DNA of 64,000 bases from Tipula vernalis. Its lineage: Eukaryota; Arthropoda; Insecta; Diptera; Tipulidae. The DNA lies in the NCBI GenBank assembly GCA_958295665.1, contig OY282560.1, positions 27,765,992-27,829,991 of the forward strand. The letters run 5' to 3'. Below the pieces are notes generated by a model. That model was not told the DNA's origin. It saw nothing but the letters and a program-made list of their open reading frames with translations, and did not search any database. Shown in pieces: positions 1-64,000 of the stretch. The stretch's first letter is position 1; every line of letters starts with the position of its first letter. A program made the position numbers and the translations under genes.

Positions 1-600
1 CTATCATAACACTATTGGCTTCGGTTGTCGGCGGTTAAGCCTTTGCTAAGCTAGATTTAGCACAGGCGCATCAGCAATTGTCAGTCGACAAAAAATCATC
101 TTTACTCCAGACAATTGTTACTCACAAAGGTGAGTTTAGAGTTACCCATCTTCAATTTGGTATTTCATCTGCATTTGGGATATTTCAGTCTTCTATCGAA
201 AATCTTCAGAGAAATATTCCAGGAGTGTTACCATACTTCGATGACATTGTGGTTATAGGACATACTGAAATGGAACTTACTGATCATTTTAAGTGAACTT
301 TTTTCGCGTTTTAACAAAACTGGGCTACGTCTACGCCAAGATAAACACAAATTTGGAGTTCCATCAATCGATTTTCTTGGATTTAAAATTGATGCTTTGG
401 GGAACACACATACATCCGATAAAATCCAAGCCATTCAAAATGCACCGCAACCCACCGACAAAAAGCAACCCCAATCATTTTTAGGATTGCTAAATTTTTA
501 TCATTATTTTTTGCCCCAAAAAGCGACAATTGCAGAACCTCTTCATCGTTTATTGGATCAAAAATGGATTTGAACGGAAAATCATAAAAAATCATTCAAC
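1..600 (+). pseudogene. Ty3/Gypsy (mag-like) reverse transcriptase, broken
   Basis: Reverse transcriptase part of a retrotransposon polyprotein, which would copy element RNA into DNA. From about 39 a frame reads FAKLDLAQAHQQL (palm motif with the first catalytic Asp) and continues through LQFGISSAFGIFQ to the YFDDIVV active-site motif near 235-255. After a stop at 295 the thumb/connection continues in other frames: FLGFKIDALG near 375 and FLGLLNFYHYF near 480. The normal family domain is one continuous frame, so at least two frameshifts are present. A stop codon precedes position 39, and the fingers domain is outside or before the window. The spacing of motifs and the LQFG/PYFDD wording fit the mag/K02A2.6-like group; the clade is an inference. 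It is followed in order by RNase H and integrase, so this is one decayed element on the + strand. Confidence 0.85.
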
Positions 601-1092
601 AACCTCAAACAACTATTGTCATCGGATAGAATATTAATTCACTATAATCAAGATTTGCCACTTCCTATTATTTGCGACGCTTTGCCATATGGTCTTGGTG
701 CTTTGTTATATCGTCTAATGGAAGATGGAAGTGAAAAACCTATTTCATTTTATTCAAGAACATTGTCAAAAAGTGAACGGAATTATTCACAAATTGACAG
801 GGAAGCGGTAGCTGTAATTGCTGGGGTAAAAAAATTTCATGAATTTGTCTACGGAAGACATTTCAAAATAACCACCGACCACCGACCGTATTTGGGATTG
901 TCAGAAGAAGAATTTTCCGGATGGCATACAAATATGAGATAATTCATCGCGCTGGAAATAAAATGAGTTATGCAGATTTTTTAAGTCGTATTCCATTGTC
1001 TGACTCATCAACAACGGATATCGATGAAGAAGTTGTTCTGATAGAAAGTTTGGTATGGCCAGTTTTATCAGCTGATGATTTAGCTAACTAAA
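601..1092 (+). pseudogene. Ty3/Gypsy (mag-like) RNase H, broken
   Basis: RNase H domain of the same element, which would remove the RNA strand during reverse transcription. The open frame 616-942 shows IICDALPYGLGALL (first catalytic Asp, usually in CDAS), then PISFYSRTLSKSERNYSQIDREAVAV with the conserved Glu, and FKITTDHRPYLGL with the TDH motif. The frame stops at 940-942. In another frame the end of the domain continues as YEIIHRAGNKMSYADFLSRIPL up to about 1000, where functional copies read ADALSR. The domain is close to full length, but needs one frame change. Confidence 0.85.
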
Positions 1093-1816
1093 ATGACATC
1101 GAATAATCCAGTTTTCGCTAAAGTTTTTAGCTGGGCGTCAAGAGGATGGTCATTTTACGTACGATGTACGGAGATCACCACACTTAAAGGCTGTTTACTT
1201 TGGGGTAATCGAAATTCCACCGGCAGGGCAACAAAAAATCCTTACAGCTTTACACGAAGTTACGTGTTGTGGCCCAATGTGAATCAACTAAAACTCCTTG
1301 GTAAAATAGAATCATTTCGAGTACTCTTCGCGAGACATGAGCTTCCGGATACCATTGTTTCTGACAATGGAACGAGTATTTTGTGAAGATAACCTTATAA
1401 GAAATATCCGCTGTGCACCTTTTCATCCTTCTTCAAATGGACAGGCTGAAAGAATGGTCCAAACTACTAAAAATTATCTGAAAAAACTTCCGGATATCTC
1501 AGACATTAAAATACATCTTGCAAAGGTTTTTGATGAGGCAGCACATTAATCCCTCCTCGTCCACGGGGCGGTCGCCATCTGATTTATTGTATAATAGTCA
1601 AATTAAGACATATTTCGATAAGATTCATCCAAACGAGCTAAAATCAAATCAACCAGGGAATTTTTGGAAAACGACCTACTATGGGCGCATAATTATTCAT
1701 CTGGACCAAAATGGATAAAAGAATTGGCAATAGAATGTATAGGACCTGTTTCGTATAAAGTTCGAATCGAATCGGGTCAAACTATAAAAAGACATGTAGA
1801 TCAATTATGAAGACGT
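1093..1816 (+). pseudogene. Ty3/Gypsy (mag-like) integrase, deleted and frameshifted
   Basis: Remains of the integrase that would insert the DNA copy. The piece at 1093-1280 (NPVFAKVFSWASRGW, then CLLWGNR) matches the linker before the integrase zinc-binding region. Most of the H2C2 zinc domain and the first catalytic Asp are deleted, because the text jumps to RVLFARHELPDTIVSDNGTS near 1320-1380, which holds the second catalytic Asp. NGQAERMVQTTKNYL (about 1436-1480) holds the catalytic Glu. The C-terminal region runs through TGRSPSDLL to IKRHVDQL, ending near 1808. At least three frames are used. The core cannot be catalytic. Confidence 0.83.
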
Positions 1817-2851
1817 TTGGAACATAAATTTGATTGGGATACAAGTATCACAGAAGATATTGAAACTAAAAGTGTTTCATCTTTTTCTTTCGTGAAGAAT
1901 ATTAAAATGTCTGAAGACTCGAACATTCAATTCCCATAGGTCAATTTCCATTTCATTGAAAACATGTGGGAATACTAGAAGCTTATTTATCTATTATCTA
2001 TACGCCAAAAAAAATTTCGCCGTAAATATGGAAATGAAGAATTGGAAATTTTTTGTCGCTTTTCTCGCTTTTGCTATCTCCTATAAATTGTTCTCTATGT
2101 AGGGAGGGCTTATGACAGAATTAAAACCTCCTTTGTAAGCTGAGCGTTACTTTTCTAACTATACGGAGAAAGTGACAGGAGCTAAGTGATCTCAATTCAG
2201 AATTCGTGGCTCTGTATCTCCACTGCAATAGGGTTAAAATTTCCTATAAACTGAGGATTTGATTTATAATTTGGGAGTGAAGCGATTTGCATTCGTCCTC
2301 TTGTTTTTCACTCCTGTAGAGTTCAACATTTCTATAAATTGAAGGTTACTTTTCTAACTACAAACGAATATTGGCAACAAAAACTATTATCTGACGTATC
2401 TTCTTCGGAAAGATGGTTGCTATAAAAAATGATCTGGAAACTGTCAACTTTTTTTTTGTTTAATCACCTGAGTCTATGGCACATCGCATCATATTGAATA
2501 TTTTGGGAATAAGTTTTAAACTAGGGTCGTTTTCTCGCAAGGCCTAGGGTCTTAGCCTCATAATTTATTCTATGGATAGTTCTTAAAATTTTATTTGTAT
2601 TCCTTCGTCGACACCCTGATTAGCTTTAATATGAACAAAGAGTTTTAATATGAACAAAGTTCTCGGAAGTTAGTTCACCGTCGAAAAATGCACTTGTCAT
2701 AGAGGATTTCAAGGGATATGGGTAAACGGCACAGTAAAATATTCTTCCATCAGAACAAGGCGCTGAACGTTAATGTTTTAAATTGGCGAAAAATATCAAA
2801 TTATTTTTGGACAATTTACACAGATATACCTTAGAATTTAAAAGGAGATTA
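1817..2851. other. Non-coding; possible 3' end/LTR of the mag-like element
   Basis: No coding pattern is seen. It follows directly after the pol C-terminus of the mag-like element, so a 3' untranslated region and an LTR beginning near a TGTGGGAA string at about 1964 would be expected here, but the matching 5' LTR lies outside the window and this cannot be tested. A short direct repeat of a TTTTAATATGAACAAAG unit occurs twice near 2620-2660. Confidence 0.3.
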
Positions 2852-3009
2852 AAGGTTAATTCACCAGATTGATCCATTGAGATCGTCAAGAAAATGACAA
2901 CTGGACGGAGTTAAAAACCGAGTCAAAAATATGTTTAACTCGGTTTCTAACTCCGTCAAATTATCATTTTCTTGACGATCTCAATGGACAAATCTGGTGA
3001 ATCAACCTT
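2852..3009. repeat. Long hairpin (72-bp inverted repeat), MITE-like
   Basis: The left arm (2852-2923) and right arm (2938-3009) are reverse complements apart from a few single-base differences, separated by a 14-base loop. The arms begin AAGGTTRATTCACCAGATT and end near CTCGGTTT. No protein is encoded. The size and structure fit a miniature inverted-repeat element or a folded-back remnant. I do not see an obvious target duplication at its ends, so the superfamily is open. Confidence 0.8.
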
Positions 3010-5686
3010 ATGATTAAAACTTTTCAAGGTTTGAAACAACAAAACGAAAACTTGCTTGTAGTTTATTGAAAACTTGAACCCATCTCACATAATATCATGA
3101 AATCTCTAGTAACTCAAAACTATAATGCACTTCAACGCCATACAAATCTCAAATAAGCTTAAAACCCTAAGCCTGTAACAACATGCAACATTGCAACAAT
3201 TAAAATTTGATAAGATCGCGAAACGCAAACGGACTAAAATAATCTCGAATAATCCGTTTAACTTACCTGCATAAAGGGGTATTTGACTATGCTAAGTAAA
3301 TTGCACATAAATCTATCCTCTATTCGGAATTTCACGTAAAATTTGAACAATATAAACGACCCTAGTTGGCCCTAGATTTTTAAGAAATTAAACTATCCGT
3401 CTTAACAAACTGTACCAAATCTATGATTAGGTTCAACAAATAAATGAATTACCTCTCATCCCCGCCCCCCCCCCCCTTACTTCGATCTCCACTATATATT
3501 CAGCCATGAATTTGATTATCAAACCAAACGTAATGTAATCAATATTCTATTATCAATAACAAAAATATTTGGGGACTCGAGTAATAATTTCCTCAACGCT
3601 TAAAAATTAATTTTCTTGTAATAATCGTATTGTGATGTTTGGTTACCCATCTAATGAAAATAATTTCATATTGCGACAAATGTCAACCAATGTTTTTTTT
3701 TTTAAACTAATCATGATATATTACGGTGGTGAATGAGTGAACTGATACGGGACTCCTCCGCAAGTGATCCTCCTCCCCCAAAAATAAGTATGTATTAAGC
3801 AAATCGATGAGTTGCGACGTAGAAGGGAGCAGAATATTTTATCGGTGGGTGATACTCCTGATTTTAATTCACTAAAGTTTGGATTATTTCCAAACTGTGC
3901 TGTGCTTCAGGTAGAGCTGAACTAAGATGTTTGTTTAGTGGCCTTCATTTGATTGATCCGCATTTCGCCAAAAAATGATTTTTCTGGATTTCTGACTTCT
4001 AATTATTGGTTTATTGCGATTGTTTTTACAATTTTATGCTTACACATTTTGTCCTAAACTGGTTTTATTTGTTAACCCTTTCATTAGAGTATTTTTTATT
4101 TATAGCAAAATGTGCCATACTGAATGAAATAAACGATTGCATGAATGTGATTAGGTGAATTTGCGGATTTTAATTCCTTGACTTTCCTTGAATGGCGCAA
4201 GCATACCTGGGGTACCTAATAAATAATTTAAAACGAAGCTTTTGGATAAAGTTAATTAAATTGAGCTATCAGTGATGGTGACTAAATTCTATATTTATAA
4301 TATTTAAAAGCATGAACCCACATATCAAATTTGTGCGTTCTCAAAATTTCTCAATTGGTTTGAACGAAGGAGAAGAAAATTGGCGGTTGTGTCAAGTTCT
4401 ATAAGTAGAACACATTAATTTATGTTTTCATGTTTATGTTTATAATATAAACCAATATAAAAAGCAAAACGATTAATTTACTACGGAATTTTTGGAATAC
4501 GCATTAAGAGGGCTCCATATTATGTATGTACATATATCGGTGACATTTTTACGTTAAGTTCTTATACAATGAATACAATAGGGTACAACACCATATAACA
4601 ACATTAATATTAATCTATCTACATTCTACGTATACGTGTACTATAAAACACCGAGCGATAAACATTATTTATGGCAATTCTAATTTTAACCTTTTCGTGG
4701 TATATCTGAATACGGGAGGAATATTTTTTTTGCTGCTACTTTATAGTTTATGATGTGATTTTATCTATTTAATACGACGCACTATATTTATTCAAACGAC
4801 AATATAGTTGATCGATTTCGATAAGGGTATGAATAATTCTATTTTACTTTTGTTGGTAAATAATATTCATGGATAAAATTTGGCCTAGTTTTAATTGATA
4901 CTATTATAGTTTTTCAAAAATCAATAGCGTTTTTGTCTTGTATCTAACTTTAAAGGAATAGATTAGATATTATTTAGAACGTGCTTCGAACGAAATCGGC
5001 TAACCGATAGTGCGAGTTTATATTATGCAGTAAATTTCGTTTAGTAACCATTTCATTCGCGAAAGCAAATTATTGATGTTTTGTTGCCTTCATTTCAAAA
5101 TCACTACAATTTAATTTAATAGTAAGGTAGTAAAATTTTAGGGGGGGCCCAAAAAACCACTTACATGAAATGAATAAAAATAAATCACAATTTTGTAATA
5201 TCTGACGGAAATTGCCGACTGTCTCAACAAAATCTAGTTTTTTGTATATGTCACAGAAAAGCCGGTCCCCCTAAAGGAAACACCTTAATTGTTCCATACC
5301 TTAGGCACGTGATATTTATGTTTGTTCCTCTATAAATTCACGAATATAATTAACTAGTGAAATATCACAACAAGAAATTCATTTCTATTGATTTAACATT
5401 TTTCACTACTATAGCAACAAAAATTATTTTGAACTGAAATGGGCTTTCAATCCTAGGGCAAGGTTTCAGCCGGAATGATTAAAATCGGTAATGATACTGG
5501 AACGAAAAATAGAAAAGGAGAATGGCTAACCAGTTTTGGATTAGATACAGGTTACAATACTTACCCTTAATATGAAACTGAAGGAAGTATCTTAGATACT
5601 CCTTGACAATGTCATTGCTAAACATGAATGTAAAATATAAATAGCTGAACCCTCACGAGGTGTGGATCTAGGGTCCATATGTTTGG
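3010..5686. other. AT-rich DNA without recognisable genes
   Basis: I see no coding pattern, element motif or RNA gene here. Small features only: a 12-base C run at about 3465-3476, and several A/T homopolymers. Confidence 0.6.
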
Positions 5687-6033
5687 TCCATATTCCAGAA
5701 CTTCATCCAAAAATCATTTTACAATCCCATTTCCAACGCACATATCAAATTTCATCATAATCGGTTATACATATGCAAGTTCCATTATACTATTCCATAT
5801 TCCAGAACTTCAGCTAAAATTCATTCTAGAATTCAATTTCCAATGTTCAAGCCGAATTTCATCATAATTGATTAAAAAAATAGGCAAGTTCCATAGAATG
5901 AAAGTGTAGAAGCCCATTTTCAATGCATATGTCAAATTTCACCATAATCGGTTGAGAAATAGGCAAGTTCTATCATACTTGACCATATTCCAAAATTTCA
6001 TCCAAAACTCATTTTAGAATCCCATTTCCATTT
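5687..6033. repeat. Short tandem array, unit about 105 bp, about 3.5 diverged copies
   Basis: The phrases TCCATATTCCAGAACTTCA, CAATTTCC/CCCATTTCC, AAATTTCATCATAATCGGTT and GCAAGTTCCAT recur in the same order starting near 5688, 5795, about 5905 (partial) and 5980 (partial). The copies differ by many substitutions, so the array is old. It abuts the dispersed repeat at 6034-6434 and may be part of the same larger repeat. Confidence 0.7.
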
Positions 6034-6434
6034 TATAGATTGCTCAACTGCTCACTAAACACTAGTCGAACACCATCTCAACCCCAATTCAACCGCAAAC
6101 GGCCCCCAACACAACCCTCAACCCAACCGCAAACCCTCTTTCAACTCAATCCTCAAACCAGCATATATAAAAAATTGGTAAATATTTCTATAACCAGGTA
6201 TTTTAGGTCAATTTGTATGGCAGGTACCCGACCCTCTTGACACACAAATTCCAAAAGCTTTTCAAATCTCGGCCTTGACTATAGGAACAAACAAACAGAC
6301 GGACGGAAATTTTTTTTTTTGCTTTTTTTTTGACTCAGGGACTTTTAAAATGTCGAGAAAAGTGGTTTTGGACCAACCAAATTTTTGATCATTTTTGACA
6401 GGATTTCAATACTTTGGTCCTTTTAGACCAAAGT
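6034..6434 (-). repeat. Dispersed repeat, copy A (minus orientation)
   Basis: The reverse complement shares an ordered series of motifs with 11,590-11,960: a block around GTCCCTGAGTCA followed by GTCCGTCTG, then CCAATTTTTTAT followed by a GCTGG-TTGAG block. Related GACAGACGG-type sequence is also visible near 18,300. No reading frame is shared. At its right end is a perfect 9-bp-arm palindrome (6411-6419 with 6426-6434, ACTTTGGTC/GACCAAAGT). The family is not recognised by name. Confidence 0.55.
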
Positions 6435-8494
6435 AATTCAGTAATTAACGCAATCCACGATTTCTAATTGGGAACATGGTGTACAAGATATAGCTGACAG
6501 CCCGTTCAGAGCAACCAAATTTAAAACAAAAACAACTGGAATTTGTTGCAGAAGCTTAACGCAGTCTAGGTGGAACATTTTGAAAATAAGAAATTGCATT
6601 TTTAATACTTCTAGCAAGTCAGCCATATTAGTTTAATGTTGAAGCTGTTCCTTTGGTTAATGACAATACTTACTTAATACAAATATTTTAATTGTTTCCT
6701 TTTTGAGAAATGTCATTCAACCTAACCTAAAAGTACACTAAAATTTGATTTACCATCATAAAATAATGATAGCAAGTTTTTGTGTTATTTTGACTGTGAA
6801 TGTGAAAACTCGCATTCAGCTAGCAAAGTTGCTACGATCTAGGATGTAGAAAATGTAACTTTTTTTAACTTAACTAATCACCTTGAAACTGTATTTTTTG
6901 TTGTAAAATCATGATTTTTTTTGGGGACAAACTACTTAACTCTACAAACCATTGGAACGGACCTGGTTAAGCGAGATACAAAAAAGGACGTATGTATGTG
7001 TTAAAATAAAATGTCAAAGCAGCTGTAAACTGAGCACAAGACGCAATGTAAATACTAACTATAAATTCTAAATGTTGTAAACATTTTTTCCAATGTCAAA
7101 GGCCTAGAAAGAAGGCTTAATTTACAATAATCGTTAAAACAGCATTTTGGTTCTGTTCAATTCAAATCTTTTGGGCCGAAACCATTGAAGTTTGAATGCT
7201 TAAGTACTACATTGTTTAGCCAAATCAAAATATCAAATTTTATTTATAGCGCAATATTTGTAAAGAAATTTAGAAGTATTCCAATATTTATGTACTCGTA
7301 TATACAGAAAAATCTACCTGCTAGATGAAAATTGTATTTTAATCGAAGTAAATAAAAATCAAATAAATTGTTATTTATTGCATTTATATTATAATCATAA
7401 TAAATTATTTTTATTGATTATATTTTGGCGAAACGATTGCACGAAGCCAATCCAAAAAAAAATGTAAGTATGTATGTGCGAATGGCTGGGAGCTAGGTAT
7501 TTTAGGATTATTATCGCTGATTCAACAAGCCTTAATGTTTAAGCTTACTACCGATGAAAATTGTAAAAAAGGGATGAATTTTATATGTCTTTTTACTATG
7601 TACGAGTATAGAGATTGTAAAATTCTTTTGTGTGTACTTATTTTTATCAATACGTATTCCATTTTGTATAGAACAAAAAAAAAATGTATGTACTAGGAAT
7701 GGCTTACGGCACAAAAAAAAAATGTAAAATATTTTAGCATGTTTTCGCAATTCTTTTTCATTTTTTTTCTTCTAATTTTTAAACGGCTTATTGAAAGAAA
7801 AATAATACAAAAAAAAAAACAGCAACAACAACAAAATTGGTTACATGACATATTTTTGAAAAATTAAGACCATACTATACTATGGCATTTTGTTTTGTTT
7901 GAGATTAAGAATTTCCTTCTTTGTGTAAACTGTGTATTGTATGTACAAAGACGTAATTAACAATTTGGTTTAGTTGGCATTTAATTAAAAATGTTGGAAT
8001 ATTTTTAATCTTTATGTGGTACTTCCTTTAGGTATGGTGATCGTATATAATCATATCTGAACCCTTCAAACTTCAAAGCGTGTCTTTAACTTTACAAAAT
8101 ATACTTCAATCAACATTTTTGGCATAATGACGTATTTAATTCAAATATGTAATAAAATGACCTAAAAAGCATTTGCTTGTAACAAGAGGTTAGATTTTAA
8201 TTTAATTTTCCCCTCCCCAACCTAACCTTTCGCTACAAAAAATATATTTTTAATGTTTTTCCTTTAATGTATCCTTTTTTAACAATTCTTTTGTTAAGTG
8301 CCCTTTCTGCAACAACAAAAAAAAAGAAATTCGGATACGAATATTTTGTTTCGATGTTATCATTTCAATATAAATAGACGTTTTTGCGATGTATCGATTG
8401 TAAAATCTAGTTCCACTATTAAAAAAATTCGGGGTATAGGCTGTGTCGTCTACAGGGCCGGGTAGGTTTTTTGCGTGATATCGTTTATAAGATG
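6435..8494. other. AT-rich DNA without recognisable genes
   Basis: Long A/T homopolymers, an AAC microsatellite near 7810-7835, and ATGTATGT runs. Open frames in this stretch are short, of biased composition and do not resemble known proteins. I see nothing functional. Confidence 0.6.
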
Positions 8495-11073
8495 TTGAAA
8501 TTAATTATTTTAATTTAAAATAAATTATCCGCCATATTTTCTTTAATCACAACTTGATAATAAAATTGTTCCGATCAGATGACGCATTTTCTCGTTAAAG
8601 TGCTGTCAAGCATTGTAAATCGCAATTTTGTGGTTTGTAATTTTAATTAAAATTTATGTGGAAATTAATTATTTTAATTTACAAATAAGTTATTTGCCAC
8701 AGTTTCTTTAAATTAGCATTAGAATTGCTCGGATCAGAAGAGGCGTTCTCGCGCTACAGTGCTCTCAAGCATTTTGTAAATTTTAATTTTAATTAAAATT
8801 TATGTGGAAATTAATTATTTTAATTTACTAATAAATTATCTGCCACGGTTTGTTTAAATAAGTGCTCTCAAGCATTGTAAATCGCTATTTTGTTGATTTT
8901 AATTTTAATTAAAATTTATGTGAAAATTTATTATTTTAATTAACAAATAAATTATCTGCCACAGTTTCTTTAAATTAGCATTAGAATTGCTCTGATCATA
9001 AGAGGCGTTCTCTCGCTACAGTGCTCTCAAGAATTGTAAATCGCTATTTTGTTGATTTTAATTTTAATTAAAATTTATGTGAAAATTAATTATTTTAATT
9101 AACAAATAAATTATCTGCCACAGTTTCTTTAAATTAGAATTAGAATTGCTCTGATCATAAGAGGCGTTCTCGCGCTACAGTGCTCTCAAGCATTGTAAAT
9201 CGCTATTTTGTAGATTTTAATTTTAATTAAAATTTAGGTCGAAATTAATTATTTTAATTTACAAATAAATTATCTGCCACGGTTTCTTTAAATTAGCATT
9301 AGAATTGCTCGGATCAGAAGAGGCATTCACGCGCTACAGTGCTCTCAAGCATTTTATAGATTTTAATTTTAATTAAAATTTATGTGGAAATTAATTATTT
9401 TAATTAACAAATAAATTATCTACCACAGTTTCTTTAAATTAGCATTACAATTGATCTGATCAGAAGAGGCGTTCTCGCGCTACAGTGCTCTCAAGCCTTG
9501 TAAATCGCTATTTTGTTGATTTTAATTTTAATTAAAATTTAGGTCGAAATTAAATATTTTAATATACTAATTAATTATCTGCCATGGTTTCTTTAAATTA
9601 GCATTAGAATTGCTCTGATCAGAAGAGGCTTTCTCTCGCTACAGTGCTCTCAAGCATTTTGTAGATTTTAATTTTAATTAAAATTTAGGTAGAAATTAAT
9701 TATTTTAATATACATACTAATAAATTATCTGCCATGGTTTCTTTAAAGTAGCATTAGAATTGCTAGGATCAGAAGAGGCGTTCTCGCGCTACAGTGCTCT
9801 CAAGCATTGTAAATCGCTATTTTGTAGATTTTAATTTTAATTAAAATTTATGTCGAAATTAATTATTTTAATTTACAAATAAATTATCTGCCACGGTTTC
9901 TTTAAATTAGCATTAGAATTGCTCGGATCAGAAGAGGCGTTCTCGCGCTACAGTGCACTCAAGCATTTTGTAGATTTTAATTTTAATTAAAATTTATGTG
10001 GAAATTAATTATTTTAATTTACTAATAAATTATCTGCCACGGTTTCTTTAAATTAGCATTAGAATTGCTCTGATCAGAAGAGGCTTACTCTCGCTACAGT
10101 GCTCTCAAGCATTTTGTAGATTTTAATTTTAATTAAAATTTAGGTCGAAATTAATTATTTTAATATACTAATAAATTATCTGCCATGGTTTCTTTAAATT
10201 AGCATTAGAATTGCTCTGATCAGAAGAGGCTTTCTCTCGCTACAGTGCTCTCAAGCATTTTGTAGATTTTAATTTTAATTAAAATTTAGGTCGAAATTAA
10301 TTATGTTAATATACTAATAAATTATCTGCCATGGTTTCTTTAAATTAGCATTAGAATTGCTAGGATCAGAAGAGGCGTTCTCGCGCTACAGTGCTCTCAA
10401 GCATTGTAAATCGCACTATTTCGTTGATTTTAATTTTAATTAAAATTTATGTGGAAATTAATTATTTTAATTTACAAATAAATTATCTGTCACAGTTTCT
10501 TTAAATTAGCATTAGAATTGCTCGGATCAGAAGAGGCGTTCTCGCGCTACAGTGCTCTCAAGCATTTTGTAAATTTTAATTTTAATTAAAATTTATGTGG
10601 AAATTAATTATTTTAATTTACTAATAAATTATCTGCGCCGGTTTATTTAAATTAGTGCTCTCAAGCATTGTAAATCGCAATTTTGTTGATTTTAATTTTA
10701 ATTAAAATTTATGTGGAAATTAATTATTTTAATTTACTAATAAATTATCTGCGCCGGTTTATTTAAATTAGTGCTCTCAAGCATTGTAAATCGCAATTTT
10801 GTTGATTTTAATTTTAATTAAAATTTATGTGGAAATTAATTATTTTAATTTACAAATAAATTATTTGCCACGGTTTCTTTAAAGTAGCATTAGAATTGCT
10901 CAGATCAGAAGAGGCGTTCTCTCGCTACAGTGCTCACAAGCGTTTTGTAGATTTTAATTTTAATTAAAATTTATGTGGAAATTAATTATTTTAATTTACA
11001 AATAAATTGTCTGCCACGGTTTCTTTAAATTAGTATTACAATTGCTCGAATCAGAAGAGGCATTCTCTCGCTA
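8495..11073. repeat. Tandem array of 146/159-bp units (about 17 copies)
   Basis: The phrase TGCTCTCAAGCATT (with variants) recurs at 8601, 8760, 8863, 9022, 9181, 9340, 9486, 9645, 9795, 9954, 10100, 10246, 10392, 10553, 10656, 10772 and 10931. Spacings fall into two classes, 146-150 and 159-161 bp, plus three short units of 103-116 bp that lack the block from GCATTAGAATTGCTC to CGCTACA. The length classes follow two alternative joins after CAAGCAT: TGTAAATCGCTATTTTG or the shorter TTTGTAGA. Every unit holds the near-palindrome TTTTAATTTTAATTAAAA. It is not coding. The array begins and ends within partial units. Confidence 0.95.
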
Positions 11074-11589
11074 GCATGTAGCGTTGTAGTGTTTGGTGTG
11101 GAAAACAAGACGTTGTCACGTCAAAAGCAGTAATACAATTCATGCTAGAATTTGTGTTTTACAAGCTTTTATTTAATTTGCCTTGCTTTGTGATCTATGT
11201 TTGATTCACTTCCCCAGAACTTCACAGATTTGTAATTTGGCACACATAGTTACATTACATTAATGATGTACAACTGCTATTGATCCAGGAATGCGTTGTA
11301 CTTCAATACTAAAATAATGGACATAAGATGCTGAGGAAATAAGAAATTAATTTGCGTTGATAGTGTACTTATTAAAATGTAGGTGTCAAGTTTACGACAA
11401 TGCTGCAAATTTTGTATTTCAAGAAGCTTAGAAGTTTAGTGATGTTGCTTTAATGTGTCCTAAATTTTCATATTGCTTCATAAAATCTTTGGACATTGAT
11501 TTAAAGATTACTTGAGGGATAAATGGGTGCTCCATTAACGATAGTTTACAGCGTATAATTGATTGTTGTTCTAACTACCTCTTCCAAAA
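11074..11589. other. Unassigned non-coding spacer
   Basis: This is the sequence flanking the tandem array. No gene, element motif or RNA structure is recognised. Confidence 0.5.
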
Positions 11590-11960
11590 TGTATGTTATA
11601 ACTTCGATCAGCAGGGACCAAAATTATCGAACCCTGCTAGAAATGGATAAAACCTTATTTTATCTAAAACCACTTTTCCTGAAGTTACGAAGGTCCCTGA
11701 GTCAGAAAAAAGTGGAAAAATGTCCGTCTGTCCCTAGCAACGGTATTTCGAGAACGATTTGTCCAATTTGGATTACTAAAACATATTTTCCCACCGACGT
11801 TGACCAATTTTTTATTTGCTTTGCTGGCTTGAGTTGGAGTTTAGTTTGTGTTAGGTTAGGATTGAGTGAACCATTCAGTTGGAAGTTTATTTGGTGGTTA
11901 AGTTAGAATTAACTTGAGTTGATTTGAGTGAAGTTCACGTACGCATATAGTGTTTCAGAC
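11590..11960 (+). repeat. Dispersed repeat, copy B (plus orientation)
   Basis: This is the inverted partner of the repeat at 6034-6434. It carries AAACCACTTTTCCTGAAG, GTCCCTGAGTCAG and GTCCGTCTGTCCC in the same relative order as the reverse complement of copy A. The open frame 11,559-11,906 crosses it but has no counterpart in copy A, so it is not considered a gene. Confidence 0.5.
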
Positions 11961-12184
11961 TATGTTGATTTAGGAGTTGGGTTAAGCGTTGAGTAGGTTG
12001 TCGAGTTTAGACAAAGGCTTCTACAATATAGAGCCATAATTATACGTCATAATCGCCATAGAAATCCACAGTATAAATGTAGTTTTTTAGCTTCAAATTT
12101 TTCAATGAAAAAACCAAAAATATTATAAAACATTATATAAAAGTTTTTTACATATCTTTAATAACAATATACAAGAAAGCCGCG

Positions 12185-13500
12185 TTTTTTTATTAGCTCC
12201 GGCAGACTATCTTCTTAAAGTAGTTTCAATATTATCTTCGGTGAAAAATATTGACTGACACAGTGTAATAACATTATTGGATTGGCCATGAATTGGAAGC
12301 TCCTGGATGTGCCTAGCAGCTTCCTACGAACTAATATATTGACAATTCAGGTGATTTATTTCATCATGTTCTACAACATTGCCTGCATTATTTGTTGAAC
12401 CAACTTTTTGGGAATTGTTTTGAATATCTTCTACCAACCACATAAACACAATTTTTGTGACCATGTATATTTTGTTTAGTTTGATTATTAATTTCAGCGT
12501 AAATTATGTTGTCAATATCATCGGCTGTTCTAAATTTATCCTAATTCTTAATCGTGAATAAACAATGCGCTTGTGGTAATCCACGTTTTTGATGTTCAAT
12601 TGTATAAGCGTACGAGACAACAGTTCCAAATATCTGCCTTTTAATAATATCGTCTATAAATATGTTTAGCTTTAGAATAAAAACTCGAGTAACAATATCA
12701 GGGCGGTCTTAAGCATTTTGAAAAGTTTTAAGTGATAGCGATATTATCTTGATAGTTTTGTCATAAACTGTGGGTCGCCAATAAATGAAGAAGGCAGTAC
12801 CAAACACGTTAGCTACACTAACATTTCTGTTTTGAGCAAAGTTATTGACAAAATTTAAAAGACCTTTATGAGATTCACCACGAAGAGGTAGCTGGTTGGT
12901 TCGTATAAAATTTAATCTATTAACTTCAACTAGCAATAAACTAAAAATTGCTGGAATAGTTTCCTACCGCAATGCAAAGGATTAAAAACGTTGAAAGGGG
13001 CTGCAATTAGGTTTGTAGTAACATTTTCCGAAGAATGATTAATGTTAGTTATCCAGCCATATTCAAGGATCAAGGTGTTTGGATAATGGATAAATTCTTT
13101 TCATGGTTCTAGAGTCAGCTGGTTGAACAGCAAAATCGAGTGTAGCTGGCATATTACCATCGCACTGTAAGCACGTTTATCATCGTGTAAATTTCTAGTT
13201 AAAATTAATGATACTCGTACATTATTTTATAGGACGACCATTTAGGGTAGCATCTGCCACTCCTTTTTGATGTGAAATTATTGTCATTATTTCACGATTG
13301 CAATAAGCATTAGCTGGATTATTCATTCGAATATTTATAGCGGTATCTAAGTCATAGATAAATTACTCTGGGTAAGCTATATCTCTACAGCGATCATGGC
13401 AATTTTCTGAATTTAAAGAGAGCCGTATATTCACCGTATATTTTGAAACAATAAACGCTTCCTGGCATGTCATGTATTTTGCACCCATAAAAGAAAATGC
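12185..13500 (-). pseudogene. Helitron Rep/helicase-like N-terminal region, broken
   Basis: Remains of the rolling-circle replication protein of a Helitron. Reading the minus strand from high to low coordinates, the order matches the Helitron-like N domain: IYDLDTAINIRM near 13,350; RIYPLSKHLDP near 13,085; RLNFIRTNQLPLRGESHKGL at about 12,860-12,920; RPDIVTRVFILKLN near 12,680; AYTIEHQKRGLPQAHCLF near 12,560-12,610; then HDEINHLNCQYISS and RHIQELPIHGQSNNV near 12,270-12,360. Stops and frame changes separate these blocks. In functional copies the nuclease motif is His-x-His (GLPHAH); here the first His is Gln (QAH), so the active site is lost. The tyrosine and helicase regions expected further downstream are not visible. 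A piece near 13,456-13,500 (AKYMTCQEAF) is of uncertain origin. Confidence 0.82.
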
Positions 13501-14587
13501 CTTGGTATTGAATTGGCGATTATACTGTCGATTTTATCAGTTCCAACAAATAGATTTTTCAAAAGTAAGTGTGATCATTTCGCATACGACAACAATTACT
13601 TTTAATTTTATCTTGGTAGTGTAATCAAATGTAAAGTTTCGAACCAATTCAAATTTAGTTCCTGTTAAAATCCAAGAATTTAATATTTTTCAAGGCATTT
13701 GGCCAAAAATTTGTATTTTTTTGTTACTGTAATAGGTTGTTCGTGTTTTTGACATGGTTGGAAGGAAGAATGATGGTGGTGGAAAAATTATGGAACTTTT
13801 GAATTTTCTTACTATACCATGTAAAAAAATCATTTTTTCTTAGAGTTAATCACAACCATGAAAAAAAAACATTTTGAGTACACAATGGTTCTTTGGGCTG
13901 ACCACCTACTACATTCAACAAAACGTTATAAATACTGTTCGAAAGATATCAGTTGAGACGCTATAAGCTCGATTCCGGCCTCTAAGCCATATATTTTTTC
14001 GACTGCAGACAATTTAGAGTATTACCAACAAAAAGCATATAACATATTCAAACTTTATCTTCCTTATTGCAGTTCGCAGGCTTACAGGCAAAGCAAGTTC
14101 GTTCGACAAAATTCTAAATTCGATTTATTTAACCACTAAATTTTTTAAGTTTCAAAATAATTCTACGGTCAATGGAATCGAGGGATCAAGGATCGGCCCA
14201 CAGAACACTAATTTAATTTTTCATGGAATGAATTAGCGAATTAACCCCTTTGAGGAATACAATTAGCTATTTTGGTTTATATTTTGTGCAATGTATTATC
14301 CATTATATTTTGTGTCCCCAATACACAAATGACAATTTTAATCCTTTTATTCTATCGGACAAAAAAAAAAAGCTTCGTTGCCAGATCTGGAAAAAAAATC
14401 ACAGTTAGCTTCACAGAATCTTTGCTTTCGGGCGGTAGGTATCGCATTTCCAATTTTTGTTTTTTTCGAATTGCTTTCAGGCTACCTTTCTATAAAACAT
14501 GAAATTTTGGCGCAAACGTACCTTATATTCCTCCTTGTTTTACGAAAATAACACGATATTTACGTTGAAAAATTTATCTTAATTTTC
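13501..14587. other. Unassigned AT-rich spacer
   Basis: No convincing gene or element motif. The frame at 14,272-14,502 has no recognisable domain. Confidence 0.45.
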
Positions 14588-14955
14588 TTATGCTGTGTGC
14601 CTCAGAAGACTTTTAAAACTAAACTTTTGTGAGACCCAGTAATTCATGCAATATTTAAATAGATGTCACTAGGTTAAAAGTATACAACTGTGCCTTATAC
14701 CAAACTAAACTTTTTATATGTATATTTAATTTGTGAAGGTTTGTTACAGTATTATTTTTATTTTATTTGTAGATAACAAGAAACTAAAACAAAACTGAAA
14801 TGTACAAGCATATATTTGCATATATTAATGCTTATATCCGCAAACACTTGAGTGTCTGCTAATTCGCTTAATAAAATTTGCGGTCTCTTCGCTCAACATC
14901 AAACTTTTAAAGGTTTCAAATTCTAAATAAAATTCCATGTTTCTGTGTTTCTATA

Positions 14956-15527
14956 TTGGCTGGCCAGTGGAGAGCGGGCTATAGGGTCACTGGTATAATT
15001 TTCAATATATCAAGATATTCTGTGAGAACAATTGTTCACAAAATTCTAGATGTTTGTAAAGCTCGCACCAAAGTTAGTCAAATTGCCAAGTTATATATAG
15101 TCTTATCGACGAACAATTTAATCGACGATTACTTCAATATTTTCCAAAGCGTTAAGTGATATCGATGGATACCACATAAACATTTTTGTACCGCAGATCA
15201 TTAATTTAATGGCAGTATGCGATAGTTCTGGTAAATTTATTAATATTTGTTGTAGATACTCGGGTTCTGTACATTCCCAAAGAGTGTCCAACGGAATAGC
15301 AATTATCTCGCAAACAAACATTCCCGCCTCATGGATTATGTCTATTAGGTGACAGTGAATACAAATGTTCATTAGACCCGGTAGCTATTATCACACCGTT
15401 CGTAAGAAAAGGAAACTTAACCAGAGTAGAAAGAAACTTTAACGTTATGCATAGCAAAGCACGAAGCATTGTGGGAAATGCATTTGGAATAATGAAAATC
15501 GATGACCGGGCGATTTTTTTTAAATCA
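14956..15527 (+). pseudogene. PIF/Harbinger DDE transposase, inactive
   Basis: Transposase that would cut and rejoin element ends. A helix-turn-helix-like region reads NISRYSVRTIVHKILDVCKA at about 15,000-15,060. The DDE core starts near 15,199 with NLMAVCDSSGKFINICCRY followed by SGSVHSQRV, matching the family's VCDA-GKF and PGSVHDSRV; the first catalytic Asp is present. LLGDSEYKCSLDP near 15,342 carries the second Asp. The third block, NVMHSKARSIVGNAFGIMK near 15,443, should read VENAFG; the catalytic Glu is Gly here. Several frame changes separate the blocks, and the nested 145-bp element interrupts the C-terminal side. It cannot be active. Confidence 0.85.
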
Positions 15528-15672
15528 CAGGGCCCGTATTCTTGAAATTCGATCAAAAAAAAGTCGCCCATTATTTTCTAGTGAAATACATCATTTCAGT
15601 CGAAAATTTAAATTGTTTCATACCAAAGTCACCGGCGAATTTTTTCGGTGAATTTCAAGAATACGGGCCCTG
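15528..15672. mobile_element. 145-bp MITE nested in the Harbinger element
   Basis: The left terminus CAGGGCCCGTATTCTTGAAA and the right terminus (15,650-15,672) are perfect inverted repeats of about 23 bp. The interior also pairs partly (AAAGTCGCC against GGCGAATTTTT). The CAGGG...CCCTG ends resemble hAT-type MITEs, but I do not find a matching 8-bp target duplication on the two sides, so the superfamily is uncertain. Confidence 0.8.
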
Positions 15673-15874
15673 GAACTGAAAATTTTTTGTTTTTCAATTA
15701 CATTTACATACTACGCATACTACATGTTTTAAACAGTACGTCATACAAATTGAAAATTCGTCGAAAAGTAACCTCGTAAAAATTGACTTTTCATCTAGCA
15801 TCTATGAGGAAATAGCGAAAGCTTCAAAATTTGAAAAGTTTAGTTTGAAAAGTCTTCTGAGGCACACAGCATTA

Positions 15875-16162
15875 GTGGTATTCGAATTTCCAAATACAGC
15901 GCTTAGGCGTTTTATTTGATTTTTTTCCTTCATTTACAAAATGTTCGTATTTTCAGTTACTCCCGAATAAAGCGCCTAGGCGTTTTTTACGGTGGAAGAC
16001 AGTAGTTTTAAATTGCATCGGACCATCTTGTAATAATCTTCATGTTAAAGCGTCATCATTTCGCTCTAAGAATCAGTTTATGGCATTTCGCTGAAGAGTA
16101 AGCAACAAATTTCGTTCTGTGCTCCTCTAACCATATCAATCTTTGTACCAACAAAATACAAT
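15875..16162. other. Spacer between Harbinger and mariner remnants
   Basis: Contains two similar GCGCYTAGGCGTTTT strings (near 15,899 and 15,977). The mariner left terminal repeat should lie in or near this stretch, but I could not recognise it. Confidence 0.4.
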
Positions 16163-17090
16163 TTGCAGAAAGCGCTGGTATTTTGTTTTAATTTGAGGAA
16201 AAGTGCAGCTGATATACATCGATTACTGTGTGAAGCTTATGAGGAACATTCTCCATCAATAAAAACCTGTGAGTACTGGTTCCGGCGTTTTAAAAGTGGC
16301 GATTTTGACACCAGTGACCAAGAATGCGAAGGAAGAGAGTTAAGTTTGAAGACGCTGAGTTGGAGCGGCTCAACAAGCGACTCAAAACCGTCTCAAGCCC
16401 ATGGGTATGGTGAAGAAACAAGGAAATTGGGTTCTGTATGAATTCAAGTCAAGAGACATCGAACGAATTTTTTGCATCAAATCGTGACAGCGGACGAAAA
16501 GTTGGTCCACTATAACAACCCAAAGTGCAGAAAATCGTAGGGTAAACCCGGTCATGCAGCAAATTCAACGGCCAAACCAAATATTCATGGCAAGAAGCTA
16601 ATGCTGTGCATCTGGTGGGCGATCAGTTCGGAGTGATCTACTATGAGCTACTCCAGCCTAACGAAATAATCACTGGAGAACGTTATCAACAACAATTGAT
16701 GCAATTAAGCCAAGCATTGAAGCTCAAACGCCCACAATATTCTGACAAAACAAAGTGATCTGTCAGCACGACGATGTTCGTCTACATGTTGTAAAGGTCA
16801 TCAAGGAAAGTTTGGAGGCGCTTTAATGGGATGTCCTACCCCCCAACCCCTTCCTGCCGTATTCTCCAAACATTGTTCCTTCCGACTACTACTTATTCCT
16901 TCATTTCACTTCACTGCTTACGAAGAAGGTTTATTCTTCGATCGCCTCAAAAGACGAGGAATTTTTTCGACGCGGAATCCGTATACCGCCTAAGAGTGTT
17001 TCGCCTTAAGGACAGTAATATTCAAATCCAGCACCAAGTTTAGAGCAAGAGCCATCAGAAAAAAAAGGCAAGAAACTTCGAAAAAGTTTT
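16163..17090 (+). pseudogene. mariner transposase, internally deleted
   Basis: Tc1/mariner superfamily transposase remnant. The first open frame (16,163-16,441) has the N-terminal helix-turn-helix region with FCFNLRKSAADIHRLL and KTCEYWFRRFKSGDFD, then enters a deletion. The text resumes at MVKKQGNW and SRDIER, with another deletion before IVTADEKLVHYNNPK (about 16,480, first catalytic Asp). GKPGHAANSTAKPNIHGKK continues near 16,540, then a frame change; QHDDVRLHVVKVIK near 16,765 holds the second Asp (QHDNARPH in active copies). PNIVPSDYYLF near 16,868 holds the third, so the DD34D residues survive in scattered frames. The C-terminus EEFFRRGIR lies near 16,960. Overall length is shortened by at least two internal deletions. 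I did not find the terminal repeats. Confidence 0.9.
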
Positions 17091-17099
17091 TAGAAATTG

Positions 17100-18060
17100 C
17101 TCTCAATGGTTGCACCTAAAACGCTCCATGCACCAATGCATCTCAAGCCACAGAGCAAGTAGTGTCTAGAATGAAGAATATGAATGAAAATAGACTTCAT
17201 ATCAAGAAGTGGAGCAGACGACAAAGCTCTAGAAATGGCTCTACAAGGAATATTTTACAGTTCATTAAGTTTAATTAGTGAAATCTTTAATTTAACCTTT
17301 GGCCACCATACAATGGAGGCGTATGAGAATATTGGTAAAACCAACGATTTGTAAAGAAATATTAACATTTTGAAGCTCAGGTATTCCACGATTTCTACAC
17401 TGACGACTTCTACACTATTACACGGTAATTCCAAAAGAGTTTACTATCCAAGAAGACACCAAAATGTTTTACATGGTCGGATTTAGAAATCGCTCTTCCA
17501 ATAAGTGCAGGATAAGTGGATTGACGTGTAAGCCCTTCTCAATATACCATGCCTCGAATATAAGTAGGGATTGTTGCATTAAGTCGGCCAATACATTCAC
17601 ATATTTGCTTGAAATTGTAACAATAATATCATCAGCATAACTTTGGACAATGAAGTCAGAATGCTGTAGTTTAATAAGCAGCTGGTCAATGACCAAAAGC
17701 CACAACAGAGGAGAGTGCACTCCACCCTGTGAACAGCCTTTAGCAACCTTGACGGAAACCCGTCCTGCCTTTAGCAACCTTGTAATCGTAACAAACGAAG
17801 TACTATCAAAAGCTACCTGAATATCTAGAAAAACACCCATAAGAAACTCTTTTTTATTGAGGGAACTGTCAAATTTAGTGACAAGTTCGGGTAGAGCACT
17901 TTTACAGGACTTACCAACTCTATAAGCAAATCTATCGACGATCCTTTCTAAAGTCTTAAGAAAAGTTGTAGACAGATTAATAGGTCGAAATGGCTTCGGA
18001 TCCGTATAATCAGACTTGCGCCAGCACTGTGGAACAGTTGCTAACTTTTACTTTAAATTT
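17100..18060 (-). pseudogene. LOA-type non-LTR retrotransposon, reverse transcriptase fragment
   Basis: Minus-strand reverse transcriptase fragment, read from 18,060 downward. FRPINLSTTFLKTLERIVDR (about 17,985) is the early fingers region. The open frame 17,469-17,840 has FLDIQVAFDS (catalytic Asp), GCSQGGVHSPLLW, and AYADDIIV? written here as SYADDIIV, the active site, then GLHVNP. Downstream pieces near 17,100-17,240 (RAISRALSSAPL) match the thumb region of the better copy at 38,157-38,597. Endonuclease, RNase H and ORF1 are absent. The frame changes at 17,840 and after 17,469. The clade call is by similarity to the RNase-H-bearing copy at 37-57 kb. Confidence 0.85.
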
Positions 18061-18779
18061 AAATATCGACCTCAATTTAGAACGAAATTTTACGAATTTC
18101 TTTTTAAAATTCTGCATTTAACAAATTTGTTATTCCAATCTCTGATTGCAATCAGATGACGAAAAAAAATCTTCTCTATCCTATTGTACTGTATACGTAC
18201 ATATATACCGTAGAAGCGTTTTTTAAATTCTACTCGACGCTTAAGGATATCGATACTTTTATTACGACCTTAACCGCCAAGCTTTTCAATTCTCCGCCTT
18301 AACCGTAGGAACAGACTGTCGGAAAAAATCTAAATGGGACACATTTTTTTGACTGATGTTAACAATTTAAATAAAGTAAACGGGTCAAACAAATAGAGCC
18401 CCATTAAGGAAAATGGTAAATGGGTTTTTTCAAATCAGTTTGCGTATCTTTATTGATTTTGTTTACGATTTATGAGCTGAACAAGTTGCCTGACCTGCTT
18501 GGATTTCATATTGGGCCACACACAAATATTGTGATTCTTTTTAACAAAAAAATGTTTGCAAAATGGAATGTTGGCTGATGTTGGTTTCCTACTATATCCA
18601 GTTGGATGGCAACTAGCACTCAACGAGTTCCTTGTAGATGATCTTTTATCTCAATTCGCTAGCGCTACATCACATAGTGAGATTTGGCCGCTTTATCATG
18701 AAGTTTCATAATCATTTTTCTAACGGATAATGAGTGATTAATTCATTGAACCTACATCAACCACCCGTGATTTTTTCAA
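18061..18779. other. Non-coding; includes a scrap of dispersed repeat and possible SINE body
   Basis: Around 18,290-18,350 is another GGAACAGACTGTCGG-type stretch related to the repeats at 6.3 and 11.7 kb. The part from about 18,590 to 18,779 lies directly downstream (minus sense) of the tRNA-derived segment and could be a SINE body. No coding pattern. Confidence 0.4.
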
Positions 18780-18850
18780 TAGCTGCCGGGAATCGAACCC
18801 CGGACCTCCGGAGCATAAAGCAAGCATACTAACCACTGTGCCGCCGGGGC
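18780..18850 (-). repeat. tRNA-derived sequence (SINE head or tRNA pseudogene)
   Basis: The minus strand starts GCCCCGGCGGCACAGTGG, containing an A-box-like GGCACAGTGGTTAGTATG, and 35 bases later has a clear B box, GGGTTCGATTCCC. The T-arm pairs well (CCGGG with CCCGG around GTTCGAT). The acceptor does not pair: the 5' GCCCCGG faces CAGCTAT, and I could not build a convincing anticodon stem. It is therefore not a working tRNA gene. A SINE head is the most likely explanation. Confidence 0.65.
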
Positions 18851-19029
18851 TTATATTGGAAATCATCAAGTGATATGTTCCATATAGAAGTAAAAATGCC
18901 GCTAACTAAACACAAATTCACAAGACATTCGTCATTAACGGGATATTTAAAATACAATCGATCACAAATCCTAGTAAATGGCGTCATGAGGTGCTAAATC
19001 ATGTACTTTGATGGGAAGGTCTGACAACT

Positions 19030-19950
19030 TGAATAATTAAGAACTGCAAGCACCCAAAGAAAGACAGTTCATACGTTATCACGACAATTAGAAAAATTCT
19101 ACAAACGATTTCCATAGATCCTCCAAATTACAGCGACCCATAAATCTTATCGCATACTGTAATCGATTTGTATCAAACACAGCGTTAAAACCAAAAAAAC
19201 CACTCACAACTTCAACCAGAAGAATAAAGAAGGGTATAACAAACAGCTGTAAACACAATCATCAAGACAGTTGAAGCGGTTGACTTTATAGATGAAATCA
19301 AGCAATTAAAAAACAAACAGCCACGGCGAAGAACAGTTGACAGAGAAATGATATTTAGAGTTGGTGACTGTACTATCTGAGCGTGTTATTTCAGCGGCTC
19401 CATTTACAAACAGCAGGGTAGACTACGCACGACCAATCAATTTAAAAGAGAAGTAAAACCTGTAAAGGGTACGTAGCTATCTTTATATGGATGGCTGCAA
19501 AGGAGGTCCAAGCTTTCCTAGGAGCCTTCTAGCGTTTTCCATCTAAAAGAGGATTATGCCATAAAATGTTCAGTGATTGTGGCACAAATTTCATTGAATT
19601 AACAACTAATGCAACCACAACAAAAAGAAACAGCCGGCAAACTTGCGGGAGATGGAATGAAAGAGTGTAATTTATTTCCCCGCTAAATCCCCATTTTGGT
19701 GGTTTATGGGGCAAATTATTTACCTTTGAGGAGCTCACAACCTTTCTAAATCAAATCGGAGGTGATTTAAATTGAAGACCGCTAGCCCCACTGTCTAACG
19801 ACGTAGGGGACCCAGTAAAGAACATCAAGCCATTTTCTAATAGGAAAACCAATAGTTGCCCGAATATATATCAAGACTCCAAACACGGCCCAAATAGCTG
19901 GCAGAAGAATCCAATAGTAGGGAAGGAGAGTTCGTACTAGTTAAAGATGA
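19030..19950 (+). pseudogene. BEL/Pao integrase region, degenerate
   Basis: Remnant of a second BEL/Pao polyprotein. Pieces in order: LIAYCNRFVSNT with LKPKKPLTTS near 19,150-19,220; DFIDEIKQLKNKQP near 19,283; then ISAAPFTNSRVDYARPI near 19,400, continuing to VAIFIWMAAKEVQAFLGAF (about 19,470-19,530). FSDCGTNFIEL near 19,570 contains the integrase Asp. LTFEELTTFLNQIGG near 19,725 and RPLAPLSNDVGDP near 19,775 correspond to the region after the catalytic Glu. This order (RNase H linker, zinc domain, core, C-terminal) is typical of BEL. Multiple frames are needed. It is a different copy from the element at 22-28 kb. Confidence 0.75.
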
Positions 19951-21904
19951 ACAAATTTCGCCAACTAAATGACCTCTAGCAAGAGTAAAATTTGTTCCGC
20001 CATTTTGAATTTAAGGTGATGGCGAAAACACACGATATAAATTTATTTGTGTTAGGGGTAGTTATGTGTTTAGGGAGCCGAACATTTTTTTGTGTTCTTT
20101 AACATTGGAAAATTTCGAAACAATCGATGAGGTACATCTTGGGTATCTCCGTTGTAAGTGAAATCCGACTGGAAGTCGTGCTACTCCTGTTATGTAAATC
20201 TAATATATGTATGTAGGTATGTTTACCTTAGAATTAATAGAAAACAAATGAAAATGTAAATAATTTTAATTTGTCTCCCTAATTAAATTAAAAGCAAACA
20301 TTTTCAAAACTACATAATATAAAAGCGATTCAAAAACTGAATCATAAATAAATAAAAAGAAAAAAACGAAAAATGGGGAAAATTATGTACGACAACTCAA
20401 AAGCGTATACAAAATAATTATAAAATGTATTATAAAATCAACATAACGAAAAAGAAGAAAAATCTTTGCAGAATGAGGTGAGAAAATATGGTGGCAGTGG
20501 CAGGTCGACAAAGATAAATTAAACATAATTTCTGTATGATTTAATTTGAACCAGTTTTTTTTATTAACACGACATTATTGTTGTTGGTGTACTACCATTG
20601 TATAGTAACTGGATATAATAAGGATATATAAAATTTAACTGGGGTGACTTTGACATTAAAATCGATTTTAAAGGTGAAAACTTTTCCATTTAATTATGCA
20701 AATATTGACCAAAATCTTGTTTACTTTTTTTTTATACATATACATAAATAAATACACGATGAATTTCCAAGTTTGTGATTTATTTACTACGGTTTAACGG
20801 TGAATCAATTTAAAAAGCTATTAGATGGTGAAAAACAAGAGATAATGAATTTTTGATGAACATAAATTCTTCCTGCTTTAAAGTTAAAACATGGATACGC
20901 TTTTGTACACAAGCAAAAAGGTTTGAATTTTTTTTTTATGCTTGATGAATGAAATTCAATTATTGTTGAGCATATTAAATAACAATATTATGTATTTATG
21001 GTGTGCTAGAGCGAATCAAAAGATGTGCTTACGTTTCTTCCCCTTGATTATCAAAGGAAATCGATATAAAATGATGAATTTCTTGTTAGCTTTCAGTTAT
21101 ATCGACACATAAGTAACATAACATACATAAAAATACATATTTTGTTGCTATATAGACCCCATTAGATTTGAAGATTTTCCATTTTGGGATAAGTGTCTTA
21201 AATATCTTATAAAATGCCAATTCTCATCGCATAACCGGATAACACGTAAATGTCTATTTTGATGTGGATGGAAATCATATAAAATTTGTTTAAATTCGCG
21301 AATTATGAGTGAGACTATAAATTGAAGAGTTTTACAGTTATTTGATAGTCAATTTTGGTATAAATGCTTGCGCATGTCTCAAATTTACAATTTAGCAAAA
21401 ATTGCAATGAATGACGAGATGATCTTGATGGTTTTCTTACGAGTATTTCATTTTGATTTTGGCCTTTCATTTTGATTGTTAAAAATACCGTACCATAAAT
21501 CCTCAAGTCTTCAATCCAAGCCACATACCCTTTTTTTAGTTTGGCTAAGTTGCTTACATTATGACGTTTATTTTATAACCAAACAAATTCCACCAGTTTG
21601 TCTTGTCGTAACCCTTTGGCAAGTGACAGTAGATTTTGCTTCAGACTACCACTGTGGTTACTGAAACCCATGATGAGCAAATTACGGTTAAGCTCAATTT
21701 TCTTTACCTTAAATGCAACCAAGATCATTTGCTTTGTTGATCCCTAACTCGTTTATGTCCTCTATTTGCATTTTTAATTTTATCAATATGTATATACTCG
21801 TTTACATGACGGTATAGTGGTACCGAGCGGGGAATACCACACAATTTTTGCATTCACTGCGTGGATTGGGGTTATCCCAATTATTTTCATGTACGTTTAT
21901 TTTA
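19951..21904. other. AT-rich DNA without recognisable genes
   Basis: No element protein or RNA gene is recognised. It lies downstream of the gypsy integrase end (minus sense), so the 3' LTR of that element might be here, but no matching partner is visible. The small frames at 21,315-21,664 are not credible. Confidence 0.5.
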
Positions 21905-22130
21905 ATCTGGCGATTTGAAATGTTTGAGACGATTATTATGTTCTATTCTACTTGAACGACCGACTTTAATTACAAAATTTTTATCCAGCCATAATGGAGA
22001 TAGTTTATTATTTTGTTCGTGCTTCGTTTTAAAGAAGTACCATGTCACCTTTGTTGAAATTTTCAGGATTTAACGAACGATCATAGTCATTCTTGGAAGA
22101 TTCTTTCGACCTTAATAAGTTATTCCTGGC
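21905..22130 (-). pseudogene. Ty3/Gypsy integrase C-terminal fragment, cut by BEL insertion
   Basis: Minus strand from 22,130: NNLLRSKESSKNDYDRS, then FNKGDMVLL, LSPLW, and NNRLKHF near the end. This is the C-terminal tail of a gypsy integrase. It stops abruptly at the TGTTC start of the BEL LTR at 22,131. The equivalent region at 29,030-29,110 reads NNLLKSKESLKLNYGRS, with many differences, so this is a related but separate copy and not simply the other half of that element. Confidence 0.75.
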
Positions 22131-22489
22131 TGTTCAGATGCAGATCAATTCCGGCCAGCTGAAGATTAAATATTAAATTAGAATTAATTATATTTAATGT
22201 AATTATTAAACTTACCCGGGATTATAAATCCCTTTGCTAATTTTTACTTCTCTTGTTGACAGAAATGATAACCTTAAATCACATAAAAATGTACCTTAAT
22301 TATGTAATATGTAATACTTATCTTAGCACGCCATTCCACCCCAATTAGTCTGCAATAGTTTAAACTTCCATAAATAATTTATATTTATACAATTGAATAA
22401 TTTTCTCACCTCTTTGATTTGTTTACATTTATTTTAACAAGTAAAAAAAAACCTCCAATTGTAAACCCACCCAAGAAAAATATTAATAT
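22131..22489 (+). repeat. BEL/Pao 5' LTR, first part
   Basis: Begins TGTTCAGATGCAGATC and matches 27,898-28,215 over its length. It differs by about 40 extra bases near 22,177-22,220 and scattered substitutions. It is cut at 22,490 by a solo LTR of another family; the rest of this LTR and the leader continue from 22,949. Confidence 0.85.
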
Positions 22490-22948
22490 TGTTACGTTTT
22501 TGCCTTGTCACTCAAAGTTCGTATCACTGGATTGTGAATAATACAAAATCAATTTAATTTATCACCAACGAATTTATTTATTTCACACAAAAATTATTAC
22601 AACACAGTTTATTAATAAAAATTCACAAAATCACTTTATATAAATTATTCTCAAATTTTACTATTCACTTTTACTTTTTTTATTTCCACAAAATCACTTT
22701 TTAAATCACTTTTTAGTTCCTTTTTAATCTTTACTCTATCGCTTACCAAAAACTAATAATCCAATTCGACATCGTTCGCCTTTTTATATACACAAACCAA
22801 ACTTCTAGAAAGCTCATGATTTTTCTAGTTAGAATAGCGTAGAAACATTACGTAACAATTTTTATCATGAAAAATTCCATTTTAGTACAGTTAAACATTG
22901 AGCTATTCATTTAACTTCTTCTATTACACACTAGGTGTCACCGTCACA
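22490..22948 (-). repeat. Solo LTR, family L (reverse orientation)
   Basis: 459 bp, bounded by TG...CA (TGTTACGTTTTT to CACCGTCACA). The minus strand is the sense direction, judging by a TATATAAAA box and AATAAATAAA near the far end. ATAT lies at both sides (22,486-22,489 and 22,949-22,952), a likely 4-bp target duplication. It is the reverse complement of 28,216-28,691, about nine tenths identical by eye. No internal coding region accompanies it. Confidence 0.85.
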
Positions 22949-23495
22949 ATATTATATAATTGACTGCCATCTGTTGTAGAATAGTGAAACAATTTTTATG
23001 CATTCAATATTTGTATACTGGCCACCTACATAGCTATAATAACTACCATAAAAAGAAAGCATTATCAAAAAACCATTTTGTAAAAACAAAAACATTGTTT
23101 TACCCTCTTGTATACCAGCCGGCAAAGCGACAACACCAAAAATAAAAAAAAAATTATAAAAATCTAAAATAAAAAATTATAAGAAGTTAAAAGCCATACT
23201 CTCAACAGTGTTTTATATTTTCCTGAAATTTGGAAGCATCCAACAAGGCTAAAATCCGTCTTATTTCTTGCAATTTATTAATAAATTGCATCAAGAATTA
23301 TCATCCGGTAATTTGGAAATTTCGCGGTTGAAAATCACCGCCAAGTTGCCGAATCCACATTACCTAAATTTATACATGGCCCTTCGAGCCGGATTCACAG
23401 ATAAGTAAACATAATTTTATACTAAAATAGTCAATAAATCTGTGAATGACTAATAAAGTAATAAAGACAATTAGTCATAGTGAAAAGTTAGTGAA
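22949..23495 (+). other. BEL 5' LTR remainder and untranslated leader
   Basis: Continues the BEL LTR after the solo-LTR insertion. A likely primer-binding/leader segment begins TGGCCCTTCGAGCCGG near 23,379, preceded by ACA, which would put the LTR end at about 23,378. The gag start follows at 23,496. The exact LTR end is inferred, because the 3' LTR is incomplete. Confidence 0.55.
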
Positions 23496-24360
23496 ATGAG
23501 TGCAATAGAGGGGTTAAAAAAGCAACGCTCCATATTTAAGGGCATTTTAACCAAATTATCTAATTTTGCAAGTGCCATCGACGAGGAATCTGAAGAGACG
23601 GTTGAGGAATTGCGCGTGAAAGCAAGTCGTGCGAAGGAAATCTTAGAAAAGATTATAGCGATAGAAGCATCAATATTCGCCATCGATAGTCAGGTCGAAT
23701 CTAAGTTAGAAGAAGCCGAAGAAGCATATTACGCTATCGTGTCCAAATTGAATAAATGGATTAACAATCGCGGTATAAGTGAACTTAGTGTATTAAACAA
23801 TGACACAACTTTGAACGTGACTTCTACGAATTCAGGCCCCGAGGTGCGCCTTGCTAAATTGCAAATCCCCACATTTTCGGGCGATTACACCGAATGGCAG
23901 AGCTTGTTCGATTTATTCCACCAAAGCGTTCATAGCAAAAACAATATAAACCCCGTTCAAAAATTCCAATATTTGATGGGATTGCTTAGGGGCGATGCAT
24001 TTTCGTTGGTGAAGCATTTCAAAATTACGGAATACAATTATATAGAAGCACTAAAAAATATAAAACAAAGGTACGATCGCAACCGACATACAATTAATGC
24101 ATTCATCCGCAAATTTATAAAGCAACCTAACATAAGTATAGCGAGTAAAATTGTTAGATACCTCTGACGAGACAATCCGCAGTTTGAAAGCATTAGGAGA
24201 CAAGGCCGAAGCCCGGGACCGTTGGCTCATATATCTGCTATTACAAAAGCTAGACGATGATACCCGCAGTTTATGCAAGAGAATACCGAGAAAGAATTCC
24301 CAACTGTAACCGAATTTTTCGAATTTTTAATCAAGAGAACTGATGCTCTTAAATAAGTAA
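23496..24360 (+). pseudogene. BEL/Pao gag (DUF1759-type), one frameshift
   Basis: Structural Gag protein of a BEL/Pao retrotransposon. The frame 23,496-24,167 (223 codons) starts with a charged, helical N-terminal region of about 95 residues, probably coiled coil, then RLAKLQIPTFSGDYTEWQSL (about residue 118), FQYLMGLLRGDA and NIKQRYDRNRH, the DUF1759-type core. After a frame change near 24,150 it continues as DTSDETIRSLKALGDKAE and FEFLIKRTDALK, with an internal stop, ending near 24,355. The start ATG lies just after the leader and is the first in frame. Confidence 0.9.
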
Positions 24361-24362
24361 AG

Positions 24363-24934
24363 ATGCATTCCATTCGACCAACAACCAAAAGAGCAACCAC
24401 TCCAGGCAAGCCGAAGATTAGCTTTGCCACTACTATTGGTGATACTTGCATAGCATGCAACAAGGAACAGCACAGATTAATTGATTGTGTTCGATTCAAG
24501 GAATTGTCGGTTGAAGACCGGAGAAACTTAGTCGGCACCAACAAACGATGTTTTAATTGCCTAAATCCGGGACATTCGAGTTAAGAATGTAGAATCCGAG
24601 GCAGATGCAGCCAGTGCTTTAAGAACCATCACACTTTATTGCATTTGGATTCAAGAGCACAGAAGCAATGAACGATAACCCTGAAGAAAATAAGACTTCG
24701 ACTCTTCATATACGCAATGACGAATGCATTGCTAATCAAGGTCGTGATATTGTGTTGAAGTGTACAGTGCAAACGATATTACTCACAGCAATAATAAATG
24801 TCTTGGATAACCTTGGTACATCACGTTTATGCCGCGCATTGTTGGACACAGCTTCCCAATCTTCATTTATAACCGAGTCACTGGTTCAGAAGTTAGGATT
24901 ACCAAGGAGGAATTGTCGAAGTGTAAGAATGTGA
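24363..24934 (+). pseudogene. BEL/Pao nucleocapsid zinc knuckles and protease
   Basis: First part: CIACNKEQHRLIDC and CFNCLNPGHSS, then a stop at 24,582, followed by a third Cys-rich stretch, CSQCFKKHHTLLH (about 24,608). These are zinc knuckles that would bind RNA. Second part (24,668-24,934): the aspartic protease, with RALLDTASQSSFITESLVQK, where DTA is the catalytic triad motif in this family. The frame ends at 24,934, and a frameshift or small deletion leads into the reverse transcriptase region. Confidence 0.88.
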
Positions 24935-24944
24935 GAATGGCAGC

Positions 24945-26148
24945 ATGGAATTGGGCAGTCGAAGTTTAAAGACGCAGAAATCCAAATTAGGTTCGGTTGT
25001 AGGAGGTCGGTACGAAGCAGAAACCAGAGTAGCCACGCAGTCATTTGCAACCCTTATTGACATCGATGCTACGTTGCAAAAAGTTTGGACCATCGAAGAT
25101 GTTCCTCAAACCAACAAGATGACCGAAGAAGAACAATAATGCGAAGATTGGTTCAAGACAACCACGCGACGATCAAACGAAGGCAGATTCATAGTGAAGC
25201 TTACATTTAAGGAAACACCGAATGACCTAGGATCAACGTACCAACAAGCAGTGTCGAGACTATTGGCAGTCGAAAGACGATTCCAGACAAACAATCAATT
25301 CCACCAACTTTATCAGCAGTTTATGACAGAATATAAGGAGTTAAATCATATGCAGCCACGTAAGTTAAACGGTACCGAACTGCAACAAACCTATATGCTC
25401 CCACATCATGGCGTTTTCAAAAATAGCAGCAGCACAACTAAACAGCGCGTTGTATTTGACGCATCTGCAAAATCAACCACAGGTTTTTCATTGAATCAAA
25501 ATCCTAAAGATAGGTCCGAATGTGCAATCATCTTTGTTCCAGATTCTAACGCGATTCCGACAATATCCATATGTGCTAGTAGGCCATATTGAAAAAATGT
25601 ATCGTCAGGTTTTGGGGGACAAAGAAGATTCCAAACATCTGATAATCCTGTAGCGAGACGACGATAATCAAATACGACCATACGCACTTAACACCGTAAC
25701 CTGTGGCATGGCGTCTGTATCTTTCATGGCCACCAGATGCTTAAAGGAACTGGCAATTCTATACCTTCAGAAACATCCAGAAGCATGCCGAGCCATAGAA
25801 AGGGATATTTATGTAGACGACGTGAGGACCGGTGCTTCAACACTACCTGGGCTGTTGAAGCTGAAAGAGGATGTTTTGAACATTTTAGGAAGTAGGGGTT
25901 TCAATTTGCGCATACTGTCGTCGAATGATCCACAAATGCGGAATCTACTCAACAATCCAGGATCTAATTCCTTAAAAGTATTTTCCGATCATCCGGAACC
26001 GTTAAAAGTGTTGAGAATAGCGTTGGAACCTGCATCCGATCATTTGATCTTTCAAGTGCACTTAGAGGACAAGAAAGTTTACACCAAACGAAGCTTCCTG
26101 TCAGAGGCAAGCAAAATATTCGATCCCTCGGACTATTATTGCCAATAA
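24945..26148 (+). pseudogene. BEL/Pao reverse transcriptase, frameshifted
   Basis: Begins with a linker, VWTIEDVP (about 25,085), after a stretch too short for the usual protease-RT spacer, so a deletion is likely near 24,940-25,070. After a stop at 25,137 the next frame (25,194-25,592) reads RFIVKLTFKETPNDLGS (from about 25,180), YMLPHHGVFKNSS, and RVVFDASAK, the RT fingers. EKMYRQVL near 25,590 holds the palm. After a frame change the 25,708-26,148 frame has TCGMASVSFMATRCLKELA, then DIYVDDVRTGAST, where YVDD is the active site. The end, LSEASKIFDPSDYYCQ, marks the transition to RNase H. Functional copies are one frame. Confidence 0.9.
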
Positions 26149-26630
26149 TTATTAAGATTAAAATCTTATTTCAAAGTTTGTGGTTGCACAGGATTGAATG
26201 GGATGCACAGTTACCGCCAGAAGTGCAATCATCGTGGATTAGCCTGCGCAACAACCTTTGCCAAACGCCATAATTGAAAATTCCTAGATGTATTACTGCG
26301 TCGGATACCATTACCTTACACGGATTTTGTGATGCTAGCAAATGGGCTACATACAGCAGCTGGCTAAGCTCGATCACGAATCAAGGAAGGGTTTGTCACA
26401 CATCTAATTTGTGCAACAACCAAAGTACCACCATTGAAACAAGTCAGTATACCGAGATTGGAGCTAATGGGTGCAGTACTTCTCAGTCGATTGGTAAAAG
26501 ACGTTACTGAAATTTTATCAATCGAATCGATCAAAAATATTGTAGCTTTTTCAAACTGAAGAAAATTTTCGCATATGTCCTTAGATATGTCAACAACTCG
26601 AGGGCCAAGAAACGTCAATTAGAGAACCGA
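26149..26630 (+). pseudogene. BEL/Pao RNase H, heavily degenerate
   Basis: Traces of the RNase H domain. RCITASDTITLHGFCDASKWATY near 26,285 has the first catalytic Asp of the domain (FCDAS). A second frame reads SIPRLELMGAVLLSRLVKDV near 26,450, the conserved RLELM block. The remainder is reduced, with a jump to the pre-integrase segment at 26,631. Confidence 0.8.
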
Positions 26631-27936
26631 ATGGAAGTGCTAACAGCCGCAGAACTTGAAGAAGCTAACCGTAAAATAGTAGTGAACTGGCAAAAAGTAG
26701 ATTTTTCTGAGGAATATCGGTGTTTACAAAGGTCAAAACCAATACCCATTAAAATCAGTTTGCAGCAGCTGAATCCACTCCTAGATACTGAGGGAGTCAT
26801 GAGAGTAGGGGGTAGATTAGAAAAATCAACATTGCCATACAATAGTAAACATCCGATAATCATTTCTTCGAAGTCACCTGTAGCCACAGCTATTATTCAT
26901 GATATACATGAGCCTTGATGAGCCAAATAATGGGACAGCTGCCTGAAGATAGGGTACAATATACGGTGGCATTCGGTGCAGTCGGAGTAGATTTTCGCGG
27001 GCAGTTCAAGGTGCATGCTGTGCGACGAAGGGGTCATTACCTGTTAAATCATATTTGGCCATTTTTGTGTGCTTCAGTACGCACGCCATACATATCGAGG
27101 TTTGCATGAACCTTGGTACCGAGTCATTCCTGGGCGCATTGCGACGGTTAATAAGCAGAATAAGGCTTGGCCACACCATATATTGTGACAATGCTACAAA
27201 CTTTGTTGGCGCAAGGAATCATCTAGAGGAAGTATATACATTTATAAAAAGCAATAATGATTTTATTATTTCCAGTCTTCTGAAGGATAGAGTAAATTGG
27301 CGATTCATTCCGCCAGCAGCACCTAATCAAGGAGGATTATGGGAAAGTGTGGTAAAATCAACTAAAACACAGATCACACGAACCGTAGGCGATACAATAC
27401 TTACGCTTGAAGAATTTTCAACGCTTACAGTGCAAATTGAAGGCATTCTAAACTCCAGGCCAATTTGTTCCACCGATGATCACGACCTGGAATTTCTGAC
27501 GCCTGCCCACTTTCTAATTGGGCGCTCAATTCATCAGTTACCAGAAGCATCAACCGAGCAAAAATTAAATCCTCATACAAGATGGGACATCGTAAAACAG
27601 ATCTACAGGCAATTCTGGAAACGCTGGCAACTTGAGTATTTGACAAGTCTTCAGCAAAGGTGTAGATGGAATACACAACATAAAAATTTAAAGTTAAATG
27701 ATGTCGTTTTAATACACGATAATAATCTACCGCCCACTCAATGGTTGATGGGACGGGTCACAAAATTATACCCCGGCGATGACGGCTGTGTTCGAGTGGC
27801 TGATGTCAAGACCAAAAACGGCACACTCAAGCGATCAATCCAAAAATTATGTCGACTTCCAATCCTTGAATCTGATGATGATTCAACCCGGGGAGTATGT
27901 TCAAATGCAGATCAATTCCGGCCAGCTGAAGATTAA
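26631..27936 (+). pseudogene. BEL/Pao integrase; core frame long and open
   Basis: Pre-integrase part (26,631-26,918): PLLDTEGVMRVGGRLEKS then HPIIISSKSPVA, the zinc-binding entry. A frameshift and deletion separate it from the core. The 27,055-27,936 frame (293 codons) is the best-kept part of this element: FVCFSTHAIHIEVCMNL, TIYCDNATNFVGARN (second catalytic Asp), WRFIPPAAPNQGGLWESVVK (catalytic Glu), RPICSTDDHDLEFLTPAHFL, and the C-terminal domain ending KRSIQKLCRLPIL (DUF5641-type). The first catalytic Asp is expected near VGVDFRGQF (about 26,980) in the other frame. The stop codon at 27,934-27,936 lies 13 codons inside the 3' LTR. Confidence 0.92.
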
Positions 27937-28215
27937 ATATTAAAAGGGATTATAAATCCCTTTGCTAATTTTTACTTCTCTTGTTGACAGAAATGATAAC
28001 CTGAAATCACATAAAAATGTATCTTAATTATATAATATGTAATACTTATCTTAGCACGCCATTCAACCCCAATTAGTCTGCAATAGTTTAAACTTCCATA
28101 AATAATTTATATTTATATAATTGAATAATTTTCTCACCTCTTTGATTTGTTTACATTTATTTTGACAACTAAAAAAAAAACTTTCGATTGTAAACCCCAC
28201 CAAGAAAAATATTAA
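27898..28215 (+). repeat. BEL/Pao 3' LTR, first part only
   Basis: Starts TGTTCAAATGCAGATC directly after a purine-rich tract, GGGGAGTA, the expected polypurine tract. It matches 22,131-22,489. It ends in AAAAATATTAA, where the second solo LTR begins. The sequence after that solo LTR does not match the continuation of the 5' LTR, so the distal part of this LTR is missing or unrecognisable. Confidence 0.85.
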
Positions 28216-28691
28216 TGTGACGGTGACACCTAGTGTGTAATAGAATAAGTTAAATTGAGCTATTAGTGTTTACTGTACTAAAATGGAATTTTCCATGATA
28301 AAATTGTTACGTAATGTTTCTACGCTATTCTAACTAGAAAAGTCATGAACTTTCGAGAAGTTTGGTTTGTGTATATAAAAAGAACGCGAATTTGGAACGC
28401 GATAGAGTAGACTTGTAAGATTATTAGTGGTATTTGGAAAGCGACAGTGTGAAGATTAAAAATTAATTAAAAAGTGATTTAAAAAGTGTTGTAGTGCGAA
28501 ATAAAAATTATAAGTGAATAATAAAATTGCGTAAAAATTATTTAAAGTGATTTTGTGAATTTTTATTGATAAACTGTGTTGTAGTAATACTTGTGTGAAA
28601 TAAATAAATTCGTTGGTGATAAATTGAATTTAGTTTGTATTATTCACAATCCAATGATATGAACCTTGATTGACAAGGCAAAAACGTAACA
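28216..28691 (+). repeat. Solo LTR, family L (forward orientation)
   Basis: 476 bp from TGTGACGGTGAC to AAACGTAACA. A TATATAAAA box lies near 28,372 and AATAAATAAA near 28,602, so the plus strand is the sense direction. It is the inverted counterpart of 22,490-22,948. TAA is present on both sides, but a longer target duplication is not evident. Confidence 0.85.
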
Positions 28692-28958
28692 TAATTATAA
28701 TGATCTTCATTCCTCGATGGCTTAGCACTTTCTGCCTTTTTTATTTGAAGAATCATAAATTTATTATATTAACATATTTGATTTACAGTTTTACTTAAAG
28801 CTAAAGTCAACAATACATTGTGATGTTGGTGTTTTCCTCACACATACCACAACAATATTAAAGTTATCCACAAGATAATCTTTTATGGAATAGAAACTAT
28901 AGTTCTGGTTAGTTCTGGAAGTTTGTCTTAGTTACTAAATTATTTATAATTAATTTCA

Positions 28959-29275
28959 TTAATATTGTATTACTAATTTTATTAATTTCTTTAACAATGT
29001 TAATATTGTAAGATATTTTAGAATCATTTCATTTTTGTTAAACTTTTCCGAATTTCTCGATCGACCGTAATTCAATTTTAAGGATTCTTTAGATTTCAAT
29101 AAATTGTTTCTGCCAATTGTTTCTGAAATCATCGAAATAGTCATCTTAAGTATATTTAGGTTCAGGTCTTTATTAAGTGACACAGGAATTTTTGGTTTCA
29201 TTCCTAAAACTAATTCATATGGCTTTAGCCCCATTGAACTGAGTGGCGTGGAATTATACGAGAATGTTAAATAAC
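28959..29275 (-). pseudogene. Ty3/Gypsy integrase C-terminal part (copy 2)
   Basis: Minus strand: LSSMGLKPYELVLGMKPKIP (about 29,170-29,240), then NNLLKSKESLKLNYGRS and FNKNEMIL, the end of the integrase core and its C-terminal domain. Upstream text, YNSTP, appears just before it. The catalytic core of the integrase (zinc domain, DDE residues) is not recognised in 29,275-29,450 and is probably deleted. Part of the gypsy element that continues upward to 34.6 kb. Confidence 0.75.
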
Positions 29276-29452
29276 GAAGCTACTCATCCCCCATTTCAAA
29301 GGGTCATTTTTATAAAACATTCTTAAATACTCGCCCATTGTTTTATGGAATATACCAGTGTCTGCTTCTTGATTGGGGATAGCGTTGGCGATAGTGTATT
29401 TCGAAAGGTGCCTGTATCGTTAGAATATACCGATTATTTTTGTGTGACGAGG

Positions 29453-29830
29453 TCATTGGCCCGACGATGTCCAGGAATATATTTTCGAACGACCGAGAAG
29501 ATGTGGTCGTAATTTTCTTTGGTTCTTTAGTGTACCTAGAATGTTTATATTTGGCTCTCTACTAAAATTTGTATTATTTAAAGAAGGATCGAGAGTCTCA
29601 GGACAACCGAATTGTAGGTTTGATGGGAAAGTTTGATTTATACTAGAATTTTCTAACGATGATGACGATTTAGATGTATTCGTTTTTGTCTTGTCATTCA
29701 TGTCTGTATTATTTATTTCAGTATTACGGGATTGTGATCGAGTAACGACGTTGCATTGAAGAGGCATTTCAGAATTATCGGTTATGTAGATCCCTCATCC
29801 AGTTTAATTTTCCATCGCATCAAGCGTGAT
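29453..29830 (-). pseudogene. Ty3/Gypsy RNase H end and linker
   Basis: Minus strand. The RNase H end reads LMRWKIKLDEG near 29,790-29,830 (SSRLMRW block in intact copies), then, in the open frame 29,453-29,767, NVVTRSQSRN followed by a Ser/Asn-rich stretch. This linker between RNase H and integrase is poorly conserved in gypsy elements and here is probably still near its original composition. The frame has no catalytic role. Confidence 0.7.
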
Positions 29831-31200
29831 GATGGATTTTTCAAATAGCACAGCCAAACCAACGATTCATGATCCGTATCAATCGAAAATTTGTTACCAT
29901 ATAAATATGGCCGGAAATGATAAACTGATCTTAAGTTTTTGATATTTAATGTAGTGAATCATAATTCGCTATGTCAATGCGTTCTGGCCAGATACTTAAT
30001 GTATGTGGCTAGAGTGGAATTTTTATAGTTTTGTCGTAGCTACCTGACGAGTAGACCAACTTTTCAGTACGAAACCAAACTACCAACATAAAGAACTCAT
30101 GGAGGGTTCTAATTTTTGCAGAGTAATACATCTGTATAACTCTTTGGGCCTTCAGCCAAAATTACGTTGAGGGAGGAAGATATTTCTACTTTCTTTTAGT
30201 AGATATGTTATGAGCGATTGGCCTCTTTATTTTTCTGATTTACCAAATCGAAAATATTGGGATTGCCATGAACAATTAATATATTTGTCTATAAATAATG
30301 CCGAAAAATCAACTGATTAACTGACCACACAATAACAAGCAGCTCCTTCTCAATCTTTGCGTAGTTTTGTTCAGCTTTGTTGAGTGTGCAGCTTGCAAAC
30401 ACAATGTGATTCAAGAAGCTGGGATAAAACGAAACCTACCGCGAAATCACTTGCATCACAAGTTCAAATAAACGGTTTGGCAAAATTTGGCATTTGCAAT
30501 ACAGGCGGATGAATAATGCAGTTTTTTAACTTGTCAAATACATTTTGGTACAATGCATTCCAGACGAAAGCTTGATTCTGCTTCAATAACAAAGTAAGTG
30601 GTTTCGCTAAACCAGCGAAATTTGAAATAAATTGTCGATAATATCCTACCAAACCTAAGAAGGATTTAGTATCTGTTGTATTTTGAGGGGTTGGAAATTT
30701 TTCTATGACTATAATTTTTTTTTCATCTGGTCTAATGCCGGTGGTTGTTACTACGTGTCCCAGGTAAGTAATTTCTTTCCTTAGAAATTTACATTTCGTT
30801 CAAAAACTTCTATAAGTGTTTTATTATGTTGCACGAGTGTGGATCTGAAAGTGTCAATATCATCTAAATAGACCAAGCATTTAATATTGTTTAGTCCACA
30901 TAGAACTCATAGGGCACCTTTAAGACCGAATGGCATTCGAATAAATTCGTAGTAACCCTCATCTGAGCTGAATGCAGTGGTGGCTTGGATACCCACTACA
31001 AAGATCAATAGACGCGAAATATTGAGCACTTCCAAGTTTATCCAAAATATTCGAAATATTTGGCAAAGGGAAGATGTCATCAATTTTAACATTGTTGACC
31101 CTACGATAATCAACTACCACGCGCCATTTCTTTAGATTGTTGGTGGTTTTTTTTTGGCACAACAAGTAGTGGAAAATTCCAAGGACTTAAACTATTTTCA
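29831..31200 (-). pseudogene. Ty3/Gypsy reverse transcriptase and RNase H, broken
   Basis: Minus strand, high to low: WRVVVDYRRVNNVKIDDIFP (about 31,080-31,130), then ILDKLGSAQYFASIDLCSGY with the palm Asp; EFIRMPFGLKGAL in a second frame near 30,910; CLVYLDDIDTF near 30,860 with the YLDD active site. LVGYYRQFISNFAGLAKPL near 30,600-30,650 is the thumb/connection. RNase H starts with TCDASDFAVGFVLSQ near 30,425-30,460 and includes DTDHESLVWL near 29,860. Frames change several times. It is the pol of the same element as the gag pieces at 31.4-31.8 and 34.1-34.6 kb. Confidence 0.88.
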
Positions 31201-31389
31201 ATAATATTATTTTCGAGCATTTTTTAGAATGAGGTTGTCGGTATTGCCGTACATGTATAGATTCTACATTAGGTAGGCTTCGAATTTTATGGATACCAAC
31301 ATTTGTTGAAGTGAAAACATCACCTTCGAGATGAAAAATATCATTATATTCCTGAATTATTTCTTTGGACTAGCTTTGGACTAGTTTCC

Positions 31390-31775
31390 TGGTTGATGGC
31401 TTCGTTCAGTTTAGTAAATCGATATGCTTTGATGATTACTTTTATCGATTGGTCAAGAGTTTTGAATTGTTTTAGCCGATTCCTGCCCTTTAGAAGCGAT
31501 GCAAGCATCATTTAAATCATGAACTAGCATCTCAACTCTAGTGGCATAAAAACGAACATCTTCACCTCTGCTCTGTCTGATGTTTGCTAATTCCATTTGA
31601 ATCTGGCCAATGGAGCGATTCTCGAAAAATGTTCTTCTTAATATTTTCTTAAAATCAGCAAAAGTTTTTATATCAGCATTTCGACTCATTTCATTATGCT
31701 TTTCCTTACAATTTTAGTTTAACTAATCCTACGAAAACAGGCTTATCGGCGTCGAGTACAGTTTTATATATGAAA
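31390..31775 (-). pseudogene. Ty3/Gypsy gag, C-terminal part
   Basis: Minus strand: KTVLDADKPVFVGLVKLKL near 31,690-31,760, then the open frame 31,453-31,689 with MSRNADIKTFADFKKILRRTF, QMELANIRQSRGEDV and VEMLVHDLNDACIAS, a capsid-like helical region. It joins in sense to the gag N-terminal part at 34,111-34,621; between them lies LOA copy 1. No zinc knuckle is visible before the RT region. Confidence 0.8.
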
Positions 31776-31792
31776 GTTAGGTTAGGTTAGGT
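31776..31792 (-). repeat. LOA copy 1 3' tail of GTTAG repeats
   Basis: Three GTTAG units plus GT on the plus strand, i.e. (CTAAC)n at the 3' end of the element in its sense direction, instead of poly(A). The second LOA copy has a similar tail at 37,143-37,156. Confidence 0.75.
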
Positions 31793-32250
31793 CTGGGTGG
31801 CGAAGAACATTGTTAAAGGCCCCCTCAATATCCAAGAAGGTTATCATTGCGTAGTCTCTATATTCGAAAGATTTTTCAATGAAAAATACAAGAGAATGAA
31901 GAGCAGTCTCTACAGATCTCCCCATGCAATAGGCATGTTGAGATTTGGACAGCTTATCTGACACAATCGTGCCTCTAATATGAGCTTCTATTTGTCTCTC
32001 CAGTATTTTAAAAAGAAAGGAAGACAAGCTAATCGGTTTAAGGTCTTTGGGATTGCAGTGTGAGCGTTTTCTCGCCTTAGGTATGAAGACAATCTTTATT
32101 TCTGTCCATTTACTGGGAATGTGACATAGTTCTAGGCTGCCTTTGAAAATTACCTCTAACCAAGAAATTGTTAGATCCGTAGTTTGTTGAATATCCGCAG
32201 GGATAATACCATCGAGTCCAGGCGACCTATATGGTTTAAAACTGTTTATC
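31793..32250 (-). pseudogene. LOA copy 1 reverse transcriptase, N-terminal part
   Basis: Minus strand: SFKPYRSPGLDGIIPADIQQ near 32,190-32,250, WTEIKIVFIPKARK near 32,070-32,110, then the frame 31,782-32,027 with SSFLFKILERQIEAHIRG, QHAYCMGRSVETALHSL and FLDIEGAFNNV (first catalytic Asp region). These are RT segments 0 to 3. The YADD motif and everything beyond are missing. It cannot be active. Confidence 0.85.
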
Positions 32251-32852
32251 GCCCACAGGATCTTTTTTTTTGCTAATAATTTGGCCTTAGAGGCTACTTG
32301 CCCTTTAACCTACTGATGTGCTAGGTACAGATTCGGAACAACCAGGAAAATGAGTCTCCATTAGAAGTTCCAGCGATTCCGCACTATTAGTGGTCCATAT
32401 CCTACCCGGCCATTGAAGATAAGCCTAGACATCTCCGAAGACTAGTCGAGCCGAGTATAGTCTCCAAGAGCTGTTCTTGGCACTTCTCAATTGATATTTG
32501 TAAATTTTGAGGACTTCCTTATAGGAGTCCCAGTCTACAGTAGATTTTGTTTTCCGTTTTTGTTGAATCTCCTTGGACCACCAGGGTGGCCGAGATTTAC
32601 CCATAGGCCTGCTAAGGGGACTAGAGCCCAGTATCGCTTATTAAAAGCGTTGGACAACTCGTCCACCAAGCCATCGAGCTCTTGCACAGTTGTTGGAGGT
32701 TTTGGCACCGGAACTGGTAGTGAATTATCCAGAATAGTTCTAAAGGTATCCCAGTTGGTTTTCCTCCTGTTTCTGTAGATTGGACTTTTTAAAGTCAAGT
32801 CCATTTCAAATTGAAGATAACAATGATCAGAAAATTAGTGGCCCTCCGACAC
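32251..32852 (-). pseudogene. LOA copy 1 linker between endonuclease and RT
   Basis: Minus-strand open frame 32,535-32,804 contains NWDTFRTILDNSLPVP, TTVQELDGLVDELSNAFNKR, matching VEELDCMVDIVTKACN in copy 2 at 39,769-40,023. The rest (32,251-32,534) follows in other frames with YRIL-type text. This part joins the endonuclease to RT in the ORF2 protein. Confidence 0.75.
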
Positions 32853-33458
32853 TCACCAGTTTAATAAACTAATCGCCAGAAAGCTTGAGACAAGAGTAAT
32901 ATCCAATAATTCCTGTCTATTACTAGTTATAAAAGTCGGCTTATTGCCTATGTTACATATTTGAAAATTAGTACTTAAACTGTAATCAAGGAGTAACTCA
33001 CTTTCTTCATTTGTGTCCATACTTCCCCAGATCGGGTGATGAGCATTTGCATCACTCCCAAGGATGACTCCAACCTTCCGCTTCTGAGCCTCCAAGATTA
33101 GCTCACCTAGAATGATCGGTGGAGTATTCACTTCATCATAAGCTAGGTAAGCTGATATTAGCCAGAGGTTTCATTTATCGACCTCAATGCTGACCGCTGC
33201 TATATCTCCGTTACTGAAATTTGATAACAGAAAGCAACTTATGTTATATTTAATGAGAATGCACGACCGAACCTTACCTTCTTTTTTCGCGTGCATTAAT
33301 CTATAATAGGGAGTCTTGAGCCCAAGTACCCGGTCTTCAGTGACCCAAGGTTCCTGGATCAAGACGACAACTGTCGGTTCTTTCCCAATTTTTAAAATTA
33401 GAGCAGCCGATGCTGCCTTAGAGTGGTGAAGGTTGACTTGAAGAAATGTCAGTGTCAT
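32853..33458 (-). pseudogene. LOA copy 1 ORF2 endonuclease (APE-like)
   Basis: Target-nicking endonuclease at the start of ORF2. The frame 33,171-33,458 starts MTLTFLQVNLHHSKAA, the classical ORF2 start in this group, followed by LIQEPWVTEDRVLG with the catalytic Glu. After a frame break it continues at 32,853-33,131 with GVILGSDANAHHPIWGSMD (SDAN-H motif) and LQICNIGN-like FQICNIGNKPTFI. The ORF2 ATG is 2 bases after the ORF1 stop (TAGAGATG on the minus strand), suggesting re-initiation for ORF2 translation. No catalytic His at the extreme end (SDH) is seen in this frame. Confidence 0.88.
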
Positions 33459-33460
33459 CT

Positions 33461-34110
33461 CTACAGCCTCTTCTCCACCACAGTAACATCAGAGTCATCC
33501 CCTGATGAGAAGACCCCTGAGAGCCTCTTTAAAGATTCCATGGACGGTGACATCTCCGTGTCCTTGGAGAGAGTTTCCGCTTGGCTACCTACCTCCGCGC
33601 ACGCAGATGAGCTATCAAGCACCACGATATTTTCTGAAGATGACTTCGGAGCCTCCGGCTTGTCCGCGTCCTTCTTGTACACATTGAGTGTCACTGTACT
33701 GAAACCATAGTTGATTAAACCGTTGGTTTTTTCCAGTGCAGTCTGTGACTCCCTGTTTAAGATGATAACAGCTGACATATAGTTAACCTTTGTCCCCTCG
33801 AGCTTAGTAGCTTTCCAGTTGTACGTTGGCAACTCCGGGTTGCCAACCTGCAACAACTGCAGTATCACCTTCGGGCGCTAGGCTCCGAAGGAATGTAAAC
33901 CCAAGCTCTTGGTCTGCAGGGGATCTCCTCCCTATCAATCACAGCAAGGCTGGCTCCGGGCCATACCTCTCCAAGTCCCCCCATTGCCTTCTTATAAAGC
34001 AGCAGGGACCTCTGATCTGCACACCCAGTCAGTTTCACCTGATTCCTGTACCAGCCCGCGTTCCGACAAGTCGGAGCAGGTCCTGGATTTTCCGACAGGA
34101 CTTATAAAAA
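33461..34110 (-). pseudogene. LOA copy 1 ORF1, C-terminal part (DUF4780-like)
   Basis: Minus strand open frame 33,461-33,868: YNWKATKLEGTKVNYMSAV and VIILNRESQTALEKTNGLIN, GFSTVTLNVYKKD, similar to the copy 2 segment at 40,889-41,359 (WKIVKQEEAKGG, LLNRESLTLF, ISFGFGSITLNVYKKD). This RNA-binding-type C-terminal domain is followed by an acidic Ser-rich tail. Upstream, 33,870-34,110 is GC-rich and holds earlier ORF1 text in broken frames; the N-terminal half of ORF1 is missing, so the copy is 5' truncated. The stop is TAG at 33,461-33,463. Confidence 0.8.
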
Positions 34111-34621
34111 TGGAAGTATGGGAAGGAAATATGATAGTTGCGCACGAGCAAAATTTATGAAGTTGTCTTGATTTGCCGTTGAAATTTGGAACAAGTTTTA
34201 GGACATATTTCGCATCTAAAGCTGCCATATTATTTTCTTCGGAATATTCACTATGATTACTAATTTTAATTTGGGGAATTCGTATTGGAAGGTTTGGAAA
34301 GAGAATTGAAAATTATTTGACTATTTAGATGATCGGGTTCAACAGAAGGATGTGGTTCTCTATTTATTACAACAGTTCGAAAACGTAATAAATTTAACGA
34401 TAAGTTGACGTCATTATTATTAGGATCGTTGATAGATGTTTCGTCATCCATAAGGACTCTAATTTGTTGTTGATCGATTTAATATGGGTTTTTAGTTCAA
34501 CATTTTCTTCCTCTAGAGTTTTGATTCGTTGGCCTTTACTCTCAATGATTTTTGATAGTTTCTTGAGGGAGATTGAGGGGAAACAATTTGGTTAGTTCGA
34601 AGATTTCTCCAAATTCATCAT
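34111..34621 (-). pseudogene. Ty3/Gypsy gag, N-terminal part
   Basis: Minus strand: a plausible start at 34,621 (two consecutive ATG) gives DDEFGEIFELTK; a helical stretch IIESKGQRIKTLEEENVEL suggests a coiled coil; then, after a frame change, DDETSINDPNNN (34,266-34,451) and AALDAKYVLKLVPNFNGKS (about 34,170-34,228), the start of the capsid domain. The frame then runs into LOA copy 1. It continues at 31,775. Confidence 0.7.
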
Positions 34622-37139
34622 CCACATCACTGTCAGCAACAGAAGATTGATTACCATTCGATGAATCTTTGCAATTGAAACAGTTCCAATAAACGTTGTT
34701 TTTGTTATATCATCAAGACTAGATTCCTATATTTACCACATGATAAATATTTTACACCGTCTTTTTTAATACCTATACATTTATTCAGATTTGAAAAATT
34801 TCGGTCTTATCCTAATTTCAAATTAGCTATACCTAATTCCAAGCCAGAAATTGCTTTAATGAAGTCAGATGATTTTGAATTATTTGAGTCTATAATTTGT
34901 AATTACCGAAGCTCTTTTCAAATTAAATTACTTTTTAAATTCCTATTTTAAACATGAGTACATTAAATCATTTTATATTATCCTCTACATACAGCACCTT
35001 ATTCTCAAACTTTATAAATATTCCGCTTTGCGTGATTTAACAACACTTTATGGGATTTTAAAATCAAATTACATTTTTTTGTTGTTGTATGTATACACAT
35101 TTTATTCTGCGAAAAATCACAATTCATCCAAATCGAGCCTGACGTCAGACGATATAATAAAATTTCAATTTCCTGGTAATGCTAGATAGAGGGTAGGATA
35201 AATGAAAATTCTTTATAAATGGAACGAAAAATAAAATGATTATGTTCAAACACAATCATAATAATACAATATGTATTTTGTCTATAATATATAATGTATG
35301 TCTAAGGCTGATACACATATATTTATTTATGTTGTTCTATTTTTCAAAACAAATAAAAAAGAAAAATTTTATCATCATACATAATTATGCATATACAGCA
35401 TCCATGTAATTATCCATCATCATATACGTTATGTATGTAAATATGTAAGTTAGCATAATTTATTATGACAACATCATGACTTGGGCATATCAGTATGTGT
35501 CCTATTTGTAATGTAATTTGTCCGTATTATGAAGAAACAATTTTTTTTTGGCTAAATGACCCTATCTCATATAAATGTTATGTGTACATAACATATTTCG
35601 TATATCCACATGGAAATTGTTTTTTGTTATTACAATAAAAGTAAAAACTAATCCAGGTCAACATGTTATGCATATACATTGTGTCATCGTTTTATATGTC
35701 TTACAGCAGTTTGGACATATACCAAAATATATCTTGGCTGGAAATTTTTGCAGCAGCGAATAAAAAAAAGTTCGTTAACATTTAAAGTAATTTAAAGTGC
35801 CAAAACAATATTATCCATAGTTTTCGGATTAGCGTATTGTGGAATTTCGTTGACACATCTTGGTATGTCAGAATCTGTATGAACCTCGTTCGTTAAACAA
35901 CACGGATATAATACATAGACTTAAAAGAAGCAAACTTTTTGAATTGGCATATAGTTAGGGCAAGCAGTGGTTTGCAGATCTAAACTTCACTACAAAGAGG
36001 TGGTTTACTTTAATTTACCGAAAACTGTGGAATGACAATCGAAAGAAGCCGCAACAAATTTTTTTTTTTTTTTTTTAATTTACTTGGAACAAAAACAATT
36101 ATTTAATTTGTGGAGAGTATTCTAATACTCTTGACAGTCCGATCTAGCTAAACCCGTTTTAAATTACGGTTAATATACTTAAACTGCCAGTCAGCCAATT
36201 CAAACAAATTCCTATGTACTTTCGAGTCGACAATCTTAAAATTATTCGAATAATCTGACTGTTAAGATCGATTTTTACACAGTTCAAAATTCAGTCAGCC
36301 AAGTAAAATACGCCACTATTTAATTGGAAAAAACGTTTCTTTGAACGACGTATTTAATCACTCAATCAACCTTCTCAAAATTTATAAGTTGGTTGCATAT
36401 TTAACTCTGCACTGCTAGTGTTACAGCAAAAGGGAATAATCTGAATCCGCCATCAAGTTGTAAGAAGAACAATTATTTGACACTTTTGGGAATAAGTTCT
36501 CGATTTTACAAGATTCATTTAACCGATCTAATATTTAGGAGTGAGTTTTTTAAAAAATTGCGTCACTTTACAAAACTGCCGCAGGTCTATATTTTAAGGA
36601 AGGGAGGATGATTGACAGGTTGTTTTTAAATTTTACGAAACAGCTTTAAACTAACCCTGTTGTGCGACTAAGCCCTCCAAGAGCGATCAATGATCAATGA
36701 CGGTGATGCTCTCTTATACATCACCGCGATCATCACTTTATACCTTAGTTCGTAAAATAGGAACGAAAAAATGCGAACATTGTAATTTACTCCTATGAAA
36801 AACAAATTAAAAAAGCCGAAGATTTCTTTTTTTTTTTGCTTAATATTTCTGTTTCATGTTTTTAACGTGCCATCTCAAACAAAATTTCTCGATTGCTCAC
36901 GCAAAGTACAACTGGGAAATATAATGTTTAATCAAAAACTATATAATACCGAGACGTCTCGTGAACGTTAATTTTCAAAACAATGAAAAAACAACAACAA
37001 CAAACGGTAAATACAGTAGAACTGTAATAACTTAATCTTCTTACTCTCTTTAAATCAGACTCTCTGCTGTTAATTTCTCCTTACCTCCTACTTCTTCTTT
37101 ATTTGCGTTTGACTTTGAATTGAGTTTGCTCTACGAGTA
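34622..37139. other. AT-rich DNA without recognisable genes
   Basis: It lies just before gag of the minus-strand gypsy element, so a leader and 5' LTR would be expected in the first several hundred bases, but I cannot delimit them without a partner LTR. Further on are homopolymer runs and ATGTATGT motifs. No coding pattern is seen. Confidence 0.5.
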
Positions 37140-37187
37140 TAGGTTAGGTTAAGTTAGAGTGGCTGCTATCGCACACTTAGGCCAATA
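37140..37187 (-). repeat. LOA copy 2 3' terminus with GTTAG-like tail
   Basis: Plus strand AGGTTAGGTTAAGTTAGAG at 37,141-37,159, i.e. a (CTAAC)n-like end of the element in its sense direction. The adjoining GTGGC matches the GGTGGC next to the tail of copy 1. Confidence 0.7.
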
Positions 37188-38214
37188 GTGGCCCATTGTG
37201 ATACAACAGGATCTTATCTCTCCTTTACCCCTGAAACCATCCGGTGCTACTTATGTAGCGTAAAATATCTCGCACTTCACAGTTCGCGAGTTCCGAAAGG
37301 CTGTCCATACCGTACACACCCAAGTATTTATGTCTTCTGTATGATAGTGCCGGACACGAGCATAGGAAGTGATCTAAAGTCTCTTCCTCCTCCTCGTCCA
37401 TGCAACTTCTACAAAAGTCATTTGTCTGTAGACTCAGCCTTCTCGCGTGTTCCCCAAAAAGGAAGTGTCCTGTCAGTATCCCTAAGACCAATCCTAATTC
37501 TCGTCTTCCCAGGGATATCAGTGCCTTGGAGCGCCGCGAGTCCAGTTTTAGCCAAACCTGTTTTGCTATCCTGCACGTGAAAAAAAAGGCGATTGCCTTT
37601 CTACTGAGCGCCAATTTGAGAGCTGCTATAGGCCTCCCCAGACCTGCCCTTTCCGTCTGCATCTGGAGAGTCGTACCGTACCTAGCTAGTTCGTCCGCCC
37701 TGCAATTCCTCGTGATGTCCGAGTGACCAGGGACCCAGATTATCTGGATACTGAAATACTCGCTCATCTCATAAACAGATGATCGGCAATCCAGCGCCAC
37801 CCGTGACCTCAGACAAACCGCCTCTGGTGATCTGACCGCCGCCTGACTGTCCACATAAATTGCGATATCCCTTACTGATACCACATTATGAGTCAACCAT
37901 GTCACGACTTCCCCGATCGCCACCACTTCAGCTTGGTACACGCTGCAGTAGTCAGGAAGACGAACAGAAATATTAACATTAAGCTTCTCACATAAGACTC
38001 CGGGTCCTACCTTACTATCTAGCTTAGAGCCGTCCGTGAAAAATTGCACTGCCTCGTTTTCCAGTATTGATCCGTCCCTCCAGCATTCCCTTGAACGACA
38101 GACGGTCCGGAACCCTTTATCGAAGCACAAGGTTGGTATAACATAATCTAGACTCATCAGTTCATCCCTTGTGATCCAACTATCGTCGAGTGCCCCACCT
38201 GCAGACACTTCCAA
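37188..38214 (-). pseudogene. LOA copy 2 ORF2: RNase H and C-terminal zinc motif (open 329-codon frame)
   Basis: This is the longest clean protein frame in the window, 37,225-38,214. VQFFTDGSKLDSKVG gives the first RNase H Asp, YQAEVVAIGE the Glu, IAIYVDSQAAV the second Asp and HSDITRNCRADELAR the fourth acidic residue, so all four are in place. After it comes a C-terminal Cys-His cluster, FCRSCMDEEEEETLDHFLCSC, of the CCHC type found at the end of ORF2 in this group. The presence of RNase H separates this element from R1 and Jockey and supports LOA or a sister clade of the I group. The preceding thumb frame overlaps it in another phase, so a frameshift lies near 38,200. It is labelled a pseudogene because the whole ORF2 is interrupted. 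Confidence 0.9.
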
Positions 38215-39330
38215 TAAGAGACAGCTGTAAGTCGCATAGCCACCTCGGCTGCCTTCTGCTTACCAAAAACATCTACTGGAATAAGGTGGAACATAACCTC
38301 CAAAGCGCGAGTAGGTGTCGTCGTAAGCGCCCAGCTTATAAGCATGCAGGCCGTTCTTTGCACCCTTTCCATTCTACTCCTGTATGTTACCTTGTCCAGA
38401 GCTGGCCATCGCACGCCCACTCCGTACATAAGTACAGGTCTCACCACGGCAGTGTACAGCCAGTGTACCAGCTCCGGTTTCAAACCCCATCTCTTACCTA
38501 AGGCATTCCTGCACGAGTAAATGGCTACAGTGGCCTTATTTACCCTTTCTAACGTGTTAGGCATCCAGCTGAGTTTACTATCCAAGATTATGCCCAAGAA
38601 TCTCGCTCTATCAGAAAAAAGTCAGTCTAGTGCCCTTTATCGTAAGCGGGCAAACAACCGGAATTTTCTACTTCCTGGTAAAAAGTACCAGCTCTGTCTT
38701 GGACGGGTTGATCCCTAATCCACTTTTGCTGGCCCATTTAATAACGACCAATAGTGCATTCTGCATAACATCTCTAATCGTATCCAAATATTTACCTGAT
38801 ACCGCTATCGCTACATCATCTGCGTACCCTACAACCAATATTCCCTCTCTCTCCAGTTCCAACAGCAATTCGGTAATCACTATACTCCAGAGAGAAGGGG
38901 ACATTACACCTCTCTGCGGGGTTCCTCTAACCACCCGCCTTCTAATTGTGAACTCCCCCAGTTCTGTAGTAATAACCCTGCTTAACAGCATATGATTAAT
39001 CAACCTACTTATAGAGTAATCCACCTTCAAAGCTGACAATCCCTCCATGATCGCCTCCGTCTTCACGTTTTTAAAGGCACCTTCAATATCGAGGAATGAG
39101 ACCATACAGAACTCCTGCGAGTAAATTGACTTCTCAATTGTGCGTACCAAAGCGTGCTTGACATTGCCCAATTGCTGGGTTCAATTTTTCATCGTATAAA
39201 TACATCCACCATCCTTTCCAATGTTTTCAGGAGAAAGAATCATAGAGTTATAGGCCTCAGATCCTTCGGATAAGCATGCGAGCTTTTCCCCGCTTTCGGA
39301 ATGAAGACCACCTTGACCTCCGTCCATTTC
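38157..39330 (-). pseudogene. LOA copy 2 ORF2: reverse transcriptase palm and thumb
   Basis: Minus strand. The palm frame 38,668-39,171 reads VSFLDIEGAFKNV (catalytic Asp), RGTPQRGVMSPSLW (normally PQGG), VVGYADDVAIAVSG (YADD active site), and GLGINPSKTELVLF. The thumb frame 38,157-38,597 begins MGIILDSKLSWMPN and continues through YSCRNALGKRWGLKPELVHW, VLMYGVGVRWPAL and ALTTTPTRALEVMF. One frame change separates them near 38,610-38,670 and another leads to RNase H. Confidence 0.9.
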
Positions 39331-40040
39331 CTAAGAATATAGACAAATTTCAGACATCCTCTGAAGATCATCTCCAGCCAGGGAAGGATGACTGCCAAGT
39401 TCCTCTAGATCTCCGCTGGTAATAATCCTATCTGGGCCAGCCGATTTATAAGGCTTAAACCCGTTCATTGCCCACGCGTTCCGTTCCCTATCCACAATGC
39501 CCTCCATTTCTATTGAAGGTATTTCTCGATGAGCCCCCGGCTCTGTCGAGTCATCGAGGGTTCCCGGAAAGTGCGTATTTATTAGAAGCTCCAGAGATTC
39601 CGTACTAGAAGCTGTCCATGACCCATGCGGCCTAATTAAATAACTAGGACCGGTTGGGTTTGTAGAAAGAATCTTCCTAAGGCGGTAAGCCTCAGATACC
39701 TCTTCCATTTTACCACAGAAGTCTTCAGGACCCTCTTTGTGCCTTCCTCACCTCTCTTTTATAATTCCTCAGGTATATGAGTCCCAATGCCGGGCTTCCC
39801 TGGTATTCTTGGCCCTATTAAAGGCTACCCTACAAGCCTTCCGATAGGTCTCCAACCCAGTGGACCACCATGTTGGCTTCTGTTTGCCCCTAAGTTTTAT
39901 CAGGGGGCACAAAGCATTTAATGAAAGATTGCATGCCTTTGTGACAATATCAACCATGCAATCCAGTTCTTCTACTGTCGCCGGAAGTTCTGGAACCTCC
40001 AGGGGCAATACCTCCTCTATCACCTCCCCACATTTGTTCC
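39331..40040 (-). pseudogene. LOA copy 2 ORF2: RT N-terminal part and linker
   Basis: Minus strand: 39,769-40,023 holds PATVEELDCMVDIVTKACN and KPTWWSTGLETYRKACRV, a linker conserved in copy 1; 39,331-39,708 holds AYRLRKILSTNPTGPSYL and NGFKPYKSAGPDRI, the start of RT. Further RT segments (39,180-39,330) such as FHSESGEKLACLS-like text are in other frames. Frame changes separate the parts. Confidence 0.85.
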
Positions 40041-40760
40041 AGTTTGTCCTTCTAGGATTCCTGAAGGCTTTCCGGGTAACAGTTGAGGTTATAAATTACA
40101 TACCGGTGATCAGAGAATGAGTGCTCATTCTCCACTCTCCATCCCCTGATCATATCAAAAATAATATCTGACGCAAATGTCACATCTAAGACCTCCTTTC
40201 AATTCCTCACAATAAATGTTGGTGCTCGCCCAATATTGCAAACTAAAAGGTTAGTATTTAATAAGTATTCAAAAAAATAACTCACCGCTTTCATTAATGT
40301 ATGTGCTTCCCCAGATTGTGTGATGCGCGTTTGCATCACATCCAAGTATGACACCTACCTTTCTTTGACCTGCTTCCCGGATCAGTTCCCCAGGTTATCC
40401 GGTGGAACCTCCTTCTCCCGATCCGTATAGGCTGAGGCAGGCCATAATTTTTCACAGGCAACTTAAACGCTCGCCGCGGTAACATCCCCACTACTAAATT
40501 GAGGAAGAAGAAAAATATTCAATTATTTTTCGCCAAAATACACGATCTGATTTTCTCAGAGTTGCCTGAGTATAATAATTTATACCCTTTCGTTCTGGCC
40601 ACAGATCCTGCTATTGTTAATCCAAGGTTCTTGGATTAGCACCAAGTCCTCACCTGACCTAGTCATTCTGAGAACGAGAGCTGTCGAGGCAGCCTTCGTG
40701 TGATGCAGGTTTATTTGTCTACAATGTTAACCATTGTGACCTACCTTATTCATCTCTTCC
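40041..40760 (-). pseudogene. LOA copy 2 ORF2: endonuclease
   Basis: Minus strand, several frames: NLHHTKAASTALVLRM near 40,680-40,720 is the start region (compare NLHHSKAASAALIL in copy 1), LVLIQEPWINN near 40,630 carries the catalytic Glu, FSSGDVTAASV near 40,470 and CNIGRAPTFIV near 40,210 follow, and FSDHRYVIYNL near 40,100 is the terminal SDH motif with the catalytic Asp-His. Multiple stops and shifts mean it is inactive. Confidence 0.82.
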
Positions 40761-41440
40761 TCTACTTCTCGTTTCGGAAAAGTAACCCCTGGACAACCGC
40801 CGCTATCCGTCGTTTCACCGCCCATCTTCTCTTTTGATCGTTTTATGTGGTCGCCGTTGCCATGCCCCCTCGCGGAGACTTCAACTTTTCATACTTTTTG
40901 GTTTTCCCCATCAGAGTCTAGAGAAAGGGAGCAGGCTTGAACAACCATCATTTCGGCCTCCGTATCCGTCTCCGGAAGATCAACACCTTCCTTCCCGACG
41001 TTTATCCCAGGCTGGTTTCCCACTTGCGTGTCCACCTCATCCTTCTTATACACATTGAGCGTGATCGACCCGAATCCGAAGCTGATCACTCCCTTTGTTT
41101 CCGCGAAGAGAGTTAGGGACTCCCTGTTTAACAGCATAACAGTCAACCTATAGCCCCCTTTGGCCTCCTCTTGTTTCACTATCTTCCACTTCTTTGCCGG
41201 AAGATGTGGGTCAATGACCTCCTCAGGCTTCTCTGGCTTGGTTGGCAACCAAATGCGTGCCCTCGGTCTGCTCGGAATTTCCTCCTTATTGACCGCCTCC
41301 AGCTTCGCGCCCTGCCATACTTCGCCTACTTTGGCCACTGCCATTTTGTACAGATCCACCGATCTTTTATCTGGACGGTGGGGGTCCCGGATTATCTCTC
41401 AGGACTTCCAAAAATACGGAGTTCAGTTCGTTGTAAACCA
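40761..41440 (-). pseudogene. LOA copy 2 ORF1, C-terminal part
   Basis: Minus strand. From 41,440 the frame reads VYNELNSVFLEVL, then, after a frame change, DLYKMAVAKVGEVWQGAKL (open from 41,359) and RARIWLPTKPEKPEEV, KKWKIVKQEEAKGGYRLTV, LLNRESLTLF, GVISFGFGSITLNVYKKDE. This is the nucleic-acid-binding-type domain (DUF4780-like). It continues from the N-terminal part across the satellite element: the bases TTGTAAACCA at 41,431-41,440 are repeated at 55,853-55,862. A stop near 40,889 ends the visible frame. Confidence 0.85.
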
Positions 41441-41606
41441 CGGATGAGAAGTTTGTCCTAAACTGTCCTAAACCAATAACAACAAATGTGGATGTGAGAA
41501 TGTATGTGTTTAAATATAAAAAAAAAATGTCATTTAGGCGAAAATTATATATTGTAATAAAAAAATTTTATATATTTGAAATATTTTACATTAATATATA
41601 TTTTAT
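41441..41606. repeat. Left terminal repeat and unique left end of the satellite-bearing element
   Basis: The subterminal region holds two direct TGTCCTAAA units (41,454 and 41,464 region) and a short AAC run, mirrored at the right end. The rest is AT-rich non-coding sequence leading into the first partial monomer near 41,607. Confidence 0.8.
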
Positions 41607-44600
41607 AACTGAACTAGATCCATTCTATATAAAACATGAGTAGGTACACAAGTATGTTAGGATTCCACATTAACTTGGTTATTACGTTGAAATCACAAAT
41701 CAAAATTTTCATGAATTTTCTTTCGATATTTCTAAGAGGTTACTACGGCTGAAATGGACATTTTCACATTGAACTAAAACCATTCTATACAAAACATATC
41801 ACATTTCCGGAAAATGTTGGGGAAAAGTATGTTAGGATCCACTTTCACTTGCTTAGTACGTTTAAATCAAAAATCAAAATTTTCATGAATTTTCTTTCGA
41901 TATTTCTAAGAGGTTACTACGGCTGAAATTGACATTTTCACGTTGAACTAGAACCATTCTATACAAAACATATCACATTTCCGGAAAATGTTGGGGAAAA
42001 GTATGTTAGGATTCCACTTTTACTTGCTTAGTACGTTTAAATCAAAAATCAAAATTTTCATGAATTTTCTTTCGATATTTCTAAGAGGTTACTACGGCTG
42101 AAATGGACATTTTCACATTGAACTAGAACCATTCTATACAAAACATATCACATTTCCGGAAAATGTTGGGGAAAAGTATGTTAGGATTCCACTTTTACTT
42201 GCTTATTACGTTTAAATCAAAAATCGAAATTTTCATGAATTTTCTTTCGATATTTCTAAGAGGTTACTACAGCTGAAATGGACATTTTCACGTTGAACTA
42301 GAACCATTCTATACAAAACATATCCCATTTCCGGAAAATGTTGGGGAAAAGTATGTTAGGATCCACTTTCACTTGCTTAGTACGTTTAAATCAAAAATCA
42401 AAATTTTCATGAATTTTCTTTCGATATTTCTAAGAGGTTACTACGGCTGAAATGGACATTTTCACATTGAACTAGAACCATTCTATACAAAACATATCAC
42501 ATTTCCGGAAAATGTTGGGGAAAAGTATGTTAGGATTCCACTTTTACTTGCTTATTACGTTTAAATCAAAAATCGAAATTTTCATGAATTTTCTTTCGAT
42601 ATTTCTATGAGGTTACTACAGCTGAAATGGACATTTTCACGTTGAACTAGAACCATTCTATACAAAACATATCCCATTTCCGGAAAATGTTGGGGAAAAG
42701 TATGTTAGGATTCCACTTTTACTTGCTTATTACGTTTAAATCAAAAATCGAAATTTTCATGAATTTTCTTTCGATATTTCTAAGAGGTTACTACAGCTGA
42801 AATGGACATTTTCACGTTGAACTAGAACCATTCTATACAAAACATATCACATTTCCGGAAAATGTTGGGGAAAAGTATGTTAGGATTCCACTTTTACTTG
42901 CTTATTACGTTTAAATCAAAAATCGAAATTTTCATGAATTTTCTTTCGATATTTCTAAGAGGTAACTACAGCTGAAATGGACATTTTCACGTTGAACTAG
43001 AACCATTCTATACAAAACATATCCCATTTCCGGAAAATATTGGGGTAAAGTATGTTAGGATCCACTTTCACTTGCTTAGTACGTTTAAATCAAAAATCAA
43101 AATTTTCATGAATTTTCTTTCGATATTTCTAAGAGGTTACTACGGCTGAAATGGACATTTTCACGTTGAACTAGAACCATTCTATACAAAACATATCACA
43201 TTTCCGGAAAATGTTGGGGAAAAGTATGTTAGGATCCACTTTCACTTGCTTAGTACGTTTAAATCAAAAATCAAAATTTTCATGAATTTTCTTTCGATAT
43301 TTCTAAGAGGTTATTACGGCTGAAATGGACATTTTCACGTTGAACTAGAACCATTCTATACAAAACATATCACATTTCCGGAAAATGTTGGGGAAAAGTA
43401 TGTTAGGATTCCACATTTACTTGCTTAGTACGTTAAAATCAAAAATCAAAATTTTCATGAATTTTTTTTTCGATATTTCTAAAAGGTTACTACGGCTGAA
43501 ATGGACATTTTTATATTGAACTAGAACCATTCTATCCAAAACATATCACATTTCCGGAAAATGTTGGGGAAAAGTATGTTAGGATCCACTTTTACTTGCT
43601 TAGTACGTTTAAATCAAAAATCAAAATTTTCATGAATTTTCTTTCGATATTTCTAAGAGGTTACTACGGCTGAAATGGACATTTTCACGTTGAACTAGAA
43701 CCATTCTATACAAAACATATCACATTTCCGGAAAATATTGGGGAAAAGTATGTTAGGATTCCACATTAACTTGGTTAGTACGTTAAAATCAAAAATCAAA
43801 ATTTTCATGAATTTTTTTTCGATATTTCTAAGAGGTTACTACGGCTGAAATGGACATTTTCATATTGAACTAGAACCATTCTATACAAAACATATCACAT
43901 TTCCGGAAAATGTTGGGGAAAAGTATGTTAGGATTCCACTTTTACTTGCTTATTACGTTTAAATCAAAAATCAAAATTTTCATGAATTTTCTTTCGATAT
44001 TTCTAAGAGGTTACTACGGCTGAAATGGACATTTTCATATTGAACTAGAACCATTCTATCCAAAACATATCACATTTCCGGAAAATGTTGGGGAAAAGTA
44101 TGTTAGGATTCCACTTTTACTTGCTTAGTAGGATTAAATCAAAAATCAAAATTTTCATGAATTTTCTTTCGATATTTCTAAGAGGTTACTACGGCTGAAA
44201 TGGACATTTTCATATTGAACTAGAACCATTCTATCCAAAACATATCACATTTCCGGAAAATGTTGGGGAAAAGTATGTTAGGATTCCACTTTTACTTGCT
44301 TATTACGTTTAAATCAAAAATCAAAATTTTCATGAATTTTCTTTCGATATTTCTAAGAGGTTACTACGGCTGAAATGGACATTTTCACATTGAACTAGAA
44401 CCATTCTATACAAAACATATCACATTTCCGGAAAATGTTGGGGAAAAGTATGTTAGGATTCCACTTTTACTTGCTTATTACGTTTAAATCAAAAATCGAA
44501 ATTTTCATGAATTTTCTTTCGATATTTCTAAGAGGTTACTACAGCTGAAATGGACATTTTCACGTTGAACTAGAACCATTCTATACAAAACATATCCCAT

Positions 44601-45158
44601 TTCCGGAAAATGTTGGGGAAAAGTATGTTAGGATCCACTTTCACTTGCTTAGTACGTTTAAATCAAAAATCAAAATTTTCATGAATTTTCTTTCGATATT
44701 TCTAAGAGGTTACTACGGCTGAAATGGACATTTTCACATTGAACTAGAACCATTCTATACAAAACATATCACATTTCCGGAAAATGTTGGGGAAAAGTAT
44801 GTTAGGATTCCACTTTTACTTGCTTATTACGTTTAAATCAAAAATCGAAATTTTCATGAATTTTCTTTCGATATTTCTATGAGGTTACTACAGCTGAAAT
44901 GGACATTTTCACGTTGAACTAGAACCATTCTATACAAAACATATCCCATTTCCGGAAAATATTGGGGAAAAGTATGTTAGGATCCACTTTCACTTGCTTA
45001 GTACGTTTAAATCAAAAATCGAAATTTTCATGAATTTTCTTTCGATATTTCTAAGAGGTTACTACGGCTGAAATGGACATTTTTACATTGAACTAGAACC
45101 ATTCTATCCAAAACATATCACATTTCCGGAAAATGTTGGGGAAAAGTATATTAGGATT
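41607..45158. repeat. Satellite block A, about 20 forward monomers of 174-175 bp
   Basis: Monomer starts marked by AGTATGTTAGGAT occur at 41,651, 41,826, 42,000, 42,175, 42,350, 42,524 and onward with 174-175-bp spacing. Conserved features are TTTCCGGAAAATGTTGGGG, CGATATTTCTA-GAGGTTACTAC, and GAACTAGAACCATTCTA. Positional variants (CATATCCC or CATATCAC; ATACAAAAC or ATCCAAAAC; ATCGAAA or ATCAAAA) define monomer subtypes. A rare variant TGGGGTAAAG marks one monomer at 43,041. Confidence 0.97.
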
Positions 45159-45623
45159 CCGGAAATGTGATATGTTTTGGATAGAATGGTTCTAGTTCAA
45201 TGTGAAAATGTCCATTTCAGCCGTAGTAACCTCCTAGAAATATCGAAAGAAAATTCATGAAAAGTTTTACTTTTGATTTAAACGTACTAAGCAAGTAAAA
45301 GTGGAATCCCAACATACTTTTCCCCAACATTTTCCGGAAATATGATATGCTTTGGATAGAATAGTTCTAGTTCAATATAAAAATGTCCATTTCAGCCGTA
45401 GTAACCTCTAAGAAATATCGAAAAAAAAATTCATGAAAATTTTGATTTTTAACTTTACATTTATTTATTTATTATTTTGAAGCTTAATAATTACATCAAT
45501 CTCAAAAAAAAAAATCCGCCTCAATGTTTTCTTGTTTTTCCTTACAAAACTTTATTATGTTCACTAATACTAATAAATAGTTTTGGGATCTAGGACAAAC
45601 TTCTTAGTATTATATAACCATTC
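45159..45623. repeat. Inverted monomers and unique spacer closing block A
   Basis: At 45,156-45,163 the array flips orientation head to head through TTAGGATTCCGGAAATG, giving about 1.7 inverted monomers to 45,450. Then comes a unique 173-bp spacer (45,451-45,623) with AACTTTACATTTATTTATTT and, at 45,591-45,601, TAGGACAAACT, which is the inverted form of the element terminus. Confidence 0.92.
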
Positions 45624-48600
45624 TACGTTAAAATCAAAAATCAAAATTTTCATGAATTTTTTTTCGATATTTCTAAGAGGTTACTACGGCTGAAATGGAC
45701 ATTTTCATATTGAACTAGAACCATTCTATCCAAAACATATCACATTTCCGGAAAATGTTGGGGAAAAGTATGTTAGGATTCCACTTTTACTTGCTTATTA
45801 CGTTTAAATCAAAAATCAAAATTTTCATGAATTTTCTTTCGATATTTCTAAGAGGTTACTACGGCTGAAATGGACATTTTCACATTGAACTAGAACCATT
45901 CTATACAAAACATATCACATTTCCGGAAAATGTTGGGGAAAAGTATGTTAGGATTCCACTTTTACTTGCTTAGTACGTTTAAATCAAAAATCAAAATTTT
46001 CATGAATTTTCTTTCGATATTTCTAAGAGGTTACTACGGCTGAAATGGACATTTTCACATTGAACTAAAACCATTCTATACAAAACATATCACATTTCCG
46101 GAAAATGTTGGGGAAAAGTATGTTAGGATCCACTTTCACTTGCTTAGTACGTTTAAATCAAAAATCAAAATTTTCATGAATTTTCTTTCGATATTTCTAA
46201 GAGGTTACTACGGCTGAAATGGACATTTTCACATTGAACTAAAACCATTCTATACAAAACATATCACATTTCCGGAAAATGTTGGGGAAAAGTATGTTAG
46301 GATTCCACTTTTACTTGCTTAGTACGTTTAAATCAAAAATCAAAATTTTCATGAATTTTCTTTCGATATTTCTAAGAGGTTACTACGGCTGAAATGGACA
46401 TTTTCACATTGAACTAGAACCATTCTATACAAAACATATCACATTTCCGGAAAATGTTGGGGAAAAGTATGTTAGGATTCCACTTTTACTTGCTTATTAC
46501 GTTTAAATCAAAAATCGAAATTTTCATGAATTTTCTTTCGATATTTCTAAGAGGTTACTACAGCTGAAATGGACATTTTCACGTTGAACTAGAACCATTC
46601 TATACAAAACATATCCCATTTCCGGAAAATGTTGGGGAAAAGTATGTTAGGATTCCACTTTTACTTGCTTATTACGTTTAAATCAAAAATCGAAATTTTC
46701 ATGAATTTTCTTTCGATATTTCTAAGAGGTTACTACAGCTGAAATGGACATTTTCACGTTGAACTAGAACCATTCTATACAAAACATATCACATTTCCGG
46801 AAAATGTTGGGGAAAAGTATGTTAGGATTCCACTTTTACTTGCTTATTACGTTTAAATCAAAAATCGAAATTTTCATGAATTTTCTTTCGATATTTCTAA
46901 GAGGTTACTACAGCTGAAATGGACATTTTCACGTTGAACTAGAACCATTCTATACAAAACATATCCCATTTCCGGAAAATATTGGGGTAAAGTATGTTAG
47001 GATCCACTTTCACTTGCTTAGTACGTTTAAATCAAAAATCAAAATTTTCATGAATTTTCTTTCGATATTTCTAAGAGGTTACTACGGCTGAAATGGACAT
47101 TTTCACGTTGAACTAGAACCATTCTATACAAAACATATCACATTTCCGGAAAATGTTGGGGAAAAGTATGTTAGGATCCACTTTCACTTGCTTAGTACGT
47201 TTAAATCAAAAATCAAAATTTTCATGAATTTTCTTTCGATATTTCTAAGAGGTTATTACGGCTGAAATGGACATTTTCACGTTGAACTAGAACCATTCTA
47301 TACAAAACATATCACATTTCCGGAAAATGTTGGGGAAAAGTATGTTAGGATTCCACATTTACTTGCTTAGTACGTTAAAATCAAAAATCAAAATTTTCAT
47401 GAATTTTTTTTTCAATATTTCTAAAAGGTTACTACGGCTGAAATGGACATTTTCATATTGAACTAGAACCATTCTATCCAAAACATATCACATTTCCGGA
47501 AAATGTTGGGGAAAAGTATGTTAGGATCCACTTTTACTTGCTTAGTACGTTTAAATCAAAAATCAAAATTTTCATGAATTTTCTTTCGATATTTCTAAGA
47601 GGTTACTACGGCTGAAATGGACATTTTCACGTTGAACTAGAACCATTCTATACAAAACATATCACATTTCCGGAAAATATTGGGGAAAAGTATGTTAGGA
47701 TTCCACATTAACTTGGTTAGTACGTTAAAATCAAAAATCAAAATTTTCATGAATTTTTTTTCGATATTTCTAAGAGGTTACTACGGCTGAAATGGACATT
47801 TTCTTATTGAACTAGAACCATTCTATCCAAAACATATCACATTTCCGGAAAATGTTGGGGAAAAGTATGTTAGGATTCCACTTTTACTTGCTTAGTAGGA
47901 TTAAATCAAAAATCAAAATTTTCATGAATTTTCTTTCGATATTTCTAAGAGGTTACTACGGCTGAAATGGACATTTTCATATTGAACTAGAACCATTCTA
48001 TCCAAAACATATCACATTTCCGGAAAATGTTGGGGAAAAGTATGTTAGGATTCCACTTTTACTTGCTTAGTAGGATTAAATCAAAAATCAAAATTTTCAT
48101 GAATTTTCTTTCGATATTTCTAAGAGGTTACTACGGCTGAAATGGACATTTTCATATTGAACTAGAACCATTCTATCCAAAACATATCACATTTCCGGAA
48201 AATGTTGGGGAAAAGTATGTTAGGATTCCACTTTTACTTGCTTATTACGTTTAAATCAAAAATCAAAATTTTCATGAATTTTCTTTCGATATTTCTAAGA
48301 GGTTACTACGGCTGAAATGGACATTTTCACATTGAACTAGAACCATTCTATACAAAACATATCACATTTCCGGAAAATGTTGGGGAAAAGTATGTTAGGA
48401 TTCCACTTTTACTTGCTTATTACGTTTAAATCAAAAATCGAAATTTTCATGAATTTTCTTTCGATATTTCTAAGAGGTTACTACAGCTGAAATGGACATT
48501 TTCACGTTGAACTAGAACCATTCTATACAAAACATATCCCATTTCCGGAAAATGTTGGGGAAAAGTATGTTAGGATCCACTTTCACTTGCTTAGTACGTT

Positions 48601-49100
48601 TAAATCAAAAATCAAAATTTTCATGAATTTTCTTTCGATATTTCTAAGAGGTTACTACGGCTGAAATGGACATTTTCACATTGAACTAGAACCATTCTAT
48701 ACAAAACATATCACATTTCCGGAAAATGTTGGGGAAAAGTATGTTAGGATTCCACTTTTACTTGCTTATTACGTTTAAATCAAAAATCGAAATTTTCATG
48801 AATTTTCTTTCGATATTTCTATGAGGTTACTACAGCTGAAATGGACATTTTCACGTTGAACTAGAACCATTCTATACAAAACATATCCCATTTCCGGAAA
48901 ATATTGGGGAAAAGTATGTTAGGATCCACTTTCACTTGCTTAGTACGTTTAAATCAAAAATCGAAATTTTCATGAATTTTCTTTCGATATTTCTAAGAGG
49001 TTACTACGGCTGAAATGGACATTTTTACATTGAACTAGAACCATTCTATCCAAAACATATCACATTTCCGGAAAATGTTGGGGAAAAGTATATTAGGATT
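45624..49100. repeat. Satellite block B, about 20 forward monomers
   Basis: Continues in the same direction as block A. The TGGGGTAAAG variant recurs at 46,983, exactly 3,942 bp after that in block A. Confidence 0.97.
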
Positions 49101-49565
49101 CCGGAAATGTGATATGTTTTGGATAGAATGGTTCTAGTTCAATGTGAAAATGTCCATTTCAGCCGTAGTAACCTCCTAGAAATATCGAAAGAAAATTCAT
49201 GAAAAGTTTTACTTTTGATTTAAACGTACTAAGCAAGTAAAAGTGGAATCCCAACATACTTTTCCCCAACATTTTCCGGAAATATGATATGCTTTGGATA
49301 GAATAGTTCTAGTTCAATATAAAAATGTCCATTTCAGCCGTAGTAACCTCTAAGAAATATCGAAAAAAAAATTCATGAAAATTTTGATTTTTAACTTTAC
49401 ATTTATTTATTTATTATTTTGAAGCTTAATAATTACATCAATCTCAAAAAAAAAAATCCGCCTCAATGTTTTCTTGTTTTTCCTTACAAAACTTTATTAT
49501 GTTCACTAATACTAATAAATAGTTTTGGGATCTAGGACAAACTTCTTAGTATTATATAACCATTC
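49101..49565. repeat. Inverted monomers and unique spacer closing block B
   Basis: A near copy of 45,159-45,623, shifted by exactly 3,942 bp (junction at 49,093 versus 45,151; spacer start at 49,393 versus 45,451; TAGGACAAACT at 49,533). Confidence 0.92.
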
Positions 49566-52500
49566 TACGTTAAAATCAAAAATCAAAATTTTCATGAATT
49601 TTTTTTCGATATTTCTAAGAGGTTACTACGGCTGAAATGGACATTTTCATATTGAACTAGAACCATTCTATCCAAAACATATCACATTTCCGGAAAATGT
49701 TGGGGAAAAGTATGTTAGGATTCCACTTTTACTTGCTTATTACGTTTAAATCAAAAATCAAAATTTTCATGAATTTTCTTTCGATATTTCTAAGAGGTTA
49801 CTACGGCTGAAATGGACATTTTCACATTGAACTAGAACCATTCTATACAAAACATATCACATTTCCGGAAAATGTTGGGGAAAAGTATGTTAGGATTCCA
49901 CTTTTACTTGCTTAGTACGTTTAAATCAAAAATCAAAATTTTCATGAATTTTCTTTCGATATTTCTAAGAGGTTACTACGGCTGAAATGGACATTTTCAC
50001 ATTGAACTAAAACCATTCTATACAAAACATATCACATTTCCGGAAAATGTTGGGGAAAAGTATGTTAGGATCCACTTTCACTTGCTTAGTACGTTTAAAT
50101 CAAAAATCAAAATTTTCATGAATTTTCTTTCGATATTTCTAAGAGGTTACTACGGCTGAAATTGACATTTTCACGTTGAACTAGAACCATTCTATACAAA
50201 ACATATCACATTTCCGGAAAATGTTGGGGAAAAGTATGTTAGGATTCCACTTTTACTTGCTTAGTACGTTTAAATCAAAAATCAAAATTTTCATGAATTT
50301 TCTTTCGATATTTCTAAGAGGTTACTACGGCTGAAATGGACATTTTCACATTGAACTAGAACCATTCTATACAAAACATATCACATTTCCGGAAAATGTT
50401 GGGGAAAAGTATGTTAGGATTCCACTTTTACTTGCTTATTACGTTTAAATCAAAAATCGAAATTTTCATGAATTTTCTTTCGATATTTCTAAGAGGTTAC
50501 TACAGCTGAAATGGACATTTTCACGTTGAACTAGAACCATTCTATACAAAACATATCCCATTTCCGGAAAATGTTGGGGAAAAGTATGTTAGGATTCCAC
50601 TTTTACTTGCTTATTACGTTTAAATCAAAAATCGAAATTTTCATGAATTTTCTTTCGATATTTCTAAGAGGTTACTACAGCTGAAATGGACATTTTCACG
50701 TTGAACTAGAACCATTCTATACAAAACATATCACATTTCCGGAAAATGTTGGGGAAAAGTATGTTAGGATTCCACTTTTACTTGCTTATTACGTTTAAAT
50801 CAAAAATCGAAATTTTCATGAATTTTCTTTCGATATTTCTAAGAGGTTACTACAGCTGAAATGGACATTTTCACGTTGAACTAGAACCATTCTATACAAA
50901 ACATATCCCATTTCCGGAAAATATTGGGGTAAAGTATGTTAGGATCCACTTTCACTTGCTTAGTACGTTTAAATCAAAAATCAAAATTTTCATGAATTTT
51001 CTTTCGATATTTCTAAGAGGTTACTACGGCTGAAATGGACATTTTCACGTTGAACTAGAACCATTCTATACAAAACATATCACATTTCCGGAAAATGTTG
51101 GGGAAAAGTATGTTAGGATCCACTTTCACTTGCTTAGTACGTTTAAATCAAAAATCAAAATTTTCATGAATTTTCTTTCGATATTTCTAAGAGGTTATTA
51201 CGGCTGAAATGGACATTTTCACGTTGAACTAGAACCATTCTATACAAAACATATCACATTTCCGGAAAATGTTGGGGAAAAGTATGTTAGGATTCCACAT
51301 TTACTTGCTTAGTACGTTAAAATCAAAAATCAAAATTTTCATGAATTTTTTTTTCGATATTTCTAAAAGGTTACTACGGCTGAAATGGACATTTTCATAT
51401 TGAACTAGAACCATTCTATCCAAAACATATCACATTTCCGGAAAATGTTGGGGAAAAGTATGTTAGGATCCACTTTTACTTGCTTAGTACGTTTAAATCA
51501 AAAATCAAAATTTTCATGAATTTTCTTTCGATATTTCTAAGAGGTTACTACGGCTGAAATGGACATTTTCACGTTGAACTAGAACCATTCTATACAAAAC
51601 ATATCACATTTCCGGAAAATATTGGGGAAAAGTATGTTAGGATTCCACATTAACTTGGTTAGTACGTTAAAATCAAAAATCAAAATTTTCATGAATTTTT
51701 TTTCGATATTTCTAAGAGGTTACTACGGCTGAAATGGACATTTTCATATTGAACTAGAACCATTCTATACAAAACATATCACATTTCCGGAAAATGTTGG
51801 GGAAAAGTATGTTAGGATTCCACTTTTACTTGCTTATTACGTTTAAATCAAAAATCAAAATTTTCATGAATTTTCTTTCGATATTTCTAAGAGGTTACTA
51901 CGGCTGAATTGGACATTTTCATATTGAACTAGAACCATTCTATCCAAAACATATCACATTTCCGGAAAATGTTGGGGAAAAGTATGTTAGGATTCCACTT
52001 TTACTTGCTTAGTAGGATTAAATCAAAAATCAAAATTTTCATGAATTTTCTTTCGATATTTCTAAGAGGTTACTACGGCTGAAATGGACATTTTCATATT
52101 GAACTAGAACCATTCTATCCAAAACATATCACATTTCCGGAAAATGTTGGGGAAAAGTATGTTAGGATTCCACTTTTACTTGCTTATTACGTTTAAATCA
52201 AAAATCAAAATTTTCATGAATTTTCTTTCGATATTTCTAAGAGGTTACTACGGCTGAAATGGACATTTTCACATTGAACTAGAACCATTCTATACAAAAC
52301 ATATCACATTTCCGGAAAATGTTGGGGAAAAGTATGTTAGGATTCCACTTTTACTTGCTTAGTACGTTTAAATCAAAAATCAAAATTTTCATGAATTTTC
52401 TTTCGATATTTCTAAGAGGTTACTACGGCTGAAATGGACATTTTCACATTGAACTAAAACCATTCTATACAAAACATATCACATTTCCGGAAAATGTTGG

Positions 52501-55314
52501 GGAAAAGTATGTTAGGATCCACTTTCACTTGCTTAGTACGTTTAAATCAAAAATCAAAATTTTCATGAATTTTCTTTCGATATTTCTAAGAGGTTACTAC
52601 GGCTGAAATGGACATTTTCACGTTGAACTAGAACCATTCTATACAAAACATATCACATTTCCGGAAAATATTGGGGAAAAGTATGTTAGGATTCCACATT
52701 AACTTGGTTAGTACGTTAAAATCAAAAATCAAAATTTTCATGAATTTTTTTTCGATATTTCTAAGAGGTTACTACGGCTGAAATGGACATTTTCATATTG
52801 AACTAGAACCATTCTATACAAAACATATCACATTTCCGGAAAATGTTGGGGAAAAGTATGTTAGGATTCCACTTTTACTTGCTTATTACGTTTAAATCAA
52901 AAATCAAAATTTTCATGAATTTTCTTTCGATATTTCTAAGAGGTTACTACGGCTGAAATGGACATTTTCACGTTGAACTAGAACCATTCTATACAAAACA
53001 TATCACATTTCCGGAAAATATTGGGGAAAAGTATGTTAGGATTCCACATTAACTTGGTTAGTACGTTAAAATCAAAAATCAAAATTTTCATGAATTTTTT
53101 TTCGATATTTCTAAGAGGTTACTACGGCTGAAATGGACATTTTCATATTGAACTAGAACCATTCTATACAAAACATATCACATTTCCGGAAAATGTTGGG
53201 GAAAAGTATGTTAGGATTCCACTTTTACTTGCTTATTACGTTTAAATCAAAAATCAAAATTTTCATGAATTTTCTTTCGATATTTCTAAGAGGTTACTAC
53301 GGCTGAATTGGACATTTTCATATTGAACTAGAACCATTCTATCCAAAACATATCACATTTCCGGAAAATGTTGGGGAAAAGTATGTTAGGATTCCACTTT
53401 TACTTGCTTAGTAGGATTAAATCAAAAATCAAAATTTTCATGAATTTTCTTTCGATATTTCTAAGAGGTTACTACGGCTGAAATGGACATTTTCATATTG
53501 AACTAGAACCATTCTATCCAAAACATATCACATTTCCGGAAAATGTTGGGGAAAAGTATGTTAGGATTCCACTTTTACTTGCTTATTACGTTTAAATCAA
53601 AAATCAAAATTTTCATGAATTTTCTTTCGATATTTCTAAGAGGTTACTACGGCTGAAATGGACATTTTCACATTGAACTAGAACCATTCTATACAAAACA
53701 TATCACATTTCCGGAAAATGTTGGGGAAAAGTATGTTAGGATTCCACTTTTACTTGCTTAGTACGTTTAAATCAAAAATCAAAATTTTCATGAATTTTCT
53801 TTCGATATTTCTAAGAGGTTACTACGGCTGAAATGGACATTTTCACATTGAACTAAAACCATTCTATACAAAACATATCACATTTCCGGAAAATGTTGGG
53901 GAAAAGTATGTTAGGATCCACTTTCACTTGCTTAGTACGTTTAAATCAAAAATCAAAATTTTCATGAATTTTCTTTCGATATTTCTAAGAGGTTACTACG
54001 GCTGAAATTGACATTTTCACGTTGAACTAGAACCATTCTATACAAAACATATCACATTTCCGGAAAATGTTGGGGAAAAGTATGTTAGGATTCCACTTTT
54101 ACTTGCTTAGTACGTTTAAATCAAAAATCAAAATTTTCATGAATTTTCTTTCGATATTTCTAAGAGGTTACTACGGCTGAAATGGACATTTTCACATTGA
54201 ACTAGAACCATTCTATACAAAACATATCACATTTCCGGAAAATGTTGGGGAAAAGTATGTTAGGATTCCACTTTTACTTGCTTATTACGTTTAAATCAAA
54301 AATCGAAATTTTCATGAATTTTCTTTCGATATTTCTAAGAGGTTACTACAGCTGAAATGGACATTTTCACGTTGAACTAGAACCATTCTATACAAAACAT
54401 ATCCCATTTCCGGAAAATGTTGGGGAAAAGTATGTTAGGATCCACTTTCACTTGCTTAGTACGTTTAAATCAAAAATCAAAATTTTCATGAATTTTCTTT
54501 CGATATTTCTAAGAGGTTACTACGGCTGAAATGGACATTTTCACATTGAACTAGAACCATTCTATACAAAACATATCACATTTCCGGAAAATGTTGGGGA
54601 AAAGTATGTTAGGATTCCACTTTTCCTTGCTTATTACGTTTAAATCAAAAATCGAAATTTTCATGAATTTTCTTTCGATATTTGTATGAGGTTACTACAG
54701 CTGAAATGGACATTTTCACGTTGAACTAGAACCATTCTATACAAAACATATCCCATTTCCGGAAAATGTTGGGGAAAAGTATGTTAGGATCCACTTTCAC
54801 TTGCTTAGTACGTTTAAATCAAAAATCAAAATTTTCATGAATTTTCTTTCGATATTTCTAAGAGGTTACTACGGCTGAAATGGTCATTTTCACATTGAAC
54901 TAGAACCATTCTATACAAAACATATCACATTTCCGGAAAATGTTGGGGAAAAGTATGTTAGGATTCCACTTTTACTTGCTTATTACGTTTAAATCAAAAA
55001 TCAAAATTTTCATGAATTTTCTTTCGATATTTCTATGAGGTTACTACAGCTGAAATGGACATTTTCACGTTGAACTAGAACCATTCTATACAAAACATAT
55101 CCCATTTCCGGAAAATATTGGGGAAAAGTATGTTAGGATCCACTTTCACTTGCTTAGTACGTTTAAATCAAAAATCAAAATTTTCATGAATTTTCTTTCG
55201 ATATTTCTAAGAGGTTACTACGGCTGAAATGGACATTTTTACATTGAACTAGAACCATTCTATCCAAAACATATCACATTTCCGGAAAATGTTGGGGAAA
55301 AGTATATTAGGATT
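49566..55314. repeat. Satellite block C, about 33 forward monomers (expanded)
   Basis: The first TGGGGTAAAG variant is at 50,925, again 3,942 bp on. The block then runs 2,272 bp longer than A or B before its inverted junction at 55,307; 2,272 bp is 13 monomers. Within the extension, groups of monomers repeat in the same order (for example around 51,650-52,160, 52,690-52,860 and 53,040-53,550), which suggests unequal exchange. Confidence 0.95.
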
Positions 55315-55852
55315 CCGGAAATGTGATATGTTTTGGATAGAATGGTTCTAGTTCAATGTGAAAATGTCCATTTCAGCCGTAGTAACCTCCTAGAAATATC
55401 GAAAGAAAATTCATGACAAGTTTTACTTTTGATTTAAACGTACTAAGCAAGTAAAAGTGGAATCCCAACATACTTTTCCCCAACATTTTCCGGAAATATG
55501 ATATGCTTTGGATAGAATAGTTCTAGTTCAATATAAAAATGTCCATTTCAGCCGTAGTAACCTCTAAGAAATATCGAAAAAAAAATTCATGAAAATTTTG
55601 ATTTTTAACTTTACATTTATTTATTTATTATTTTGAAGCTTAATAATTACATCAATCTCAAAAAAAAAAATCCGCCTCAATGTTTTCTTGTTTTTCCTTA
55701 CAAAACTTTATTATGTTCACTAATACTAATAAATAGTTTTGGGATCTAGGACAAACTTCTTAGTATTATATAGTCGTATGAAGTTTTTCCTAAACTTGTC
55801 CTAAAATGTTGTTGTTGTTTTTAGGACAAATTTAGGACAAACTCCTCGCGAA
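55315..55852. repeat. Inverted monomers, spacer and right terminal hairpin of the element
   Basis: The inverted monomers and spacer match those closing blocks A and B (spacer from 55,607, TAGGACAAACT at 55,747). After TTAGTATTATATA the sequence differs and forms a hairpin: 55,780-55,806 (GAAGTTTTTCCTAAACTTG...) pairs with 55,819-55,845, with a GTT-repeat loop. The second arm is the right terminal repeat of the whole element. Confidence 0.88.
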
Positions 55853-56400
55853 TTGTAAACCAACTTCCATTTTTCAGCCGTAATGCTCCCGTCTTCCTGA
55901 CCCTTGTCAATAACGGCTAACATCAAGGCATGCTCTTTCAAGATTTCGCTGAACAGCTTCATCTTTTGGTTATTTTGGGCTCCTGTGGTCACCTTGGCTC
56001 GTTTAGCGTCGCTCGGTACTTCCTCATCAAGTGACCTCATTCTTTTCGAACCAAGATCCTTATTCAAAGTGCCATTGCCGACAACTTTCCTCGCCCATGC
56101 CCCAGATTCCTTTTGTTCTGCTGTTAACTGCCCCTCTGGAGTCGCAGTCAGCCTTTCCAAAATTATTTGCGCCGACCGTTTTTTACGATATCGTCACTTC
56201 GCCGGAGGGACCCCTTCCGATCCCCTGCTTTTTTGTTTGGCTCCGGTTCCGCTTATACCTGGGTTTAATGTCACGGTATTGCTTCCCACCGCCGCTAAGG
56301 AGGGAGCTCCACCTTTAAGGTTCAAGCTACTCCCCTCCTTGTTGCTTCCCGATTTTTGAAGGGTACCGGCCCCTATTTCTTTTATTTTTGTATCGTTCAT
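55853..56400 (-). pseudogene. LOA copy 2 ORF1, N-terminal part
   Basis: Minus strand. The likely start is ATG at 56,398-56,400 (MNDTKIKEIGAG). The frame is Ser/Gly/Lys-rich, reaches one in-frame stop (TGA after EGVPPAK, about 56,195), and continues in the same frame as RYRKKRSAQ, LTATPEGQLTAEQKESGAW, and SKRMRSLDEEVPSDAKRAKV, ending ITAEKWKLVYN at the insertion. It resumes at 41,440. The basic, low-complexity N-terminal region is typical of ORF1 in this group. Apart from the stop and the insertion it is well preserved. Confidence 0.82.
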
Positions 56401-56980
56401 GCTATTCCCACGAGTATCGGAGAAACATGGGTCCACCTGTGCAGAGATCCGTATACACAGTAAGGCTAAATACAACAGGGGGTCGGCAGGTATCCAGAGG
56501 GCTCCGTTAGCGGCCCCCAGCCTAGTTGATCATCAGCACGGGTCGCTTAACACCTTAATCCAGCCCATTCGGCTCGCTAGCACCCCGGCCTCCTAGCACC
56601 CCTTCCCTCTGCTCCACATTCTCTCTCTCATTCACCTATTCACATGGAGGTCCCAATCCAATGGGATCCATTTCATTCCCAGGGTCACCCGTTTATAGCG
56701 TGCGTACCCCACTCATCACCTGCCGAGACTCCGGAGGTGCAAAGAGGTCGTGACGCACAGTCCGCCGTGGTTATTGGTCGATGGTTTTCTGGCGCCATCC
56801 GTTCGCCTTTCCATGCTGGGCATCATAGGCACTCAGAATTTAATGAACTGAGGTTAACCACTGCTTCGTTCCCTGAAACTCTCGCACCAGCTGGACTGCG
56901 GTTGGGGGTGGCTTATTTAATTCACCGCTAACCTACCTATCGATAGGCCGTCCACTATCCACCACCTGCAGTTTAACTGA
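56401..56980 (-). promoter_or_regulatory. Probable LOA copy 2 5' untranslated/promoter region (GC-rich)
   Basis: GC content rises clearly between about 56,400 and 56,950 and falls back to AT-rich sequence after about 56,990. It sits immediately upstream (minus sense) of ORF1. Non-LTR elements of this group carry an internal promoter in such a leader; the function here is inferred, and I cannot point to a core promoter motif. The exact 5' end is not defined. The open plus-strand frames here are shadows. Confidence 0.5.
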
Positions 56981-59900
56981 ATATGTACGACAATTTGGGT
57001 GAATAAGAAGTCGCATGTTGACAACAATATAACCTCCCTAATTTTGTCATAATATGTAATTCGCCAAATAAATTTAAGTTTTTAAAAATAGTTTTTATTT
57101 TATTATTTTCTAATTTTATAGAGTTTAATGTTTATTGAAATTAAGAATGCACATATTTTATTGGTTCGAGATTTAGATCATTGTAAAATTATTTATGGAA
57201 ATGAGTTTTGAATTTACGACTTGATATTATGTGAACATGAAAGGTTGCAATTGCAATTTCACTATAACTTAATATAATTAAAAATATATTTTACGATCCA
57301 ATGAATTTTTCAAAACTATACAATTTTATGTATCCACATACATACCCTACATACGTAATATTTCAAGTGCATTAAATCATAAAATATTTTAACTGCATTT
57401 TGAAAATCGTTTTATAGTTTTATATCGGACGATATATATGTAGGTTAAATGAGACTTATTTACAACCAAACAACTAAATTCTTTTTCAGTTACAATTCGT
57501 CGCAATCTTAGACTAACAAATCAAAAGTAGAATTTATTTAAAGCGTTTTTTAACAAGATTTCTACCACACTCGTAACAAAAAATTAATTGAATTTTCCTT
57601 GTTTTACTAAAAATTACAGTTATCAACTGAAAATTGAACAAAAAAAAATTTTTTTTTACAGCAAATTAAAAACTTTTAAGTTCTATTTAATTTGCAAAGA
57701 CGACAATTTCTTTACAGTTGGCAAAACTTAACTTTAATAGAGATATAACAGTTAATTTAATTAAAAGACAGAAACAAAATGAAATCACTCAATTTCGATA
57801 TACGAGTAGTTTGAAAAGAAAACTTTTCATTATCTAGGAAAGATAAATACGGTTAAAAATAGAGTTTGCAAGGTACTTGGCAGTGTATGTATGTAAATAT
57901 ATACCTAGTTTTGAACATAGTTGAGAACATTTTTATTTTAATTATCAAAAAACTATAAATGTCACGTATTTCAAAAAAAAAAAAAAAATTGAAAATCAAG
58001 ATTCCAGTATTTTAATTAATTTTCCCATTTATAATTTTAGCTTCTCCATTTGTCTATATATAAAGATTAAGCAAACCTAATTTGAATATACATACACATA
58101 ATATACCTATAGATTAATTACGTATTTATTAAAAAAAAAGCATCGGTAAAAAAGTGAAGATTTGGGATTCAGTCTGATTTCACCTTTTCATAATACCTTT
58201 TAATTTATAAATCTCTCTTGATTTAAATAAAAGACTTAAAATCCTAAGCGAAACAAAACAACAAAAAAAAAATGTAGCAACTTTTAATTGAATATTTCGC
58301 ATTGAAGAAAGCTCATTTACCGATTCAGGTAATTTAATTTAATTAAAAAATATTTTCCCTCTGGCATTTATTTATTTTTTCGTTTTTTTGTTGTTTTAAT
58401 TCAGAACAAATTATAATTTATTATTTGATTTCTGTATTGAAAAAAAAACGCGCGAATAATACTGGACATATTGTAAAAATTTGTATGTATACTGATGTGG
58501 AGCCGCCCATTCGTGATTTATTTACAAATCAATATCTAGGTGTTAACTTTAAACAAATCATGAACTTTTTTATAATTAATTGAAAATTGGTGGTGAATAT
58601 TTTATTTGATTTAACTACACAATATTTGTATAGGATTGTTGACATTTTTAAAGTTGTCTAATCTATGCAAAAAAAAAAGTAATTTAGTTTTAAAGTTACA
58701 TTTATATGGTAATTTCGGTTGAATTTGATTAGGGGCGCACAATGTGTATAAAATATTTTTTTTTGCTTAAACAGAACATGTCTATGAATTTGGTTTTAAA
58801 GTTCTACTGAAATTTGAATAAATTGGCAATTTTTTGGTGTTGATGCTTTGTTTTCTATTCGGAACGTTTTCCAATTTACATTTCTAAGAAATTTAGACTT
58901 TGTACAGATTTTTAATAAAACATCTCTGTTTTGGGTTATAAATCCAAATTTGTATGTGTATCCAAACCTTTTCTGAAAGTAATAAACAAATTATTTGATT
59001 AATTAGCATATCACCAGGGGCCACTTTTATTTTTAAAATTTTTTTGAAAATGTTGTTGAGCTTAAATGAAATATTTGTATTATTTGAGAAGGCGGTGCAT
59101 GATAAAGCGGGTTTGTGATTTGGGTTTATAATTAAACCAATATAACATCTTAGTCAGTTATTTAGTTATAAACCAAAGAAAATGTTATCGTTGAATTGTC
59201 GAACTATAAGTGTCAGTTAGAACGAGAATCAAAAGGCGTATACCGTTTGTTTATTTGAAAGTTTCCACCCGAATTATATCGAAAACCCAAAGTTGTATTA
59301 TTTGGATGGAAGTAGGATGATATTATTTATTTTACATTTTCTTGAAAAATCTTAAAGGTTACTTCAACGTCATACTTTTTCTGAAATATTTTTTTGTTCG
59401 ACTTTCTTTTTTCAAGATATTTAGTAAAGTTACGTTAAATTACTAAGCTGACATTTTGTAATAAAACACTGGTTATCGAAAGACTTCGCTAACTCATGGC
59501 TGCTTAAAAAACTCATAGTTCTTATTCAAAAAACCAGTTTGACCTTGAAATAACCTTTAAGATCTTATCCTCCTTTCTCCTCAAAACCGTTGGTTCACAA
59601 ATTGATCGCTTGGACGTCTTATTCTTGTAGAATTCGCTATAAGCGAAAAACATTCCAAATAATAATAACACTATCTCTGAAATTATTTTACACACAAATT
59701 TGTCAACCAATAATGTAAATAAGCCTTCAAGTAGTATGCCCAATTCGCAAGCCAATTCTAACTCCGCAAAAAATAATGGAAGCAAGAGCAACAAAATTGA
59801 CGTAAACTGAAGAATGAATAAATTTTAAATTCGTGATGCAATTTGAAAGGCTTGTGGTTGGTTGCACTCGACGTCTTTTCGACGATAAACTGAATAATTG

Positions 59901-60463
59901 AAAAAATCCGTGATATTGTATCGGTTTCGTGTATCTATCGTACAGTGAAGTTGAATGAGAATTTTGACATCGTAATCATTTCAAAAGAACGTATAGAAAA
60001 CAGCGTTTTGCGAACGAGTAACCACTTCACAGCAATGTTTGGAAAAAAATGTTGCAAAATCTGTGTTGAAAAAAGATTATGTTGAAGTAGCAATTATACA
60101 GGAAACTGTTGCGGCTCAAAAATATAATTAATTTGAGCCCACACAAAAATTATATGTTCTTTGCAGAATATCCACGCTTTTGATCATTTTGCCCAACTAT
60201 ACCCTATTACAAATCATACTCTCATTAATTAACAAAATACAGAATCGGTGAGATCGAACACTATACGTTGCAGCAACGCACTATAAATGGTGAGAATTAC
60301 TTTTGCTTTTACTACATATTTTCGGTCTTGAATTGCGATTTGCTTCTTTGTTCATAATTTGTTTTTGATAGTCAATTTCACTCATATATTTTTTTGTCGA
60401 CAAATTCGGTTTGTTAATAATCTGCGAAACTATTTAAAAATAAAGTGTTGTGAAAATTGAACG
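56981..60463. other. AT-rich DNA without recognisable genes
   Basis: Long A/T runs. No element protein or RNA gene is recognised up to the CsRn1-like gag. An Asn/Ser-rich 56-codon open stretch (plus strand, 59,643-59,810) is noted among the findings. The last few hundred bases must include the leader of the CsRn1-like element, and perhaps its 5' LTR, which I could not delimit. Confidence 0.5.
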
Positions 60464-61236
60464 ATGTCGGACGGTGAAATACAGACACTAAAGGAAAATC
60501 GCGCAGCATGGATTCATAAATTTCTGTTCCGTTTCCACCCTTTTGCCATGAAATGCCAGCTCTTTGGTTTGTACAAGCCGTATTTAGCTCGAAACGGAAA
60601 ACATCGGACAATCAGCAATATTTGCTAACGGTTGCTGCACTACCCGTTGATATAATCGCGACCGTGTCGGACATACTTACAAAACCGCCAGAAACTGGGA
60701 AATTGGCAGCTCTTAAGGCAGAAGTAATCAAACGATTAAGTCTATCGGAAACCTAACGCCTTGAAAAATACTTAGGCGCTACTGTTATGGGCGATTTAAC
60801 ACCTTCCGCGTTTTATCGCCGGTTGCAACAGTTGGCAGGTTCTTCGACTGCAGTGACTGATGACCTTATTAAAGCATTATGGTTAAAATGTTTACCAGAT
60901 CAATTACGATCTATTGTACTAGTGCAAGAATTCGAAACGATCGAGAAATTAACTTGTCTAGCGGATAAAACTTGGGAATTTCATAGCCCATCAACGTTGT
61001 CATCGGGAGTCTATAGTGTCTCTAAACCAAACGAAACCTCCACGACTGGAACAGTAACCTTAGAGAGCCTTGCGGTAGCGATTAACGAACTTCGTCAACA
61101 TGTTTTTATACAAAATCGATCAACATCTCAAAATCTCCAAATTCACGTAAACGTTCTTCCTCTGGCAGACGAAAATTTTGTTATTACCATTACCGATTTG
61201 GTTTTCGGCCAGAAAATGTGCGGGAGGTTCATGTGA
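60464..61236 (+). pseudogene. CsRn1-clade Ty3/Gypsy gag, frameshifted
   Basis: Gag of a plus-strand element. ATG at 60,464 (MSDGEIQTLKENRAA) leads by a frame change into PALWFVQAVFSSKRKTSDNQ and YLLTVAALPVDIIATVSDIL, PPETGKLAALKAEVIKRLSL (60,553-60,756). After a stop the next frame, from 60,787, reads GDLTPSAFYRRLQQLAGSS and DDLIKALWLKCLPDQLRSIV. Near 61,155-61,180 a third frame shows FCYYHYRFG, which corresponds to the C-x2-H-type motif CWYH-RFG that is special to Gag of the CsRn1 clade in place of the common zinc knuckle. The clade call rests on this and on the RT text. Confidence 0.88.
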
Positions 61237-61318
61237 GTTCGTTGGTCATTCCCATAATAATAATTATAGAAACGAACAGCCGGAAAACTAACTAGTCCCA
61301 AAGTTCTCGCGACAAATG

Positions 61319-61594
61319 ATGGGACACATAATACTCGTGGCTTATTTATTAAATGTGCCAAAACTAAATTTAGTTTTCTTTCTGATCGATACAGGAGCTG
61401 ACGTCTAAGTTGTTCCTGTAAGTTATTTCAAAAATATTACACGCGACTCAGACAGTAAAGTTTTCGCTGCAAATGGTTCTTCTATAGTAACTTATGGAGT
61501 AAGATTATTCGGCATCGATTTAGGTTTCCGCCGTGAATTCAAACATCCTTTTATAATTGCGTCACTAACTAGGCCTATTATAGGTGCTGATTTC
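61319..61594 (+). pseudogene. CsRn1-clade aspartic protease
   Basis: Near 61,378: FFLIDTGADV, the catalytic motif, followed immediately by a stop codon and VVPVSYF. Further on are FAANGSSIVTYGVRLFGIDL and PIIGADFLTKFG, the flap and the conserved GADFL block. The single stop inactivates it. Confidence 0.85.
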
Positions 61595-62430
61595 TTGACT
61601 AAGTTTGGAATCGTGGTGGACTTAGGGAATAAATGGCTACTTGACTCGAACACGTCGTTATCAATTAATACTGGTACCGTGGACGTATACGATCCATTAC
61701 CAACAATTCGGCTGTTCATGGTCAACGAGCCATTTGGAGATCTACTTCGATCATTTCCTAGCCTAACACAAGAATCCAGATACGACTTGCCGATTAAACA
61801 TGATGTTGTGCATAGAATCATAACGGTAGGCCGACTTCCGTTTTCACGCGCACGTCGTTTAGACGCCGAAAAATACAGAATAGCAAAGAGCGAATTCGAG
61901 TATGTGAATTCACTAGGCCTGTGTAGACAATCAAAATCGTCCGTCTCTTGACCGTAGCGCAGACTTTTCAGCGTTTCATGGATAAAGTCACAGAAGAGTT
62001 GAATTTCACATACACTTATATCGACGATATTTTGGTGGCTAGCCGGTCAGAGTCCGAACACTTAAAACACCTTCTCATCCTCTTCCAACGCCTTACAGAT
62101 TTCGGCATTATCCTAAAACCCTCGAAGTGTGTGTTCGGTGCAGCCTCGCTAAATGTCCTTACTCACGATATCTCTAAAGATGGAATACGACCATCTTCAG
62201 ACAGAATCGTGGCTATAAACATTTTTCCCCAACCCACATCTATAAGGCAAGTGCAGCGTTTTATCGGAATGGTTAACTACTATCACCGATTCATTCCTCA
62301 CTTAGCCGAACTGCTCGCTCCAATACACTCTCAATTAGCGATACTTCAACAAGGCAAGAAGAAAAATTGTATTTGGTCACCTGATTGTCAAGCAGCTATG
62401 GATAAAACCAAAGCTGCCTGGCTCAGGTAA
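61595..62430 (+). pseudogene. CsRn1-clade reverse transcriptase, first palm half deleted
   Basis: The first frame (61,595-61,951) ends with HRIITVGRLPFSRARRLDAE and FEYVNSLGLCRQSKSS, the start of RT. It then jumps to VAQTFQRFMDKVTEELNF (61,950), so roughly 80-90 codons that should hold the first catalytic Asp and the MPFGL motif are missing. The second frame (61,948-62,430) has YTYIDDILVASRSESEHLKH (IDD active site), GIILKPSKCVFG, PTSIRQVQRFIGMVNYYHRF and AELLAPIHSQL, the thumb and connection. Confidence 0.9.
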
Positions 62431-62760
62431 CACTTCTTGCCCATCCCCTGGAGCGTGGAAAATTCCGGATAACCACGGACGCTTCCAACACTGCGCTCGA
62501 GGCTGTATTGAACCATTGGGATTTTTCTCCAAAAGGCTCTCCCCACCCGAACGTAAGTATTTTGCCTTCGACCGTGAGTTGCTTGCAATAAATTGTGCCA
62601 TCAAACATTTCAGATGCTTCGTCGAAGGTAGAGTATTTACTATCCTTACCGACCATAAACCGCTGACTACTGCCATGTCCTCAGGTTTAGATATCGAAAG
62701 ACTCGTCTCACTTCAGGAATCAAACAACGAGTTAAAACACTTCTAAACACCAGTCATCCA
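62431..62760 (+). pseudogene. CsRn1-clade RNase H
   Basis: RITTDASNTALEAVL near 62,460-62,510 (first Asp), then, after a small deletion or frameshift, 62,516-62,746 with GFFSKRLSPPERKYFAFDRE (conserved Glu region), FRCFVEGRVFTILTDHKPL (TDH). The domain is slightly shortened. Confidence 0.88.
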
Positions 62761-63430
62761 GGTTCTAAATTAAAACTGCAAAAGATTCATCATTCTGCCT
62801 CCGAACTAGCAATCTGGTGTGAAACATCGATGGGCATTAATCGTCCGTATATACCACCAAAACTACGTCTGGAAGTATTCCAGAAATTTCACGGTTTATC
62901 CCACCCCGGAATACGGTCATCGCGTAAACTAGTATCATCAAAATATTTCTGGCCTAGTATGAATTTAGACACGGGGTTTTGGTCCAAAACCTGTACCGCC
63001 TGCCAGAAGTAAAAGGTCAATCGACATACACGCCCTGAATATGACCGTTTTGATGTTCCTTTTGGCAGGTTTGAGCACATTCATATCGACTTAGTTGGAC
63101 CACTACCTCAGTCAAATGGTTATACATACCTACTGACCATAATTGACCGGTTTACGCGGTGGCCGGAAGCTATTCCTTTGGCGGATATGCGAACAACAAC
63201 GGTAGTGCGTACATTCGTAGACCAGTACATCTCGAGATTCAGTCGACCAGTACCACTCGAGATAACGACTAATCAAGGCAATCAGTTTGAAAGTAATCTC
63301 TTTCAGGAATTTAACCAACTGTTAGGTTCACACAGAATACGGACTACGACTTATCATCCACAGGCAAATGGAATGGTGGAGCGATTCCATCGAACCAGAA
63401 TAATTTCTTCATTATCAGACGAAACTTGAT
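62761..63430 (+). pseudogene. CsRn1-clade integrase, truncated
   Basis: PPKLRLEVFQKFHGLSHPGI, FWPSMNLDTGFWSKTCTACQ form the HHCC zinc domain (about 62,860-63,010), followed by a stop. The core reads FEHIHIDLVGPLPQSNGYTY (first Asp), then WPEAIPLADMRTTTVVRTF and LEITTNQGNQFESN, where the second catalytic Asp (usual TDQG) is Asn, and YHPQANGMVERFHR with the catalytic Glu. The frame ends at 63,429 with no C-terminal domain; the element is probably truncated there. Confidence 0.9.
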
Positions 63431-64000
63431 GTAGATACATTGCCTTCATTCTGGCAGCATAGGATCTTTATTGTGTTATTTATTTCACTGATTCTTCTTT
63501 CAATATGTATCGAAACAACAAAAAAACCATAACTCAACATTTATAAAACAGCCACCAATGCTTTTAAAAATGTAATGTGTACGTGTAATTTATGTATGGT
63601 CGGTTTTTGTGAGTTTTTTGACAAAATATTTATTATATTTACAATATAAACCTCGGTGGCTCAAGAGTACAATAGTTTTCAATACCGACTATAATTTTAT
63701 ATTTTCTAAGCCGGTCGCAGAAAATTCGAATTCGAAGTTCACTTCTGATTTCAAAATAGCCCCAATATTATATGTAAAGCTACCAATAATTTCTTTTAAC
63801 TGCAAGTCTATATACTACGAAACTATAAAACATCTCTGAAATATTACCAACGCAAGAACTTGTAAATTTATAAATCTTTAAAGTAAACTACAAACAACCG
63901 AAATACTTCTTCCTCAAGTGTATAATTAAAAATCATCATTCCCGTAAAACGGTTGCACCAATTTCATGTCAAAGTTTCATAACATGGCTTTAGTTTTCCG
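63431..64000. other. Unassigned AT-rich DNA at window end
   Basis: No further integrase text or LTR is recognised. The 76-codon frame at 63,609-63,839 shows no known domain. Confidence 0.5.

Follow-up and report, generated by a model that had tools for sequence, protein, structure and literature searches.

The 14.4-kb block in the window was found to be one copy of a dispersed mobile-element family. The combined evidence makes it very probable that this copy is a non-autonomous foldback DNA transposon lying in a dead LOA-type LINE, that the arrays mostly grew after landing, and that the 175-bp repeat which fills them is captive to the element. The window is the whole stretch of 64,000 nucleotides from Tipula vernalis that was analysed (C3:27765992-27829991), and the search for further copies covered the 1.27-Gb assembly that contains it, with contigs labelled C1, C2 and C3.

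The boundaries of the insertion were set by comparing 25 copies side by side. The sequence TTGTAAACCA occurs exactly at 41431-41440 and 55853-55862 and at no other place in the window on either strand; the chance of exact 10-mer identity at one given position pair, estimated from base composition, is about 2e-6. The preliminary description took this match as a 10-bp target duplication. A direct repeat does flank the insertion with exact copies at both edges, but the length of 10 bp was ruled out by the comparison of copies, which gives 8 bp at the window and 8-9 bp across the family and moves the boundaries to 41440-55853. The outermost A and T were assigned to the element because they are constant in all 25 copies, and the 10-bp match is thus composed of one element base per side and chance flank bases around an 8-bp duplication. 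Between the two ends of the element the outermost A/T agree and the next five bases disagree. The duplication was exact over 8 bp in 13 copies and over 9 bp in seven, matched at 7/8 bases in three, and was not clear in two, L077 and L020, the latter with a degraded right end. When left flanks were paired with the right flanks of other copies as a control, none of the 600 mismatched pairs matched at 8/8 bases and two matched at 7/8.

The flanks agree with the earlier claim that the LOA ORF1 continues once one repeat copy is removed. The frame is intact across the joined flanks, and in the alignment the ORF1 homologues P0060 and P0062 span the join ungapped at that point. The nearest named LOA relatives are from Diptera: Episyrphus (48%), Rhagoletis (44%) and Drosophila grimshawi (41%). 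The insertion and its host are as follows.

37225..41431, minus strand: LOA-type LINE on the left flank, comprising pieces of ORF2 and the 3' part of ORF1, with frameshifts and stops already present
41432..41439, no strand: target-site duplication, left copy TGTAAACC, 8 bp, set by comparing 25 copies
41440..55853, plus strand: the complete element (14,414 bp), which begins with A and ends with T in 25/25 copies
55854..55861, no strand: target-site duplication, right copy TGTAAACC, set by comparison of copies
55862..56190, minus strand: flanking LOA-type LINE, 5' part of ORF1, from the joined-flank frame and homologues; upstream limit approximate

The internal anatomy of the window copy was resolved at the level of single monomers. 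The outer ends had been described as inverted repeats, and 41446-41485 indeed pairs with 55847-55809 at 85%. The count of monomers is likewise in accordance with the more than 70 units of 174-175 bp reported before: 79 monomer stretches were found, 73 direct and 6 inverted, and 71 of them cover more than 165 of the 175 consensus positions. The array as assembled is not one plain array. It consists of three head-to-tail units, each of which runs from direct monomers through about 1.7 inverted monomers to a 162-bp right-subterminal piece that is identical in the three places (45455-45616, 49397-49558 and 55611-55772). The switch to inverted monomers makes a palindrome of 611 bp with 89% agreement in each unit, at 44840-45450, 48782-49392 and 54996-55606. 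Units 1 and 2, offset by 3942 bp, show 9 differences in 3237 positions (42380-45616), and unit 3 has its own length, 2272 bp above unit 2 (offsets 6214 and 3942), together with scattered substitutions. At the right end, the 80-base stretch that precedes the final T (55773-55852) folds with a z-score of -5.85, none of 200 shuffles being equally stable, and the hairpin arms are 55782-55806 and 55819-55843. The parts of the element are listed below.

41440..41620, plus strand: left end, inverted-repeat core 41446-41485 with its inverted match at 55809-55847; 40/40 scored genome matches at 91-100%
41650..45143, plus strand: unit 1 left arm, 20 direct monomers of 174-175 bp
45157..45457, minus strand: unit 1 inverted monomers past the switch point
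45455..45616, plus strand: unit 1 right-subterminal copy, 162/162 identical to 55611-55772
45624..49085, plus strand: unit 2 direct monomers, offset 3942 from unit 1
49099..49399, minus strand: unit 2 inverted monomers
49397..49558, plus strand: unit 2 right-subterminal copy
49566..55299, plus strand: unit 3 direct monomers
55313..55613, minus strand: unit 3 inverted monomers, which form the right arm
55611..55772, plus strand: right subterminal segment, present in 22/22 fetched loci with a right end (25 loci scanned)
55773..55853, plus strand: right end, a hairpin with left-type and right-type end motifs (55773-55852) and the terminus CTCCTCGCGAAT

The ends of the element are dispersed through the genome. 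A 20-mer of the left end, searched with at most one mismatch, gave 76 matches against 1 for the backward control. The left end as a whole (180 bases, 41441-41620) gave 111 candidates, and the 40 that were scored all matched at 91-100% near full length; for the right end (242 bases) there were 386 candidates, with 91-100% again for the 40 scored. Thirty of these 40 right ends have a same-strand left end 679-32,005 bp away, and for the other 10 a partner left end was absent from the pattern list. Three of the 20 stretches read (L063, L064 and L080) have a left end but show none of the right type over about 9 kb. The proposal of a mobile-element insertion is borne out by other loci with the same ends and target duplications, which were seen in 23 of the 25 copies tested, three of them at 7/8 bases. 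Short versions with 0-2 monomers, which the preliminary description had proposed to look for, also exist, since L028 measures 681 bp and holds about 1.5 monomers. Some copies carry other material in their interiors. The non-satellite interiors of L061, L062 and L065 have reverse-transcriptase or gag-like frames, judged by eye and read on that basis as nested LINE pieces, and a long CA repeat lies inside L072. At C1:6054030-6058301 two left-type ends stand 3.2 kb apart on one strand, upstream of a single right end, which is perhaps a tandem element pair.

The order of parts is constant among the copies. In each of the 23 copies read from one end to the other, the left end is followed by direct 175-bp monomers, a switch, inverted monomers and the right end. 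The foldback anatomy proposed earlier is thus present as both monomer orientations in every one of them, and the traits of the foldback class were found together: inverted arms of tandem repeats in 23/23 copies and an 8-9-bp duplication in 23/25, three with one mismatch. From about 1.5 to about 180 monomers lie between the ends across the copies read, and the two arms vary independently. The left and right arms hold 18.4 and 1.7 monomers in L067, 1.4 and 17.7 in L066, 16.5 and 8.9 in L068, 47.3 and 0.4 in L074, and 0.5 and 1.0 in L028. Some right-arm monomers of L079 (C2:4784143-4786225) are spaced by 152-155 bp and not by 175, a shorter variant inside one copy.

The point at which the monomers switch orientation is a lineage tag. 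Junction A, marked by a monomer variant of its own, is found in the window copy, L067, L005 and L035, and with few mismatches in L066 and the 32-kb copy (L004/L039). Its left arms range from about 0.4 monomers (L035) and 1.4 (L005) up to about 180 in the 32-kb copy, a figure inferred from the length of that copy and sampled stretches. Both ends and two inner 2-kb stretches of the 32-kb copy were sampled, and the inner stretches were monomer over 1996 and 2001 of 2001 bases. Junction B is common to L071 and L074, with left arms of 17 and 47 monomers. Junction C occurs in L028, L078, L079, L054 and L056, the last two read over their last 1.7 kb only, with a left arm of 0.5 and right arms of 0.9-13.8 monomers. 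Inside each of the three sets, one arm is strongly unequal in length.

The relation among the monomers was analysed with a tree and a nearest-neighbour test on 286 monomers, leaving out units 2 and 3 of the window copy. The tree required 87 changes of copy label, compared to 212-231 in 100 shuffles. The strictly nearest monomer lay within the same copy for 186 of the 286, compared to 3-15 in 20 shuffles, and for 16 of the 21 monomers of window unit 1. Of the others, 57 were nearest to a monomer of another copy, 40 were tied and 3 had no mate in their own copy. Among the 57 are 8 of the 15 monomers taken from the 32-kb copy and 7 of the 19 of L067. The cross-copy neighbours and the ties indicate that the element carried several types of monomer with it as it moved. 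Arm lengths vary by a factor of more than 100 among copies with the same junction, and the monomers cluster by copy; the arrays thus grew mostly, though not wholly, after insertion, and did so from a starter set with at least two types of monomer. Between the two options put forward in the preliminary description, growth inside the element is favoured by the junctions and the clustering, and insertion of an entire array is not. A clean higher-order repeat of four monomers was seen within one copy, L071. Array size showed no link with the divergence of the ends, taken as a proxy for age (Spearman -0.11, p 0.60, 26 copies).

The main competitor of this reading is that long arrays transpose whole, a grown copy being cut and pasted so that ready-made satellite arrays are seeded at new sites. 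Long copies do possess both ends and duplications, at 11.5 kb (7/8 bases) and at 13.1, 14.4 and 32 kb (exact); some of their monomers are nearest to those of other copies, and near-identical monomers are common to L068, L070 and L072. No collinear order of the best-matching monomers was seen by eye in eight pairs of copies, a comparison that is weak where monomers are near-identical. The clustering of monomers by copy and the great length differences among copies with the same junction also speak against it, and whole-array transposition was judged unlikely as compared with growth after landing.

The distribution of the repeat outside the copies was also examined. A 24-mer of the monomer gave 534 matches in the genome, 244 of them inside the 23 copies, and none for the backward control. 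On C1, where all places were followed, the 87 matches form 23 clusters, and 19 clusters (83 places) lie within 3.5 kb of an element end. No free array was found on C1 among exact 24-mer matches, the remaining 4 of 87 being single matches; the exact 24-mer, carried by 251 of 339 sampled monomers, misses diverged ones. The 175-bp repeat thus appears to be a captive satellite, living mainly inside the element, and the earlier picture of satellites being seeded at new sites, in the sense of an independent satellite, finds no support on C1. Capture of a free satellite was rejected on the absence of a free array among the exact 24-mer matches on C1. A monomer 21-mer had no match in viral or prokaryote contigs, and six monomer 20-22-mers had none in the main texts of the literature searched.

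Two other explanations were weighed against the captive repeat and its transposon. According to one, an ordinary chromosomal satellite with the 175-bp unit was captured, or came to lie between inverted repeats that are unrelated; the array does resemble satellite DNA with higher-order structure, but this is highly improbable given the constant order between constant ends in 23/23 end-to-end copies, the 83 of 87 places on C1 close to an element end, and the other copies that carry the same ends, which contradicts their being unrelated. The other, an assembly artefact in which repeats were collapsed or multiplied between the LOA flanks, gains something from the near identity of units 1 and 2 (9 differences in 3237 positions), and is scarcely credible against the same ends at 25 loci with duplications at 23, the own length and scattered substitutions of unit 3, and flanks whose reading frame continues across the join in accordance with LOA homologues.

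The favoured reading, growth after landing, may be pictured as follows. The basic unit of the family comprises the left end, a few direct 175-bp repeats, the switch, a few inverted repeats, the right subterminal segment and the hairpin right end. Short to moderate forms would be mobilised by a transposase supplied from elsewhere, and once in place either arm would be lengthened by unequal exchange or by slippage during replication. In the window copy, a 3.9-kb block of array, palindrome and subterminal segment would itself have been repeated head to tail. Satellite origin inside transposons has often been proposed, mostly from end states. The family provides a graded series in one genome, with common ends and junctions, arrays of about 1 to more than 100 monomers and mostly a target duplication of their own. 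With such a series, the emergence of a satellite and its growth can be measured for each insertion and each arm, and one can ask whether long arrays halt the movement of the element.

Foldback elements are known from other Diptera. The FB elements of Drosophila melanogaster have inverted arms of tandem short repeat units and 9-bp duplications; their units are short compared with the 175-bp monomer, and the likeness is one of described structure. The closest precedent is Tetris of Drosophila virilis and D. americana, and foldbacks with satellite-forming arms are already known from the accessible part of that report, where the arm repeats expand to satellite-like arrays of up to 66 copies (PMC4079207). 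Tetris is similarly a non-autonomous foldback with tandem repeats (about 220 bp) in inverted arms; its target duplications are 8-10 bp against 8-9 bp here, and no transposase was found for either, for Tetris as far as that part of the report goes (PMC4079207). It differs in having a middle domain and flanking domains as long as 866 bp, whereas the matching ends measure about 40 bp in the present family and the two subterminal regions are unlike, and three structurally complete copies are described there against 23 end-to-end copies and three long ones read at their ends here (PMC4079207). Kinship in sequence was compared through four published Tetris primers only, a weak test, which gave no hint of kinship, with 6-8 mismatches in the 23 copies and 6-7 in reversed controls. 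Galileo, of the P superfamily in Drosophila, also has long, internally repetitive arms with unequal numbers of about 210-bp repeats per arm, and differs in its 7-bp duplications, at most 2-3 repeats per arm and a known transposase (PMC3573991, in the part accessible). Rehavkus of insects and annelids makes a 9-bp duplication and has a minisatellite ahead of the 3' inverted repeat; as described in the accessible text its repeat is near the 3' end only, whereas here the repeat is in both arms and no transposase was found (PMC6446971). A family with these ends was not found in the literature searched, a search outside of which most subscription journals fall. Compared with these precedents, the family differs by its many copies, of widely varying size, that keep both ends and a target duplication, by junctions that link short forms to long ones, and by the absence of free arrays on C1, the contig examined.

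The source of the transposase was sought among MULE genes. No MULE transposase with these ends was present among the 144 compared (150 scored of 1401 candidates), and the autonomous relative envisaged in the preliminary description was not recovered in this set. The nearest of those compared lies 16.7 kb from a variant end, and otherwise none is within 20 kb of the listed ends. No DNA transposase was recognised by eye among the frames seen in the interiors of L061, L062, L065 and L072. Duplications of 8-9 bp also fit P elements. They fall as well in the range of the Mutator superfamily, whose members make target duplications of 8-11 bp (PMC6446971). A Mutator-like and a P-like origin are both possible for the element. 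A Helitron or DINE with tandem repeats was ruled out, since the copies show target duplications and have inverted ends. Genes for MULE transposases abound in the genome; many of them score identically and have open frames of 466-477 residues, suggestive of activity in the recent past.

A sister-type end was found in L084 (C2:211638240-211641240), with GATGTGAAG in its motif and 87.5% agreement with the left end over about 31 bases. The position of the 175-bp repeat is occupied there by an unrelated tandem repeat of 183 bp. Three further ends of this variant were listed, and the one read, L083, showed no comparable array in the 3 kb read. A tentative, less likely idea is that this lineage of transposons serves, through its ends, as a satellite nursery, in which the repeat just inside would be amplified after each landing and different branches would hold different captive satellites; the 3 kb read of L083 speak against it, and it is drawn from the one sister copy, L084. 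L084 also has a reading frame with a weak Ulp1-protease likeness, below the Pfam cut-off, and may encode an Ulp1-like protease.

Other features were observed in the window. A second tandem array, unrelated to the first, occupies 8492-11073 with units of 116, 146 and about 305 bp. Retroelement frames at 22131-28697 stand between direct repeats (22131-22487 and 27898-28216) with a further inverted pair (22484-22955 and 28209-28697), an odd combination; by eye, the whole looks like a BEL/Pao element. A palindrome of 158 bp with 88.6% agreement is present at 2852-3009.
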